64,000 bases of DNA from Paludibacter sp. 47-17 (GTDB lineage Bacteria; Bacteroidota; Bacteroidia; Bacteroidales; Paludibacteraceae): contig MKVT01000009.1 of NCBI GenBank assembly GCA_001898935.1, positions 186,001 through 250,000 of the forward strand. Reading direction: 5' to 3'. Both the position numbers and the translations under genes were made by a program. Every line of letters starts with the position of its first letter. Within the stretch, counting starts at the first letter, position 1. The notes beneath the pieces are model-generated. The model had not been told where the DNA came from, ran no database searches, and saw nothing but the letters and a program-made list of their open reading frames with translations. Shown piece by piece: positions 1 to 64,000 of the stretch.

Positions 1-1
1 G

Positions 2-631
2 GATAGTGTGTTAGGGGAAATTCCGAAAGGGTGGAGTGTTAATCAATTATCTGATCTTATTCAAATAACAGGAGGTGGAACGCCTAAACGATCTAACGAC
101 GAGTTTTGGAACGGAAATATACCTTGGTTTTCTATCAGAGATATTTCAAATAATTCTCAGGCTATTATAATTGATACTGTTGAGAAAATTACTGAATTGG
201 GTTTAAAATCTTCTTCAACAAAACTTCTTCCAAAAGGAACTACAATTATTACTGCTCGTGGTACTGTTGGTAAACTTGCATTTATTTCTATTCCAATGGC
301 TATGAATCAATCTTGTTATGGAATAAACGGCAAAGATGGGATAGGGAATTATTACAATTACTACAATATCAAACAGGCAGTTAAGTTATTACAACAAAAT
401 ACACATGGTGCTGTTTTTGATACAATAACAACTACTACTTTCAATACTGTTTCAGTTCCATTTGGTAATGTTGATTTGACAATAAATTTCGACAATATAG
501 TTCATGAATTATTTGAAAGCATAGAGAACAATCTAAAAGAAAACAAAAATCTTTCAAATTTAAGAGACATACTTCTCCCAAAACTAATCTCTGGCGAGTT
601 AAATGTCACCAATAATTCGGTGGAAATATAA
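2..631 (+). CDS. hsdS: Type I restriction enzyme specificity subunit (HsdS), C-terminal part; 5' end outside window
   Basis: Frame is open to the window edge; 'LGEIPKGWSVNQLSDLIQITGGGTPKRSNDEFWNGNIPWFSIRD' and 'RDILLPKLISGEL' are typical HsdS target-recognition and C-terminal motifs. Confidence 0.9.
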   Translation, partial: DSVLGEIPKGWSVNQLSDLIQITGGGTPKRSNDEFWNGNIPWFSIRDISNNSQAIIIDTVEKITELGLKSSSTKLLPKGTTIITARGTVGKLAFISIPMAMNQSCYGINGKDGIGNYYNYYNIKQAVKLLQQNTHGAVFDTITTTTFNTVSVPFGNVDLTINFDNIVHELFESIENNLKENKNLSNLRDILLPKLISGELNVTNNSVEI

Positions 632-689
632 TATTCTATAAAATCAAAAAGTCATTAACCTTTTTCGTAAATAATTTTGTATATTTGCA

Positions 690-1022
690 GTGAAAATAAC
701 ATACAAGAATAAAAAACTGGAGAAATCACTCACTGATGATAAGGAACTTATCAAGACTTATGGTGAGCTGGCAAAGAAGATTAAGCAGCGTGTAAAGGAG
801 TTGACGGAAGCAGATAGTTTACTCGTTATTTCTCAGCTTCCGGCTTTGCGCTTACACCCTTATAAAGGTAACAGAATTGGTGAATGGTCAATCGATATCA
901 AAGAAAACTGGCGCATAATCTTTGAAATTGCCCAAGACCCAATACCCAAACAAGATGGCGGAGGCGTTAACCTCCTTTTGATTACAGCCATTGAAGTAGT
1001 TTCAGTAGAAGACCCTCATTAA
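690..1022 (+). CDS. higB: HigB/RelE-superfamily toxin (plasmid maintenance killer type)
   Basis: 110 aa, 'LPALRLHPYKGNRIGEWSIDIKENWRIIFE' core of the RelE/HigB fold; directly upstream of a HigA-like gene; GTG start. Confidence 0.8.
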   Translation: MKITYKNKKLEKSLTDDKELIKTYGELAKKIKQRVKELTEADSLLVISQLPALRLHPYKGNRIGEWSIDIKENWRIIFEIAQDPIPKQDGGGVNLLLITAIEVVSVEDPH

Positions 1023-1034
1023 AAAACGAAAGTC

Positions 1035-2138
1035 ATGACTAATTTAGAAGCAAAAAAATCACTCTTATCCTGCCCGGGTGATACAATTCAAGAAACAATA
1101 GACGAAATAGGTATGTCGCAAGCCGAATTGGCTGAGCGTATTGGCAGGTCTGTGCCCAAACTAAACGAACTGATAAAGGGAAAAGCACCCATAACGAAAG
1201 AAACAGCCACTAAACTCGAATACGTATTAGGCATTCCGGCAATCTTTTGGCTCAATTTAGAACGTAGTTATCAGGACGAACTACTGGAAATTGAGCAAAT
1301 GGAGTTTTTGGAACGATGTATTGAATGGCTAAAAGCATTCCCTGTTTCTGCAATGAAAAAATTAGGACTTTTACCAAAAACGAACGAAAGTTCTGTTTTG
1401 GTTGAAAGTCTATTGAAATTTTTCAGAGTGGCTTCGCCTGTTCAGTGGTCAAGTTTATATACAAATAACGAATTGGCATTTAAAATAAACCTCAATCACA
1501 CTGCCGAACCTCAGGCTATTTCGGTATGGTTGCGTTTGGGAGAACTACAAGCTGAAAAAATCCAAACTGCCGAATTTGATAAAAAATTAATTCGTGAGCG
1601 TTTTGATAAAATTCAGGATATATGTTTTCGAAATCCTGAGAATTGGAAAGAGGCTTTGCAACAAATTTGCAGTGAATGCGGTATTGCATTGGTATATACA
1701 CCCTGTATATCTAAAGCTCCGATATATGGAGCCACAAGGTGGATTAGAAACAGTACCAAGCCACTAATTCAAATTACGGACCGCCAAAAAGATTATAATG
1801 CGTTTTGGTTTACTTTCTTCCATGAATTAGCCCATATTTTGCTACATGGCAAAAAAGATATTTTTATTGAAGGTTTAGGAGATATTGCCCCTGACAAAGA
1901 AAAAGAGGACGAAGCAGATGCTTTTGCAGCTCGAATGTTGTTGTCCGAAAAAGAAAGAAATGAACTGTTTCGCAATACCAATTATTCTACTGAATTGATT
2001 AGATCATTCAGTCAGAAATACAAAAAAAATCCTTCCATTATTGTATCTCAAATTCAACGTGAAGGTAAAATCGAATACAGCGATTTTAGGTTGAACAGAT
2101 TAAAAATCAGAGTAGAATTTGGCCGGATAATACTTTAA
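1035..2138 (+). CDS. higA: HigA-type antitoxin with N-terminal HTH and C-terminal ImmA/IrrE-like zinc metallopeptidase domain
   Basis: XRE/HigA HTH 'MSQAELAERIGRSVPKLNELIKGKAPITKETATKLEYVLG'; HExxH motif in 'FHELAHILLHGKKD' and downstream 'EDEADAFAARMLL'. Confidence 0.85.
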   Translation: MTNLEAKKSLLSCPGDTIQETIDEIGMSQAELAERIGRSVPKLNELIKGKAPITKETATKLEYVLGIPAIFWLNLERSYQDELLEIEQMEFLERCIEWLKAFPVSAMKKLGLLPKTNESSVLVESLLKFFRVASPVQWSSLYTNNELAFKINLNHTAEPQAISVWLRLGELQAEKIQTAEFDKKLIRERFDKIQDICFRNPENWKEALQQICSECGIALVYTPCISKAPIYGATRWIRNSTKPLIQITDRQKDYNAFWFTFFHELAHILLHGKKDIFIEGLGDIAPDKEKEDEADAFAARMLLSEKERNELFRNTNYSTELIRSFSQKYKKNPSIIVSQIQREGKIEYSDFRLNRLKIRVEFGRIIL

Positions 2139-2141
2139 GCA

Positions 2142-5100
2142 ATGGCAGTTATATCAGAGGACCATATAGAGCAAGTTGTAATTCAGGAATTCGTTGAATT
2201 GGGTTATCATTATCTCAATGGTGCTGATATATCGCCCGATGGTCATTCTCCCGAGCGTGAATACCGCGAAGTTATTTTGAAGTCCAGACTTCAAAATGCC
2301 ATTGCGTTAATCAATCCCACCGTGTTCCGGCAGATGCACAGGAAGAGGCCTTACGAAAAGTACTCCGTTCCGATAGTCCAAACTTATTTCAAAACAACTA
2401 TCAATTTCATAAATACCTCACCGATGGAGTTGATATTGAGTACCGTAAAGGAGATAGAATTGCAGGTGATAAAGTTTGGTTGATAGATTACAATAAGCCC
2501 GAAAACAATGAGTTTTTGGTTATCAATCAATTCACAATTATTGAGGGCAATGTAAACAAACGCCCGGATGTCATTTTTTTTGTAAACGGTTTGCCTTTTG
2601 TGGTTATTGAACTCAAAAACGCAGCTGACGAAAACGCAACCATAAAAACAGCTTTCAATCAACTACAGACCGACAAACAAGCCATTCCTTCCTTGTTTCA
2701 ATACAATGCCTTATTGATTGTTTCCGACGGTTGGGATGCTCTGTATGGTTCGCTTACAGCTCCCAAACAGTTCTTTGTACCTTGGAAATCTATTGACGGC
2801 AATGTGGTAGCAGATGAAAACATGCCACAAATGGAAGTAATAGCTAAAGGTATGCTCAATAAAAAAGTTCTGCTCGACCTTATCCGTCATTACATTGTAT
2901 TACACCAAAACAAAGACCAAATCACTAAAATAGTACCACGCTATCACCAATACTTCGCAGTCAACAAAGCGGTAGAAACTACAAAAAAGGCAACAGCTGT
3001 AAATGGTGACCAATGTGCAGGTGTTATTTGGCACACACAAGGCAGCGGTAAAAGTCTGAGTATGGTTTTTTATGCTGGTAAATTAGTATTGTCATTAAAC
3101 AATCCTACTTTGGTAGTACTGACAGACCGTAACGATTTAGACGACCAGCTTTTCGATACTTTTACTTCAAGTCAGGATTTACTTCGCCAAACGCCAGTAC
3201 AAGCTGAAAACAGAGACCATTTAAAAAGTTTACTTAGTGTTTCTTCGGGTGGTATTGTGTTTACAACTATTCAAAAGTTTTTACCTGAAATTGAAGAAAA
3301 AATTGAATTAGCTGATGGCAAATTCAAAAACATAAAAGGTCAATTCGAAGAATTATCGGACCGAAGAAATATCGTTGTTATTGCCGACGAAGCGCACCGC
3401 AGTCAATACGATTTTATGGACGGCTTTGCTTAACACATGCGTGATGCTTTGCCTAATGCTTCATTTATTGGCTTTACAGGTACTCCAATTGAAAACACAG
3501 ACAAGACTACACAAGCTGTTTTTGGTGATTATATCGATGTCTACGACATTCAGCAAGCAGTTGAAGATGGAGCGACTGTGCGTATTTTCTACGAAAATCG
3601 TTTAGCGAAAATCACTCTCAAAGAAGAAGAAGAAGAAGAAGAAAAACCCCGTGTTGATGCTGAATTTGAAGAACTAACAGAGGGTGAAGAAACAACAAGC
3701 AGTCAACAATTAAAAGCCAAATGGGCAAGGCTCGAAGCTATTGTAGGCAACGAACACCGATTACAACTCATTGCAGCCGATATTGTAAACCACTTTGAGC
3801 AACGAAATGAAATACTCGACGGAAAAGGTATGATCGTCTGTATGAGCCGCCGTATATGTTGATTTATACGATGAAATAATCAAAATCAGACCCGATTGGC
3901 ATAGTGAGGATGATACAGAAGGAGCAATAAAAGTCGTTATGACTGGCTCTTCTTCCGACCCATTAAATTTTCAACCACACGTCAGAAATAAACCCAAGCG
4001 GAAAGCTTTGGGTGAAAGACTGAAAGACCCGAAAGATAAACTGAAATTAGCCATTGTTCGTGATATGTGGCTAACAGGTTTCGATGCCCCTGTGTTGCAT
4101 ACCCTTTACATTGACAAGCCAATGAAAGGGCATAACCTTATGCAGGCCATAGCGCGTGTAAACCGTGTTTATAAAGACAAAGAGGGCAGTTTAATTGTTG
4201 ATTACATTGGTATTGTTACAGAGCTCAAAAAAGCCTTATCGGTTTACACGGATAATGGCGGGAAAGGTGCTCCAACTTTCGACCAGGAAGAAGCAGCTTC
4301 AGTGATGATGAGTAAATATGAAATTTTGGCTCAAATGTTCAAAGAACAACCCACCGATAAATCTCAACCGAAAGGTTTCGATTATAATTCATTTTTTACT
4401 TTGTCACCAAAGCAAAAATTATATTTCCCAATTCAGGCAGCTAATTATATTTTAGGATTAGAAAGTGGGAAAGACCGTTTTATTAATGCTGTAACAGCAT
4501 TGTCAAAATCATTTGCTATTTCAGTTCCACACCCCTATACACTTGAAATCAGGGATGAAGTTGGTTTATTTCAAGCCATTAAAGTTCGTATTGTAAAAGT
4601 AACCGAAAGCGCAAAAACAGGTAAAACTGACGAAGAGATTGAGACAGCTATAAAGCAAATTCTTTCAGATGCAATAGTTTCTGATGAAGTAGTAGATATC
4701 TTTGATGCTGCCGGCATTAAGAAACCAGATATTTCTATTTTATCTGATGAATTCTTAGCCGAGATAAAAGGTATGCAACATAAAAACCTTGCATTTGAAT
4801 TGCTCAAAAAACTATTGAATGACGAGATAAAATCACGCAGAAAAACCAACTTGGTACAGTCCAAGAAATTCTCTGAAATGTTAGATCAGGTAGTCCGAAA
4901 TTATCAGAATAACCTTATAACATCCGCAGAAATTATTGAAGAAATGATTCGGCTTGCCAAAGAGATTAAAGAAGCTGACCGGAAAGGAGAAGGTTTAGGT
5001 TTAGATTTCAGAGAATTTGCTTTTTATTCAGCCTTAGAAGTGAATGATAGTGCTGTATCGATTTTAGGTAACGATGTTTTACGACATATCGCACGTGAAT

Positions 5101-5356
5101 TAGTTGACACTGTTGCAAGAACACAAGCATAGATTGGACTGTGAGGGAAAATGTTCAAGCAAAAATGAGAATTGCAGTCAAAAAGATTCTTCGCAAACAT
5201 GGCTATCCTCCTGATATGGAAGTTAAAGCCACCGAAACCGTTATTGAGCAGGCTAAACTACTTGCAGAGAGTTTTACAAGCAAAAGTAATTATCATATAG
5301 GAAATAATAATCAGAATCTTGAAGCTGCAGAACCCAGAACAAGTAGATTAGTATAA
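2142..5356 (+). pseudogene. hsdR: Type I restriction enzyme endonuclease subunit (HsdR), disrupted by three frameshifts and one in-frame stop
   Basis: Fragments 2142-2483, 2480-3433, 3437-3862, 3939-5132 and 5141-5356 join into one HsdR: 'GVIWHTQGSGKSLSM' Walker A, 'IADEAHRSQYDF' DEAH box, '[10 protein letters not shown]', '[21 protein letters not shown]', C-terminal '[30 protein letters not shown]'. Confidence 0.88.
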
Positions 5357-5447
5357 ATCCATTACAAGAATCATAACGAGTACACCTTTAGTACACCCCG
5401 GCAAAATAGAATCCCCTCTCAATCAGTCGATTAAAAGGGGATTTTCG

Positions 5448-5530
5448 TACCCGAAGCGGGACTTGAACCCGCACAGCCGTGAAGCCAAAGGATTTTAAGT
5501 CCTTCGTGTCTACCATTCCACCATCCGGGC
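5448..5530 (-). tRNA. tRNA-Leu(TAA)
   Basis: Reverse strand GCCCGGATGGTGGAATGGTAGACACGAAGGACTTAAAATCC...GGGTTCAAGTCCCGCTTCGGGTA; TAA anticodon, T-loop TTCAAGT, paired acceptor stem. Confidence 0.93.
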
Positions 5531-5552
5531 AGGAATGACTCCTGTAAGTGAG

Positions 5553-5625
5553 AGCGAAAAACGGGACTCGAACCCGCGACCCTAACCTTGGCAAGGTTAT
5601 GCTCTACCAACTGAGCTATTTTCGC
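5553..5625 (-). tRNA. tRNA-Gly(GCC)
   Basis: Reverse strand GCGAAAATAGCTCAGTTGGTAGAGCATAACCTTGCCAAGGTTAGGGTCGCGGGTTCGAGTCCCGTTTTTCGCT; GCC anticodon, full cloverleaf. Confidence 0.95.
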
Positions 5626-5639
5626 ATAATTTGAATCGG

Positions 5640-5700
5640 CATTGAGCGCAGTTGGTAGAGCAGTCCTGTCTGCTTTTGGGGCAACTGAGCTATTTTCGCA
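5640..5700. repeat. Partial tRNA-derived fragments (inverted D-arm copy plus direct copy of tRNA-Gly 5' end)
   Basis: 'gcgcagttggtagagca' (5646-5662) is the reverse complement of the tRNA-Gly D-arm at about 5600-5616 with one mismatch; 'caactgagctattttcgca' at 5682-5700 is a direct copy of about 5608-5626. Confidence 0.75.
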
Positions 5701-5838
5701 AATCGGCTGCAAATATACTGTTTTTTTTTGAATTCCGAAATCTTAGAGCCAAAAAAAGCGGAAAAGTAGCAACACTCCCCGCTCTCTTTTAATCATTTCG
5801 CCGATGGATTCCGCATCCAACGGGTGGCGTTCCGGCCA

Positions 5839-6036
5839 TCAGGCCAGGCTTACAAACATTTCGCCTTCCACTTCGGTGAAAATCACCTTACCTTCGCGGG
5901 CTAACCAACCCAGCGCCAGGTTCAATTCGGCTTCTTTCAGCTTAGTGGCTTTCTTAACGGCTTTCAAACTTTTTGAACCGTCTTCCAACGCCGACCAAAC
6001 AAGTCCGGCATTGCTTCCAATTGTTTCTTTAATCAT
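5839..6036 (-). CDS. Small winged-helix protein (DUF2582-like)
   Basis: 65 aa 'MIKETIGSNAGLVWSALEDGSKSLKAVKKATKLKEAELNLALGWLAREGKVIFTEVEGEMFVSLA', winged-helix pattern. Confidence 0.75.
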   Translation of the reverse strand: MIKETIGSNAGLVWSALEDGSKSLKAVKKATKLKEAELNLALGWLAREGKVIFTEVEGEMFVSLA

Positions 6037-6128
6037 AATTAATTTTTATTACGCTGCAAAGATACAATAAATTATGTTATAAAACACAACACCACAAGAC
6101 ATTAACTTGAAAAAATCTTCAGAATATG

Positions 6129-7928
6129 TTATTTAACATACATTTCGTCGATCAATACCTTATAACGTTGCTCCACAATCGGACGCTTGAGCTTCAAGGT
6201 ATTCGTGAGTTCGCCCGTCTGTATGCTGAACGGCGTAGCCAACAATGCAAATTTCTTGATCTGCTCGTGAGCCGCCATCCCCTCCTGTTGCTTTCGGATA
6301 CACGAATCGATCAGTTCGATTACCTGGGGCTTTGCAAGCAGCTCCTCCGTAGTGCCGAACGAAATCCTGGCCTTGCGGGCAAACTCCTCCACCGCCGGAA
6401 GCGCCGGAGCGATCAGGGCCGTAACATAAGGTTTCTCGTTACCGATCACCGCCACCTGTTCGATGTATTTATCCAGGATCAAGCGCGTTTCAATCTCCTG
6501 CGGAGCAATGTACTTCCCATACGAAGTTTTGAACAAATCCTTCAGCCGGTCGGTGAGAATAATACAATCGTTGCGCAAAAAGCCGGCATCACCCGTACGA
6601 AAAAAACCATCGTCGGTAAAGGCCGCTGCATTCGCTTCGGGATTCTTATAATACCCCCTGAAAATGGTACGTCCCTTCAGCATGATTTCGTTATCGGCCC
6701 CAATTTTCACCTGAATACCGGGAATAAGCCGTCCCACGGTGCCAAACTCATAACCAACCGGCTCGAAAAAACTTACCGTGGCCGTGGTTTCGGTGAGTCC
6801 ATAGCCATACGCAATAGGCACTCCCATACTTTTCAGAAAAATATTAATATCGTCGGACAGCTTTGCCCCGGCCACCGGGAACAATTTCGCGTTCTCGATA
6901 CCGATTGTCTTTTTTACTTTCGAATAAATAAGCGTATCGGCAATTTTATACTTAATACGCAGTCCCAGTCCGGGCTTCAGCCCATTACGCAACATATCGA
7001 TATTATACTTCCTGCCCACTGCCAGCGCCCAGGTAACGATCCCCTGCTTCGACGGCGGCATCTTGGCAATATTCTCCTGCACCGCCGCATAAACCTTCTC
7101 CCAGAAACGCGGCACAGCACACATCATGGTAGGGCGGACCTGTTTGATAGCCTCCGTAATTTCGATCGGCCGGAGATTGACGTAAACAGTCACGCCATTG
7201 GCCACACACAGGTAACACCACATACGCTCGAATACATGCGACATGGGCAGAAAGGCGATGGAAGTATCCTGATCGGTCATTTCGGGAATGCGGATGCGGT
7301 GAACGCGAACAGCTTCGTCGAGACAGGAATGGGGCAGCATTACTCCTTTGGGATTGCCTGTAGTACCCGATGTGTAAAGAATGCAGGCCAGATCGTCCTC
7401 AGTTGCAGCCTGCTGACGTTCGCGCACATCCAACTGCCGGTTCGACCGGCGACCGGCTTCCAGCACATCGGCAAAACGAAGGGTGTCTGCATCTTTCAAT
7501 TCCACATCCGGATCGTACACCACTATTGTTTTCAGCACCGACGAGCGCTGTTTTACCTCCAGTGCAATTTCATACTGCGCCTGATCGCCCGCAAAAAGGA
7601 TTTCAATGGCCGAATCGTTGACAATAAATTCGATTTGCTGAGCTGTAGAAGTAGCATACATAGGCACCACTACCGCACGATTGGCAAACAAAGCATAATC
7701 GGTTACCATGTTCTCGACCATATTGTTCGAAAACTGTCCTACCCGGTCGCCTTCTTTCAATCCCATCTCGTAGAGCCGTTTGGCCAGGGCGGTCACTTGT
7801 TCCGACATAGCGGTCCAGCTTAGCGAAGTCCACTCGTCGGTAATTTTTTTACGGTGATAAAATGCGGTACGTTCGCCGTATTTCTTAGCTTGCCCGGCAA
7901 TAATTTCGGCAAAATGAAGCGTTTCCAT
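6129..7928 (-). CDS. Long-chain fatty acid--CoA ligase / AMP-binding protein
   Basis: 'ILYTSGTTGNPKGVMLPH' AMP-binding motif, 'YGLTETTA', 'GYYKNPEANAAAFTDDGFFRTGD', 'LTDRLKDLFKTSYGKYIAP'. Confidence 0.93.
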   Translation of the reverse strand: METLHFAEIIAGQAKKYGERTAFYHRKKITDEWTSLSWTAMSEQVTALAKRLYEMGLKEGDRVGQFSNNMVENMVTDYALFANRAVVVPMYATSTAQQIEFIVNDSAIEILFAGDQAQYEIALEVKQRSSVLKTIVVYDPDVELKDADTLRFADVLEAGRRSNRQLDVRERQQAATEDDLACILYTSGTTGNPKGVMLPHSCLDEAVRVHRIRIPEMTDQDTSIAFLPMSHVFERMWCYLCVANGVTVYVNLRPIEITEAIKQVRPTMMCAVPRFWEKVYAAVQENIAKMPPSKQGIVTWALAVGRKYNIDMLRNGLKPGLGLRIKYKIADTLIYSKVKKTIGIENAKLFPVAGAKLSDDINIFLKSMGVPIAYGYGLTETTATVSFFEPVGYEFGTVGRLIPGIQVKIGADNEIMLKGRTIFRGYYKNPEANAAAFTDDGFFRTGDAGFLRNDCIILTDRLKDLFKTSYGKYIAPQEIETRLILDKYIEQVAVIGNEKPYVTALIAPALPAVEEFARKARISFGTTEELLAKPQVIELIDSCIRKQQEGMAAHEQIKKFALLATPFSIQTGELTNTLKLKRPIVEQRYKVLIDEMYVK

Positions 7929-7972
7929 TATTTTTGAATTTAATTGTCATAACCCCGGCAAAGATAAAAAAA

Positions 7973-8743
7973 TTACTGAACTTCCTCCTGCAATTCGCCT
8001 AAAATAGAAGGATTGTTCATTAGTTTTTGATAGGCCTCGAGCGAAGCTTTTTGCTGCGATATCTTTTTGCTGACGCCTTTCGCCTGCGCCATCACCCGTC
8101 CCGCGATCAGGAGCCGGGAAGTAAAAACATGCTGATTGGACGCAGCATCGCGCTCCTCGTCGACCTCGAAGTCGTACGGAAGATGGTATTTCTGACACCA
8201 TTCGATAATGCGCGATTTATAATTACGCTCGTCGGTTGCCAGCCGGTCGATATCCACCAGTTTCGAAAACACCCGCTGTTCGACAAAACGTTTGCACTGC
8301 TTGTAGCCATAATCGAGGTAAATAGCCCCCATCAGCGCTTCGAAAGCATTTCCGTAGATATTGCGGTTGGCCGTACGGTTCACGTTCCGCGAAGTCACCA
8401 CCAGCTTATCGAGTCCCATATCCACGGCCAGGCGGTTGAGAAACTCGCGGCTCACCACTTTGGAGCGGGTATTGGTAAGAAAGCCTTCGCGCTGATGCGT
8501 GTAATGATTGAAGAGAATATCGGTAACCACCGAATTGAGCACGGCATCGCCCAGGAATTCGAGCCGTTCGTTGCTGAGCATATGTCCGCGGGCCGAGTGG
8601 GGCGTCGACGAACGATGGCGCAATGCCAGCTGATAATAGGCGAGTTTATCGGGATAAAAACCGAGTATACGGTACAATTGCAAATAAGACCCCTTCCGCG
8701 CACGCGAAAAGAGTCTTATTTTACGCAAGATATACTGTATCAC
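7973..8743 (-). CDS. rnc: Ribonuclease III
   Basis: 'NERLEFLGDAVLNSVVTDILF' signature, 'NAFEALMGAIYLDYGY', C-terminal dsRBD. Confidence 0.95.
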   Translation of the reverse strand: MIQYILRKIRLFSRARKGSYLQLYRILGFYPDKLAYYQLALRHRSSTPHSARGHMLSNERLEFLGDAVLNSVVTDILFNHYTHQREGFLTNTRSKVVSREFLNRLAVDMGLDKLVVTSRNVNRTANRNIYGNAFEALMGAIYLDYGYKQCKRFVEQRVFSKLVDIDRLATDERNYKSRIIEWCQKYHLPYDFEVDEERDAASNQHVFTSRLLIAGRVMAQAKGVSKKISQQKASLEAYQKLMNNPSILGELQEEVQ

Positions 8744-8744
8744 T

Positions 8745-10007
8745 TTACTTTACAAATTTTTTTACAATTACGCTCGCGTTATGCCCGCCAAAACCGAAGG
8801 TATTCGACAGGGCCGCATTCACGGTACGTTTCTGAGCTTTGTTGAAAGTGAAATTCAGATTGTAATCGATTTCCGGATCGTCGTCGCCTTCTTCGTGATT
8901 GATGGTAGGAGGAACGATATCGTTCACCACCGACAATACGGCCACTATACCCTCCACCGCACCGGCGGCACCCAGGAGGTGACCCGTCATCGATTTGGTC
9001 GAACTGATATTCAGCTTATAGGCATGATCGCCGAAAACATCCTTGATAGCTTTTGCTTCCGAAACATCCCCCACAGGAGTGGCTGTTCCGTGAACATTAA
9101 TATAATCGATATCTTCCGGCTTCAGGCCTGCATCCTTCAATGCGCGCTGCATCACCAGTTTAGCGCCCAACCCTTCGGGATGGGTAGCCGTGAGGTGATA
9201 TGCATCGGCCGACATACCGCCACCCACTACTTCGCAGAGGATATTGGCGCCACGGGCCAGAGCATGTTCCAGTTCTTCGAAAATAAGACACCCGGCACCT
9301 TCGCCCATCACAAAACCATCGCGGCTCTTGCTGAACGGGCGCGAAGCCGACTCGGGAGTATCGTTGCGGGTCGACAAGGCAGTAAGCGCGTTGAAACCAC
9401 CCACACCCCCCGGAGTAATCGCCGATTCGGCACCCCCGCACACAATTACATTCGCCTTACCCATACGGATATGGTTGAACGAATCGATGAGCGCGTGAGT
9501 CGACGACGCACAAGCCGAAGCTGTCGAGTAATTGGGACCGCGGAAACCATACTGCATCGAAATCAGACCGGCAGCAATGTCCGAAATCATCTTCGGAATG
9601 AAGAATGGATTGAATTTCGGACCATTCTCCTGATTCTGGTAATAAAAACCTATCTCCTGTTCGAAGGTCGTAATCCCACCGATACCGGCAGAAAAAATAA
9701 CCCCTACCTCGTCTTTATCAATCGCGTCCAGGTCGAGACCGCTATGCTCAATGGCTTCTTTGGCTGCTACCATCGACAATTGCGCATAAATGTCCATTTT
9801 CCGGGCTTCCTTGCGATCGAAATGCAGGTTGGGATCAAACTCCTTAATCTGACAGGCAAATTTCGTTTTAAAATTCGTAGTGTCAAATCGGGTAATCGGG
9901 GAAGCACCGCTCTTTCCATTGATAATACTATTCCAGAAGTCCGGAATAGTATTACCAAGAGGAGTAACGGCACCCAGCCCGGTTACTACAACTCTTTTTA
10001 ATTCCAT
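8745..10007 (-). CDS. fabF: 3-oxoacyl-[acyl-carrier-protein] synthase II
   Basis: 'MELKRVVVTGLGAVTPLGN', 'STASACASSTHAL' active-site Cys, 'NVHGTATPVGD', 'GHLLGAAGAVE'. Confidence 0.97.
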   Translation of the reverse strand: MELKRVVVTGLGAVTPLGNTIPDFWNSIINGKSGASPITRFDTTNFKTKFACQIKEFDPNLHFDRKEARKMDIYAQLSMVAAKEAIEHSGLDLDAIDKDEVGVIFSAGIGGITTFEQEIGFYYQNQENGPKFNPFFIPKMISDIAAGLISMQYGFRGPNYSTASACASSTHALIDSFNHIRMGKANVIVCGGAESAITPGGVGGFNALTALSTRNDTPESASRPFSKSRDGFVMGEGAGCLIFEELEHALARGANILCEVVGGGMSADAYHLTATHPEGLGAKLVMQRALKDAGLKPEDIDYINVHGTATPVGDVSEAKAIKDVFGDHAYKLNISSTKSMTGHLLGAAGAVEGIVAVLSVVNDIVPPTINHEEGDDDPEIDYNLNFTFNKAQKRTVNAALSNTFGFGGHNASVIVKKFVK

Positions 10008-10028
10008 AATGAAAATTAGGAATAAATA

Positions 10029-10259
10029 TTATAAAGCCTCGATGTATGCGATAGCATCACCTACAGTAGAGATTTTTTCAGCCTGATCTTCAGGAATGGT
10101 GATTCCGAATTCTTTTTCGAATTCCATGATCAGCTCTACCGTGTCTAATGAATCTGCACCCAGATCGTTAGTGAAACTAGCTGTAGGAACTACTTCAGCT
10201 TCGTCAACACCTAATTTCTCAACGATGATAGCTTTTACTTTAGCTGCAACTTCTGACAT
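10029..10259 (-). CDS. acpP: Acyl carrier protein
   Basis: '[29 protein letters not shown]' phosphopantetheine motif. Confidence 0.97.
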
Positions 10260-10363
10260 AATTTTAGTTTTTTAAGTTGATAAATAAAATTTGTTGTTTA
10301 ATTTTGCGGTGCAAAGTAAAGTAATTTTCCCGACATACACTAAAATTTGTCGAAAAAAAAGCT

Positions 10364-10371
10364 TATTTTTG
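10364..10371 (+). promoter_or_regulatory. Putative Bacteroidetes -7 box (TATTTTTG) upstream of purN
   Basis: TAnnTTTG consensus about 40 nt upstream of the purN ATG. Confidence 0.5.
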
Positions 10372-10408
10372 CACAAAATGCGATAAATTGAGCAGAATAC
10401 CCTCTTCT

Positions 10409-10978
10409 ATGACCCCAAAAATAGCCCTTTTTGCCTCCGGTTCGGGATCGAACGCCGAGAATATTATCGAATATTTTTCAGAAAGCCGGGAGCTTCTTTT
10501 TCCGATCATTGTATCGAACAAATCCGATGCATTTGTTCACGAGCGGGCCCGCCGGTTAGGGATACCTTCGTACACATTTTCGGCGGCACAATTCCGCGAA
10601 GGTACGGCAATTATTGAATTACTGCAAGCAAATGCGATCGACTTTATAGTATTGGCCGGATTTCTGCTCAAAATCCAGGCGCCTATCCTGCAGGCCTATC
10701 CCAATAAGATTATCAATATACATCCTGCCCTGCTTCCGAAGTACGGAGGAAAAGGCATGTACGGACATCATGTTCACGAAGCCGTGGTGGCTGCTGGCGA
10801 GCGTGAATCGGGCATTACCATTCATTATGTCAATGAGAATTACGATGAGGGGGCTATCATTTTTCAGGCCCGTTGCGAACTTACTCCCTTCGACACACCC
10901 GAAACGGTGGCCGAAAAAGTACATCAATTAGAATATAAATATTTTCCGGAAACAATCAAATCAATTGTTACTTGTTAA
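10409..10978 (+). CDS. purN: Phosphoribosylglycinamide formyltransferase
   Basis: 'KIALFASGSGSNAENII', 'INIHPALLPKYGGKGMYGHHVHEAV', 'ESGITIHYVNENYDEGAIIFQ'; ATG at 10409 preferred over the TTG at 10388. Confidence 0.94.
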   Translation: MTPKIALFASGSGSNAENIIEYFSESRELLFPIIVSNKSDAFVHERARRLGIPSYTFSAAQFREGTAIIELLQANAIDFIVLAGFLLKIQAPILQAYPNKIINIHPALLPKYGGKGMYGHHVHEAVVAAGERESGITIHYVNENYDEGAIIFQARCELTPFDTPETVAEKVHQLEYKYFPETIKSIVTC

Positions 10979-11035
10979 TTATCCACCATCAGAGGGAGGC
11001 CGGACAACTGCCCCGTCCGTTAACAAGTAACAATT
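10963..11035. repeat. Perfect 16-bp inverted repeat with 41-nt spacer between purN and ychF
   Basis: aattgttacttgttaa (10963-10978) / ttaacaagtaacaatt (11020-11035), with nested cggac/gtccg stem. Confidence 0.7.
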
Positions 11036-11057
11036 CACCAATTAATAATTTAATAGA

Positions 11058-12158
11058 ATGGCTTTACAATGTGGTATCGTCGGTCTGCCCAACGTGGGTA
11101 AATCGACACTTTTCAACTGTTTATCGAATGCAAAGGCACAGGCGGCTAATTTCCCGTTTTGCACTATAGAGCCCAATGTGGGTGTAATTACCGTTCCCGA
11201 CGAGCGGCTTACCAAACTGGCCGAGCTGGTGAATCCGCGGCAGATTGTACCTACTACGGTAGAAATTGTGGATATTGCCGGCCTCGTGAAGGGCGCCAGC
11301 AAAGGCGAAGGGCTGGGCAATAAATTCCTGGCCAATATCCGCGAAACCGACGCCATCCTGCACGTGCTGCGGTGTTTCGAAAACGACAATATCACGCATG
11401 TGGACGGCAGCATTAATCCGGTGCGCGACAAGGAGATTATCGATACCGAGTTGCAGCTGAAGGACCTGGAAACGGTGGAGAGCCGTATCAACAAAGTGCA
11501 GAAGCAGGCGCAGACCGGCGGCGACAAACAGGCCAAAATCGTATACGACATCCTGCTGCGTTACCGCGAAGCGCTGATGCAAGGGAAATCGGCCCGCACG
11601 GTAGTACTCGACAAGGCCGAACAACCTTATGTGAAGGATTTGTTTTTACTTACCGATAAACCGGTAATGTATATCTGCAATGTAGACGAAGCCAGTGCCG
11701 CCACCGGCAACGCCTATGTGGAGGCCGTGCGGGAGGCTGTGAAAGACGAAAATGCCGAAATCCTGGTCGTAGCTGCTGCTACCGAATCCGACATAGCCGA
11801 GCTGGAAACCTACGAAGAACGTCAGGAATTTCTGGAGGCTGCCGGGTTGGAAGAATCGGGTGTGGCCCGCCTCATCCGCTCGGCTTATAAACTGCTCAAC
11901 CTGCAGACTTATTTTACTGCCGGCGTACAGGAAGTACGTGCTTGGACTTTCCACCGGGGATGGAAAGCACCGCAGTGTGCGGGAGTGATTCACACCGACT
12001 TCGAGAAAGGCTTTATCCGTGCCGAGGTAATTAAATACGACGATTTCGTGACCCTGGGTTCGGAAACCGCTTGTAAGGAGGCCGGCAAGATGGCTGTAGA
12101 AGGAAAAGAATACGTGGTACAGGACGGCGACATCATGCATTTCAGATTTAACGTGTAA
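11058..12158 (+). CDS. ychF: Redox-regulated ATPase / Obg-family GTPase YchF
   Basis: '[42 protein letters not shown]', '[28 protein letters not shown]'. Confidence 0.97.
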
Positions 12159-12199
12159 CGCAACCGACACCCGACTTTTTTGGCGTTCAGCACGCTTGT

Positions 12200-12238
12200 T
12201 CCCCCGGAAGTTAGCTCTAACTTCCGGGGGATTTTTTT
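12200..12238 (+). terminator. Rho-independent terminator downstream of ychF
   Basis: tcccccggaagtta-gctc-taacttccggggga followed by ttttttt. Confidence 0.9.
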
Positions 12239-12451
12239 ATACTATGCTGTTAATCTGGTTTTTTGACCTAAAAATAACGATAAATTAAAATTATTTTGTT
12301 ATAGGTTCAATTTGTTTACTAATGTTCGTTATATACAATGTTTATATGAAAGATATCGGTATAAAACGTACGATTATTGTTTTTTTCTTCAGTTTGTCCA
12401 AAAAAAGAATAAAAACACAGAATTAAACCTGCAGAATAATAGAAATTTATC

Positions 12452-12459
12452 TATATTTG
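12452..12459 (+). promoter_or_regulatory. Putative -7 box TATATTTG upstream of large T9SS protein
   Basis: TAnnTTTG consensus just upstream of the start region; makes ATG 12482 more likely than GTG 12464. Confidence 0.55.
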
Positions 12460-12481
12460 TAACGTGTTTTCCAAAAACAAG

Positions 12482-15400
12482 ATGAGAATGGGTTATAAAA
12501 ATTACTTCCTTAGCTTAACTCTGCTTATTTGCAGTACATTTCTGTATGGGCAAGAGAAGGTACAGACCGTTGCCGGGAGTACCGGGACGAACGCCCGGAC
12601 ATCCTTCTCCCTAACCCTCGGAACTGCTCCACAAGCCGGAAACACTCTGATCGCGGTCATTTCGGGCAGAACGACTACTCAAAACAATGTGACCAGCATT
12701 ACACAGACCGGTGTAACATGGACAAGAGCTGTATCCAGAGCGAATACTACAAATGTCAATATTGAAATCTGGTATACTACGGCCATTCAAAGCAATGCAA
12801 GCCCTTCTATCACATTTAGTCAGGGATTGGCCCGCACGGCCGTATCGGTAATAGAATACAGCGGACTGGTTTATAATACTACTCCTCTCGACCGGACTGC
12901 CAGCAATTACGGCAACAATTCCACCCCTTCTACAGGAACTACTTCAATCACCACGGCCAGTCGTGAAGTATGGATTGGAGGTATTGGCTTAAGTAGCAGC
13001 AGCTACAACCTTACCAACATCAGCAACAGCTTCACGTCGATTGGTGCCGTTAGCTCAACCAACGGTACTGCTACCAATAACGCCAGGGTTTTTTCGCTGG
13101 AAAAAATTGTAACCGCAACGGGCCAGGCGTATACCGGCGGGAATACTACTTCGTCGAGATGGGCAGGCGCTATAGCCACTTTCAGAATTCAGGAAGCTTC
13201 TATTTCCAGCTTCACACCCTCCGTCGTGTATGCGGGCGGAGGCGCTACCATTACCATTAACGGCGCTGGTTTTACTAATGTCACCGCAGTGCGTTTCAAT
13301 GGCGTAAGTGCGACATCTTTTACGGTGAACAGCAGCACACAACTAACCGCAACGGTTCCTGCAGCGGCCACCAGCGGGACCATTACCGTAGAAACCACCT
13401 ATGCCGGAACGGCCGTCAGCCCCTCATCGCTTACTATCTGGGACATCCCTCAGCCTACTGCCGTAATTACCAACACTTCCTGCCCTTTGAGCTCCGACGG
13501 CGCCGTTACGCCCGACAACATCCCTACGGCCCTGAACTTTAATTCGCTCGATGTAAACACCGGAGGAACATTGTTAAACGGCCTCACCGCTTTTACTCTC
13601 GAGGGATGGATAAAAACAACCGCCTACAACCGCAACAGTTTCTTCGGGCAAAACGATGCTGTTGAATTCGGATTTACCGCGAGCGGCGAACTGGAGCTTT
13701 GGTCGGAAGGACTGAGGCTTGCCGCCATTACAAGCGGTTCGCCCTATCCGAAAGATGGGGAATGGCATCACGTGGCAGGAGTCGGAAACGGTAGTTCGTT
13801 GAGAATTTACATAGACGGAGTGCTGGTTGTTACCCAAACGCACGGAGCGTTGACAGCTCCTGTCAATTACGGAAGTTCGACCTATAACACACGCCTCGGC
13901 GCTTATGTATGGGGCACAACCGCCGATTACTTCAACGGTCAAATGGCCAAAGCAGGCTTCTGGAACCAGGAACTGACTCCTGCTCAAATCGCCAATCTGG
14001 CTCAGGAGCTTCATCAGTACAGTAATACCGACACGGGATTAATTGCCGGATTTAACTTTTTCGAAGGCAGCGGATCAACGCTTTCGCACGTACCTTCGGG
14101 CAACGCAGCAACCATGACCGGGACGCCTACCTGGTCCGAGCTCTTTGAATATAGCTGGACAAGAAACGGAGGCGGATTTACATCGACTTCAAAAAATATC
14201 AGCGGCATTCCGACCGGAACTTACAATTTGTCGGTTTCGGGGAGTACGACCAACGGAGCAAACAGTTTCGTGGTAACCACCGATGCCACTCAACTGGAAT
14301 GGCTCGGCTACACCACCGACTGGAACACCGCCTCCAACTGGCAGTGCGGAGTAATCCCCACCACCGACACCGACGTATTGATTCCAACCTATCCCGTGGG
14401 AGGCAACCAGCCTACCATCGGATCGGCAGGAGCCGTGTGCCGCGATATCACCATCAGCAACGGAGCCATGGTCAGCCTGGGAGGAGCATATAATTTTGCT
14501 ATTTACAACAATCTGACCAACAACGGTGTTTTAAAGATCGAGACCGGCACCGTAACGGTAGCGGGAACTATTGCAAACGATACCATATTCACCAAAAACA
14601 GTGTACCCGTGAAAACGAGCTATCCGGGAACCGTGATTTACAACGGCACTGCTGCACAGACGCTCATCAACAATGCCACTTATACCACATTGGTAATCGA
14701 CAATACCACCGGAGTCTATCTTCCGGCATCCAGCCACAACACAGCAACCAGTCTGATCATCAACACAGGGGCTTATCTTGAAATCGGAACCGGCCGGGCC
14801 ATAACAGCCGCCACGGTTACCAACCACGCGGGCGCCGGAGGTCTGAGGCTGAAATCGGATTCCAATGTACCCAACGGGAGCCTGATCTTCGGCAACCCGG
14901 TGGGGAACCCGGTAGAGGCTACAGTCGAAATGTATTCGAAAGCCTTCAAATCGACCACGCCGGTGGCCGGACAGTATTATAAATGGCAATACTTCGGCAT
15001 ACCTCTGCGCACGCTGGCCACCGCGTCGCCCACTTTCGACGGATCGTTTGTACGCAAGTACGATGCAACCGGCAAAGTCGACCTGGGCAACAGCAATTTC
15101 GGAGCAAAGTGGGACGCACTGAACAACATGTCGGCGCTCGCTTCGTTCGACGGTTACGAAATCACGCACGACTCGCCGCGCACCATCGTGTACCAGGGAA
15201 TACTTGAAAACGGCAATTTCGTCAGGAACTCGGGCAATCCTCTGATTTATTATCCCAATGCAGCGTATCCGGGACATCACCTGTTTGCAAATTCCTACAC
15301 GGCGGCCATCGGCATTGCGGGAATTAATTTCGGCGCCGAAACAGAAGCAACGGTATACCTTTATAATACGGGAAGTTATGGCGACTGGGTTACCGAAGGC

Positions 15401-16291
15401 TATGGCACCAGCGATGGCGGAGTAACCGGACAATACGTGGCCATACCGAAAAACCTGGCCAATCCGACCATCCCTTCGGGACTTCCGCGCGAAATCCCCT
15501 CCATGCAAGGCTTTGTGATCCGGAAACTACATCAGGATACCAGTAATCCGGGCACTTTCACTGTAGAAATACCGTATAGTACGGTTGCCGGGAAAAACAC
15601 TACTGTTCAACGAATGGCAACCAACGACTCCATTCGTCCTGCGCCGCTGCCTGCTTTGTATCTGGATGTAAAAGATACCCGATCGACCGACCGGCTGTGG
15701 ATTTTCATGAACGACACGTGCAGCAAGAGCTTCGATAATGGCTGGGATGGCGAAAAGCTCATGAGTAAAACGGACGCCCCGCAACTGTTCGCTCTGATGC
15801 CCGACCGCAACTACCAGGTATTTACAACCAATTCGATCCGGAATGTACTGATCGGTTTTATGACCGGCAAGGAACAACACTACGAATTGGTCGTTACGCA
15901 CCGGGAAACCGGCGGGCTGTACCCCGAAGGTATTTTCCTGGACGATCTGGTAACCGGTACCCGCACCGATATCTCGGCCGATGGAACACGCTACAGCTTT
16001 ACAGCCTCGGCCAGCGATCCGGTGAAACGGTTCCTGATACGAATCGGGAACTCGGACGAAAAGGTTGAAATTTCGGACGATATAATGGTATACGCCATCA
16101 ACAACAAGCTTACTATCGGCAACTATTCGGCTCACGACCAAACGGTCAAGGTGTACGATACCCTCGGACGATTGCAGTTTACGGCCATGGTGGCTAAAGG
16201 CGAACAATACCAGCGCCGTACGGGTCTTTCAGCCGGCGAATACATCATTCAGTTCTCGTCGGGAAAATCGCACAAACTTAGAATGAACTAA
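12482..16291 (+). CDS. Large T9SS-secreted protein with IPT/TIG and LamG-like domains and Por secretion tail
   Basis: Signal peptide 'YFLSLTLLICSTFLYG'; 'ISSFTPSVVYAGGGATITINGAGFTNVTAVRFNG' TIG; 'FTLEGWIKTTAYN...YIDGVLVVTQTHG' LamG; C-term 'VKVYDTLGRLQFTAMV...LSAGEYIIQFSSGKSHKLRMN'. Confidence 0.85.
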   Translation: MRMGYKNYFLSLTLLICSTFLYGQEKVQTVAGSTGTNARTSFSLTLGTAPQAGNTLIAVISGRTTTQNNVTSITQTGVTWTRAVSRANTTNVNIEIWYTTAIQSNASPSITFSQGLARTAVSVIEYSGLVYNTTPLDRTASNYGNNSTPSTGTTSITTASREVWIGGIGLSSSSYNLTNISNSFTSIGAVSSTNGTATNNARVFSLEKIVTATGQAYTGGNTTSSRWAGAIATFRIQEASISSFTPSVVYAGGGATITINGAGFTNVTAVRFNGVSATSFTVNSSTQLTATVPAAATSGTITVETTYAGTAVSPSSLTIWDIPQPTAVITNTSCPLSSDGAVTPDNIPTALNFNSLDVNTGGTLLNGLTAFTLEGWIKTTAYNRNSFFGQNDAVEFGFTASGELELWSEGLRLAAITSGSPYPKDGEWHHVAGVGNGSSLRIYIDGVLVVTQTHGALTAPVNYGSSTYNTRLGAYVWGTTADYFNGQMAKAGFWNQELTPAQIANLAQELHQYSNTDTGLIAGFNFFEGSGSTLSHVPSGNAATMTGTPTWSELFEYSWTRNGGGFTSTSKNISGIPTGTYNLSVSGSTTNGANSFVVTTDATQLEWLGYTTDWNTASNWQCGVIPTTDTDVLIPTYPVGGNQPTIGSAGAVCRDITISNGAMVSLGGAYNFAIYNNLTNNGVLKIETGTVTVAGTIANDTIFTKNSVPVKTSYPGTVIYNGTAAQTLINNATYTTLVIDNTTGVYLPASSHNTATSLIINTGAYLEIGTGRAITAATVTNHAGAGGLRLKSDSNVPNGSLIFGNPVGNPVEATVEMYSKAFKSTTPVAGQYYKWQYFGIPLRTLATASPTFDGSFVRKYDATGKVDLGNSNFGAKWDALNNMSALASFDGYEITHDSPRTIVYQGILENGNFVRNSGNPLIYYPNAAYPGHHLFANSYTAAIGIAGINFGAETEATVYLYNTGSYGDWVTEGYGTSDGGVTGQYVAIPKNLANPTIPSGLPREIPSMQGFVIRKLHQDTSNPGTFTVEIPYSTVAGKNTTVQRMATNDSIRPAPLPALYLDVKDTRSTDRLWIFMNDTCSKSFDNGWDGEKLMSKTDAPQLFALMPDRNYQVFTTNSIRNVLIGFMTGKEQHYELVVTHRETGGLYPEGIFLDDLVTGTRTDISADGTRYSFTASASDPVKRFLIRIGNSDEKVEISDDIMVYAINNKLTIGNYSAHDQTVKVYDTLGRLQFTAMVAKGEQYQRRTGLSAGEYIIQFSSGKSHKLRMN

Positions 16292-16296
16292 ATACA

Positions 16297-16986
16297 ATGA
16301 AAAAGTTAGATAGCCCACTTTTTAACATCATCATTACCATCCTTATACTGGTAGGCCTTTACTTTGCCTATCAATGGGTGTTCGACGAAATTGAGAAAGA
16401 CAGTCTTGGATACGTGGGCACCTCTTCCGAACGAATAAACATCGGCATTTCGGGCGACCATCGCATGAGCGGTTATTCCGGCTCCGGCAACGCGGGCCGA
16501 AGTGGCCGCGGTGCAAAACGGCCTGCTGTCACGGGACTTCCTCCAAGCGCCGATGCTTTTGCTACCGGCATGCTTCTATCGGCTCCTTTCGAAGGGAGCT
16601 CTCTATCGGGAAAAGCTGTAGTACGCCGCAATTATGCGGCCGAAGGGATACAACAACCTATGGTATACGCGGTTCACACCGGCGAAAGTCATTCCAACAG
16701 GACGGGCGCCATGCCGGGTGGCGGGGGAAGTTATATGTTCTTCAGCGGCCGCCGGTCGGCTACAGGATCGCAGCAGGTACGACCACAAGGAGCACTGGCC
16801 ATTGCTCAAAACAACCTCAATCAGACCCAACCTTTCCGGTCGGCCGAAGAAGATCCGCTGGTTCCCCGCAAGCCCGACCCGGGAACCGACCCTACGGGAA
16901 ATCCGATTCCCCTTTCCGATGGAAACTGGATAATGCTGGTGCTGGCCGGAGTGTACCTGGCAGTGAAATTAAAACAAGCAGATTAA
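16297..16986 (+). CDS. Hypothetical protein, N- and C-terminal hydrophobic segments flanking a Gly/Ser-rich region
   Basis: 'LFNIIITILILVGLYFAYQWVF' N-terminal TM; C-term 'PLSDGNWIMLVLAGVYLAVKLKQAD'; 5 nt after the preceding T9SS gene. Confidence 0.6.
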   Translation: MKKLDSPLFNIIITILILVGLYFAYQWVFDEIEKDSLGYVGTSSERINIGISGDHRMSGYSGSGNAGRSGRGAKRPAVTGLPPSADAFATGMLLSAPFEGSSLSGKAVVRRNYAAEGIQQPMVYAVHTGESHSNRTGAMPGGGGSYMFFSGRRSATGSQQVRPQGALAIAQNNLNQTQPFRSAEEDPLVPRKPDPGTDPTGNPIPLSDGNWIMLVLAGVYLAVKLKQAD

Positions 16987-18068
16987 CGTTTCGGAACGAC
17001 CGTCTGCTGAATCCGGACCAGCCGGCCGGTCGCGACATCCACTTCCATCGTTACATCAGCGCCGGTAAACAGCGCCGCGCTGTAGGGGATCAATACTCCC
17101 AGCTGCGAAAGGGTAGTTTGCTGTTTGAGTAAGGTAGTGACCCCATCGCTTATTTCAACTATTGCATTGGCCGGAACAACGGTGTACAGTGCAATTTCGG
17201 CCGGAGCCTGTTTCGATTTCTTTTTTGATGCCTGAGCCTTCAGCGCAGCAGCCGAAGGCGTAGGAATAGCTTCGTGATCGATAACCACATAATAAGGTTC
17301 GCCTCCCAGATCGTCGTTGGCAACCAAGCCGCGGCTGGCCGACAGGCGGAATAAAATAGCTTCATTTTCGACCGAATCGGGAATAAAACTCACCTGTCGA
17401 CGTTCGGTTGTACGACGTACTTCACCCACAAACAATTCGGTCAGCTCGCGTTCCTGACGGTCGAGTCCCTGCAACATTTGTTTCAACGATTCGCCGTCGG
17501 CCGGCAATTGTTCCAGTTCGCCGCTCAGCAGGTTCATCCGGCTTTCGCGGATGGCATAAATCTGATAGGCGGCCCCTTCGGCCATTTTGGCCATCGAACC
17601 GGCCATCATGTATTCCTGGTTCAGCGGCAATATCCCTTCGGGCCGGGCGGGCTGCGGTGCGGCCACACGCTCCACGCGCCGTTCGCTGATCGGCTGCCGG
17701 GGAACAGGGACATTAACTCCGGCAAGAAAACCTTCTTTTGTTACTGCAAGGCCGGGCAGAAGCTCCGGCGAAACAGCGAAACGACGTGCAGGATCGAGCA
17801 CCGGCCGCGTCGACATGCGCACCGACTTCAGCCGATACTGAGTCGATTCGGCCGTTACAACTTTGCTGGTTGCCAGGTAACGTTGCGAATACTGATAAAA
17901 CACACCCGGCTTTTCGGTCACCTTTTCAATCTCCAGTTCGAACACCAACTCGGTGGCAGGCAATGCATAAACCAGTTCGGGTTCGCCCGAGTACACATAT
18001 GGAGTTTGTGCTTGCGCTACAGCAACACAGGCAGCCACACAGGCAATGGCAAAAAGTTGTTTCATCAT
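16983..18068 (-). CDS. DUF4831-like secreted/periplasmic protein
   Basis: Signal peptide 'MKQLFAIACVAACVAVAQAQ'; 'GLAVTKEGFLAGVN', 'YMMAGSMAKMAEGAAYQIYAIRESRMNLLSGELEQLPADG'. Confidence 0.65.
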   Translation of the reverse strand: MMKQLFAIACVAACVAVAQAQTPYVYSGEPELVYALPATELVFELEIEKVTEKPGVFYQYSQRYLATSKVVTAESTQYRLKSVRMSTRPVLDPARRFAVSPELLPGLAVTKEGFLAGVNVPVPRQPISERRVERVAAPQPARPEGILPLNQEYMMAGSMAKMAEGAAYQIYAIRESRMNLLSGELEQLPADGESLKQMLQGLDRQERELTELFVGEVRRTTERRQVSFIPDSVENEAILFRLSASRGLVANDDLGGEPYYVVIDHEAIPTPSAAALKAQASKKKSKQAPAEIALYTVVPANAIVEISDGVTTLLKQQTTLSQLGVLIPYSAALFTGADVTMEVDVATGRLVRIQQTVVPKR

Positions 18069-18092
18069 AACAGTAACAAATTAACGATTAAC

Positions 18093-20423
18093 TTATTTTT
18101 TCTTACGTGCAAAGGATTTTTTCTTCGCTCCGGCAGCCGGTTGCTGGGCGACCAACTCCGCACAGGCTTCGGCAGTAAGCGTCGCCGGATCGGTTCCTTT
18201 CGGTATTTTATAATTCGCTTTCTCGAATGTGAAATATGGCCCGAAACGGCCGTTAAGCACCTGGTATTCGCCATTTTCGCCCAACACACTGATCACCTTA
18301 TTACGCTCGGCTTCACGTTTGGCCTCGATAATGCCTACTGCTGCTTCGGCACCGATAGCCATCGGATCCTCACCCTTAGGCAACGAGTAAAATGCACCGT
18401 CGTGACGGATATAAGGTCCGAAGCGACCTACCGCCACGGTCATTTCCTTACCTTCAAATTCGCCGATGGTCCGCGGGAGTTTAAACAATTCGAGGGCTTC
18501 TTCAAGGCTTATATTTTCGATCGACTGATCCTTACGCAGCGATGCAAATACCGGTTTTTCCTCTTCTTCGGCCGTACCTATCTGAGCAATAGGACCATAA
18601 CGCCCGATCTTCACAGCCAGCTGCCGCCCGCTTACCGGATCGGTACCCAGTACCCGCTCGCCCGACTGGCGCTCCGAATTTTTCAGCGTATCTTCCACGA
18701 TCGGATGGAACTTTTTGTAAAACGCATCGATAAGGTTCACCCAATTGATGGTACCCTCGGCCACTGTATCAAATTCCTTTTCGATACGGGCCGTGAAATC
18801 GTAACTAAGAATGGAGGGAAAATATTCGGTAAGAAAATCGTTCACCACCATACCGATATCGGTTGGAAACAACTTTCCCTTTTCGGCACCCGTATTTTCG
18901 GTCTGAATTTTATCGCTTATCTTTCCCCCTTTAAGCGTCAGCAGGTTGTAGTTACGCTTTTCGGCCGGCCGGTCGCCTTTCTCCACATAGGTACGATTCT
19001 GAATCGTGGTGATGGTAGGCGCATAGGTCGACGGGCGGCCGATGCCCAGCTCTTCGAGCTTACGCACCAGACTGGCCTCGCTGTAACGGGGCGGTTTCTG
19101 GGTAAAGCGCTGCTGGGCAGTAATAATCTCGGCATTCAGCACTTCGCCCGATTTCATTTGCGGGAGCAGTCCTTCCTGCTCGGTTTCTTCGTCGTCGGTC
19201 GATTCGAGGTATACTTTCAGGAAACCATCGAACACAATCACTTCGCCCGAAGCGACAAACTTATACTGATTACACGAACAACCAATCACAATCGAGGTTT
19301 TCTCGAGCTCGGCATCGGCCATTTGCGAAGCAATGGTCCGTTTCCAAATCAGTTCGTAAAGTTTTTGTTCCTGCGCGGTGCCACTGATGGTATGCGCATT
19401 CATATAGGTGGGACGGATGGCCTCGTGGGCTTCCTGGGCCCCTTTAGCTGTAGTTGTGAATTTCCGGATTTTCACATAACGGTCGCCGGCCATCGATTTA
19501 ATTTCGGCCTTGGCAGTATTGAGTGCCAGGTCGGAGAGGTTCACCGAGTCGGTACGCATGTAGGTAATTTTTCCCGATTCGTAGAGCGACTGCGCCACCC
19601 GCATGGTTTGCGAAACCGCAAAACCCAGCTTACGCGAGGCTTCCTGCTGGAGGGTGGAAGTAGTAAACGGCGGAGCCGGCGATTTTTTCGAAGGCTTGGT
19701 AACGATATCCTCTACTTTAAAATCGGCCGACTTACAATGCTCCAGAAATGCCATCGCTTCCTCTTTGGTTGCAAAGCGATGCTGCAGTTCGGCTTTGAGC
19801 ACCACCCGGTTCCCTGTTGCATCGGGTCCTGCCAGCTCGGCCATCACCCGGTACGACGATTCGGCGGTAAACTGATTGATTTCGCGTTCCCGTTCCACGA
19901 TGAGGCGTACGGCCACCGACTGCACCCTTCCGGCCGAAAGCGACGGACGGACCTTACGCCAAAGAACAGGCGAAAGTTCGAAGCCAACGATACGGTCGAG
20001 CACACGACGAGCCTGCTGGGCATCGACCAGGTGAAGATCGATGTCGCGCGGGGTTTCGATGGCACGCAAAATAGCATCCTTTGTAATCTCGTGAAATACA
20101 ATCCGTTTGGTGTTTTTTTTATCTAATTTCAGCTCATCGAACAAATGCCAGGCAATAGCTTCCCCCTCCCGGTCTTCGTCGGAAGCCAGCCATACTGTTT
20201 CGGCTGTTTTTGAAGCCTTTTTAAGTTCCGACACTACTTTCTTTTTGTCGGACGATACGACATAAACGGGCGCGTAGTTATTATCGAAGTCGATCCCTAT
20301 ACCTTTTTCGGCTAAATCGCGGATATGACCAAAGCTCGACATAACCTGATAATCGGTCCCCAGAAATTTTTCAATAGTTTTCGCTTTTGCAGGCGACTCA
20401 ACAATTACAAGGTTTTTCGACAT
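18093..20423 (-). CDS. topA: DNA topoisomerase I
   Basis: 'MSKNLVIVESPAKAKTIEKFLG', 'ASDEDREGEAIAWHL', 'ITYMRTDSVNLS', 'GIGRPSTYAPTI', C-terminal topo repeats. Confidence 0.97.
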   Translation of the reverse strand: MSKNLVIVESPAKAKTIEKFLGTDYQVMSSFGHIRDLAEKGIGIDFDNNYAPVYVVSSDKKKVVSELKKASKTAETVWLASDEDREGEAIAWHLFDELKLDKKNTKRIVFHEITKDAILRAIETPRDIDLHLVDAQQARRVLDRIVGFELSPVLWRKVRPSLSAGRVQSVAVRLIVEREREINQFTAESSYRVMAELAGPDATGNRVVLKAELQHRFATKEEAMAFLEHCKSADFKVEDIVTKPSKKSPAPPFTTSTLQQEASRKLGFAVSQTMRVAQSLYESGKITYMRTDSVNLSDLALNTAKAEIKSMAGDRYVKIRKFTTTAKGAQEAHEAIRPTYMNAHTISGTAQEQKLYELIWKRTIASQMADAELEKTSIVIGCSCNQYKFVASGEVIVFDGFLKVYLESTDDEETEQEGLLPQMKSGEVLNAEIITAQQRFTQKPPRYSEASLVRKLEELGIGRPSTYAPTITTIQNRTYVEKGDRPAEKRNYNLLTLKGGKISDKIQTENTGAEKGKLFPTDIGMVVNDFLTEYFPSILSYDFTARIEKEFDTVAEGTINWVNLIDAFYKKFHPIVEDTLKNSERQSGERVLGTDPVSGRQLAVKIGRYGPIAQIGTAEEEEKPVFASLRKDQSIENISLEEALELFKLPRTIGEFEGKEMTVAVGRFGPYIRHDGAFYSLPKGEDPMAIGAEAAVGIIEAKREAERNKVISVLGENGEYQVLNGRFGPYFTFEKANYKIPKGTDPATLTAEACAELVAQQPAAGAKKKSFARKKK

Positions 20424-20567
20424 ATTATTAGGTAGTTATTTAAAACATCGGGTGCAAAATAACAAAAACAAATTTGTATCTCCCAAATTTCGAGAATATT
20501 ATTTCAGAATTTTAATGTTAAGGTTTACCGATCGGCCGTTTTTCCCTTCTCTTTCAACCGAAAAACA

Positions 20568-20650
20568 CCTGTACTTCAACTCCCTTATACAACTTCTGCA
20601 TGGAAAATCCAATTGATTGCAGAAGTTGTATAAGGGAGTTGGAGTACAGG
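20568..20650. terminator. Very long (about 33-bp arms) imperfect palindrome, probable terminator of the M16 protease gene on the minus strand
   Basis: ctgtacttcaactcccttatacaacttctgca / tgcagaagttgtataagggagttggagtacag, one mismatch, 17-nt loop; minus strand continues into GTGTTTTTCGG. Confidence 0.7.
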
Positions 20651-20666
20651 GCCGTTTAAGCTATCG

Positions 20667-23480
20667 TTATTCCGCCGGTTTCATTACTACTTCCATCACA
20701 TTGCCCTGATCGACAATGCGTTTGAGTGTTTCCTGAATAAACTGGGGAGTGAGTGCATTCACCGCTTTGGTATAGTCGTCTACAAAATTCAGTTCATCCT
20801 GATAATAGCTCACGATAGTGCTCTGCCACCAGTTGTTTTCACGCAAATCTTCGGAATATTTCTTCAGCATGTTTTCTTTCACCTTCTGCAGGTCGTCTTC
20901 GCGGGGACCTTTTTTAACGATATCGTCCACTTCCTTGTGAATGATCGCCATTAAGCGCTGTTGTTTTTCGGGATCGGTATCGAACTGCATCATTATGATC
21001 CCCTCTTCGATCGGGGTATTGCTGGCTGAACCGCGCACACCCACGCCATACGAACCACCTTCTTTTTCGCGGATGCTTTCGAGGTAACGCATATTCAGAA
21101 TATTGCCGATAGCCGTCATAGCCGTACGGTTGACCATGGTATACGGAAGCTGTCCGCTGTAAAGTATAAAGTTGGATGCCTTATTAATCTCCATTTTGCG
21201 TTGGAAATGATTGTTAGCCAATCCGCGAGGTTTGCGAATCTTCACATCGGTAAATGTTTCCTTCTTGCTTTTCGATTTCAAGCCGCCGAGGTAAGTCAGA
21301 ATGGCCTGACGCACTGCCGGATCGTCGGGGTTAATATTGCCCGTAAATACAAAGGTGAAGTCGCCCGGCATACCGAAACGTTCCTTGAAAATGGCCAGGG
21401 CACGCTCCTGATCGAGCAGTTCGATCGTGTTCATATTCAGCACGACCGTACGTGGGTGACGGTTGTTGACCATCATGGTAACCGAATCGTTGAAGGCAAC
21501 GCGCGGGTCGCTGGCGGCATTGGCAAGCGATGCTTTGTACATATTCATGAGTGAGGCAAATGCCTCTTTATCCGTGCGCGGAGCCGTGAAATAAAGGTGC
21601 ACCAGCTGCATCATGGTTTCAAAATCGCTCACCGACGAACGGCCGTTGAACCCTTCGGTATACGAACCAATCTGAGGCGAAACCGATGCCATTTTACCGG
21701 CAAGCACTTTATTAAGGTCGACCTGCGAGAAAGTGCCCAGTCCGTTGTTGACCACCACCTGGGCTGCCATCGATGCCGAAATAATATCCTTCGTATTTTT
21801 CACTTTCGACACACCACCTTCGCTGAACGCCGACAGCAGGATTTCATCTTTTTTAAACTCGGTAGGTTTGAAAACCACCGTCACACCGTTTTTCAACACC
21901 CACTCGGTAGTACCCAGCGTAGCATTCGTGCTCACTTTCTTTATCTTCCCGGCCTTAGGAACTTTCGCTATAAGCGGACGGTTGATATCATCTTCCTTAT
22001 TAGCCGTATATTCGGCTTTCTTCACCGCATCGAGGGTAGCCAGCACCTGTTCGTTTGTCGGGATGATAACCGACGGTTTATCGGGAGCCATAAACGAAAC
22101 GATGAGGTTCTCGTCGGTCACGTAATTTTTCACAATCTGGTTCAGGCGGTCGGCCGTAACATGCGGCATAATCTGCTGCAGTGTCTGGTATTCCCATTCG
22201 ATACCCGGAATAGGTTCGGCATCGAGGTAGTGACGAACATATTCGCGCACCAGATTACGGTTTTTCTGATTTTTACGGTCGTTGTAAGCATTCTCCATCG
22301 ATTTCATCAACTCCGATTTGGCACGTTCCACTTCGGAATTGGTAAATCCGAACCGACGCAGTTTTTCGGCTTCCGACAACAAAGCTGCGAGTCCTTCGAG
22401 TTCTTTCCCTTCTTTAGGAACCACCAGCAACTGAAACGCGTCGGTCGACTTCACCAATTCGCCATACATGGCGTAGCCACCCACGAAGGGAGCATCGGCA
22501 CGCTGGGTGATTTCGTCGAAGCGATAGCCCATGATGGTAGAAATCATCTGGTTAAGCACCCCGGTAAGGTAGCCGGCCATCGACAATTTCACTTCCTGGG
22601 GCAACTTTTTATGCTTGTATTCCAGTTCGATACGCGTCATGCGCGCTTCTTTGTCCTTTACAACCGAAATAATGGGTTCAACATTGTCGGCAATTTCATA
22701 AACAGGACGTTCGCCGGCGTTTGGCTTCGCCGGAATATCGGCAAACATGGTTTTGATGCGTTGTTCTACCCAGTCGACATCCACATCGCCGATCACATAA
22801 ATAGCCTGCAGATCGGGACGGTACCATTTTTCGTAGTAATCGCGGATTGCTTTGTGCGAGAAGTTATTAATCACCGCAGTATCGCCGATCACATCGCGTT
22901 TGGCATACTGCGACCCCGGATACTTCAGGTAATTGGATGCTTTCCACATCCGGCGTTCGGCTCCGGCGCCCGTGCGCCATTCCTCACGGATTACTCCGCG
23001 CTCGTTGTCGATCTCCTCACCGGCCAGGGTGATAAAACTCGACCAATCGTGAAGCACGAGCAGAGCACTGTCGATAACACTCTGACGGGTAGTAGGCACG
23101 TCGGACAGATTATAAACCGTTTCGTCGAGCGAAGTATAGGCATTAATATTAGTACCGAACTTCACCCCGATCGATTCGAAGTACTCGATCAGCAGTTTTC
23201 CGGGATAATGTTTAGTACCATTGAACGCCATATGTTCGAGAAAATGCGCCAACCCGTTCTGATCGTCATTTTCGAGTATAGCGCCCACATTCTGAGCAAT
23301 ATAAAACTCGGCACGCTCTTTGGGTTGCTGGTTTTTACGGATGTAGTAGGTAAGCCCGTTGTCGAGTTTTCCATACCGGATCTGGGGGTCCATAGGGACA
23401 GGAACTAATTGCTGTGCCGAGGCAAACAAACTGATACCCAGTAACACAGCCATGAACAGAAGTTTACGAAAAGTTTTCAT
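20667..23480 (-). CDS. M16 family zinc metalloprotease (pitrilysin-like)
   Basis: 'NGLAHFLEHMAFNGTKHYPG' HxxEH motif, signal peptide, 937 aa two-domain M16. Confidence 0.94.
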   Translation of the reverse strand: MKTFRKLLFMAVLLGISLFASAQQLVPVPMDPQIRYGKLDNGLTYYIRKNQQPKERAEFYIAQNVGAILENDDQNGLAHFLEHMAFNGTKHYPGKLLIEYFESIGVKFGTNINAYTSLDETVYNLSDVPTTRQSVIDSALLVLHDWSSFITLAGEEIDNERGVIREEWRTGAGAERRMWKASNYLKYPGSQYAKRDVIGDTAVINNFSHKAIRDYYEKWYRPDLQAIYVIGDVDVDWVEQRIKTMFADIPAKPNAGERPVYEIADNVEPIISVVKDKEARMTRIELEYKHKKLPQEVKLSMAGYLTGVLNQMISTIMGYRFDEITQRADAPFVGGYAMYGELVKSTDAFQLLVVPKEGKELEGLAALLSEAEKLRRFGFTNSEVERAKSELMKSMENAYNDRKNQKNRNLVREYVRHYLDAEPIPGIEWEYQTLQQIMPHVTADRLNQIVKNYVTDENLIVSFMAPDKPSVIIPTNEQVLATLDAVKKAEYTANKEDDINRPLIAKVPKAGKIKKVSTNATLGTTEWVLKNGVTVVFKPTEFKKDEILLSAFSEGGVSKVKNTKDIISASMAAQVVVNNGLGTFSQVDLNKVLAGKMASVSPQIGSYTEGFNGRSSVSDFETMMQLVHLYFTAPRTDKEAFASLMNMYKASLANAASDPRVAFNDSVTMMVNNRHPRTVVLNMNTIELLDQERALAIFKERFGMPGDFTFVFTGNINPDDPAVRQAILTYLGGLKSKSKKETFTDVKIRKPRGLANNHFQRKMEINKASNFILYSGQLPYTMVNRTAMTAIGNILNMRYLESIREKEGGSYGVGVRGSASNTPIEEGIIMMQFDTDPEKQQRLMAIIHKEVDDIVKKGPREDDLQKVKENMLKKYSEDLRENNWWQSTIVSYYQDELNFVDDYTKAVNALTPQFIQETLKRIVDQGNVMEVVMKPAE

Positions 23481-23636
23481 ACATTATTATTTTATATTAG
23501 GAAGTCGATAAGAGGGTACATTTTAACAAAACGATCTGCAAAGTAAGCAAATAAATTTTGAATAAGCTGCGAAAAAATGTATATCTTTACCATCTTTTTA
23601 CCAAAAAACTTACTGAAAGTTCCATTTACAACATTT

Positions 23637-24116
23637 ATGGCAGAAAAATTAGTACTTACTACCGGCGCAACAAAGGAAGAAAAATACCGGCAGCTGCTCC
23701 CCCAGCTCGGGGCGCTGACCGGTGGCGAACCCGACATAACGGCCAACATGGCTAACCTGGCAGCAGCCCTGCATCAGGCATTCGGCTGGTGGTGGGTAGG
23801 GTTTTACCGCGTACAGGACGACGAACTGGTACTGGGCCCGTTTCAGGGTCCCATTGCCTGTACGCGTATCCGGAAAGGAAAAGGAGTATGTGGCACCGCG
23901 TGGGCCGAAAAACGCAGCCTGCTGGTGCCCGATGTGAATGCCTTCCCGGGGCATATCGCCTGCAGTTCGCTGTCGGTAGCGGAAATAGTGGTACCGGTTT
24001 ACGATGCTCAGGGCGAAGTAGCTGCGGTGCTCGACGTGGACAGCGAGCGCTACGACATCCTCGACGAAACCGATGTACATTACCTGGAACAAGTGGCCGG
24101 GCTGCTATACCGGTAA
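23637..24116 (+). CDS. GAF domain protein, free methionine-(R)-sulfoxide reductase-like
   Basis: 'WWWVGFYRV', 'LGPFQGPIACTRIRKGKGVCGTAWAEKRSLLVPDVNAFPGHIACSSLSVAEIVVPV' fRMsr cysteines. Confidence 0.88.
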   Translation: MAEKLVLTTGATKEEKYRQLLPQLGALTGGEPDITANMANLAAALHQAFGWWWVGFYRVQDDELVLGPFQGPIACTRIRKGKGVCGTAWAEKRSLLVPDVNAFPGHIACSSLSVAEIVVPVYDAQGEVAAVLDVDSERYDILDETDVHYLEQVAGLLYR

Positions 24117-24119
24117 AGA

Positions 24120-26228
24120 TCAGAAGCTGAGGAGCGCCTGAAGGTAGATATTGCGTCCCGGCTCCAGCCGGTTCACTCCCCGTAAGGTGGAGAACCAGGC
24201 TTTGTATTCGGTATTGAGCAAGTTGCGAACACCGCCGGTGAACCGGATATCGACGCTTCCGAGCGACCGGGGAGCGGTATCGAACAGCCAGTTCACTACC
24301 GCATAGCGATGGCGGTCGACGCCCGGTGCCGGTTCGGCAGTCTGGTATTCCCATTCCACCATCAGCGAGCTGTTGAGTTTCCGCGCCAGGTGATAATTGA
24401 GCTTTACGATACCGTTCAGCGGCGGCAGCCAGGGCATCAGCAGTCCGGTCGAACGGTCTTCGGCATACACATAAGCCAGGCTGGTTTCCACATCAAATCC
24501 CGTAGCAAACAACCACTTCAGCTCCAGCTCGGCACCATAATACATCGCCTTATCAACATTGGTATTCACCCAGGCAGGCACTACCTGGCCGCCGGTAAGG
24601 GTATAGCTGCCCATGGTTTCGGCAATCATATCGAACAGGTAATTGGTAAACACATCGGTTTTCAGGTAAAAGCGCGGCATCGAAAAACTGTAGCCTAAGT
24701 TGGCAAAAAGTCCTTTTTCGGGACGCAGGTCAGGATTTCCCACCCGCAGGATGCCCTGTTGATCGATGTATTTAAAACGCTCCTCCATCGAAGCGGCCCG
24801 GTAGGCATTGGCCATCGACCACACGAACCGGTGGGCGCGGGTCGGTATAAACTCCACGTCGACATGCGCTGCGTAGGCCAGCTCCCGAGTCGTACGGTCG
24901 GCAAACAAAATGGTTTTATTGTGTGGCAGGGTGGTGCGTTCTCCTTTACTGAGCTTGTATTTATACACTTCCTTGAAAGCAGTATCGTTTTCGGTACGGA
25001 TATAATCGATGCGCACACCCGAGTTGATATTCCAGCGGTTAGGATCGACCACCCACCGGTACTGGCCAAAAACACCCGCGTTGGCCATGGAAGCCCGGGG
25101 GGTAGGCTGTTCGGCAGTAAAAATAGTATCGCCGGCCGTGGTGATGCGGATACGGGTGGTTGCCTGATCGCGCACCCAACCTTCGGTTCCCACCGTAAGC
25201 GTATGGTAATCGTTGAAATACAAATCGGCGGTTGCCCGGCCACCCGAAGTGCGGTTCACACTTCCGGGGAAAATAGCGGTGGTCGGGTTTACCACGTTCT
25301 CGACCTCCCGGGTTAGATTTTGAGTATATGCTTTGAAGCGCAGCTCGCTGATGAGGTCGGACAGATCGGTAAACACATACTCGCCGCTGAGCTGATTACG
25401 CACAAATCCCAGGTACCGTGCTGTTGCAGCAGGCGGGAAGGCAGCCCCACCGGGCAGTCCCGCATTCCGGGCTTCATAATGCTGGTAACTCACCAGCAGT
25501 TCCTGATCGTCGTCGTACCGCATCGCACCCCGGAGCGCAAAGTTGGCATCGTTGAACTGGCTGTTGGCCATCGGCCCCTGGGGTGTGGCATAATTTTGGG
25601 CTTTACGCAGCGCTCCGTCCAGCTGCAGGTACCAATTGTCCTCGGCCACACTTACCGCCGCATTACCATGCATCAACGAATTAACCGTTTGAAATCCCAC
25701 CCCCGCATTACCCGCGACCCTCCGCGATTCGGCATAGGCCGGGCGTTTCGACACAAAATTGACGACTCCGCCCAGCGCTCCGGTACCAAACAATACCGAA
25801 CCGGCGCCTTTCACGATTTCGATGCGTTCCGTCGAACTCAGGTCGAACACCGAAAGGGCCCCTGCGATATCGGTAGCCGTTTGAATACGGTCTCCATCGC
25901 TCAGAAACAACAACTTGGCTTCGGAAAAGCCCCGCAGGTTGACCGAGGTGGCCCAGGCACCGTCGCGGGTCATGGTCAGGCCCGGCACCTGGTGGAGCAG
26001 CTCGGCGGGGCTCGCCATGCCTTTCGTTTCAATATCGCGGGTTGTAACCATCTCGACCGGCAGATTGAGTTTGGAGTTCAGGATACCACTCACCGTGATT
26101 TCGGAAAGCTGCTTCACGACGGTGAGCGAATCGGGAGTTGATTTAACGCGGGCCTGCGCCGGCACTAACATAGACAGTGCGATCAGCAGAGCGGGCATAC
26201 GAAATGGCAGATAAGTATTCATGTACAA
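24120..26228 (-). CDS. TonB-dependent outer membrane receptor
   Basis: Plug 'AELLHQVPGLTMTRDGAWATSVNLRGFSEAKLLFLSDGDRI', 'IEIVKGAGSVLFGTGALGGVVNFVSKRP'; C-terminal aromatic 'YLQALLSF'. Confidence 0.92.
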   Translation of the reverse strand: MYMNTYLPFRMPALLIALSMLVPAQARVKSTPDSLTVVKQLSEITVSGILNSKLNLPVEMVTTRDIETKGMASPAELLHQVPGLTMTRDGAWATSVNLRGFSEAKLLFLSDGDRIQTATDIAGALSVFDLSSTERIEIVKGAGSVLFGTGALGGVVNFVSKRPAYAESRRVAGNAGVGFQTVNSLMHGNAAVSVAEDNWYLQLDGALRKAQNYATPQGPMANSQFNDANFALRGAMRYDDDQELLVSYQHYEARNAGLPGGAAFPPAATARYLGFVRNQLSGEYVFTDLSDLISELRFKAYTQNLTREVENVVNPTTAIFPGSVNRTSGGRATADLYFNDYHTLTVGTEGWVRDQATTRIRITTAGDTIFTAEQPTPRASMANAGVFGQYRWVVDPNRWNINSGVRIDYIRTENDTAFKEVYKYKLSKGERTTLPHNKTILFADRTTRELAYAAHVDVEFIPTRAHRFVWSMANAYRAASMEERFKYIDQQGILRVGNPDLRPEKGLFANLGYSFSMPRFYLKTDVFTNYLFDMIAETMGSYTLTGGQVVPAWVNTNVDKAMYYGAELELKWLFATGFDVETSLAYVYAEDRSTGLLMPWLPPLNGIVKLNYHLARKLNSSLMVEWEYQTAEPAPGVDRHRYAVVNWLFDTAPRSLGSVDIRFTGGVRNLLNTEYKAWFSTLRGVNRLEPGRNIYLQALLSF

Positions 26229-26316
26229 TCGATTAACCGGGTGAATAATGTTGGAAGCCCAAAATTACAAAAATTAAAATTAAAGTATTATCTTTGTTTT
26301 CCTTTTTTAAAAGAAT

Positions 26317-27972
26317 ATGTCAATAATGAAGAAAATAGCCCTTTTCCTGTTCCTGGTTGCGTCGGGTTACCAGGCCTATGCCTGTACCAATTTGCTGGCC
26401 GGCAAGCTGGCCACCACCGACGGATCGACCATGATTACCTACGCTGCCGATTCGTACGCATTGTTCGGCGCGTTGTATCATTACCCTGCCCGCACCTATC
26501 CCGAAGGCGCCATGCTCGACATTTACGAGTGGGATACGGGCAAGTACCTGGGTCAGATCAAGCAGGCCACGCAAACCTATTCGGTAATAGGCAATATGAA
26601 CGAATATCAGGTAAGTATTGCCGAAACCACTTTCGGCGGTCGTGAAGAGCTGGTGGATACGACAGGAATTATCGACTACGGCAGCCTGATGTACATCGCG
26701 CTGCAACGTTCGCGTTCGGCCCGCGAAGCCATCAGGGTAATGACCACCTTGGTAGAGGAATACGGATATTACAGTTCGGGGGAGTCGTTTTCGATTGCCG
26801 ATCCCAACGAGGTATGGATTATGGAAATGATAGGCAAAGGTCCGAAAAACAAAGGAGCGGTTTGGGTAGCCCAACGCATTCCCGACGATTGTATTGCGGC
26901 GCATGCCAACCAGGCGCGCATCACCACTTTCCCTTTCGACGATAAAAACAATTGTTTGTATTCGGTGGATGTAATTGCCTTTGCCCGCGAAAAAGGATAT
27001 TTTAAAGGCAGAAACAAAGACTTCAGCTTTTCGGATGTGTACGCACCGCTCGATTACGGCGCTTTGCGCGCTTGCGAAGCCCGCGTGTGGAGTTTTTTCC
27101 GCCAGGCGAGCACCGGTATGGATCACTACATCGATTACGTCAGCGGCGAATCGGCCGAACGTATGCCTTTGTGGGTGAAACCGGCAAAAAAGCTGAGCGT
27201 GGAGGACATGAAGAATTTCATGCGCGACCAGTACGAAGGTACGCCGCTGGATATCACGAAAGGTGTCGGAGCCGGCATGTACGGTTCTAAATTACGGTTG
27301 AGTCCCCTGAGTTTCAAGCTCGATGGCGAAACCTATTACCACGAGCGTCCGATCGCCACTCAGCAGACCGGCTTTTCGTTCGTGGCCCAAATGCGCAACT
27401 GGCTGCCGCCTTATATCGGCGGAATTCTGTGGTTTGGGGTCGACGATGCAGCCTTTAATATTTACACTCCCATGTACTGCGGTATCAACAGCGTACCCAC
27501 CTGTTACAGCGAAACCAACGGCAGCCTGCTCGAATACTCGCCCACATCGGCCTTTTGGGTTTACAACCAGGTTTCCAATTTCGCATACGCCAAATACAGT
27601 TTGATGATCGACGATATCCGCAAGACGCAAAAGCATTGGGAATCCAATTTCCGCACCCTCATACCGAGCATCGACAAAACAGCGCTCGATCTTCCTGAGA
27701 CTGCCGCCCGGGAGTTCCTCACCACCTTCAGTCATTCCCAGGCCGAAAACTCCACCACCGCCTGGCGACGGCTGGGCGAGTACCTGCTGGTAAAAAATCT
27801 CGACGGCGTGGTTAAAAAAGAAGAAAACGGTCAGTTTTTGATGAACGACAAGAAGATTCCTCAGGGAATTATTCGCCCGGGGTACCCCGAAGAAGTATTA
27901 CGGCAGATGGTAAAAGAAAACCCGGGGATGAAGGCGAAAACACAGGTGGAGCTGGATTCGTTACGGAATTGA
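26317..27972 (+). CDS. C69 family dipeptidase
   Basis: Signal peptide then N-terminal nucleophile '[25 protein letters not shown]', '[19 protein letters not shown]'. Confidence 0.9.
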
Positions 27973-27997
27973 GACGGAAGTGCAACGCGATTGCCGG

Positions 27998-28036
27998 TTG
28001 TACGGATTTGCGGTGCAAATCCGTACAATTTTTTTT
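27998..28036 (+). terminator. Rho-independent terminator downstream of C69 dipeptidase
   Basis: ttgtacggatttg-cggtg-caaatccgtacaa (perfect 13 bp) followed by tttttttt. Confidence 0.9.
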
Positions 28037-28067
28037 CGTATCTTTGCGCGAAATTTCAAATCTCCGT

Positions 28068-29588
28068 ATGACCGAAAAGATTATCATTCTCGACTTTGGT
28101 TCTCAAACCACCCAGCTGATCGGACGACGCCTCCGGGAGTTGAACGAATATTGCGAAATCCTTCCTTACAACAAGTTTCCCTCTACTACCGACGGTATTA
28201 AGGGGGTAATTCTCTCCGGCAGTCCGTTCTCGGTGTACGATCCCAGTGCATTCGGAGCCGACCTGTCGGCCTTCAGGGGCGAGCTGCCGGTACTGGGCAT
28301 CTGCTATGGAGCACAGTATATGGTACATGTGTCGGGCGGAAAAGTAGAAGCTGCCGGCTCGAGAGAATATGGCCGCGCACAACTCACCACCGTCGATGCC
28401 AACGATCCGTTGATGAAAGGCATTCAGCCCGGTTCGCAAATCTGGATGTCGCATGGCGACTCCATCACCCGCCTTCCCGAAAATTTCAAACGTATAGCTG
28501 CCACCGACGATCTCGACCTTGCTGCCTTCCGCATCGAAGACGAAATGACCTGGGGCGTGCAGTTTCATCCCGAAGTATACCATACGCTCGACGGCATTCT
28601 GCTGCTCGAGAATTTCCTGTCGATCTGCGGTTGCCGGCGCGACTGGACCCCGGCTTCGTTTATCGAAACCACTATCGAAGAGCTGCGCGAGCAACTGGGC
28701 AACGACAAAGTAGTGCTCGGACTGTCGGGAGGCGTGGATTCATCGGTGGCCGCCGTGCTGCTGCACCGGGCTATAGGCGACAACCTCACCTGTATCTTCG
28801 TGGATCACGGACTGCTTCGTAAAAACGAATTTGAAACCGTAATGCGCGACTACGAACACCTGGGGTTGAACGTTATCGGGGTGAATGCCCGCGAATACTT
28901 CTACAAAAACCTGGCTGGTGTAACCGATCCCGAAAAGAAACGGAAGATCATCGGCGCCGGCTTTATCGATGTTTTCGACCAGGAGGCGCATAAAATTCAG
29001 GATGTAAAATGGTTGGCCCAGGGAACCATTTACCCCGACGTGATCGAATCGCTGTCGATTACCGGCACCGTGATCAAGTCGCACCACAATGTGGGCGGTC
29101 TGCCCGAACGTATGAAACTGAAACTGTGCGAGCCGCTCCGGCTTCTTTTTAAAGACGAGGTCCGCAAAGTGGGCACCGAGCTGGGCATGATGCGTCATCT
29201 TATTAAACGTCAGCCCTTCCCGGGTCCGGGCCTGGCCGTGCGTATTCTGGGCGATATTACTCCCGAAAAAGTGCGTATCGTGCAGGATGCCGACGATATT
29301 TTCATCAACGGGCTCCGCGAATGGAACCTGTACGACAAGGTATGGCAGGCCGGAGTGATTCTGCTCCCGGTACAATCGGTCGGGGTGATGGGCGACGAAC
29401 GCACCTACGAAAACGCGGTGGCTTTGCGCGCAGTGACTTCCACCGATGCCATGACGGCCGACTGGGCACAGTTGCCTTATGAGTTTCTGGCGAAAATGTC
29501 GAACGAAATTATCAATAAAGTAAAAGGGGTGAACCGCGTGGTGTACGACATCAGCTCGAAACCGCCGGCAACCATCGAGTGGGAATAG
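28068..29588 (+). CDS. guaA: GMP synthase (glutamine-hydrolysing)
   Basis: '[25 protein letters not shown]', '[11 protein letters not shown]', '[17 protein letters not shown]'; ATG 28068 preferred because the ORF upstream of it overlaps a terminator. Confidence 0.97.
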
Positions 29589-29592
29589 GTTC

Positions 29593-30444
29593 ATGATCGA
29601 CACACATGCCCATTTATACGCCGAAGAATTCGACGACGACCGGGATACAATGCTGCAACGGGCGAAATCGGCCGGCATTACAAAAATCGTGCTTCCGAAT
29701 ATCGATTCGGCTTCGCTGCAGCGAATGCTGAAGCTGGAGTCGGAGTATAGCGGGTATTGCTACGCGGCCATCGGGGTGCATCCCACGAGCATCGGTCCCG
29801 GTTACGAAAACGAGCTGGCGATGGTGGAGCAGGAACTGAAACGGCGAAACACACGACCTGCCGAAGGCACAGGTGTTCGGACCGCCGAAACGGCGCAAAA
29901 CACGGTCGGGGACGGAACGGGCCAGCTCCCGCCTTACCTTGCCATCGGCGAAATAGGCACCGACCTGTATTGGGACAAAACCTATATCGACCGGCAGCAG
30001 TACGCCTTGTCGCGCCAACTGCAATGGTCGGTCGATTACCGGCTTCCCGTCATCATCCATGTGCGTGATTCGTTCGAAGCCACTTTCGAGGTACTGAACG
30101 ACTTCAAAGGCAAGGGATTGCGGGGCGTATTCCACAGTTTCACAGGCACGGCCGCCCAGGCGCATACTATAAACGAATTCGGAACGTTTTACCTGGGAAT
30201 AAACGGGATCGTGACCTTCAGGAATTCCGGTTTACGCGACGAGCTGATCCAACTTTCGCCCGAAAAACTCCTGTTGGAAACCGATGCTCCCTATCTGTCG
30301 CCGGTTCCGCACCGCGGAAAACGCAACGAAAGCAGCTATCTGACGCTGATAGCCGCCCGGCTGGCCGAATTATACGGCCTTCAACCCGATGAAATTGTTC
30401 GAATTACCACTCAAAATGCTAATTCGCTCTTCAATTTTAAGTAA
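29593..30444 (+). CDS. tatD: TatD family metal-dependent hydrolase/DNase
   Basis: 'MIDTHAHLYAEEFDDDRD', 'AIGVHPTSI', 'AIGEIGTDLYWDKT', 'LLLETDAPYLSP'. Confidence 0.94.
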   Translation: MIDTHAHLYAEEFDDDRDTMLQRAKSAGITKIVLPNIDSASLQRMLKLESEYSGYCYAAIGVHPTSIGPGYENELAMVEQELKRRNTRPAEGTGVRTAETAQNTVGDGTGQLPPYLAIGEIGTDLYWDKTYIDRQQYALSRQLQWSVDYRLPVIIHVRDSFEATFEVLNDFKGKGLRGVFHSFTGTAAQAHTINEFGTFYLGINGIVTFRNSGLRDELIQLSPEKLLLETDAPYLSPVPHRGKRNESSYLTLIAARLAELYGLQPDEIVRITTQNANSLFNFK

Positions 30445-30553
30445 AATAGCTGACAAAAGCGTGATATATGTCAAAATTTCAGCCTTAAAGGGACAATTTA
30501 GAAAAAAAATTATTTGTATGTCATAAATTTTTGCTAACTTGCGCCCCTAATTT

Positions 30554-30643
30554 GGAGAGGTGCTCGAGTGGTTGAAGAGGTACGCCTGGAAAGCGTATAT
30601 ACGGTGTGGAATCGTATCGAGAGTTCGAATCTCTTCCTCTCCG
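30554..30643 (+). tRNA. tRNA-Ser(GGA)
   Basis: GGAGAGGTGCTCGAGTGGTTGAAGAGGTACGCCTGGAAAGCGTATATACGGTGTGGAATCGTATCGAGAGTTCGAATCTCTTCCTCTCCG; long variable arm, GGA anticodon. Confidence 0.95.
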
Positions 30644-30719
30644 CAACAGGTTGAAAATCACAACTGATTAAATAAAAACACAAAAAAAGTAACAAAGTAA
30701 AAATTCAAAAAAAAGTAAA

Positions 30720-31499
30720 ATGAAAAAGGTATTTGCAACTTTCTCAATCGTGGCACTTTTAGCTTTTGGTATTACATCAAGTGTCATCGCTCAGGATTCT
30801 GTTCAGACTGATACTACAGAAGCAGTACAGGCAGAAGTAGAAACTACAACAACCGAAGTGGTTGAAGAAACCGGTATGCACAAAGCGTTGAAACAGAAAT
30901 TCATCGAAGGTGACGCGATGTGGATGGCTCCCGTAGCCTTTGCTCTGATTCTCGGTCTTGCACTGAGCATCGAACGTATTATCTACCTGAGTCTTTCGTC
31001 GACCAACACCAAGAAATTACTCGAGAACATCGACGAAGCATGGTCGAAAGGCGGCGTAGCGTCGGCTATGGAAGTTTGTAAAAACACCCGCGGTCCGGTT
31101 GCTTCTATTTTCTACCAGGGTCTTTCGCGTTACGAAGAAGGAATCGACGTTGTTGAAAAATCAGTAGCATCGTATGGTGGCGTTCAGCTCGGCCTGCTCG
31201 AAAAGAACCTGACATGGATCTCGCTGTTTATCGCACTTTCTCCTTCGTTAGGATTCTTGGGAACAGTAATCGGTATGATCCAGGCCTTCGACAAAATCCA
31301 GCAGGTAGGTGATATTTCGGCAACCGTAGTAGCAGGTGGTATCAAGGTGGCCCTTCTTACAACCGTATTCGGTCTTATTTCGGCTATGATTCTTCAGGTA
31401 TTCTACAACTATATTTTAACCATCATCGAAAGTTTGACAAGCGACATGGAAGACGCTTCGATTTCGTTGCTGGACATTATAGTTAAACATTCAAAATAA
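30720..31499 (+). CDS. exbB: MotA/TolQ/ExbB proton channel family protein
   Basis: 'FALILGLALSIERIIYLS', 'ISLFIALSPSLGFLGTVIGMIQAFDKIQQVGDISATVVAGGIKVALLTTVFGL'. Confidence 0.93.
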   Translation: MKKVFATFSIVALLAFGITSSVIAQDSVQTDTTEAVQAEVETTTTEVVEETGMHKALKQKFIEGDAMWMAPVAFALILGLALSIERIIYLSLSSTNTKKLLENIDEAWSKGGVASAMEVCKNTRGPVASIFYQGLSRYEEGIDVVEKSVASYGGVQLGLLEKNLTWISLFIALSPSLGFLGTVIGMIQAFDKIQQVGDISATVVAGGIKVALLTTVFGLISAMILQVFYNYILTIIESLTSDMEDASISLLDIIVKHSK

Positions 31500-31507
31500 G
31501 CATTGCT

Positions 31508-31981
31508 ATGTTGAAAACAGTAAAATTCTTAGGATTATCACTGGTAGTGCTTTCGTTCGTACTGCTCCTCGCGTTCTTTTTGACGCTCGGACAGGGAGGC
31601 GAATCGCTGACCAGCGCGTCGGGAGAACCGATCCATGTTCCCCTGCTTACCGATACAATTATTTACTGGGGTTATGTGTTGTTCGGACTTGCAATATTAG
31701 TTGCTGTTGGGGTAGCACTCGTCAACTTTGTAAAATCGTTTATTACCAACCCCGGTAGCGCTATCAAATCAATTATTCCGGTTATCCTTTTCCTCGGTAT
31801 CTTCGTCGTATCCTATTTATTGGGAAGTGGCGAACGGTTGTCGATTATCGGATACGAAGGAACACAAAACGAAGGTCTGTGGGCTCAGATTACCGACATG
31901 TTCATCTACACCCTCTACACTCTTTTTGTAATTTTGATCGTAACTATCTTTGGAGCACGTATCTATTCGGCTCTCAAATAA
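31508..31981 (+). CDS. Hypothetical multi-TM membrane protein in exbB-exbD cluster
   Basis: 157 aa with several hydrophobic segments; co-directional, 8 nt after exbB. Confidence 0.7.
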   Translation: MLKTVKFLGLSLVVLSFVLLLAFFLTLGQGGESLTSASGEPIHVPLLTDTIIYWGYVLFGLAILVAVGVALVNFVKSFITNPGSAIKSIIPVILFLGIFVVSYLLGSGERLSIIGYEGTQNEGLWAQITDMFIYTLYTLFVILIVTIFGARIYSALK

Positions 31982-32008
31982 ATTAATCCATTTAATTGAA
32001 AAAAACGA

Positions 32009-32590
32009 ATGGCAAGGAAATTAAATGAAATCAATGCGAGCTCAATGGCGGACATTTCGTTCCTGCTGCTGATCTTCTTCCTGGTTACCACCTCGATGAA
32101 CGTCAGTACAGGTTTGACCCGTCGTCTTCCGCCGCCGCTGCCCCCCGATCAGCAACCACAGGATATCGATATTAATAAACGAAACCTGTTTGTTGTAAAG
32201 ATTAACAGCCAGAATCAGCTGTTGGTGCAGGGTGAGGAACTCGACATCCGGGACCTGAAAGAAAAAGCCAAAGAGTTCATCAAAAATGCTGCCAACGATC
32301 CGAATATGCCTGCTAAATACCAGAAGGAATTCGACTTGATTGGCACCATGGAATATACGAAAGAGCACGTAATATCGGTGGGTAACGACGTGGACACGCA
32401 ATACCAGGCCTATATCGATGTGCAGAACGAACTGGTGGCTGCTTACAACGAACTCCGTAACGAACTTGCTCAGGATAAATTCGGCAAATCGTTTGAAGAG
32501 TGCGACGAACGTCAGCAGAAAGTATTACAGGAAGTTTATCCTCAGAAAATCTCGGAGGCTGAACCCAAAAATTATGGAGGAGGTAAATAA
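32009..32590 (+). CDS. exbD: ExbD/TolR family biopolymer transport protein (with long C-terminal extension)
   Basis: 'INASSMADISFLLLIFFLVTTSMNVSTGLTRRLPPPLPP'. Confidence 0.9.
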   Translation: MARKLNEINASSMADISFLLLIFFLVTTSMNVSTGLTRRLPPPLPPDQQPQDIDINKRNLFVVKINSQNQLLVQGEELDIRDLKEKAKEFIKNAANDPNMPAKYQKEFDLIGTMEYTKEHVISVGNDVDTQYQAYIDVQNELVAAYNELRNELAQDKFGKSFEECDERQQKVLQEVYPQKISEAEPKNYGGGK

Positions 32591-33060
32591 TGGCACAAAT
32601 CAGAAAAAAAGAGAAAAAAGAAGCTCCGGCTCTAAGTACCTCGTCGTTGCCCGACATTATCTTCATGCTCTTATTCTTCTTTATGGCGGTTACAACCATG
32701 AAAGAGGTAACCTATAAAGTAAGAGTAACAACCCCCTCGGCTACTGAGCTTCAGAAGTTGGAAAACAAGTCGCTGGTTCGCTACATTTATGTGGGTGAGC
32801 CGATGCCCGAGTTCCGCGAACAGTTTGGTTCGTCGACCCGTATACAGCTCAACGACCAGTTTGCCGATGTAAGTGAGATTGAAAGCTTCATTACACTCGA
32901 ACGTAGTGCAATGAAAGAAGAAGATCAGAACGTGATGACGGTTTCGCTCAAGGCGGATAAAGACACCAAAATGGGTATTGTAACCGACATCAAACAAGCA
33001 CTGCGTAGAGCCTACGCCCTCAAGATCGTGTATCAGGCAGGAGCGCGTAAGGCTTTCTAA
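32590..33060 (+). CDS. exbD: ExbD/TolR family biopolymer transport protein
   Basis: 'STSSLPDIIFMLLFFFMAVTTMKEVTYKVRV', 'SLKADKDTKMGIVTDIKQALRRAYALKIVYQA'. Confidence 0.9.
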   Translation: MAQIRKKEKKEAPALSTSSLPDIIFMLLFFFMAVTTMKEVTYKVRVTTPSATELQKLENKSLVRYIYVGEPMPEFREQFGSSTRIQLNDQFADVSEIESFITLERSAMKEEDQNVMTVSLKADKDTKMGIVTDIKQALRRAYALKIVYQAGARKAF

Positions 33061-33090
33061 TAAAGCAAATACCGCAGATAAAATCCGCAA

Positions 33091-33128
33091 CTGTCCTCCG
33101 GTTTTACCACCGGGGGACAGTTTTTTTT
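33091..33128 (+). terminator. Rho-independent terminator after exbD
   Basis: ctgtcctccggttttaccaccgggggacag followed by tttttttt. Confidence 0.88.
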
Positions 33129-33294
33129 ACGCAACCGGCGAAGGGAAAACCGGGGGAACGGGTTTTTCACCGGTCCGGTAGCGGCGCCCCCCGGGTCATC
33201 CCTACTTTATCGCAACGATTATAGCGCTCGTTCCATTTTTTTTTGTAATTTTGCGCCTCAATTTCAAGTTTACTAATCAGCTACTTAACATACT

Positions 33295-36200
33295 ATGCAG
33301 TTTCAGGAATATCCCCGTCTCAATCTGTCCGACATCAACAAGAAAATGCTTTCCCACTGGAAAGAACACGAACTTTTTCGTAAAAGTGTTGAAATGCGTG
33401 AAGGCCAGCCTACCTTCGTATTTTACGAAGGACCGCCCTCGGCCAATGGTATGCCAGGTATTCACCACGTGATGGCCCGCGCCATCAAAGATATTTTTTG
33501 CCGTTACAAAACCATGCAGGGTTTCCAGGTAAAGCGCAAAGCCGGATGGGACACTCACGGATTACCGGTGGAACTGGGTGTCGAAAAAGCCCTGGGGATC
33601 ACCAAAGAAGATATTGGCAAAACCATTTCTGTCGACGAATACAACGCTGCCTGCCGCCGCGATGTAATGAAGTATACCCGCGAATGGGAAGATCTGACCG
33701 AAAAAATGGGTTATTGGGTGGACATGAATGATCCGTACATCACGTACGACAACCGCTATATCGAAACCCTCTGGTGGTTGCTCAAGCAGCTTTATAACAA
33801 AAATTTGTTGTACAAAGGATACACTATTCAGCCTTACTCGCCTGCAGCCGGAACCGGATTAAGCACACACGAGCTCAACCAGCCGGGTTGCTACCGCGAT
33901 GTGAAGGATACTACCTGCGTGGCTCAGTTCAAAGTGAAAGAGGCGGCGAAACTGCCGTTTGACGTGAAATATCCGGAAAGTTGCTACTTCCTGGCCTGGA
34001 CGACCACCCCCTGGACATTGCCGTCGAATACGGCACTTTGCGTGGGCCCCTCGATCGAGTATGTGCTGGTGAACAGCTTTAATCCTTACACACACCGGCC
34101 GGTATCGCTGGTATTGGCGAAGGAACTGGTGAATGCGCATTTCAACCCGAAAAACGCAGCGCTGAAATTAGAGGAGTATAAGGAAGGAGATAAGAATATC
34201 CCGTTTGAAATTGCGGGTTACTGCAAAGGTAGCGATCTGACCGGCATTACTTACGAACAGCTCATCCCCTGGGTGAATCCCGGCGAAGGAGCTTTCCGGG
34301 TAATTACCGGCGATTTCGTAACGACAGAAGATGGTACCGGTATCGTGCACATCGCTCCTACTTTTGGAGCCGACGACGACCGCGTGGCAAAAACCCACGG
34401 CGTTCCGGCCTTGTTGCTCATCGATAAAGACGGCAATCGTCAGCCGATGGTGGATAAGAGCGGCCGCTTCTTCCGCCTGGAAGATCTGGATCCCGACTTC
34501 GTATCGACCCATATGAACGTTGAACTGTACCAGGAGTTTGCGGGTAATTATGTAAAAAACGCCTATAGCGACGAACTGAAGGACAGCGAAACCACCCTCG
34601 ACATCGACCTGAGCGTGATGCTGAAACAACAGGGCCTGGCTTTTAAAATCGAAAAGCATGTGCACAACTATCCGCACTGCTGGCGTACCGATAAGCCCGT
34701 GCTGTATTACCCGCTCGACAGCTGGTTTATCCGCACCACCGCCTGCCGTGAGGAAATGATAGAGCTGAACAATACCATCAACTGGAAACCACAGTCGACC
34801 GGCACCGGCCGTTTTGGCAAGTGGCTCGAAAATCTGCAGGACTGGAACCTGAGCCGGAGCCGCTATTGGGGTACTCCCCTGCCCATCTGGCGCAGCGACG
34901 ACGGCAGCGAAGAAATCTGCATCGGTTCGGCCGAAGAACTGATGACCGAAATCGACAAATCGGTAGCCGCCGGCTTCATGACCGGGAACCCGTTTAAAAA
35001 CTTCCGTCCAGGGGTATATACGGCCGAAAACTACGCGGTGGCCAACATCGACCTCCACCGTCCGTATGTCGACAACATCGTACTCGTATCGCCTTCGGGT
35101 AAACCCATGAAGCGCGAACTCGACCTGATCGACGTGTGGTTCGATTCGGGTGCCATGCCTTATGCTCAGCTTCATTATCCGTTCGAGAACAAGGAACTGG
35201 TGGAATCGGGAAGTTTCTTCCCTGCCGATTTTATTTCCGAAGGGGTGGACCAAACCCGCGGCTGGTTCTTCACCCTGCACGCCATCAGCACGATGGTGCG
35301 CGGTTCGGTAGCTTTCAAAAGCGTGGTATCCAACGGATTGGTACTGGATAAGAACGGAAACAAGATGTCGAAACGACTGGGAAATGCCGTCGATCCTTTT
35401 TCAACCATCGAAACCTATGGTTCGGACCCGCTGCGCTGGTACATGATGACCAACGCTTCGCCCTGGGACAACCTCAAATTCGATATGGAAGGAGTCGAAG
35501 AAGTGCGCCGTAAATTCTTCGGCACCTTGTACAACACTTATTCCTTCTTTGCCCTCTATGCCAATGTGGACGGATTCGACGGCAGCGAAACACGGGTCCC
35601 GGTTGCCGAACGCCCGGAAATCGACCGCTGGATACTGTCGTTGCTCAACACCCTGGTGCGCGACGTGCAGGAATATTATGAAAACTACGAACCTACGAAA
35701 GCCGGACGTGCTATTTCCGATTTCGTGGGCGAAAACCTCAGCAACTGGTACGTACGCCTCAACCGGAAACGCTACTGGGGAGGCGAAATGAATACCGATA
35801 AGCTGGCAGCCTATCAAACCCTGTACACCTGCCTCGAGACCGTAGCACTGCTGATGGCGCCCATCGCGCCTTTCTATGCCGACCGTTTGTTCCTCGACCT
35901 GAATGCCGTCACCGGGGGTAACACCGCCGAATCGGTACACCTGGCCGATTTCCCGAAAGCCGACGGTACGCTGATCGATAAGCAGCTGGAAGACCGGATG
36001 CAGATGGCTCAGCAGATTTCGTCGATGATACTGGCGCTCCGCCGGAAGGCCGAGAAAAAAGTGCGTCAGCCGTTGATGAAAGCCGTGGTGCCTTCGTACG
36101 ACGACTATTCGTACCGGCAGCTGCAGTCGGTTGCCGATATTATAAAGGCCGAAGTAAATGTGAAAGAGCTCGAAGTATTGGCAGCCGATGCCGACATGGT

Positions 36201-36729
36201 GAACCTGGTGAAGAAAATTAAGCCTAACTTCAAAACCCTGGGTAAAAAATACGGTAAATTGATGAAAGATATTGCCAATGCTATGGCTTTGTTCGGCAAC
36301 CCGCAAATCAAGTCGCTCGAAACCAATGGTCGCTACTTATTGGAGCTCGGCGATACGACCGTTGAAATTCTGACCGAAGATGCCGAAATTTTCACCGAGG
36401 ATATGCCCGGCTGGCTGGTAGCCAACGAAGGCAAACTTACCGTAGCGCTCGACATTACCGTAACCGACGCCTTGCTGCGCGAAGGAATTGCCCGCGAGTT
36501 GGTAAACCGCATCCAAAACCTGCGAAAATCAGGGGGACTGGAGATTACCGATAAAATAAACATCCGTATCGAAGAGCGGACCGAGATCGCCGAAGCTGTG
36601 AAGGAATATGCCGACTATATAGCCGGACAAACACTGGCCTCGTCGCTCGAACTGGTTCCGGCTGTCGACGATGCCACCGAGCTCGACTTTGAAGAGTACG
36701 TGGTGAAACTCAGGATAACGAAACAGTAA
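33295..36729 (+). CDS. ileS: Isoleucyl-tRNA synthetase
   Basis: 'YEGPPSANGMPGIHHVMAR' HIGH-type motif, 'KMSKRLGNAVDP' KMSKS, 1144 aa. Confidence 0.97.
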   Translation: MQFQEYPRLNLSDINKKMLSHWKEHELFRKSVEMREGQPTFVFYEGPPSANGMPGIHHVMARAIKDIFCRYKTMQGFQVKRKAGWDTHGLPVELGVEKALGITKEDIGKTISVDEYNAACRRDVMKYTREWEDLTEKMGYWVDMNDPYITYDNRYIETLWWLLKQLYNKNLLYKGYTIQPYSPAAGTGLSTHELNQPGCYRDVKDTTCVAQFKVKEAAKLPFDVKYPESCYFLAWTTTPWTLPSNTALCVGPSIEYVLVNSFNPYTHRPVSLVLAKELVNAHFNPKNAALKLEEYKEGDKNIPFEIAGYCKGSDLTGITYEQLIPWVNPGEGAFRVITGDFVTTEDGTGIVHIAPTFGADDDRVAKTHGVPALLLIDKDGNRQPMVDKSGRFFRLEDLDPDFVSTHMNVELYQEFAGNYVKNAYSDELKDSETTLDIDLSVMLKQQGLAFKIEKHVHNYPHCWRTDKPVLYYPLDSWFIRTTACREEMIELNNTINWKPQSTGTGRFGKWLENLQDWNLSRSRYWGTPLPIWRSDDGSEEICIGSAEELMTEIDKSVAAGFMTGNPFKNFRPGVYTAENYAVANIDLHRPYVDNIVLVSPSGKPMKRELDLIDVWFDSGAMPYAQLHYPFENKELVESGSFFPADFISEGVDQTRGWFFTLHAISTMVRGSVAFKSVVSNGLVLDKNGNKMSKRLGNAVDPFSTIETYGSDPLRWYMMTNASPWDNLKFDMEGVEEVRRKFFGTLYNTYSFFALYANVDGFDGSETRVPVAERPEIDRWILSLLNTLVRDVQEYYENYEPTKAGRAISDFVGENLSNWYVRLNRKRYWGGEMNTDKLAAYQTLYTCLETVALLMAPIAPFYADRLFLDLNAVTGGNTAESVHLADFPKADGTLIDKQLEDRMQMAQQISSMILALRRKAEKKVRQPLMKAVVPSYDDYSYRQLQSVADIIKAEVNVKELEVLAADADMVNLVKKIKPNFKTLGKKYGKLMKDIANAMALFGNPQIKSLETNGRYLLELGDTTVEILTEDAEIFTEDMPGWLVANEGKLTVALDITVTDALLREGIARELVNRIQNLRKSGGLEITDKINIRIEERTEIAEAVKEYADYIAGQTLASSLELVPAVDDATELDFEEYVVKLRITKQ

Positions 36730-36745
36730 GTGATGAACATTACGG

Positions 36746-36784
36746 AATAAAGGGACGGCTGGTAGAATCGGTTGTCCCTTTATT
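36746..36784 (+). terminator. Possible terminator hairpin after ileS
   Basis: aataaagggac (36746-36756) / gtccctttatt (36774-36784), perfect 11-bp inverted repeat; no long T tract. Confidence 0.45.
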
Positions 36785-36794
36785 CGACTCAATC

Positions 36795-39050
36795 ATGAAT
36801 TTTAACCCTATAAAACTAATATTAATTCTGGCCTGTATGCAATGCTTGTTTGTTTCGCAAGCTAAAACCGGCCCTGTAAATTGCTTTTCGTATGCGGTGG
36901 TGGAACCGGACACTCTGCCCGTCCTTCAGCTCATGAAAGAAGGTGTAAGAGCATTTCGTGCTGAAAACAAAGAAGAACTCGAAAATTTAATCGCGTTGAG
37001 CGAGCAACTGTTGGCGACCGACAGCACCTTCATTTTTATACTGGCCAGCGACAAGTTGATTTCCGAATCCCAACAGCTGTTAGCCAACCACGAACATCTC
37101 TACAACTTCAACCAACTTCCCTGGCCTACTGCAAAAGAGCTGAAATATTCCAACCAATCCGCCATCCTATTAAGCACGCAACAAACCATTCAGAAAATTA
37201 GCTCTTTATCGGACAGATACAACGGCAAAGCAGATTATATCGTATGGAAATGCCCGGAAGAACTCCCCGATTATGCGTCCTTATACACGTTTTGGAACCT
37301 CAATGCACAGCCTGTGAATTTCTTTGAATGTAACTACGGGCAACTTCGCCAGGTACAAGAACTCATTCAGAAATTAAATCAAACCGACAGAATCTCGGGC
37401 TGCTTTATGTCCGGAGGAAAGCTGATCAACGGAGTAACCATCAATGCGAGCGACAACTACCTTTCCAATACTCAATTTTGTTTCCCTTTTAAAGAATTCA
37501 TCAACTTAAAAACACAGAAGAACAGTTATGAGTTAATCCCTCAATGGATACTTGCCCACTCCTCCACAGACTATATGTATTCCGTCATTGAGGCTACCCG
37601 CATTCCCATCGCAACCGGCAAAATACTGCACCTGAAATCTTCAGGAAAAAGTCAGTATCCCGGGGGGAACAAAAACCTGTTCCGGAACCATGGCGTAAAA
37701 ATTCATAAAGACGACACCGGGACATTCCATCATTTCGACGGGAACGCATTCTACACATTTGCAACCGACGAATTGAAAGATAGTTTGTTGAATATAACGC
37801 TATCAACTCGCTTTCGAATCACAAAACCAGCCACCTACCACTCCATCATTTGTCAAGGTTTAAATTTCATACTTAAGGTTCATCGCGGTTTTTTATGTTT
37901 GACCATCCCAACCCAAGCCGACTACTATTTGTCCGGTATCCCTATTGAGCTTAATACCTGGTATACGATTTCGCTGGTAATTACCGAAGGCAGCAAGCTG
38001 AAAGTGTATACGAACGGAGAACTCAACGACACAATAACCATACCTCCCATAAGTACCGGAACTGACTTGTTCATGATAGGCAACAGCCCTTATCAGGAAC
38101 GCTTTCAAGGCGATATTCGTGATATTCAGCTGTGGAATCGCGGACTGGACAGTACGGACATTGCCGGATTATACTCCCCCCAAAAAAACATCAACTTCTG
38201 TTGGCTGGTTCTGATCCCGGTTATTTTTCTTTCAATTCTATCAGGAATCGTTCTGTTCCGACGAAAACGGCAACGGGCGCCGGTACCTCCGACAGCAAAA
38301 GTCGAAAAGCCAGGAAGGATGCTAACATCCAAACCGCCGGGCCATCACAACAGTTTATTTCTTTTCGGCGAATTCTCATTATTCAACAATACGGGCGAGA
38401 ATTTAATGAACCAGATGTCGCCCAAAACCCAACAGTTATTCTTGCTGGTTACGCTTAAAACCCTCCTTGGCGATGGAATTACCACGCGAGAACTGAATGA
38501 TGTACTCTGGCCGGGAATGCACGATGCTGCGGCAAAAAATAACAGAGGCGTCACGATATTCAATCTCCGCCAGGTGATGTCCGTTTCCACGGGCCTCATG
38601 CTTGATTATGCCGATAAACATTGGACTATCAAAGGATTGGAAAACTATTACATTGACTTTCAAGCTTTCAGACAACAAAAGGAAGTGTTTTCGGCAAATA
38701 CAACAAACCTCACTTTATTAAATGACTTACTCGATATCCTTTCGCAACCTTTCCTGCAAAGCATTCAGTTGGAGTGGCTCGATAGTTATAAAAACAACGT
38801 GAACGAGGAGCATCTCAAGTGGTTAATGACTGTTTCAACCCTGCCGGCAGTTCGGCAGCAACCTGATGTGATGCTAAAAATTGCAACGGCCATGTTTGCA
38901 ATCGACGAAGTAAACGAAACTGCATTGCATTTGCGGATAAATGCTTACCGAAATAAAGGATTCGAAGCGTTGGCGCGAACAAGCCTCGAGAATTTCAAAA
39001 AAAGATACCGGCTTTTATACAACGAAGAATATTCGCATGTGGATTTCTGA
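36795..39050 (+). CDS. Membrane-spanning regulator: signal peptide, LamG-like extracytoplasmic domain, single TM, cytoplasmic winged-helix plus BTAD/SARP-like domain
   Basis: 'LFMIGNSPYQERFQGDIRDIQLWNRGLDSTDIAGLY' LamG end; TM 'FCWLVLIPVIFLSILSGIVLF'; 'MSPKTQQLFLLVTLKTLLGDGITTRELNDVLWPGMHDAAAKNNRGVTIFNLRQVM' wHTH; 'EVNETALHLRINAYRNKGFEALARTSLENFKKRYRLLYNEEY' BTAD-like end. Confidence 0.78.
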   Translation: MNFNPIKLILILACMQCLFVSQAKTGPVNCFSYAVVEPDTLPVLQLMKEGVRAFRAENKEELENLIALSEQLLATDSTFIFILASDKLISESQQLLANHEHLYNFNQLPWPTAKELKYSNQSAILLSTQQTIQKISSLSDRYNGKADYIVWKCPEELPDYASLYTFWNLNAQPVNFFECNYGQLRQVQELIQKLNQTDRISGCFMSGGKLINGVTINASDNYLSNTQFCFPFKEFINLKTQKNSYELIPQWILAHSSTDYMYSVIEATRIPIATGKILHLKSSGKSQYPGGNKNLFRNHGVKIHKDDTGTFHHFDGNAFYTFATDELKDSLLNITLSTRFRITKPATYHSIICQGLNFILKVHRGFLCLTIPTQADYYLSGIPIELNTWYTISLVITEGSKLKVYTNGELNDTITIPPISTGTDLFMIGNSPYQERFQGDIRDIQLWNRGLDSTDIAGLYSPQKNINFCWLVLIPVIFLSILSGIVLFRRKRQRAPVPPTAKVEKPGRMLTSKPPGHHNSLFLFGEFSLFNNTGENLMNQMSPKTQQLFLLVTLKTLLGDGITTRELNDVLWPGMHDAAAKNNRGVTIFNLRQVMSVSTGLMLDYADKHWTIKGLENYYIDFQAFRQQKEVFSANTTNLTLLNDLLDILSQPFLQSIQLEWLDSYKNNVNEEHLKWLMTVSTLPAVRQQPDVMLKIATAMFAIDEVNETALHLRINAYRNKGFEALARTSLENFKKRYRLLYNEEYSHVDF

Positions 39051-39150
39051 AAAAACAAGATAATTAACCGTCTTGTTAGCCGATATTTTAATCCTGGCTC
39101 CTCTATTTTTGCGTATCAACAGTTGTTGTTAAACTTAAAACGCAAAAATC

Positions 39151-42100
39151 ATGAAACAAAGAATTACCACCTTATTGGTTGTCGCTATTCTGACGGCAAT
39201 TTCGTCAGTTGCCCGAAACAGCGCTCCGTTTGACAAGTTTGGTGCGCAGGCTCAAGCCCTGAGCGGCACAAATTCGCCAAGTGCCGATTATGCGGTTTCA
39301 TTCGACGGAAATTCTTCGCTGAAACCATCAGGGGCAATCCCTCCATTTGGCTCTACCTTTACCATTTCGGGTTGGATTTTCCCAGCCTTGAATACTTCCG
39401 GAACCATACGCACTATCGCCTCCTGGGCGTCGACAGGTAGCGGCGCTGTAGGGAATTTTTTCCGGATCGAAGGCGACGATAATTTATTTTACGGACAATG
39501 GAACGGAACGTTTAAGAAAGCACGGTCGACTACCCAGCTCAGTTTTGGGAAATGGCAACACGTAGCGCTGGTGAAGGATAACAATACCCTGCGTTTTTAC
39601 ATCAATGGCAAGGAAAGCACCGCTGTTTATACCAACGGCGCAGCTCCCATGAACAACAACTCCACAAGCGACGGATTCAGGTTTGGCGGATTGTATCAAA
39701 ACGGATCATTCGTTGAAGCCTTCAAGGGGCAAATGAACGATCTGGCTTTTTATACTTCGGCCCGGACGGCTGCCCAGCTTTCGGCCGAATACACTGAGGG
39801 GGTAGATACTTCGGAACCTTCCCTGTGGGGATACTGGGACTTTAACGACAAAGCTGCGGTAGCAACCGATAAGTCGGGCAAGGGAAATTCCTTAACCCTG
39901 ATGGGGAATATTCAATATACCGAAAAGATGGAGGAACTCATTCCCGATGGAGGAACGCTGAGCACCGGACAGGCAAAAAACACGACCGTTCATGCCTATA
40001 TCCACTCCAATGCTCCGGGCAAATTGTATTGGGCTGTTTATCCTTCGCCGACTCCGGCCATCACCGTACAAGACGTAAAAAACGGCACGAATTCGCTCCG
40101 TTCGGGCGTTAAAGAGTACCAAACACATCCGTACACCGATTTCTGGATCATCAACCGTCTTAACCCGGCCGGTACCTACACGTTGTACGGGATACTCGAA
40201 GTACCCGGAACCGAGGACAAACTGATTTCAACCCCTTTCAGCACAACGAATTCGACAAGGGATTTATCTTCACAAATCACAGCCGTACAGTCGCTTATGC
40301 AACGAATGCTACCCGCCAGAGCCTCCGAATTCGAATTTACGGCCATCGAGCCGGTCGACGATGTGCTCGATGTATTCGAGCTACGTTCAGAGGGTGGAAA
40401 GATAAAGGTCGGCGGCAGTTCGGCCACCGCCATGGCGGCGGGTGTGCGTTATTACCTGAATACGTACTGCAACGCGTCGTTCTCGTGGAATGGCGATCAG
40501 AATATTTTACCCAGCCCCCTCCCCGCACTCTCCGCACCTGTACGTAAAGAAACCACTTACCGGCATCGGTATGCCCTGAATTATTGTACGCTGAACTACA
40601 CCATGTCGTTTTGGGACTGGGAGCGTTGGGAACGTGAAATCGACCTGATGGCGACGCAGGGTGTGAACCTGTTTCTTTCAGGCATTGGCACCGAGGCAGT
40701 ATGGCAAAACGTAATGCAGAAATACGGCTACACCTTCGACGAAATTCAGGAATTCATTCCCGGCCCGGCCTATACAGCCTGGTGGCTGATGGGAAATCTG
40801 GAGGGCGAAGGAGGTCCGGTGAGCCGGGAATATATAAACGGACGCGTAGCCTTACAAAAGAAAATAATTGCCCGCGCAAAGGAATTGGGCATGGAAGTAG
40901 TGTTGCAGGGATTCTGTGGCTTTGCACCTACTACCATCGGCAGTAAAATTCCGGGGATTACAGTTCACGGCCAGGGCGAATGGGTGAGCGGATACAAGCG
41001 TCCGGTAGTGGTAAGCGGACCCAAGGCTTTCGAACTCGCTGCCAGCTGGTACGAAGAATCGGCCCAAATATTCGGCGTAGCCAACTACTATGGCGGCGAC
41101 CTTTTTCATGAAGGCGGTCGGGTTCCGGCCGGCATGGATGTAACGCAATTTGCTGCCGACATCCAGGCCGAAATGCTGAAAGCCAATCCCAATGCGGTTT
41201 GGGTGCTTCAATCGTGGCTCCACAACCCCAAACCCGAACTACTGGTGGGGCTCAAAAAAGACCAAACACTGGTTATCGATTTGGGCAACGAACGCGACAA
41301 TGGCTGGTTGCGCGATGCACCGGCCGCGTTTACCAATATCCCCTGGGTATACAGTGTCATTCAGAATTTCGGAGGACGAATGGGTATCTACTCGCGGCTG
41401 CAACGCATTGCCGACAATCACTACGAAATGCTTCATCATGCAAAGAAAGGCAACAACTGGGGAATAGGTATTGCCCCCGAAGCCATCACCTTCAATCAGG
41501 TAGGATACGATATACTATGGAATATGGTGTGGGAAACAGGCAAAATCGATATCCAGGAATACGTTAAACGGTTTGCGAGCTATCGTTACGGCCAGCAACT
41601 GGAAGAAACCACTGCGGCCTGGCAGCTACTCGCCACTACTGCCCTCAATTGCCCGGGAAGCAGCTGGCAGGACGGAGCCTCGGAATCGGTCATCAATGCG
41701 CGGCCGGCGCTGGACATTACAAAAGCTTCGTCGTGGTCGACCACCTCCCTGTATTATGATGCGAAAGCCATTTTACCCGCCTGGACAGGGATGTTGAAAG
41801 CTGCCGGCCAGCTTGCCGACAAAACCACCTATCGTTTCGACCTGGTAGACATTACCCGGCAATGCCTGTCGAACTACGCGCAAGACCTACAAAAAGAAGT
41901 AACGGCTGCCTTCCGTGCTAAAAACAAAACCCTTTTTGCCTCCAAAAGCAGGCTGTTCCTCGAACTGATACTCGATATGGACAGTTTATTGCGTACCCGC
42001 CGGGAATGCATGTTGGGCCCGTGGATAGCCGGCGCACGCGCACTGGGAACCAACGAAGCCGAAAAAGACCTGTTCGAGATGAATGCACGGGCACTGGTGA

Positions 42101-42651
42101 CCACCTGGGACATGAAAAAAGACGGTGCGCTCCACGATTATTCGCACCGCGAGTGGGCCGGACTCACCAAAAGCCTGTATTACGAACGTTGGAAGCTATT
42201 TTTGAGCGACTTGCAGGGACAATTGGATGGCAAAGCAGCACAAAACAACAACTTTTTCACGAAGCTTGAATATCCGTGGATTTCGAAATTCGGCGAGCTG
42301 CACAACACGCAGCCGGAAGGCGATGAGATCGAAATGTCGGTTTATTTGTACAACAAATACATGCCGTTGATACAAAACACCACCAATAATACAACGATCG
42401 ACCTGCCCCCTAACAACAACCGGTTGATACTTTATCCCAATCCAGCTACGGAGCAATGTCGCCTGCAATTTCCAGTTGAACAAATACTAACCGTAACAGT
42501 CACCGATCTGCAGGGGAAAGTGCACTTGAGCAGCCGGGAAGCAGGCGCCACTATCACCTTACACACCCATACGCTCTCCAATGGAGTTTACTTCGTACAC
42601 CTGCACAACGAGAACATCAATACTTCCCTGAAATTAATAGTCGAACGCTAA
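39151..42651 (+). CDS. Alpha-N-acetylglucosaminidase (GH89/NAGLU-like) with N-terminal LamG and T9SS tail
   Basis: 'TYRHRYALNYCTLNYTMSFWDWERWEREIDLMATQGVNLFLSGIGTEAVWQNVMQKYGYTFDEIQEFIPGPAYTAWWLMGNLEGEGGP' NAGLU signature; 'NYYGGDLFHEGG'; C-term 'LILYPNPATEQCRLQF...LSNGVYFVHLHNENINTSLKLIVER'. Confidence 0.9.
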   Translation: MKQRITTLLVVAILTAISSVARNSAPFDKFGAQAQALSGTNSPSADYAVSFDGNSSLKPSGAIPPFGSTFTISGWIFPALNTSGTIRTIASWASTGSGAVGNFFRIEGDDNLFYGQWNGTFKKARSTTQLSFGKWQHVALVKDNNTLRFYINGKESTAVYTNGAAPMNNNSTSDGFRFGGLYQNGSFVEAFKGQMNDLAFYTSARTAAQLSAEYTEGVDTSEPSLWGYWDFNDKAAVATDKSGKGNSLTLMGNIQYTEKMEELIPDGGTLSTGQAKNTTVHAYIHSNAPGKLYWAVYPSPTPAITVQDVKNGTNSLRSGVKEYQTHPYTDFWIINRLNPAGTYTLYGILEVPGTEDKLISTPFSTTNSTRDLSSQITAVQSLMQRMLPARASEFEFTAIEPVDDVLDVFELRSEGGKIKVGGSSATAMAAGVRYYLNTYCNASFSWNGDQNILPSPLPALSAPVRKETTYRHRYALNYCTLNYTMSFWDWERWEREIDLMATQGVNLFLSGIGTEAVWQNVMQKYGYTFDEIQEFIPGPAYTAWWLMGNLEGEGGPVSREYINGRVALQKKIIARAKELGMEVVLQGFCGFAPTTIGSKIPGITVHGQGEWVSGYKRPVVVSGPKAFELAASWYEESAQIFGVANYYGGDLFHEGGRVPAGMDVTQFAADIQAEMLKANPNAVWVLQSWLHNPKPELLVGLKKDQTLVIDLGNERDNGWLRDAPAAFTNIPWVYSVIQNFGGRMGIYSRLQRIADNHYEMLHHAKKGNNWGIGIAPEAITFNQVGYDILWNMVWETGKIDIQEYVKRFASYRYGQQLEETTAAWQLLATTALNCPGSSWQDGASESVINARPALDITKASSWSTTSLYYDAKAILPAWTGMLKAAGQLADKTTYRFDLVDITRQCLSNYAQDLQKEVTAAFRAKNKTLFASKSRLFLELILDMDSLLRTRRECMLGPWIAGARALGTNEAEKDLFEMNARALVTTWDMKKDGALHDYSHREWAGLTKSLYYERWKLFLSDLQGQLDGKAAQNNNFFTKLEYPWISKFGELHNTQPEGDEIEMSVYLYNKYMPLIQNTTNNTTIDLPPNNNRLILYPNPATEQCRLQFPVEQILTVTVTDLQGKVHLSSREAGATITLHTHTLSNGVYFVHLHNENINTSLKLIVER

Positions 42652-42791
42652 CACAACCGAGTCAACCAGGATCTTCAAACGACCTATTTGTCCCAAATAG
42701 CACTTAATGAAATCTTTTATGTTTTAGTGTTATTAATTATCTATTTTTATGTTTTAGAGCACATTTCATTGTTAGTTTAATTACTTTATTT

Positions 42792-42799
42792 ATATTTGC
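42792..42799 (+). promoter_or_regulatory. Putative -7 box TATATTTG upstream of 43019 gene
   Basis: TAnnTTTG consensus; implies a 5' UTR of about 210 nt. Confidence 0.45.
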
Positions 42800-43018
42800 A
42801 AATTATTTTATTATTACAGCATTTTATCACGATCAGTTTAATCAAATAATCTTATCAATGCGAATGAAGAAAATAACGATCCCTGCAATTCTTAAAAAGC
42901 CATAATGAGCTCCTTCCTTATTCCTCAAAATCTTCATTAACCCGAATAAAGGACAACCGCCTCTTTATGCACAATGAGCTTCTTACAAATTAACCCTTAA
43001 ATTTTAAATTTAGTTTTT

Positions 43019-46000
43019 ATGAAAAAATTGCTACACATCTCAGCTTTACTTGTGGTGCAGCTTCTCTACACCCAAAGTTACGCAGCGGCCGTCATGCCGC
43101 AGGTGAGTGCCGGATCAGTGGAATACTGGTACCACATTTCTTTTCAAAACGGCACAAACATGGTGCTTCAGGACAATGGAGAAGATGCCATTCTGACCAC
43201 ACAGGCTATTTCGGTAGGAGCAGACAATCAGCTTTGGAAATTTGAAGCATCTGCAACAAGCGGAGAGTATGTTTTTACTTCAAAAGCGGGCAGAAAAATT
43301 TATTGGGACGGAACTGCTTCCCGATTCAAGGCAGGAAGCGACGACACACCCACCAATATTAAATTCATTGCCTCTGCAAACACAACCAGACCCAATTCAT
43401 GGGAATTGCAACGCACCGGATCGACCCGGGCTATGAATCCAAACGGCGGAGCAAGCGCCGGCAGCCAAATAGGCGAATGGTACCTGGGCGATATCGGCAA
43501 CACGATCAAATTCCACACCGCACCTTTTAAAACAAGCTCGGGAGCTACCGAGTACTGGTATCAGCTCGTATTTCAGCGATACACCGGCAACCTGGCTATC
43601 CGCGACAATGGTGAAGATGCGATCCTTACCTCCGAAACACTGGTGGCAGGCGCCGAAAATCAGCTCTGGAAGATTGAAGTATCAGTTAATCCCGGTTTTT
43701 ATATTTTCACGTCGAAGGCAGGGCGAAAAATCTATTGGGACGGAACTGCTTCGCGATTTAAAGCAGGAAGCGACGATACCGGAGTCGATCTTAAAACCTT
43801 AATGTCGGGCAACAACGACTACGCTCTGTCCTGGGAACTTCAGCGGACCGGATCGAGCAACGGATTAAATCCATACGGAGGTTCGTCGGCCGGAAGACAA
43901 TTAGGAGAAACGACCTTGGGAGATGGCGGGAATGTACTGAGATTTATTTCCGCACAGAATTTTCTCCGGAATGCCATAACTACTGCACAGAATAAACTGA
44001 CGAACACCCTTGCAGGAAGCGATCCGGGCACGTATACCACCGCCGACCGTACAACACTGGGAAATGCCATTAACACGGCAATAACCGCTTTGTCAGGCTC
44101 CTCGACCGATGCAGAATACCTGACTGCCAAGACCAACCTGGAAACGGCTGTAAGTACGTATACCAATTCGGTAATCACACCTCAACTCAGCACGCCGGGG
44201 GACGAACGTTGGTATTATATCCAGGGAACACGTCCGGCCAACACCTACCTGTCGAGCAACGGAGCAGGGGCTCAGCTTTCATCCAAAACCGTAATACCCG
44301 ACGACACCCAGTTATGGAAATTTGTGGCCAATACCAACAGCCCGGCCAATGGTTTTGCAATGGTGAATAAAGCTACCGGCGAATACCTGAACGCCAACAC
44401 CCCCTACAACACCAGCATCAATTCGGTGGCAACCATGCCCACCAATAATCTGCAATTTATCGCCAGCGATATCTACTCTGATAAAATAGTTCGCTTCTGG
44501 ATCGAAAACACTGCCGGATCGACACCTGTTTTCCGCCTGCACGCAGGTAATCCGAATATATTGAACTGGAACGGTAATGCATACGACAACAGTAGCTGGC
44601 TAATCCTGGACTACAACGTGGCACAGAAAGTTTTCCTTCAAACCAGCATCAACGACGCTGCCGGTTTATTGGCCGGTACTACCCAGGGAAGTTATTTTGG
44701 AGAATACACTGCCGAAGCCCGCAGCACCTTACAAACAGCTATAAACACTGCTCAGGCCGTTCACGATGATCCTTCGGCAACGATCACCGAAATTCAAGAT
44801 CAGCGGACCGCCATACAGGCTGCAATCGCTACTTACAAAGCAGCTGCAAACTCCGATATCAACGGACTTGTTTCGACCAGCCCCTACAAGTACCGTTGGT
44901 ACAGAATTAAAAACAGAAATTATTCCTCTAACGATATCATAAGCTCCAATGGAGTTGCGGAAAATGGCGGTATAATCACACAAAATGCAGGAACTGCTAC
45001 CGACAACGAACTGTGGCGGTTTGAAATAAATACCGGAGGAACGGCTGTGAAAATCATCAACAAAGCAACCGGCCTGGCTATCAAAGAAAACGGTCAAAGC
45101 GCCCAATCTACTTTAGTAAAACCGGCAAGCGCCACCGAGTTTACCTTCACGCGTATTGATCTGTTTTGGGCCATCGGACGTGTAGGTGCAACGCAATATC
45201 AATACCTGCATCGTGACGGATCTTCGCGATTAGTAGGCTGGGAATCGTCGGCAACAGCTTCCAACTGGGCATTGCAATTTGTAGAGGAAGCCGAAATACC
45301 CCTTGGCATTCCTGTAGCCCCGATGGTATCAACTACCGATAAACCGGTATATTACATGATCCAGTCGGCCTCCAACGGTTCGGTCAACTTAAGTGGCGGA
45401 GGGAAAAATTACCTGGATCATTTACTGTATGCACCGACCAACACCAACAATGTGAATCTCAAACACGATAAACGCTCGACCCTTATCGGCGCCGGCATCA
45501 GTATGGATAATGCATTATGGCAACTGATCGAAGAAGGAGGGAAACTTAAACTAAAAAACAAAGGTACCGGGCTGTATATGAACGATGCACGCTTCGGTAC
45601 AACGGTGAGCGATCAAACCTTCTCGGCTGTTCCGATAAGCGGCACCACCAATCAATACCTGCTTAAGACTTCAACCCAGGCGAATCCCGCGGTAGCCTGG
45701 TACAATGAGGCTAACGGCAACTATATTGACCGCTGGGGCTCTACCGCCGCCAATAGTCAAGTAGCCTGGTACTTTATTGCTCCTGCATTCTCGGGCACTT
45801 CCGACTTCAGCAATGCTGCCGACTGGACCAATGGTGTCGTTCCTGCCGATAACATGGCCGTTGCGATCAACAGCAACGCTACCATCGCTACCGACAAAGC
45901 GTTTAACGGTCTGCATATCGCTACCGGCAAAACCCTCACGGTAAATGCAGGAAAGGGATTAACCGTTCACAATTCCATCACAGGAAGCGGAACCTTACTT

Positions 46001-47332
46001 CTGAGATCCGATGCTGCCAACGGAACGGCTACCGTAACCGGAAATGTTACCGGCACTGCCACCGTAGAACAACACCTGCCTGCTGCTACCGAACGTACCT
46101 GGTGGTACCTTGCCAGTCCGGTGACCGGAGCTGCATGGACGGTATTCGGCAGCAATCAGGTGGGAAATTACAGCGAATCAACCCGCAGCTACTCGGCTCC
46201 CTTTGCAGCAGCCGAAACACTGGAAGCCGGCAGGGGATATGTAGTGAAAATGAATGCCACAGAGGCAGCAGTGTATCAATTTGCCAACAAAACGCTGAAT
46301 AACGGCAATATTTCGGTGCCGCTTACCCGCTCGGTAACCGGAAACCTCGACAACAAACGTGGTTTCAACCTTGCAGGCAACCCCTATCCTTCGTACCTGA
46401 ACTGGGGAATGGCTTACGATGCCGCCACCAACGTTCGTTCCACGATCTGGTACCGCACCCAAGGGACAAGTGCAATGGAATTCCACACCTATAATGCCGC
46501 ACTGGGCGTAGGAGTTCCCGCGTCGGCGAGCGGATACATACCTCCGATGCAGGCCTTCTGGGTGAAGGTGGACACCGATCCTATCGAGCCTGAAACCGTC
46601 AGCAACGGAACGCTGAACTTCACCAACGCGATGCGTGGTCATGCCAATTCCTCCGAAAACCGCCTGAAAGCTCCGGCTACCGGCACACTACCGCTACTTC
46701 GCCTGGAACTCAGCAACGGAACCGCCAGCGACGAAACGGTGATTACCATCCACGACAGCGCGTCGGACAATTTCGATCGTTACGATTCTGAAAAAATGAG
46801 CAATACCGGTGCAGCTGAAGTATTTACCCTTACCGGAACCCAGGAATTGGTCATCAACGCCCTGGCGAAAAGCGAAGGTAGCAAATCGGTGCGCCTGGGT
46901 ATTCGCCCTGCCGGTGCAGGCAATTTCACCCTGAAGGCGACGGAATTGAAAAACATGGACGATATAGCGCTTATCCTGCACGACCATCAACTCAACACAC
47001 GAACCGAACTTAAGCTGAACGAAAGCTACAGCTTTATTTCCGAAGCCACCGCCACCAACGATCGCTTCAGCGTAGAACTCCGCGCACCGGGAGCCACCAC
47101 CTCGGTAAACGATGTTCCGGACCAACTGAAAGTAGGCGTATCCGTAGCCGGCCGTCTTACCATCGAAGGTCCGGTAACTGCCGGTAGCATCATCGGCGTG
47201 TACAACACGGTAGGACAGCAGGTATTCTCCCAGGCTGCTACCGGTAGTTATACCGAGCTTGACCGCGCGTTACATCCCGGCGTATACATCGTGAAAATCA
47301 ATAACACATCCATTAAAGTAACTGTAAAATAA
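43019..47332 (+). CDS. Large modular T9SS-secreted protein (repeated RICIN/beta-trefoil-like modules, FIVAR-like helical repeats, C-terminal secretion tail)
   Basis: Repeated 'NGEDAILT...NQLWK.E......F.FTSKAGRKIYWDGTASRFKAGSDD'; 'GSDPGTYTTADRTTLGNAINTAITAL'; C-term 'GVYNTVGQQVFSQAATGSYTELDRALHPGVYIVKINNTSIKVTVK'. Confidence 0.85.
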   Translation: MKKLLHISALLVVQLLYTQSYAAAVMPQVSAGSVEYWYHISFQNGTNMVLQDNGEDAILTTQAISVGADNQLWKFEASATSGEYVFTSKAGRKIYWDGTASRFKAGSDDTPTNIKFIASANTTRPNSWELQRTGSTRAMNPNGGASAGSQIGEWYLGDIGNTIKFHTAPFKTSSGATEYWYQLVFQRYTGNLAIRDNGEDAILTSETLVAGAENQLWKIEVSVNPGFYIFTSKAGRKIYWDGTASRFKAGSDDTGVDLKTLMSGNNDYALSWELQRTGSSNGLNPYGGSSAGRQLGETTLGDGGNVLRFISAQNFLRNAITTAQNKLTNTLAGSDPGTYTTADRTTLGNAINTAITALSGSSTDAEYLTAKTNLETAVSTYTNSVITPQLSTPGDERWYYIQGTRPANTYLSSNGAGAQLSSKTVIPDDTQLWKFVANTNSPANGFAMVNKATGEYLNANTPYNTSINSVATMPTNNLQFIASDIYSDKIVRFWIENTAGSTPVFRLHAGNPNILNWNGNAYDNSSWLILDYNVAQKVFLQTSINDAAGLLAGTTQGSYFGEYTAEARSTLQTAINTAQAVHDDPSATITEIQDQRTAIQAAIATYKAAANSDINGLVSTSPYKYRWYRIKNRNYSSNDIISSNGVAENGGIITQNAGTATDNELWRFEINTGGTAVKIINKATGLAIKENGQSAQSTLVKPASATEFTFTRIDLFWAIGRVGATQYQYLHRDGSSRLVGWESSATASNWALQFVEEAEIPLGIPVAPMVSTTDKPVYYMIQSASNGSVNLSGGGKNYLDHLLYAPTNTNNVNLKHDKRSTLIGAGISMDNALWQLIEEGGKLKLKNKGTGLYMNDARFGTTVSDQTFSAVPISGTTNQYLLKTSTQANPAVAWYNEANGNYIDRWGSTAANSQVAWYFIAPAFSGTSDFSNAADWTNGVVPADNMAVAINSNATIATDKAFNGLHIATGKTLTVNAGKGLTVHNSITGSGTLLLRSDAANGTATVTGNVTGTATVEQHLPAATERTWWYLASPVTGAAWTVFGSNQVGNYSESTRSYSAPFAAAETLEAGRGYVVKMNATEAAVYQFANKTLNNGNISVPLTRSVTGNLDNKRGFNLAGNPYPSYLNWGMAYDAATNVRSTIWYRTQGTSAMEFHTYNAALGVGVPASASGYIPPMQAFWVKVDTDPIEPETVSNGTLNFTNAMRGHANSSENRLKAPATGTLPLLRLELSNGTASDETVITIHDSASDNFDRYDSEKMSNTGAAEVFTLTGTQELVINALAKSEGSKSVRLGIRPAGAGNFTLKATELKNMDDIALILHDHQLNTRTELKLNESYSFISEATATNDRFSVELRAPGATTSVNDVPDQLKVGVSVAGRLTIEGPVTAGSIIGVYNTVGQQVFSQAATGSYTELDRALHPGVYIVKINNTSIKVTVK

Positions 47333-47341
47333 ATATTCATT

Positions 47342-47509
47342 ATGAACAACAAGCAAATCAAACCCTACGAAAGTCCGGAAATAGCATTAGTACTGCTTGA
47401 CCACGAAATCTCACTGCAACTTGCATCGGATCCGGATCCGATGGGAGAACCCGACTGGACAAGTAAGGCTCAAGACAATTTCACGAGCGATCCTTATCAA
47501 TTAATCTGA
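47342..47509 (+). CDS. Small conserved protein (55 aa), not in supplied ORF track: MNNKQIKPYESPEIALVLLDHEISLQLASDPDPMGEPDWTSKAQDNFTSDPYQLI
   Basis: Translated by hand; ATG 9 nt after the 43019 gene; 37/55 residues identical to the ORF at 55749-55916; followed by an intrinsic terminator. Confidence 0.85.
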   Translation: MNNKQIKPYESPEIALVLLDHEISLQLASDPDPMGEPDWTSKAQDNFTSDPYQLI

Positions 47510-47540
47510 TGAAGCACAGGCTAATTGAATGAATACCCCA

Positions 47541-47579
47541 AACAGGAAACACCCCGGAAGTGTGTGTTTCCTGTTTTTT
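47541..47579 (+). terminator. Rho-independent terminator after 55-aa ORF, 20 nt upstream of sialidase start
   Basis: aacaggaaacac / gtgtttcctgtt perfect 12-bp stem then T tract. Confidence 0.9.
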
Positions 47580-47599
47580 AACACCCAAGTATCAAATCC

Positions 47600-50500
47600 A
47601 TGAAAAAACTCGTACTTTTTTTAAGTGTATTGCTCTGGTGGAGCCTGCAAGGCTTTTCATTGCTTGCACAAGTAAACGGCACCGCTTCGCGGCCGGTAAT
47701 TTCAACTGCAGCTACACCGGTTTATTATTACATCGAATCGGCATCGAACGGGACGGTAACCGCCGGCTCAGGAACCGCCAATTACCTGGGAAATCTGATG
47801 TATGCTCCCTCCGCTACCAGCGGCGTGAGGATTAAGCACAATCTCAGAGCATCCATCACTCCCCTCGATAATGCTCTGTGGCAACTCATCAGCGAAGGTG
47901 GTGCGCTGAAACTTAAAAACAAAGGTACAGGCTTGTACCTGACCGGAAGTCATACCGGCGTGACGTCGACCACCAATACCTATATTTACAGCGAATACGG
48001 TTCGACCACTCAATTCGTAATGCGCACCAGCGACCAGGCCAGTTTTACGATAGCCTGGGGAAGCAACAATCTGGATCGATGGGGAACCTCCTTGGGCGCC
48101 AACAGCCAGACGGCCTGGTATTTCATTTCGCCTTCGGAACTGAATTCCAGGATTGCCGAGGCGGTAGGACTGTTCAACACCACTAAAGCCGGCGTACATC
48201 CGGGCCAATATCAGGAAGCAAGCCGCAGCACATTTTCCACTGCTATACAAAATGCGGTTGCTGCACGCGACAACGCCGATGCCGGCGACGATGCCGACGC
48301 CCTCTCTACCCTCACCACCGCTATCACCACCTATCAGAACTCGCAAAACCAACTTCAGATCAGCTCGGGCAGCAACGAATACTGGTACTGGATTAAAGGC
48401 ACACGAGGATCGGCAGCCACCGCTTTGTACGCCGAATTCCAGTCGGCTGGCACACAGGTGCTCAACAAGGACAGAGCCCTGACCGACAAGCAACTCTGGA
48501 AGATTGTAGCCAATGGCAGCGGATATGCGCTTCAAAACAAAGCAAGCGGGACGTATATGAATACGAATATCGCGAACAATACTTTACTAAAAACAGAAAC
48601 TGCACCACCAACAGCAAAACCGGTTTATTTTAATAAATCGACCTATGCTACGGATGCTGTAGATAAGATTCAATATTATTTGATCGAAGACAATACTACG
48701 TCAACAGGTGTTTCTTTCCGGATGCATGCGGGGGGAAGCAGTCATAACTGGGGACTGATGAACTACACAGGCGGCATTTCCGACAATTGCTCGTTCCAGT
48801 TTCTTGCCTACGATCCCGACGATGTACTCTCGACTGCCATCACCGAGTGCGAATCGGTATATACAAAAGCAGTTACCGGTACAAATCCCGGGCAATACAC
48901 TCCGGACAACAAAGCCACGTTCCGCGCAGCCATCGATGCAGCGATAAGCGTCAACATCAGCAGCTCGGCCACCAGTGAAGAAAAGACCACAGCTGCAGGC
49001 ACTCTGAACCAGGCAAAATCCACTTTTACAGCAAGCCGCAATCCGATTAAGTTAAGCACCGCCGGGGATGAGGTGTGGTACTATATTGTTTCGGCTCACT
49101 CGGGATACAGTTCGGGCCAGGTGATGACCAACCAGAACAACACTGCCGGCACCAGCATTCTGTATTCCGCTAAAACCCAGGATCCGAATAAGCTCTGGAA
49201 ATTCACCGATAGGGGAAATGGTAAGGTAGCGATTCAAAATCGCGCTTCCTCGCTGTATATTTCGGCTAATCCTCGCAACGACGGAACCACCGCAACGGCC
49301 GTCGGCTTCAACGTCGTCTGGCTGAGCGAAGGGGCTCAGTTGCTGATGAATGCAGACGGACAATCCTACCTTCACGCACAACAGGCAGGCACGGTTATCG
49401 TTACCTGGGGCACCAGCGATGTCAATTCGGCTTCGGCCTGGCGCCTAGAAGAAATACCTGCTGCGGACGAAAATCTACCCGTCGGCATCACTTCGGTGAG
49501 TGTCAACCAAGGTACCTACACTACTACCGGACGCGGAAATACCGACCATGGAATGGCCTATGCCACACTGAGCACCAGCGGTTTCGCAGGCACTGCAGCT
49601 GTCACTTCCATCACCGTCGACTTAACCGGAACCAGCCATACCGCCGCCATCGAACGTTTGAAACTCTACTCCACCGGTTCGTCCACCCGCCTCAATCCCG
49701 CTACACACACGCTGCTCAGCGTGGTGGAAGGTCCTTTTACCACCTCCGACCCCATCGTCTTCACACTGAATTCGCCAGCCACTGTTGCTCCCGGCACACA
49801 TCAGTTCTATATTGCCGCCGACATAGCCGAAGAAGCTGCGGAAGGCGCCATCCTCGACAACCGAATTCTCTCGGTAGCTTATACCGACGGGAACAGTCAG
49901 GCACAAACCATCGCTCCGGCAACAACCACGACCCCCCTGCACAGCATTGTATTCCTCACCCGCACGGTGGTCGTACAACCGGGCGATTACGGCTCCGTGA
50001 GCTACCGGATCCCGGCTCTTACTATTGCACCCGACGGCGCATTGGTGGCACTTACCGACAAGCGGAAATACCATTCGGGCGACCTGCCGGCCGACATCGA
50101 CGTAATTGCTCAACGCAGCACCGATGGCGGTAAAACATGGTCGGCGCCGGTTACCGTCGCACAAGGCGCCAGCAGCAGCACAGGATTTGGCGATGCGGCC
50201 ATCATTCGCTCCAACAGCGGCAAGCTGCACGCACTTTACGTGGGCGGACAAGGATTCTTCGCCTCCACAGCAGCCAATCCGATCCGCTCGTACATCTCCA
50301 CCAGCGCCGACAACGGTATCAGCTGGTCGGCACCGCGCGACATCACCTCGCAACTGTATGGCGCCGGATGTAGCGATCCGGTACGGGCCACCTGGCTGGG
50401 CTCTTTCTTCGGCTCCGGACAAGCCCTCTGCCTGCGCGACGGGCGGCTGATGGCCGTGATGGCGGTGCGCGTACCGGATGCAGGGATAAAAAACTATGCA

Positions 50501-52612
50501 GCGTATTCCGACGACGACGGCCTCACCTGGCAGGTATCCAACAAAGCCATCGACGGCGGCGACGAAGCTAAGGTAGTAGAACTCGACAATGGCGACATCC
50601 TGATGAGCACCCGCACCGGCGGCAACCGTCTCTGGACCAAATCGGCCGACAGGGGCGTCAACTGGAGCCCGCAAAGCAGCTGGACCGAGATCTGGGGTAA
50701 TGCCTGCGATGCCGATATCGTTCGCTATACTTCCACCACCGACGGGTACGAAAAAAGCCGGCTGCTCCACACCCTGCCCAATGCCTCCGACCGCCGCAAC
50801 CTCACCATGTGGATGAGCGAAGACGAAGGTACCACCTGGCCGGTGAAAAAAACCATTTGCCCCGGCACCTCGGCGTATTCGTCGGTCACTATTCTCCCCG
50901 ACGGCACCATCGGAGTGTATTTTGAAGAAGATGGATCGAACGCGTACACCATGACCTTCGTGAACTTCAGTTTGAACTGGCTGACCTCCGGCACCGACAG
51001 CTATCAGAATTCGCCGGCAAAAGCGTATCGCACCAAAAACAGCGGTAACTGGAGCGAACCCGGCAACTGGGAAGTAGCTACCCATACGGCCGTGTGGGTG
51101 ACACCCACCCGGCAGCCCACCCATCAATCGCCGGCTATTACGGTTGCCGCCACACACGAGCTCACTATCGATAATGCCGCCACAGCCGACGTGCTTACCG
51201 TAGAAGCCGGTGGAAAACTCACCATCGCCGGAGGAAAAAGCCTGATTGCCAACCAACTGAAATTGAAAGGTAATACCACCGACGGTACCGCCACCCTGCT
51301 GAACCAGGGCAGCTTTACCGGCACCCTCGAAGTAGAACAAGCCCTTACCGGCAAGAGCAGCGCCGAAGCCTCCGACAACTGGTGGTACCTGTCGAGTCCG
51401 GTGAGCAATGCCACTGCAGCTGTATTTCTTACCGGCAACAACAAGTTGGGCTCTTACAACGAAGCGGCAGCCACCTATCCTCAGATTGTCAATTCGACTG
51501 CGATGCTGACACCGGGCACCGGCTATCTGGTACAACTGAACACTGCCGGCAGCTATACCTTCAGCGGAACAGCCAATACCGGCGAAATCACCATCCCCTT
51601 GAGCCGTACCGGAAACAGCAACGCCAAGCGAGGATTCAATCTCATTGGAAATCCTTACCCATCGTACCTCCACTGGAATACCGTCACCGGTTTCGGCACC
51701 GAAAGCCGGCGGACCGATATTCGTCCCACCATTTGGTACCGCACCCGAACGGCAGGCGGAGCCATGGTATTCGATACCTTCGACGGAGAGGACGGCACCG
51801 ACAACGGCAGACAAGGACTGGTCAATGGATTTATTCCTCCCCTGCAGGCCTTCTGGGTAAAAGTGAATGCCGACAACAGCACAACCAACCTGGTGCTGAA
51901 CGACCATCACCGCACTCATCGCACGGGTGCCGGCCACCTTCTGAAAGTTAAATCAGCCGGGGAGAGAAAAGTGATTCGCCTGACTATCGGCAACGGTATC
52001 AACCGCGATGTCACCATCATCTCCACCAATCCCGATGCCGACAGCGGCTACGATGCCCTCGATTCCGAAAAAATGAGTGCCGGAAATACCGCCGTGCCCG
52101 AAATCTTTACCCTGGCAGGAGAACATGAGCTGGTGATTAACAAACAAAAAGAACTGAGGGCGGGGATGCGCTTCGAAGTGGGCATTCGTCCCGGAACGGC
52201 AGGCACCTTCACCCTCAGCTTGAGCGAAGGCACCGTTACCGGCGGATTGGGATGCGAGTTGACCGACCACCACACCGGCGCAGTAACGCAACTGGAGGTA
52301 GGCGACAGCTATACCTTCACTTCCGACGGCAGCGCCGCCAACGACCGTTTCACCTTGCACCTACGCACTCCGGGAGCTATTACGGCCCTACCTCGGGACA
52401 GCATCACCCCGGTGAACGTTTCCACCACCTCCGAAGGGCATCTCCGGATAAGCGGTGCAAAAGCCGGCGGGCAGATACAGGTGTTCGATATCGCCGGCCG
52501 GATGATTTGCTCCGAAACAGCCGGCAAAGAGGAACATATCATTTCCGCCGCTTTGGGGGCCGGCATGTATCTGGTCCGAGTCGGGGACCAGCTGGTAAAA
52601 ATCAACCTTTAA
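47600..52612 (+). CDS. Modular T9SS-secreted sialidase (GH33, BNR/Asp-box repeats)
   Basis: 'VSYRIPALTIAPDGALVALTDKRKYHSGDLPADIDVIAQRSTDGGKTW' (YRIP plus Asp box), 'SRLLHTLPNASDRRNLTMWMSEDEGTTW', N-terminal RICIN/FIVAR-like modules, T9SS tail 'IQVFDIAGRMICSETAGKEEHIISAALGAGMYLVRVGDQLVKINL'. Confidence 0.92.
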   Translation: MKKLVLFLSVLLWWSLQGFSLLAQVNGTASRPVISTAATPVYYYIESASNGTVTAGSGTANYLGNLMYAPSATSGVRIKHNLRASITPLDNALWQLISEGGALKLKNKGTGLYLTGSHTGVTSTTNTYIYSEYGSTTQFVMRTSDQASFTIAWGSNNLDRWGTSLGANSQTAWYFISPSELNSRIAEAVGLFNTTKAGVHPGQYQEASRSTFSTAIQNAVAARDNADAGDDADALSTLTTAITTYQNSQNQLQISSGSNEYWYWIKGTRGSAATALYAEFQSAGTQVLNKDRALTDKQLWKIVANGSGYALQNKASGTYMNTNIANNTLLKTETAPPTAKPVYFNKSTYATDAVDKIQYYLIEDNTTSTGVSFRMHAGGSSHNWGLMNYTGGISDNCSFQFLAYDPDDVLSTAITECESVYTKAVTGTNPGQYTPDNKATFRAAIDAAISVNISSSATSEEKTTAAGTLNQAKSTFTASRNPIKLSTAGDEVWYYIVSAHSGYSSGQVMTNQNNTAGTSILYSAKTQDPNKLWKFTDRGNGKVAIQNRASSLYISANPRNDGTTATAVGFNVVWLSEGAQLLMNADGQSYLHAQQAGTVIVTWGTSDVNSASAWRLEEIPAADENLPVGITSVSVNQGTYTTTGRGNTDHGMAYATLSTSGFAGTAAVTSITVDLTGTSHTAAIERLKLYSTGSSTRLNPATHTLLSVVEGPFTTSDPIVFTLNSPATVAPGTHQFYIAADIAEEAAEGAILDNRILSVAYTDGNSQAQTIAPATTTTPLHSIVFLTRTVVVQPGDYGSVSYRIPALTIAPDGALVALTDKRKYHSGDLPADIDVIAQRSTDGGKTWSAPVTVAQGASSSTGFGDAAIIRSNSGKLHALYVGGQGFFASTAANPIRSYISTSADNGISWSAPRDITSQLYGAGCSDPVRATWLGSFFGSGQALCLRDGRLMAVMAVRVPDAGIKNYAAYSDDDGLTWQVSNKAIDGGDEAKVVELDNGDILMSTRTGGNRLWTKSADRGVNWSPQSSWTEIWGNACDADIVRYTSTTDGYEKSRLLHTLPNASDRRNLTMWMSEDEGTTWPVKKTICPGTSAYSSVTILPDGTIGVYFEEDGSNAYTMTFVNFSLNWLTSGTDSYQNSPAKAYRTKNSGNWSEPGNWEVATHTAVWVTPTRQPTHQSPAITVAATHELTIDNAATADVLTVEAGGKLTIAGGKSLIANQLKLKGNTTDGTATLLNQGSFTGTLEVEQALTGKSSAEASDNWWYLSSPVSNATAAVFLTGNNKLGSYNEAAATYPQIVNSTAMLTPGTGYLVQLNTAGSYTFSGTANTGEITIPLSRTGNSNAKRGFNLIGNPYPSYLHWNTVTGFGTESRRTDIRPTIWYRTRTAGGAMVFDTFDGEDGTDNGRQGLVNGFIPPLQAFWVKVNADNSTTNLVLNDHHRTHRTGAGHLLKVKSAGERKVIRLTIGNGINRDVTIISTNPDADSGYDALDSEKMSAGNTAVPEIFTLAGEHELVINKQKELRAGMRFEVGIRPGTAGTFTLSLSEGTVTGGLGCELTDHHTGAVTQLEVGDSYTFTSDGSAANDRFTLHLRTPGAITALPRDSITPVNVSTTSEGHLRISGAKAGGQIQVFDIAGRMICSETAGKEEHIISAALGAGMYLVRVGDQLVKINL

Positions 52613-52620
52613 CTTTTCAC

Positions 52621-52659
52621 AAGGTCTTGAAAGCATTCGGCTTTCAAGACCTTTTTTTA
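52621..52659 (+). terminator. Rho-independent terminator after sialidase 1
   Basis: aggtcttgaaagc-attcg-gctttcaagacct then ttttttt. Confidence 0.92.
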
Positions 52660-52738
52660 TCACTCCCGCTTTCTGTTCCCCTTATGTTAAATCGTCGTCC
52701 CGTGTACAATAAAAGGTAAAGAACGAACGAAATTGACC

Positions 52739-52767
52739 TTTGTGTTGACACCTATGCTGTAGCTTTG
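52739..52767 (+). promoter_or_regulatory. Putative Bacteroidetes promoter (TTTG-N17-TAGCTTTG) for 52791 gene
   Basis: TTTG at 52739-52742 and TAGCTTTG at 52760-52767, 24 nt upstream of ATG. Confidence 0.55.
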
Positions 52768-52790
52768 CCTCAACTAATTATCAATACTTT

Positions 52791-55739
52791 ATGAAGAAAC
52801 TTATTTTATTGGCACTGATCCTGTGTAGCATACAGGGCTTTGCAAAACGGTACCTGGTACAAACAGGAGCTCCCGGCGCAGCCACATGGAGGGCAGCCGG
52901 AGACGGAGAAGAGCTGGTCGACCTGACGGCGAATGGTCAATCGTTCAACACATGGTACAATGCGACTGTAATTTCAACCGATGAAGTGTGGATTGCGGCA
53001 GGAAACTACGTATTGAGTGGAGTCAACACGGTCAGTCAATCGAATCATTCGGTGTATGGCGGCTTCGCCGGTACAGAGGTTCAACCTTCGGACCGGGCAA
53101 AGGGAAGCGTTGCCTGGGCATTCACGAACGAAACAATCCTGGACGGAAATAATGCAACCCAGGTTTTACTTGCCGGCGGCCCCTTGTCGAATGTGGTATT
53201 CGACGGCATCACCATCACTAAAAGCACCGCGTCCAATGCAGCCGCGCAGTTCAGAAGCGGGGTAACCCTGCAAAATTGCAAAATCACAAACAATACTTCA
53301 ACGGGGAACGGAGGCGGAATTAACTTGTACAACGGAGGCAGTGTAACGAACTCCTATATTGCCGCAAACCTGGCATCACACGGAGGCGGAATATATTCGA
53401 ACACTGCTAATGCCGAAACTGCTTCCATTACGGGTTGTTTGATCGAAGACAACAGAGGCAGCTCTACGTGCGGAGGAATACGGGTTCAGGGCGCCGGACC
53501 CGGTACGACAGTAGTCACTAATTGTATTATCCGGGGTAATAAAGGGTGGGACGGAACATCGGCCAAACCAGGAGGAGCTATTTACACGAATTCGGGGAAC
53601 AATAGCTTTATCAATTGCTTGATTGTAAACAACTCGGGCACCAATACCGTTTATTTTAACGGAGGAAATCTATTCAATACAACAATTGCCAATAACGTAG
53701 GACAGGTGTTAATTGCAAGCGCATCAAACTCGATGTCGCTCACCAACTGCCTCGTTTGGGGCAACAAAACCGACACTTCAGGTGCTACCAACACCGGAAT
53801 CACAAGCAACACCGGCAACCTGAACGTAACCATTAAAAATTGCGGCATTTCGCCGGCACCAGGTGCAGGCTGGACGCAACAAGCGAATTTCACCCTCGAA
53901 TACGGAAACGAATCGCAACAAAACGACAAAGGACCCGGTTTCGTTTTACCGACCACTTTCTGGGGTGCTCCCGGCAGCCCCTCCCAACAAACTGAATTGG
54001 AAAATGCGGACTGGTATATCAAAAACACTTCGGGAGCCATCAACAAAGGAACAGCAAACGTAAGCTATACGAACGACTTATCGGGTAACCCGCGTCCTCA
54101 AAACGGAACTTTCGATATTGGCGCTTACGAGCGAATACCCCTGTATTACACATCGGTAAAAACCGGTTCGTGGAGCGTCACCGGCACCTGGAACAGTTCG
54201 ACCGACAAACTTAACTGGACGGCCGCGGTAGACGTTCCTTCCGTATACGACCAAAGCGTTGTTGTTCAAAACGATCATGAAATAAACGTGAATGTCAACG
54301 GCTCATCTACCACACTCATTATTCAACCGAAAGGCAAGCTGACAATCGATGCCGGCCAGACATTAAATCTATCGGCAACGCTTACACTGGAAAGCAACGC
54401 AAACGGAACTGCTACTGTGGTAGACGCCAACACCGACCTTAACGGATTGACTGTTGCAGGAGCCACTTCCGTGCAACACTACCTTCCGGGTGGCGGACGT
54501 ACGTGGTGGTACGTAAGCAGCCCGCTTACCGAAGCATCCAGCACTATATTCGACGGAGATAAGATTGGCAAACATGTGGAAGATTATGAAAATGATGGTG
54601 ACGAAACAACTTCAGCGCCTTATTACACCTCCCCTTTCTCCACTCCCGAAAATCTAAATCCGGGGCGCGGATACATGGTAAAAAGGACAGCTCCCGCCAC
54701 CGGCACGACCTACACCTTCACCGGCGGATCGCTCAACACGGGTAATATTACCCTCACTCCTACCCGCACCGGAACCAGCCAGGGAGCCCGGGGATTCAAC
54801 CTGCTCGGCAATCCGTATCCTTCGTATATCGACTGGGATGCGATTCACGAAGAATCGACCAATATGCGCAACGCAATCTGGTTTCGAACATTTGATACCA
54901 CAACAGGCAGTATGATTTTTCACACCTATGGCGATGGTGATGCCGTACCGGAAATTACATCACCGAAAATTGCTCCGATGCAGGCTTTCTGGGTAAAAGT
55001 GGATAAAGACAACACGCCTGCTTCAGTAACGTTCAGAAACATCCATCGCTCGCATTTCACCACCGGAGCCAATCCGCTGAAAGTGAAAACAGCCGGCAAC
55101 CGTCAGCGCCTCCGCCTCGTCATAAGCAATGGCTCTGCCACCGACGAAACCTTGCTGGTGGGCAAATCGTATGCATCGAATAGCCTGGATAATTACGATA
55201 TTGAAAAAATGTCGGACAACAACGGTGAAATACCTGAAATTTATTCCCTTATCGATCATCAGGAATTGGTGATCAACTCCATGCAGGAACTGAGCGATGG
55301 ATTGGTCGTAGCGCTCGGCATTCGTCCGGGCAAGCCGGGCAATTTCAGTATCGAAACCACACAGTTGGAAAATATCAACGGAAGGGTTATATTGGTGGAT
55401 CAACTTACTGGCACGGAAACAGAGCTAAATCCGGGCTCCGGCTACTCGTTTACCGCCGATGGAACCGCCAACAACCGCTTCAGCCTTGAGTTTCGCGCTC
55501 CGGCTGCTATTACAGGTTTTCACAACGCCAACAGCCAACTCAAGGTGGTTGCGTCCGGCAACAGCATCGTGATCCAAGGATTGTCAGCCGGTAAGGTGGT
55601 ACGTATTTTTAATACAATGGGACAAGAACTTTACAGCGCAACAGTTTCGGCCGACCGTACCGAATTACAGCACTCCTGCTCACCGGGCTTATACCTGGTA
55701 AAAGTGAATAATGAAACCACTAAAGTAACCGTAAAATAA
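52791..55739 (+). CDS. T9SS-secreted right-handed beta-helix (parallel repeat) protein
   Basis: 'NCKITNNTSTGNGGGINLYNGGSVTNSYIAANLASHGGGIYSN' beta-helix repeats, 'GAYERI'; C-term 'VRIFNTMGQELYSATVSADRTELQHSCSPGLYLVKVNNETTKVTVK'. Confidence 0.87.
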   Translation: MKKLILLALILCSIQGFAKRYLVQTGAPGAATWRAAGDGEELVDLTANGQSFNTWYNATVISTDEVWIAAGNYVLSGVNTVSQSNHSVYGGFAGTEVQPSDRAKGSVAWAFTNETILDGNNATQVLLAGGPLSNVVFDGITITKSTASNAAAQFRSGVTLQNCKITNNTSTGNGGGINLYNGGSVTNSYIAANLASHGGGIYSNTANAETASITGCLIEDNRGSSTCGGIRVQGAGPGTTVVTNCIIRGNKGWDGTSAKPGGAIYTNSGNNSFINCLIVNNSGTNTVYFNGGNLFNTTIANNVGQVLIASASNSMSLTNCLVWGNKTDTSGATNTGITSNTGNLNVTIKNCGISPAPGAGWTQQANFTLEYGNESQQNDKGPGFVLPTTFWGAPGSPSQQTELENADWYIKNTSGAINKGTANVSYTNDLSGNPRPQNGTFDIGAYERIPLYYTSVKTGSWSVTGTWNSSTDKLNWTAAVDVPSVYDQSVVVQNDHEINVNVNGSSTTLIIQPKGKLTIDAGQTLNLSATLTLESNANGTATVVDANTDLNGLTVAGATSVQHYLPGGGRTWWYVSSPLTEASSTIFDGDKIGKHVEDYENDGDETTSAPYYTSPFSTPENLNPGRGYMVKRTAPATGTTYTFTGGSLNTGNITLTPTRTGTSQGARGFNLLGNPYPSYIDWDAIHEESTNMRNAIWFRTFDTTTGSMIFHTYGDGDAVPEITSPKIAPMQAFWVKVDKDNTPASVTFRNIHRSHFTTGANPLKVKTAGNRQRLRLVISNGSATDETLLVGKSYASNSLDNYDIEKMSDNNGEIPEIYSLIDHQELVINSMQELSDGLVVALGIRPGKPGNFSIETTQLENINGRVILVDQLTGTETELNPGSGYSFTADGTANNRFSLEFRAPAAITGFHNANSQLKVVASGNSIVIQGLSAGKVVRIFNTMGQELYSATVSADRTELQHSCSPGLYLVKVNNETTKVTVK

Positions 55740-55748
55740 AATACGATC

Positions 55749-55916
55749 ATGAACGAATATCGAAACAACCGCTACGAGCGTCCGGAAATAACACAGGTAC
55801 AACTTGATCTTGAAATTTCACTTCAGCTTGCATCGGATGTAAATCCTATGGAAGAACCCGACTGGACGAGTAAGGCTCCGGAAAATTTCACAAACGATCC
55901 GTATCAACTTACCTAA
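55749..55916 (+). CDS. Small conserved protein (55 aa), not in supplied ORF track: MNEYRNNRYERPEITQVQLDLEISLQLASDVNPMEEPDWTSKAPENFTNDPYQLT
   Basis: Translated by hand; ATG 9 nt after the 52791 gene; paralogue of 47342-47509; followed by an intrinsic terminator. Confidence 0.85.
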   Translation: MNEYRNNRYERPEITQVQLDLEISLQLASDVNPMEEPDWTSKAPENFTNDPYQLT

Positions 55917-55925
55917 GCATCATCA

Positions 55926-55962
55926 CCCGGGAGACCTTCACCAGTCTCCCGGGCGCTTTTTT
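55926..55962 (+). terminator. Rho-independent terminator after second 55-aa ORF
   Basis: cccgggagac / gtctcccggg perfect stem then gcttttttg. Confidence 0.9.
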
Positions 55963-56096
55963 GACCCCTCCTCTCCCGAACGGGAGCAGGCTGCATTCGG
56001 CCTCTGAGGCTTCAGACTGTTTTTCAGCAAGTCCTCTCCTGGAATAAAATTACTATATTTTTATTATCATCGCTTTTATTATTAAACTATTTTATT

Positions 56097-56104
56097 ATCT
56101 TTGC
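56097..56104 (+). promoter_or_regulatory. Putative -7 box TATCTTTG upstream of sialidase 2
   Basis: TAnnTTTG consensus 44 nt upstream of ATG 56148. Confidence 0.5.
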
Positions 56105-56147
56105 CTCCAAAATATTTATTTAATTACTAATTCATCCGGTTCCTATC

Positions 56148-57761
56148 ATGAAAAAACTCTTCGGGATTGCATTATTCGGCGTACTGATGGGAGGTGCGGC
56201 GCTGCCTTTACAGGCATCATCGGCGGGTATCGACTCGGTGCTCGTGCATCAGGGCACGTACACCACTACTGCAATCGGACATCGCGACTACGGTATGGCG
56301 CGGATTGAGGTGTTCGCTTCGGACGAAGGTGCGGTGCTCCACTCGGTAACCATCGACCTGACAGGCAGTTCGCACGCCAAAACAATCACAAAGCTCAAGC
56401 TGTATCATGCGGGCGCTCAGCTCCGGCTGAAAACAGCAAGCCAGGCATTGATAGCCGAAACGAAAGGTCCGAAATCGAATACGAAAGCGGTAGTGCTTAA
56501 ACTTAAAAAACCGCTGCCCCTGGCAAAGGGTCGTACCAACCTGATTGTGGCGGCCGATATTTCGGACAAAGCGGCAGAGGGCGCCATTGTCGACAACCGT
56601 GTATTGTCGATACAGATAAGCAAAGAAGGGGAAAAACAAACCATACGGCCCCAACAACCCGAAACTCCATTGTACAGTATTGTATTTCTGAAACGTACCG
56701 AGGTGCTGAAACCGGGCGACTTCGGCTCGAAGAGCTACCGGATCCCGGCATTGGTAACTGCTGCCGACGGCTCCCTGGTGGTAATGACCGACCGTCGCAA
56801 GTACAACTCGGTCGACCTGCCCGAAGATATCGATGTAGTAGCGCAACGCAGTACCGATGGAGGCAACACATGGTCGGAGCCCCGCATCGTGGCCAAAGGC
56901 ACCGGACACGGCAAAGGCTATGGCGATGTAGCCCTGATCAAGGCCTCCAGCGGCAAACTCATCGCTTTATACGTGGGTGGTCCCGGCCTCTGGAAATCGA
57001 CACCCGAAAATCCCAACCGGCATTATATGTCGACCAGCTCCGACAATGGTCTTACCTGGACAGCCCCTCGTGATATTACCCCGCAGATTTACGGCGCCGA
57101 ATGTGCCGACCCGGTACGGTCGAAGTGGATGGCATCGTTCTTCGGGTCGGGTCAGGGACTAAGCATGCGTTCGGGACGGGTGATGGCCGTAATAGCGGTG
57201 CGCGAACCCGGCAGGAACGGACTGCACAATTACGCTGTTTATTCCGATGACGAGGGTGAAACATGGAAAGTCTCGGAACGTGCTATTGTGGATGGCGACG
57301 AAGCCAAGGTGGTAGAACTCGACAATGGCGACATCCTGATGAGCAGCCGTACGCGCGGCAACCGCCTCTGGGCCAAATCGACCGATGGCGGCATCACCTG
57401 GGGAAACCGCAACAGCTGGAGCGAAATCTGGGGCAATGCCTGCGATGCCGATATCGTACGCTACACTTCGGTGAAAGATGGTTACGACAAGAGCCGCATC
57501 CTCCACACCTTACCCAACCACGCCACCCGCCGCAACCTGGCCGTGTGGATGAGTTACGACGAAGGTACCAGCTGGCCGGTAAAAAAAGTACTCTGCCCGG
57601 GAACCTCGGCCTATTCGTCGGTGAGCATCTTGCCCGATGGCACCGTAGGGGTTTACTTTGAAGAAGACGAGTCGGAGGTATATACCATGACCTTCATCGC
57701 TTTCACCCTCGACTGGCTCTCGTCGGGCAACGACAGCTACAACGCTCCGTACAACAATTAA
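56148..57761 (+). CDS. Sialidase (GH33), compact form with signal peptide but no T9SS tail
   Basis: 'SYRIPALVTAADGSLVVMTDRRKYNSVDLPEDIDVVAQRSTDGGNTW', several Asp boxes, 'ADPVRSKW', 'RILHTLPNHATRRNLAVW'; ends at 'WLSSGNDSYNAPYNN'. Confidence 0.93.
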   Translation: MKKLFGIALFGVLMGGAALPLQASSAGIDSVLVHQGTYTTTAIGHRDYGMARIEVFASDEGAVLHSVTIDLTGSSHAKTITKLKLYHAGAQLRLKTASQALIAETKGPKSNTKAVVLKLKKPLPLAKGRTNLIVAADISDKAAEGAIVDNRVLSIQISKEGEKQTIRPQQPETPLYSIVFLKRTEVLKPGDFGSKSYRIPALVTAADGSLVVMTDRRKYNSVDLPEDIDVVAQRSTDGGNTWSEPRIVAKGTGHGKGYGDVALIKASSGKLIALYVGGPGLWKSTPENPNRHYMSTSSDNGLTWTAPRDITPQIYGAECADPVRSKWMASFFGSGQGLSMRSGRVMAVIAVREPGRNGLHNYAVYSDDEGETWKVSERAIVDGDEAKVVELDNGDILMSSRTRGNRLWAKSTDGGITWGNRNSWSEIWGNACDADIVRYTSVKDGYDKSRILHTLPNHATRRNLAVWMSYDEGTSWPVKKVLCPGTSAYSSVSILPDGTVGVYFEEDESEVYTMTFIAFTLDWLSSGNDSYNAPYNN

Positions 57762-57860
57762 CTTTAGTTTCTTTTTCAATAGAAGTTTCCGGTGAACAAC
57801 CATCACCGGAAACTTCAAGTTAACTCGAGCCGGTTCACTTGCCGGCCAAAATCTATACCC

Positions 57861-60800
57861 ATGAACATCAATTTCCGTACACTTTTACTCCTTTTATCCA
57901 TTACCGGCGCCGGTTTCAGCACTCAGGCCCAGGTAAACGGAACAGCCGTTGCTCCCGCCGCTTCTACCGCATCCAACCCGGTATATTACATGATCGAGTC
58001 GGCTTCCGACGGATCGTACTCCTTCAACGGCTTTACCGGCGACTTCCGCGGCAACGTGATGATTTCGCCCGCAACCGCCGGAAAAATAATCCACAACAAA
58101 CTGAGCACAGCTCCGTCGCAGGATCATGCCTTGTGGCAGATTATCGTGGTAGACGGCGTTCAGGTGCTGAAAAACAAAGGCACCGGCATGTATATGACCG
58201 GTTCGCACAGCGTTGGAACAACTGCAGCCGGCAACGATTTCAACTTCGACCTTATAGCCGGAAAACAATACCGGCTCCGCAACGGCACCTTAAGCTACGC
58301 CAATACCTGGCAGAACAACCTCTGCGACCGCATCAACACCGGCTTTCAGGCCAACAGCCTTACCGCATGGTATTTCATTTCACCATCGCCGCTCGGAGCT
58401 ACCATTGCGACTGCTCAAAGCATACTTACAACCACCCGGGTGGGCGTTCATCCCGGACAATACACATCGGCCAACCGCAAAATCCTGCAGGATGCCATCG
58501 CGGCAGCAATAGCCGCACGCGACAATTCCACTACCGACGACGACGAAACTGCACGGATCACCCTCGAGGCAGCTATCGCCGCCTATCAGAATTCGCAAAA
58601 CGAACTCCGCATCAGCAACGATCAGGAGGAATTCTGGTACTGGATAAAAGCCATGCGGGGCAGCAGCAATGTTGCGCTCTTTGCCGAAAACATGGGCACA
58701 GGAACACAGGTGATCCACAAAGAACGTTCGGTAAAGGACGCCCAACTCTGGAAACTGGTAGCCAGCGGCGAGGGATATTCCATCGTGAACAAACAAGGAG
58801 GCGTATACCTCAACACCGACGTGGCCTACAATGCCCTTATAACTACAACAACCGCCAAGCCTGCCAGGGCTGTATACTTCAACAAATCGAACTACGCTAC
58901 CGATAATACCGAGTATGTTAATTATTATTTAGTGGAGGACACCAAGGTATCGGCATCGGCACAATTCCGGATGCATGCAGGCTCCAGCTCGCACAATTTC
59001 GGACTGATGAACTGGAATGGCGGTATCGCCGACAATTCATCGTTCCAATTCCTGCTGTACGATCCCAACGATTTACTAAACGTAGCTATCATGAGCCACG
59101 AAGAAGTATACGCAGCCAGCCCGCAGGGCACCAATCCCGGAACCTATCCGGCAGCAGCCCGCACGGCCTACCGGGCCGCCATCGATGCTGCCAGAACACT
59201 CAGCAACAACGAGACGGCCACCTCCGAAGAAAAAAACGCAGCGGTTGCGGCCTTGGAAGAAGCTAAAAGCGCTTTCCTGGCAACCCGCAACCCCATTAAA
59301 CTCAGCACCGTCAATGCCGACGTGTGGTACTATATTGTTTCAGCCGGACCCGGTTACAGCAACGGACAGGTGATGACCAACCAGGGCAACACCGCCGGAT
59401 CGATGATCGTGTTCGGAACCAAAGTGCTCGACCCGAACAAACTCTGGAAATTCACCGACGCCGGAAACGGAAAAATAACGATTCAAAATATGGCTTCGGC
59501 CCTTTACATCGCTGCCAACCCGCGCAACGGAGGGACTACCGCCACACCGGTTGCTTTTACTGCCACCTGGATGGGCGCCGATGCACAGTTCCTGTTCAAT
59601 GCCGACGGACAAACTTACCTGCACGCCCAGCAAAGCGGATCGCTGATCGTGACCTGGGCTACCAATACCCTGGGATCGGCTTCGGCCTGGAAACTGGAAG
59701 AATTACCGGCTTCGGACACCACCCGTCCGCTGCGCATTTCGTCAGTAACGGTCAATCAGGGCACCTATACAACTACTTCGATAGGCGCAACCGATCATGG
59801 ATTGGCCAATATCGCCCTGACTACCGACGGCATCCTCGGCAGTGTAAAATTGAAATCGGTTACCATCGACCTGAACGGAACCAGCCGCTCCGCAGCCATA
59901 AAAAGCATCAAGCTGTATCACACCGGCTCGTCGAACCGGCTGAATGCAGCGACTCATACCTTACTGGCCCGGGTCGACAATCCGGCGTCGGTGAACAATA
60001 CTATAAAACTGGAACTTACCACCCCCTATCAATTGCCGGTGGGTGCTACCCAGCTGTATGTGGCAGCCGATATTTCGGAGGAAGCGCTGGAAGGCGACAT
60101 TGTGGACACACGCGTGCACACCATCGACTACAGTTACCTGACCGGCACCGACACTATTGCCCGTCCCACCGCCATTGCCACACCGCTACACAGCATCGTG
60201 TACCTGAAACGCGTACAGGTATTAACGCCGGGCGATTATAATTCGGTAAGTTACCGCATTCCGGCTATCGTAACCGCGGCCGACGGTTCGCTCGTGGTGC
60301 TTACCGATAAACGCAAGTACAATTCGGGCGACCTTCCGGGCGATATCGACATTGTTGCCAACCGGAGCACCGATGGCGGCGCCACCTGGTCGCAACCCGT
60401 GACGGTAGCCTTGGGTACCGGCGGCGGGAAAGGCTTCGGCGATGCTGCTATGGTGAAAGCGAAGAGCGGCCGGTTGATTGCATTATTTGTAGGCGGACCG
60501 GGTTTATTCAACTCGACTCCCGAGAATCCCATCCGTTCGTATATGTCGACAAGCGACGACCATGGAGTAACCTGGACAGCACCCCGCGACATTACGCCCC
60601 TTCTCTACGGTGCACAATGTTCCGACCCCGTGCGCGCCAAATGGCAGGGCTCCTTCTTTGGATCGGGCCATGCCCTGTGCACCCGTTCGGGCCGCGTGAT
60701 GGCGGTGATTGCCGTACGGGAACCCAATATGAGCGGACTGCAGAACTATGCCGTATATTCCGACGACGAAGGCGCTACCTGGAAGGTATCGCAGCGCGCC

Positions 60801-61463
60801 ATCATCGGAGGCGACGAAGCCAAGGTAGTGGAACTCGACAATGGCGATATCCTGATGAGCAGCCGCACCGGCGGTAACCGCCTGTGGGCGAAATCGACGG
60901 ATGGCGGTGAGTCCTGGGGCACAAAAAACAACTGGCCCCAGCTATGGGGAAATGCCTGCGACGCCGATATTCTGCGCTATACTTCGGTAAAGGACGGCTT
61001 CAACAAAAGCCGCCTGCTGCATACGCTCCCCAACGCGTCGGACCGCCGCAACCTCACCATGTGGATCAGCTACGATGAAGGCACCAGCTGGAATACGAAA
61101 AAAACAATCTGCCCGGGTACTTCGGCCTATTCGTCGTTCACCATCCTGCCCAATGGCAATATCGGTGTTTATTTCGAGGAAGATGGCTCGAATGCCTACA
61201 CCATGACCTTCGTTGAATTCACGTTGAAGTGGCTCACCAACGGAGCCGACACCTACGAGCCGCCCCTTACATCGGTCGATGAGCTTAACGACGGGATCAA
61301 CCTGACGGTGATAGACCGCAGGATTTATCTCGATGGGAATACTACCGGATTCCGGATCTATACGCTGGGAGGTATCGAAATCGATGGCGGACAAGCCCTG
61401 GAAAAGGGTGTGTATATCGTAAAGGTCGCCGGCAAAGCTAACCGCAAGTTAATTGTAAACTAA
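57861..61463 (+). CDS. Modular T9SS-secreted sialidase (GH33)
   Basis: Signal peptide 'MNINFRTLLLLLSITGAGFSTQAQ'; RICIN/FIVAR-like modules; 'VSYRIPAIVTAADGSLVVLTDKRKYNSGDLPGDIDIVANRSTDGGATW'; tail 'FRIYTLGGIEIDGGQALEKGVYIVKVAGKANRKLIVN'. Confidence 0.92.
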   Translation: MNINFRTLLLLLSITGAGFSTQAQVNGTAVAPAASTASNPVYYMIESASDGSYSFNGFTGDFRGNVMISPATAGKIIHNKLSTAPSQDHALWQIIVVDGVQVLKNKGTGMYMTGSHSVGTTAAGNDFNFDLIAGKQYRLRNGTLSYANTWQNNLCDRINTGFQANSLTAWYFISPSPLGATIATAQSILTTTRVGVHPGQYTSANRKILQDAIAAAIAARDNSTTDDDETARITLEAAIAAYQNSQNELRISNDQEEFWYWIKAMRGSSNVALFAENMGTGTQVIHKERSVKDAQLWKLVASGEGYSIVNKQGGVYLNTDVAYNALITTTTAKPARAVYFNKSNYATDNTEYVNYYLVEDTKVSASAQFRMHAGSSSHNFGLMNWNGGIADNSSFQFLLYDPNDLLNVAIMSHEEVYAASPQGTNPGTYPAAARTAYRAAIDAARTLSNNETATSEEKNAAVAALEEAKSAFLATRNPIKLSTVNADVWYYIVSAGPGYSNGQVMTNQGNTAGSMIVFGTKVLDPNKLWKFTDAGNGKITIQNMASALYIAANPRNGGTTATPVAFTATWMGADAQFLFNADGQTYLHAQQSGSLIVTWATNTLGSASAWKLEELPASDTTRPLRISSVTVNQGTYTTTSIGATDHGLANIALTTDGILGSVKLKSVTIDLNGTSRSAAIKSIKLYHTGSSNRLNAATHTLLARVDNPASVNNTIKLELTTPYQLPVGATQLYVAADISEEALEGDIVDTRVHTIDYSYLTGTDTIARPTAIATPLHSIVYLKRVQVLTPGDYNSVSYRIPAIVTAADGSLVVLTDKRKYNSGDLPGDIDIVANRSTDGGATWSQPVTVALGTGGGKGFGDAAMVKAKSGRLIALFVGGPGLFNSTPENPIRSYMSTSDDHGVTWTAPRDITPLLYGAQCSDPVRAKWQGSFFGSGHALCTRSGRVMAVIAVREPNMSGLQNYAVYSDDEGATWKVSQRAIIGGDEAKVVELDNGDILMSSRTGGNRLWAKSTDGGESWGTKNNWPQLWGNACDADILRYTSVKDGFNKSRLLHTLPNASDRRNLTMWISYDEGTSWNTKKTICPGTSAYSSFTILPNGNIGVYFEEDGSNAYTMTFVEFTLKWLTNGADTYEPPLTSVDELNDGINLTVIDRRIYLDGNTTGFRIYTLGGIEIDGGQALEKGVYIVKVAGKANRKLIVN

Positions 61464-61545
61464 AAAGAGCTTAATTGCAAACCGCATCCGTGCGTAATTT
61501 GCTGAAAAGTTGTACCTTTGCCCCGAACCATTAACAAAAGCCATC

Positions 61546-61776
61546 ATGTTTCATTTTCTTATCTTTCTGCTGATTCTTGGCGTTGTGATCCTTTTATCCG
61601 TTATCTTCGGCGTATTCGGATTTATCAGGATGCTGTTCCGCGGCCCCCGTCAACGGCAAGCACAACACCCCTACTCAGGCACCGATCCGTTCGGGCAGAC
61701 GTCCGGCAACACCCGAAAAGGAAAAGTAATCTCCGACCAGGAAGGCGAATACGTCGATTACGAAGAAATAAAATAA
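61546..61776 (+). CDS. Small membrane protein (DUF4834-like)
   Basis: 'MFHFLIFLLILGVVILLSVIFGVFGFIRMLFRGPRQRQ...GKVISDQEGEYVDYEEIK'. Confidence 0.7.
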   Translation: MFHFLIFLLILGVVILLSVIFGVFGFIRMLFRGPRQRQAQHPYSGTDPFGQTSGNTRKGKVISDQEGEYVDYEEIK

Positions 61777-61778
61777 TC

Positions 61779-62528
61779 TCAAACGAGGAACCGAACTTCC
61801 TTGAAATAAAAACCGGACTCGTCTCCGGTTTTTTCTTTTAGTACCAGCCGGCCGTCGTCGTCGACCCGGACTATGCTTGCCTCGAACCGCCCTTTGCCGT
61901 CGGAATAAAAAGGATGAAATCCCTCGCGCCGGTACAACAGGCGGGCGTATCCGGCCCGTATCGCATCGGCTTCGCAGGAATAAATTTCAAAAAGATGGTG
62001 GAGAATCCCGTGCATTACATTTTTGATGCGGTGACGATGTCCCGACAGCTGCTTTAACGAAACCGGATTAGGAGCATCGGAATAAAACGTAGTCTGGTTA
62101 ATGTTCAGTCCCACCCCGATCACACACGACTTGATACAGCCACCTTGCAGCACATTTTCGATTAAAATCCCGCCCAGCTTACGGTCGTTCCAGTAAATAT
62201 CGTTGGGCCACTTTACCGTAAAGGCATCTTTGTCGTCGGGAAGAAGTTGATGCAAGGTATGGACGATGGCCAGCGAGATAAGCTGCGAAAGCACAAACTG
62301 AGAGGCAACGGGGATGTGTTCCGGGCGGAGCAATACACTGAACAATAAATTACGCCCACGCTCCGACTCCCACCGGTTGGTGCCCTGTCCGCGCCCGGCC
62401 TCCTGATAGCCCGCACGAACCACGAATCCTTCCGGCAGCACGACTTCGCGCAGCCTGGTTTTCATCCACTGGTTGGTGGAATCCACAACCGCTAAATACC
62501 GATACATCCTATACATCGCTTTCCGCAC
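61779..62528 (-). CDS. birA: Biotin--[acetyl-CoA-carboxylase] ligase
   Basis: 'DSTNQWMKTRL', 'AGYQEAGRGQGTNRWESERGRNLLFSVLL', 'VKWPNDIYWNDRKLGGILIE'. Confidence 0.93.
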   Translation of the reverse strand: MRKAMYRMYRYLAVVDSTNQWMKTRLREVVLPEGFVVRAGYQEAGRGQGTNRWESERGRNLLFSVLLRPEHIPVASQFVLSQLISLAIVHTLHQLLPDDKDAFTVKWPNDIYWNDRKLGGILIENVLQGGCIKSCVIGVGLNINQTTFYSDAPNPVSLKQLSGHRHRIKNVMHGILHHLFEIYSCEADAIRAGYARLLYRREGFHPFYSDGKGRFEASIVRVDDDGRLVLKEKTGDESGFYFKEVRFLV

Positions 62529-64000
62529 TGATTTTCACACTTTTATATTCGGGTATCGTAAGCACATACTCCATGACCACCGCCAGAATTTCGCGCACAC
62601 GTGCTACACTGGCGCCCGACTCCACCTTCAGCACGATCAACCTTAAATAGTGATTCTGAATGCGCGATACCACCGGAACAACCGGTCCGGCCACCCGGTC
62701 GGCAAACTGACGGCGCAACTCGGCCGCCAACCGTACCGATGCCCGCGACACCACTTCCGCATCCTTATGCTTGAGGGTAAGCTGAATCATCCGGTAAAAA
62801 GGAGGATACTTAAACAGCTGACGCTCCTGGCATTGGGTAGCAAACATAGCCTTATAGTCGTGCGTAAGTACCTGACGGATGACCGGATGTCCGGGCGAGC
62901 CGGTTTGCACGACCACCTTCCCGCGCCGGTGCCTGCGCCCCGCACGCCCGCTTACCTGGGCTATCATCTGAAAGGCACGCTCGTGGGCCCTGAAATCGGG
63001 GAAATGAAGCATATTATCGGCATTCAGAATTCCCACCAGGCTCACCCGCTCAAAATCCAATCCCTTTGTAACCATCTGCGTCCCAATCAGAATATCCACC
63101 TTTCCCGCTTCCATATCGTCAATAATCCGCTGATAGGCCTTTTTCGAACGTGTCGTATCCAGGTCCATCCGCTGCACCTTCGCCCCGGGAAACAACAGTT
63201 TTATCTCATCCTCGATCCGCTCGGTACCGAAACCTTTCGAATCGAGCTGCGCCGAGGCGCACGCCGGGCAGGCCTTCGGCACCGGCTCCGTATATCCGCA
63301 GTAATGGCAATTCAGGGTATTGAACACGGCATGATGCGTGAGACTCACATCACAATTTTTGCACTTAGGCACATGTCCGCACGCCTTGCACTCCAAAAAC
63401 GGAGCATAACCGCGCCGGTTCTGGAACAAAATCACCTGTTCCTTATTGGCCAGCGAACTGCGGATTGCATCGAGCAATACATCCGAGAAATAACCTTCCC
63501 GTTGCTTTTTCCTGTACGCCTCCTTCATATCCACCACCACCATTTCGGGCAGCTCCATCTCCTCGTGCCGTTCGTGCAATTCCACCAGCCCGTATTTGCC
63601 GTTCAGCGTATTGTAATAACTCTCGATAGCCGGGGTGGCCGAACCCAGCAAGGTTTTGGCCCCATGCATCGATGCCAGCACGATAGCTGCATTACGTGCA
63701 TGATAACGGGGCGCCGGATCCAGTTGCTTATAACTCGATTCATGCTCTTCGTCCACAATCACCAGACCCAATTGGCGGAAAGGCAAAAATACCGACGAAC
63801 GGACTCCGATAATCACATCGTAGCCGCGGTCGTGCAATACCTTGTTCCAAATCTCCACCCGCTCATTATCCGAAAAACGCGAATGATACACCCCCAGCCG
63901 ATTGCCGAACACCCGCCGCAGGCGACTGGTGAGCTGCGTGGTAAGCGCGATTTCGGGCACCAGGTACAATACCTGCCGGCCTTCGGCCAGCACCCGTTCG
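62509..64000 (-). CDS. priA: Primosomal protein N' (PriA helicase), N-terminus beyond window
   Basis: 'YLVPEIALTTQLTSRLRRVFG', 'VDEEHESSYKQLDPAPRYHARNAAI', zinc-binding cysteines 'CKACGHVPKCKNCDVSLTHH', 'IGTQMVTKGLDFERV'; frame open to the edge. Confidence 0.96.
   Translation of the reverse strand, partial: ERVLAEGRQVLYLVPEIALTTQLTSRLRRVFGNRLGVYHSRFSDNERVEIWNKVLHDRGYDVIIGVRSSVFLPFRQLGLVIVDEEHESSYKQLDPAPRYHARNAAIVLASMHGAKTLLGSATPAIESYYNTLNGKYGLVELHERHEEMELPEMVVVDMKEAYRKKQREGYFSDVLLDAIRSSLANKEQVILFQNRRGYAPFLECKACGHVPKCKNCDVSLTHHAVFNTLNCHYCGYTEPVPKACPACASAQLDSKGFGTERIEDEIKLLFPGAKVQRMDLDTTRSKKAYQRIIDDMEAGKVDILIGTQMVTKGLDFERVSLVGILNADNMLHFPDFRAHERAFQMIAQVSGRAGRRHRRGKVVVQTGSPGHPVIRQVLTHDYKAMFATQCQERQLFKYPPFYRMIQLTLKHKDAEVVSRASVRLAAELRRQFADRVAGPVVPVVSRIQNHYLRLIVLKVESGASVARVREILAVVMEYVLTIPEYKSVKISAESDV

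Follow-up and report, generated by a model that had tools for sequence, protein, structure and literature searches.

A predicted membrane-spanning LamG protein with a SARP-type DNA-binding domain, encoded beside a GH89 gene in Paludibacter sp. 47-17

Introduction

What might a protein do that appears to carry a lectin-like domain outside the membrane and a SARP-type DNA-binding domain inside it, and that is encoded directly ahead of a glycosidase gene? This question is raised by a 751-aa reading frame of Paludibacter sp. 47-17, which lies in a 64,000-nucleotide stretch of contig MKVT01000009.1 (the window, meaning the whole stretch of DNA that was analysed). Sections of PMC3878776 describe the control of glycan use in the phylum via three types of regulator, namely SusR-like, HTCS, and ECF/anti-sigma. 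According to parts of a 2023 survey, transmembrane regulators are enriched in Bacteroidota and are mostly hybrid in Bacteroides (PMC10269533); the words BTAD and SARP are absent from its main text.

A first-pass annotation of this DNA had interpreted the protein as a candidate one-component glycan sensor, with the genes at 39151-61463 as its possible targets. The layout on which that interpretation was built (LamG, one transmembrane (TM) helix, and a cytoplasmic winged helix plus BTAD) stood up to the present analysis, while glycan sensing and the control of 39151-61463, in favour of which the context of the family speaks, are carried forward here only as conditional proposals.

Results

Gene and protein layout

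The open reading frame was borne out at exactly the coordinates first given, and its parts were assigned as follows.

36795-39050, forward strand: gene of the LamG-TM-SARP protein (ORF call, ATG start, 751 aa; homologues)
36795-36860, forward strand: residues 1-22, a start resembling a signal peptide (hydropathy)
36861-37679, forward strand: residues 23-295, orphan extracytoplasmic part (homologue searches; single-sequence model, pLDDT 42.5)
37785-38165, forward strand: residues 331-457, LamG / concanavalin-like domain (PF13385, E 7.5e-13)
38202-38258, forward strand: residues 470-488, predicted TM helix (hydropathy mean 2.67, positive-inside)
38259-38336, forward strand: residues 489-514, basic cytoplasmic linker (sequence; K/R count)
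38346-38639, forward strand: residues ~518-615, predicted winged-helix part (AlphaFold2; OmpR-type winged-helix matches, model residues ~4-101)
38655-39020, forward strand: residues ~621-742, predicted BTAD-like helices (AlphaFold2 helices 107-228; AfsR and EmbR matches spanning model residues 1-237)

Pfam returned a single match on the 751-aa protein, Laminin_G_3 (PF13385) at residues 331-457, which scored 49.3 bits where 27.6 is the cut-off. No match was obtained with NCBIfam or with phmmer against PDB chains, and Pfam found neither a histidine kinase nor a receiver or an AraC domain in the window protein. Hydropathy revealed a signal-peptide-like stretch at residues 3-21, which together with the LamG match agrees with the exported N-terminal region ending in LamG that had been proposed. 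A single TM helix had been expected near residue 475, and hydropathy placed the only internal TM segment at 470-488; six K/R residues fall in the 15 positions after it and one in the 15 before it, so that the N-terminus is predicted to be out and the C-terminus in. The protein is predicted to span the membrane with its lectin-like domain outside and its SARP-type DNA-binding domain inside, and by this prediction a TM segment and a DNA-binding domain are found on one polypeptide, as in a transmembrane transcription regulator.

The C-terminal domain is predicted to have a SARP-type fold

The C-terminal 237 residues (515-751) of the window protein had no match in Pfam or NCBIfam. They were aligned with 19 homologues from related genomes (alignment A2, 20 sequences), the members of which share 23-29% identity with the window sequence and have eight invariant residues (F527, W572, N582, V586, D621, K666, D704, and Y738 in window numbering). 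Running AlphaFold2 on A2 gave a winged helix and a helical BTAD-like part at a mean pLDDT of 92.8 and a pTM of 0.86. With this model, Foldseek found three AfsR and two EmbR chains at E < 0.001 (best E 7.1e-6 for AfsR and 1e-4 for EmbR), the first other protein appearing at 0.066. In VIA-align the model reached Z 15.3 against AfsR 8k60_I (226 aligned residues, rmsd 5.0, 18% identity) and Z 14.9 against EmbR 2ff4_B (228 aligned residues, rmsd 4.9); the next fold after the SARPs, ScpAB, followed at Z 10.0 over 70 residues. The rmsd of ~5 to AfsR and EmbR suggests that the winged helix and BTAD parts of the model are placed differently relative to each other. The DNA-binding domains of ArlR, PhoP, SaeR, and PhoB matched at Z 8.4-8.9, which identifies the winged helix as OmpR/PhoB-type, and the BTAD part sits directly behind it, the alignments to AfsR and EmbR covering model residues 1-237. 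The C-terminal winged-helix/BTAD fold foreseen by the first-pass annotation was thus recovered with AfsR and EmbR as best PDB matches, and its placement behind the TM helix in SARP order, without a kinase, is backed by fold, profile, and hydropathy.

Evidence for a SARP at the sequence level was weak and in agreement with the fold. The Pfam BTAD model matched 3 of the 20 family members (best E 0.0017), the window protein not being among them, and Trans_reg_C matched one (E 0.046). When PDB sequences were searched with the A2 profile, the matches were to consensus TPR and saposin chains (best E 0.037) and did not include a SARP. PF03704 had five matches in the own genome, one of them above the cut-off (at C9:268238) and none at the regulator gene. 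The C-terminal domain is more than a chance resemblance, since it recurs at 19 loci of related genomes with E from 1.8e-17 to 9.3e-27.

A family of predicted membrane SARPs in relatives and phylum

Counting matches that reach past query residue 700 in 60 related genomes, own genome excluded, homologues of the C-terminal domain were found at 19 loci in 12 genomes (11 of the 35 of the genus, plus G054). The A2 profile matched 22 of 395 genomes of the phylum at E <= 1e-6, own genome included, and yielded 14 strong matches (E < 1e-40) in 10 of the 394 other genomes and 14 weaker rows (E 3.2e-15 to 4.5e-7); 12 strong matches (two of G243 left out) and 7 weaker rows were analysed.

A TM-like segment precedes the SARP part in 17 of the 19 relatives at a hydropathy mean of at least 1.5, and in the other two, L045 and L049, a hydrophobic stretch is visible below that mean. 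Eleven of the 12 strong phylum members likewise have a hydrophobic segment (mean 1.32-2.73) at most 120 residues before the SARP part, the exception being the 271-aa ORF L094:9757-10572, which has no TM segment there. None of the seven weak-row proteins showed a clear TM segment before the SARP part (maximum mean 1.52, in a stretch of L100 that overlaps the domain start); judged by eye, L103 is receiver-linked, L100, L102, and L105 are STAND-like, L099 and L101 are TPR-like, and L098 carries the SARP part in front. A tree split 32 membrane-family rows from seven soluble BTAD proteins at 100/100, with the window protein on a long branch (1.54) at a fork without resolution. The highest identity of the window protein was 33%, to L091, which BLAST also matched at 1.4e-34, independently of the A2 profile that contains the window sequence itself.

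Kelch models matched 18 of the 20 members of the window-plus-relatives set and 8 of the 12 strong phylum members, and gave no match in the window protein. Two members, L040 (511 aa) and L096:6362-8413 (683 aa), fall short of the length that the usual layout needs and by eye have a LamG-like part without a propeller. Because Kelch is the usual form and the window protein has LamG plus an orphan part, it represents one ectodomain variant of a modular family. This family of membrane SARPs in Bacteroidetes-type bacteria is apparently undescribed: full-text searches of the published literature, with most subscription journals outside their scope, listed no title that concerns membrane-bound SARPs of this group.

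Family genes also occur as tandem pairs (L096:6362-10856 and L094:6848-10572), the second copy of the L094 pair being the 271-aa ORF without a TM segment. The Kelch-type member L092:5864-8458 has a frame broken upstream of the SARP part, either by a sequencing error or as a pseudogene.

The ectodomain is largely an orphan

When 393 genomes of the order were searched with residues 23-405 at E <= 0.001, none matched except the own genome. A search of 385 genomes of the class with residues 23-300 recovered the own genome again and one further match at E 0.0085, which lies in a frame with three stops. An ortholog with this ectodomain was found in none of the 60 relatives, the 393 order genomes, or the 385 class genomes, so that the context in the window is not checkable by conservation, which counts against a role in glycan use. 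Scanning genome contigs with the single protein (own-genome records possibly excluded) produced no ortholog and only a LamG match in Labilibaculum. The LamG domain of the regulator is distant from that of the GH89 enzyme (23% over 77 residues), which also argues against the glycan-use reading, and carbohydrate binding is not universal among LamG domains.

Single-sequence structure prediction of 280 residues from residue 23 gave a pLDDT of 42.5 and a pTM of 0.38. The best PDB matches of this low-confidence model, which were TDP2-type (E 7.9e-3, Z 5.4), were too weak to be relied on. A PI-PLC-X reading of residues 23-300, seen by eye as a degenerate barrel, was dropped. These residues scored no better than shuffles against three PI-PLC-type proteins of related genomes (z -1.13, -0.08, and -0.44), hhalign of the N-terminal region with PI-PLC gave a probability of 0.1%, Pfam at E up to 10 yielded DUF5597 alone (E 0.076), and a phylum search with one PI-PLC-type protein, run without a positive control, found nothing at E <= 1e-6. 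PI-PLC was absent among the matches listed for the N-terminal model, an absence that excludes nothing with so poor a model. Window residues 172-328 matched a 552-aa protein of G005 (L087; GGDEF/EAL-type by eye) at 28%, which was put down to chance, and an ectodomain alignment (A5) with added LamG homologues was discarded, the homologues being scattered over the unrelated N-terminus.

Genomic context in the window

The regulator gene lies between ileS and the GH89 gene, all on the same strand, with the following features around it.

36745-36785, forward strand: 19-bp hairpin ending 9 nt before the regulator ATG (folding energy of 36730-36810, -29.3 kcal/mol; z -4.58 relative to 200 shuffles)
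39104-39111, forward strand: TANNTTTG box, 47 bp upstream of the GH89 ATG (sequence scan)
39151-42651, forward strand: GH89/NAGLU enzyme with LamG (residues 65-210) and a T9SS tail, presumed target (Pfam)
43019-47332, forward strand: ricin-type-lectin protein, possible target (Pfam)
47600-52612, forward strand: BNR sialidase-type protein with ricin-type lectin repeats, possible target (Pfam)
52791-55739, forward strand: beta-helix protein with a T9SS tail, possible target (NCBIfam for the tail)
56148-57761, forward strand: BNR sialidase-type protein, possible target (domain scans)
57792-61463, forward strand: BNR sialidase-type protein with ricin-type lectin repeats, possible target (domain scans)

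The hairpin is probably the ileS terminator. No promoter of the regulator gene was identified. Sigma-70 and terminator scans remained at shuffle level. The TANNTTTG box, which resembles the Bacteroidetes -7 consensus, occurs in 4 of the 7 upstream regions of window genes; with 48 boxes in the 64 kb of the window, both strands counted, the expectation for these 1,415 bases is ~0.5, a figure that is not adjusted for intergenic AT content. A search upstream of the seven genes brought up no shared operator, which weighs against the glycan-use reading; the common words of 9-12 bases were AT-rich runs or belonged to two paralogous small ORFs.

The GH89-like enzyme with a LamG domain that had been noted 100 bp downstream was confirmed at 39151-42651. 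T9SS tails scored above cut-off in this enzyme (Pfam) and in the beta-helix protein (NCBIfam), and below cut-off in the proteins starting at 43019 and 47600; no SusC/D pair was found among the six genes of 39151-61463. The run is perhaps a host-glycan degradation cluster that works via type IX secretion. The GC content of the regulator gene is 0.437, against 0.50-0.56 in the downstream genes.

Two paralogous 55-aa ORFs (47342-47509 and 55749-55916, both forward strand) share LEISLQLASD-like and EPDWTSKA stretches, and each lies directly after the stop of an exported-protein gene and before a sialidase-type gene.

Neighbours of the family loci

Neighbours were collected from 29 family loci (19 from relatives, 10 from the phylum), taking up to two ORFs per side and keeping those of at least 150 aa, which gave 98 proteins; 96 were scanned jointly, L043:5122-9267 (HTCS) and L048:1375-4905 being left out for length. 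The control drew its 79 ORFs from twenty 7-kb regions in the same genomes, hand-picked at round-number positions and not random. Among the 25 families listed for each set, the neighbours contained GH43 (5), sulfatase (4), GH125, GH92, GtaA, SusD, and TonB plug (3 each), and the control contained plug (3), TonB barrel (2), SusD-like (1), and GHL10 (1). By phmmer, 13 of the 96 neighbours and none of the 79 controls were relatives of the GH92, GH43, GH38, GH99, and sulfatase neighbours (Fisher p 0.0003). Counted per locus, 14 of the 29 loci had a glycosidase, sulfatase or SusC-like gene within two ORFs, compared with 2 of the 20 control regions (p 0.005); when SusC was left out, the counts were 11 of 29 and 0 of 20 (p 0.001). 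Both comparisons carry the caveat that the tested families were first noticed in the neighbours themselves and that the loci are not independent (L045/L051, L046/L047).

GH92 adjoins L041, L039, and L055, the last of which also adjoins GH125; GH38 adjoins L042, GH99 adjoins L054, and sulfatase adjoins L045, L051, and L047. SusC and SusD adjoin L038 and L090, and SusC and an HTCS gene adjoin L043. Carbohydrate genes were missing in the scanned neighbours of L048, L053, L088, L089, and L093, which weighs against the glycan-use reading; the scanned first neighbour of L048, L053, and L093 had no Pfam match, L089 adjoins a tRNA synthetase, and L088 is near a FecR-type protein.

Discussion

Proposed mechanism and alternatives

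With a probability of roughly 0.6, I read the window protein as a one-component transmembrane regulator of glycan use that works like SusR and has a SARP output. This reading is based on the domain order, the predicted cytoplasmic fold, the predicted TM helix, the family, and the genomic context, in which GH89 comes next and has a promoter-like box of its own; from these I infer the ligand, the direction of the signal, the DNA sites, activation over repression, and the targets. The LamG-bearing ectodomain (residues 23-466) would lie in the periplasm and bind a glycan or glycan-linked ligand, and the single TM helix would pass the state on, probably by dimerising or by shifting the linker 489-514. 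The cytoplasmic winged-helix and BTAD module could then bind promoters at the membrane and recruit RNA polymerase to the adjacent GH89 and sialidase-type genes.

A second reading keeps the transmembrane SARP regulator but has it respond to a non-glycan signal (a peptide, the state of the envelope or of secretion, or ions) and act on distant targets, with GH89 an incidental neighbour. I consider this unlikely, given the LamG domain in the sensor and the glycosidases and sulfatases that are richer among family neighbours than in the control (13/96 vs 0/79), even though region 23-295 is an orphan, 15 of the 29 family loci are without a relative of the tested glycosidase, sulfatase, and SusC proteins within two ORFs, and the GH89 gene has a promoter-like box of its own.

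Alternatively, regulated proteolysis could free the SARP domain from the membrane to act in solution; the basic linker of ~26 residues between TM helix and winged helix, the solubility of classical SARPs, and the 271-aa L094:9757-10572, which has no TM segment before its SARP part and lies beside a full-length copy, point that way. SusR, however, is active as a membrane protein according to sections of PMC3878776, and proteolytic release seems distinctly improbable. A decaying or recently shuffled chimera with no regulatory role would account for the orphan ectodomain, the long tree branch, and the low GC of the gene, but the 751-aa frame is intact and retains all eight invariant residues of the C-terminal family, which leaves this explanation very little credence.

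The window protein may stand for a further class of glycan-locus regulators that Bacteroidota-type bacteria have in addition to SusR, HTCS, and ECF/anti-sigma systems, namely single-pass membrane SARPs that join one conserved cytoplasmic output to ectodomains of carbohydrate type that can be exchanged (Kelch propellers, LamG, orphan parts); I would put this generalisation at even odds. Such a class would have been overlooked because its output domain is hardly detected by Pfam and NCBIfam, and as neither has a model that names the domain in the window protein, domain-based surveys may under-count such regulators. If true, membrane SARPs near GH92, GH125, GH38, GH99, GH43, sulfatase, and SusC/D would be a fourth regulator type, new regulator-ligand pairs would be open to testing, and a mechanism familiar from the soluble SARP factors of actinobacteria would be carried to the membrane, which raises the question of how a tethered BTAD factor activates transcription.

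Likeness to known systems

Classical SARPs are soluble and have their module at the N-terminus, whereas the window protein has a TM helix at 470-488 and a C-terminal module. SARPs bind direct repeats and activate transcription. AfsR (PDB 8hvr, 8k60) and EmbR (2fez, 2ff4) share the order of winged helix and then BTAD with the window protein (Z ~15 over 225-228 residues), but in the latter the module is C-terminal, preceded by an exported LamG part and a TM helix, sequence identity is 12-20%, and the context is glycan degradation instead of the antibiotic synthesis of SARPs. ToxR, TcpP, and CadC also combine a TM segment and a DNA-binding domain in one chain, and their winged helices matched at Z 7.1-8.2, while in these proteins the winged helix is N-terminal and is not known to come with a BTAD.

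According to sections of PMC3878776, SusR is a membrane protein that senses in the periplasm and controls glycan genes through a DNA-binding part at its cytoplasmic C-terminus; the same sections state that this part did not significantly resemble the DNA-binding parts of other factors. Going by that description, the layout of sensor, membrane segment, and C-terminal output is common to the SusR-like regulators of Bacteroides and the window protein, and the SARP-type winged helix plus BTAD output would set the latter apart from SusR. With HTCS regulators the likeness consists of a large periplasmic sensor and the proposed glycan-locus control, and one family locus (L043) adjoins an HTCS gene; unlike them, the window protein shows LamG alone in Pfam and lacks a histidine kinase, a receiver, and an AraC domain. 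Labilibaculum L086:5367-7217 (616 aa) resembles the window protein in joining LamG, a TM segment, and a C-terminal DNA-binding part in one chain, and differs in that its output is AraC-type instead of SARP, its TM and AraC labels having been assigned by eye.

Follow-up and report, generated by a model that had tools for sequence, protein, structure and literature searches.

Probable precursors of LPP-like modified peptides encoded behind type IX secretion cargo genes in Paludibacter

The closest described relatives of the genes reported here are those of the linear polyphosphorylated peptides (LPPs), with the components LppA, LppB, LppK, LppS, LppD and LppN (Popov et al. 2026, PMC13381572). 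LppA is the precursor and contains the pattern YxxPxVLxHQxIxFETxxS; LppB is the RiPP recognition element (RRE); LppK is an HPrK-like kinase that polyphosphorylates Ser3 of the core and does not accept an S3T substitution; LppS is a SipW-like peptidase, whose cleavage is aided by LppB; and LppD and LppN are an MsbA-like exporter and an NTP-transferase (PMC13381572). YxxP is a leader motif bound by PqqD-type RREs, and is present in both LPP and lasso leaders (PMC13381572). LPPs are described as restricted to the Bacillota, often lying beside capsule loci, and a text search of the same paper found no mention of Bacteroidota (PMC13381572).

The window analysed here – a 64,000-nucleotide stretch of the Paludibacter sp. 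47-17 genome – contains two genes for 55-aa peptides, each directly behind a gene encoding a cargo of the type IX secretion system (T9SS). We conclude that these small ORFs probably encode the precursors of a Bacteroidota RiPP system that resembles the LPPs; each lies behind a T9SS cargo gene, and a single operon per genome would process the peptides in trans. Among known T9SS components, SprF is the adjacent partner of cargos with type B C-terminal domains (CTDs), and SprF/PorP is an outer-membrane protein. The peptide genes resemble sprF in being adjacent, and apparently dedicated, to a cargo gene, but they encode 55-aa peptides with no signal sequence and are linked to a C-terminal module of the cargo rather than to the CTD alone (TIGR04183/PF18962, as in type A cargos). 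Small precursor ORFs are also a feature of the Bacteroidales GG-type and radical-SAM RiPP clusters, as presented in the part of the survey by PMC10352776 that was covered; the peptides described here differ in lacking a GG leader, the loci read are free of radical SAM genes, and that part of the survey does not name a class with HPrK and a SipW-like peptidase. The open-licence papers covered contain nothing relevant on a link between T9SS and RiPPs, and, as far as that literature shows, what the genes suggest looks like the first tie between a modified-peptide class and the T9SS.

The peptide genes in the window

The first peptide gene, P0002 (55 aa; 47342..47509), and the second, P0001 (55 aa; 55749..55916), are paralogs, and these, like all of the window features given below, are on the forward strand. 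They are identical at 37 of 55 residues and 127 of 165 nucleotides, and in both pairs 9 nt separate the cargo stop codon from the peptide gene, with gap sequences that differ. P0001 is followed by a terminator at 55926..55962 (a hairpin of -21.3 kcal/mol, z -5.1, then a T-run) and P0002 by one at 47540..47581 (a hairpin of -17.9 kcal/mol, z -4.3, with a T-run), so that the cargo transcript most likely ends with the peptide gene in each case. This arrangement had been described in a sequence-only reading of the window and is confirmed here, as is its proposal that the peptide is a conserved protein under selection. Between the two genes dS is 0.77 and dN is 0.19, giving a dN/dS of about 0.24 (NG86) that reflects purifying selection; across the 99-peptide family to which P0001 belongs, dN/dS is below 1 in all 102 testable pairs, with a median of 0.22. 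A recent duplication of the entire segment of about 9 kb, which would deprive this conservation of its weight, is ruled out: the two cargos align over their C-terminal ~500 aa only (40% identity), and the sialidases are ~60% identical.

A BNR sialidase gene comes next after the peptide gene at both window loci, and the sequence-only reading had proposed a repeated cassette of cargo, peptide, terminator and sialidase. The last element holds for these two loci and fails at the other five copies in the genome, where the peptide gene is followed by unrelated DNA, an MFS gene or a further cargo gene; this excludes the sialidase from the unit. The window has three related sialidase genes close together, in 47600-61463, whose products of 1670, 537 and 1223 aa are about 60% identical.

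Translational read-through from cargo to peptide would be in frame for both window copies, with their 9-nt gaps, but other copies of the peptide are out of frame with the cargo and read-through is not general. Neither P0001 nor P0002 has an apparent signal peptide. Sequence searches of Pfam, NCBIfam and PDB gave no credible match, ruling out a known, curated small-protein family as the identity of the peptide, and a comparison of 40 peptides with Pfam and NCBIfam gave nothing above chance, including no T9SS CTD on the peptide itself; the CTD is that of the upstream gene. No confident fold was obtained for the peptide with AlphaFold2.

The cargo module and the peptide family

The cargo gene of the first pair (43019..47332; 1437 aa) encodes a ricin-type lectin, FIVAR, a C-terminal module and a CTD, and that of the second pair (52791..55739; 982 aa) a beta-helix N-terminal part, the same type of module and a CTD. 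Both CTDs are Por_Secre_tail/TIGR04183-like, with weak Pfam scores. The module spans ~400 residues before the CTD, has the signature GFNLxGNPYPSYLxW ... PMQAFWVKV ... YDSEKM ... LVIN (GNPYPSYxxW type), is without a Pfam or NCBIfam model of its own, and looks like an undescribed T9SS cargo domain. Module and CTD together occupy 45905..47329 of the first cargo and 54309..55736 of the second (E-values of 8.4e-191 and 2.4e-197 to profile A3, which was built partly from these two modules), and a further copy at 51194..52603 ends the 1670-aa sialidase (47600-52612; E-value of 1.1e-143 to A3, this copy not being among its seeds). Of the three window sialidases only this one was seen to have the module and CTD; no peptide gene lies behind it, the next gene beginning 179 nt on. 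An AlphaFold2 model of the cargo module (mean pLDDT 57, pTM 0.38) was too poor for a fold search.

In a sample of about 100 peptide loci fetched with their flanks, the gene upstream of the peptide encodes the ~400-aa module in 96 of 98 cases (86 of 88 without the profile seed sequences) and a T9SS CTD in 94 of 98, and the median gap to the peptide is 53 nt. A survey for pairs of tail gene and peptide had been suggested by the sequence-only reading, and the partnership with the upstream cargo that it postulated is constant in about 98 loci, also outside the genus; what needs amending is the partner, which is the module before the CTD and not the CTD as such. About 120 CTDs of the source genome score above the curated cut-off, yet the genome has only nine modules, of which seven are followed by a peptide, and the GNP[YF] mark of the module is found in none of its 30 best-scoring CTD genes. 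These numbers, together with the sialidase module that has no peptide, indicate that the peptide tracks the module, and not T9SS cargos generally or sialidases. The two modules without a peptide count against the LPP-like reading. Between paralogs in one genome, peptide identity and module identity are correlated (r 0.63; 0 of 500 permutations), which shows that they have long been inherited together.

All seven peptide homologs in the source genome – six strong and one divergent – are directly behind a T9SS gene. One genus among the 60 relatives, most likely Paludibacter, has an expanded family, with 26 copies in one genome (G002), 20 in each of two (G004 and G011) and 18 in each of two more (G019 and G023); outside that genus a single peptide-bearing genome was found among the 60 relatives at that search sensitivity. 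A profile made from 40 peptides has matches in 33 of the 393 genomes of the order, representing 27 of 207 genera. At two loci (L130:3110-3688 and L097:3527-4254) two tandem peptide genes follow a single cargo gene.

The consensus of 99 distinct peptides is YxxPxIExIxLDNEISLxLxS, then PPxGPxE, then PEYFNNDPFK. In the first half Pro, Asp, Ile, Leu and Ser are invariant (P, D and S in 99/99) and Tyr is present in 98/99, and the C-terminal half (PP.GP.E...PEYFNNDPFK) is conserved as well. In P0001 the YxxPxI motif reads YERPEI (55773..55790) and is a candidate RRE-binding leader motif, while the invariant serine, found in all 99 genus-set homologs, is Ser29 (55833..55835), a candidate phosphorylation site for an HPrK-like kinase. 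The peptides are thus like LppA in having a YxxP motif with a conserved Ser downstream, and the position of Ser29 would be analogous to that of S3 in the LppA core. When set against the full LPP consensus (VLxHQxIxFETxxS), YxxPx[IV] and the Ser agree whereas the middle part, LDxxISLxLxS, differs; the distance from Y to S is 20 rather than 18, and the conserved C-terminal half contrasts with the highly variable C termini of LPP precursors. More distant Bacteroidales homologs have Ser or Thr at the Ser29 position, often Thr, which counts against the LPP-like reading given that LppK refuses S3T.

An operon for PqqD, HPrK-like kinase, S26 peptidase and ABC exporter

Peptide-bearing genomes carry one operon encoding a PqqD protein, an HPrK-like kinase, a SipW-like (S26) peptidase and an ABC exporter, the last two being fused in one ORF in Paludibacter. 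The source genome has two PqqD genes only. On contig C34 the gene order is cargo-peptide-cargo-peptide-MFS-PqqD-HPrK-S26/ABC, with 1.6 kb between the tandem cargo-peptide pairs and the PqqD gene downstream of them. The 60-genome set contains 23 strong HPrK loci; PqqD-HPrK-S26/ABC is present at every one, and at seven of these a detected peptide lies just upstream of PqqD (L208, L211, L214, L215, L220, L221 and L226); PqqD and an S26-like domain also share an operon at most order-level loci. Other Bacteroidales families have the order T9SS gene-PqqD-peptide-HPrK-S26-ABC (L250, L253, L255, L256, L257 and L266), and three distant peptide homologs sit among genes for PqqD, an HPrK-like kinase, an S24/S26 peptidase and an ABC exporter.

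The kinase matches Hpr_kinase_C with an E-value of 5e-4, below the Pfam cut-off, and has a P-loop (GFSGVGKS) and conserved His and Asp. The exporter matches ABC_tran (E-value 6e-30) and ABC_membrane (2e-5) and shares its ORF with the S26 domain, in which the catalytic Ser, His and Asp79 are present in 59 of 59 sequences and Asp85 in 55 of 59, some loci being represented twice. Among solved structures the PqqD protein comes closest to a lasso PqqD chaperone and a lasso RRE (TbiB1), with weak matches to both. PF14907 (NTP_transf_5, LppN-type) is found in all 15 peptide genomes checked and occurs also in a control Bacteroides; its gene adjoins the operon in G227, G047 and G061, which represent three families, and lies elsewhere, on C9, in the source genome.

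This set shares with the LPP system a discrete PqqD-type RRE, an HPrK-like kinase, a SipW-like SpI/S26 peptidase with Ser-His-Asp and an MsbA-like ABC exporter, and in neither is a lasso B2 found; all of the LPP core functions are present in the Bacteroidales set, as read from its genes. It differs in that the genes are those of Bacteroidales and lie beside T9SS genes, whereas LPPs belong to Bacillota and are often at capsule loci, in having up to about 26 dispersed precursor genes per operon, and in the S26-ABC fusion of Paludibacter. The sequence-only reading was too narrow in that it overlooked the strongest clue, the anatomy of a putative PqqD-bound RiPP leader in the peptide and its co-occurrence with this operon. 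Phosphorylated lasso peptides of the paeninodin type (PMC8498205) have a PqqD-type B1, an HPrK-like kinase, a [Y/W]xxPx[IL] leader motif and an ABC exporter, and a lasso-type YxxPx[LI] leader and a PqqD-type B1 are both present in the Bacteroidales system. The B2 leader peptidase (Transglut_core3, PF13471) is, however, above cut-off in none of 12 peptide-bearing genomes, a SipW-like peptidase taking its place, and the peptides have no Gly1/Asp8-9 ring pattern; lasso identity is ruled out by the lack of B2.

Peptide and HPrK gene occur together in 22 genomes of the 60-genome set, with three having the peptide only and one the HPrK only (p 3e-12). Co-occurrence arises partly from shared ancestry within the genus, and the order-level result therefore matters: with HPrK counted at E-values below 1e-30, 27 of the 393 genomes have both, six the peptide only, three HPrK only and 357 neither (p about 1e-32, or 2e-27 after dropping genomes that seeded the profiles, those for HPrK and PqqD being partly seeded from loci reached through the peptide). 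The six peptide-bearing genomes with no detected HPrK and the three HPrK genomes with no detected peptide count against the LPP-like reading, as does the finding that none of the machine genes is within the 64,000-nt window; incomplete assemblies may lie behind some of the unpaired genomes. Nearly every such genome has a single HPrK of this type as against up to 26 peptides, so that most peptides, if served, would be served in trans. Most Paludibacter peptides are far from the operon, and that their processing in trans is therefore inferred also counts against the reading.

Possible roles of the peptides

The argument for LPP-like precursors combines the leader-like half with its YxxPxI and invariant Ser, the linkage to module-type cargos, the co-occurrence with the operon and the peptide genes found inside such operons elsewhere. 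By analogy with LPPs, the PqqD protein would bind the YxxPxI motif of the peptide, nascent or free, the HPrK-like kinase would phosphorylate the invariant Ser29, the SipW-like peptidase would cut close before that residue, and the exporter (fused to S26 in Paludibacter) would send an acidic core of about 27-30 residues to the periplasm. The cargo of the same transcript would arrive there through Sec and could meet the core, which might then act on the C-terminal module of the cargo during T9SS transport or surface anchoring. This final step is a guess and the least supported of the series, suggested by a core that is conserved rather than hypervariable and tightly linked to one module. That every module-type T9SS cargo is made with its own peptide, and that the product of the LPP-like machine is needed for translocation, folding or anchoring of that cargo, is a tentative proposal that we consider rather doubtful. 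Were it true, a RiPP pathway would be a working part of type IX secretion. The LPP-like reading by itself places an LPP-type gene set in Bacteroidales for a class published in 2026 as Bacillota-only and with no role assigned; LPPs gain a concrete biological context, with precursors tied singly to T9SS surface proteins, and the T9SS a possible new accessory pathway. It also suggests what the tiny, uncharacterised ORFs with YxxPxI in this order may be.

It is unlikely, though less so than the other alternatives, that the peptide is a small chaperone or adaptor dedicated to the cargo – a protein of the cytosol or periplasm that stays unmodified, binds the module or the CTD and aids T9SS export, with its likeness to a RiPP leader reflecting ancestry without processing. 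Such a protein would fit the nearly strict linkage to module-type cargos (96/98), the co-variation of peptide and module, the conserved C-terminal half, and the presence of cargo-module-peptide pairs where no HPrK was detected (genomes G326, G335 and G158), but it leaves unexplained why YxxPxI goes with PqqD, why peptide genes lie inside PqqD-HPrK-S26-ABC operons and why the peptide co-occurs with HPrK; with no apparent signal peptide, moreover, it would need help to reach the periplasm. AlphaFold2 did not place the peptide on the CTD either: with the two joined (TAA read as Gln), the CTD was well folded and the peptide disordered and undocked, a low-confidence model that is uninformative rather than negative because the alignment is shallow.

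RiPPs often act as signal or competition peptides, and the operon, with its exporter and leader peptidase, and the many paralogs per genome would suit a secreted peptide that acts on other cells or on sensors of the producer, the T9SS linkage being one of co-expression with surface enzymes only. We think this quite improbable, since the peptide genes are linked to one cargo module instead of an immunity gene or a regulator, the core shows conservation (omega 0.22) and not diversification, and peptide and module co-vary. Peptide and module are often duplicated together, yet the notion of a functionless small ORF that was merely carried along when gene duplication copied the cargo C-terminus is scarcely credible, being contradicted by purifying selection in 102/102 pairs, retention across bacterial families and co-occurrence with the operon.

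Several further loci have genes related to those of the putative LPP-like system. The second PqqD gene of the source genome (L195:6745-11621, G000:C18) has a T9SS-tail-like gene upstream of it and, downstream, genes for an ATP-grasp enzyme and a PLP-dependent decarboxylase; the N-terminus of the decarboxylase (MEKKRYERPTLRKMNTGLMNKFGS) resembles a YxxPxL leader fused to the enzyme. A second, more distant HPrK type is widespread in Bacteroidales (L227, L228 and order-level matches with E-values of 1e-10 to 1e-27), mostly with no detected peptide of this family, and has an S26-like gene alongside where read. At L227 (G054) HPrK-like, S26-like and PqqD genes accompany a peptide of the more common Bacteroidales type (MKKLYTSPEIEVVEVIEYGFAASEPLG...), so that the numerous orphan small ORFs with YxxPEIEV in Bacteroidales may be part of the same superfamily.
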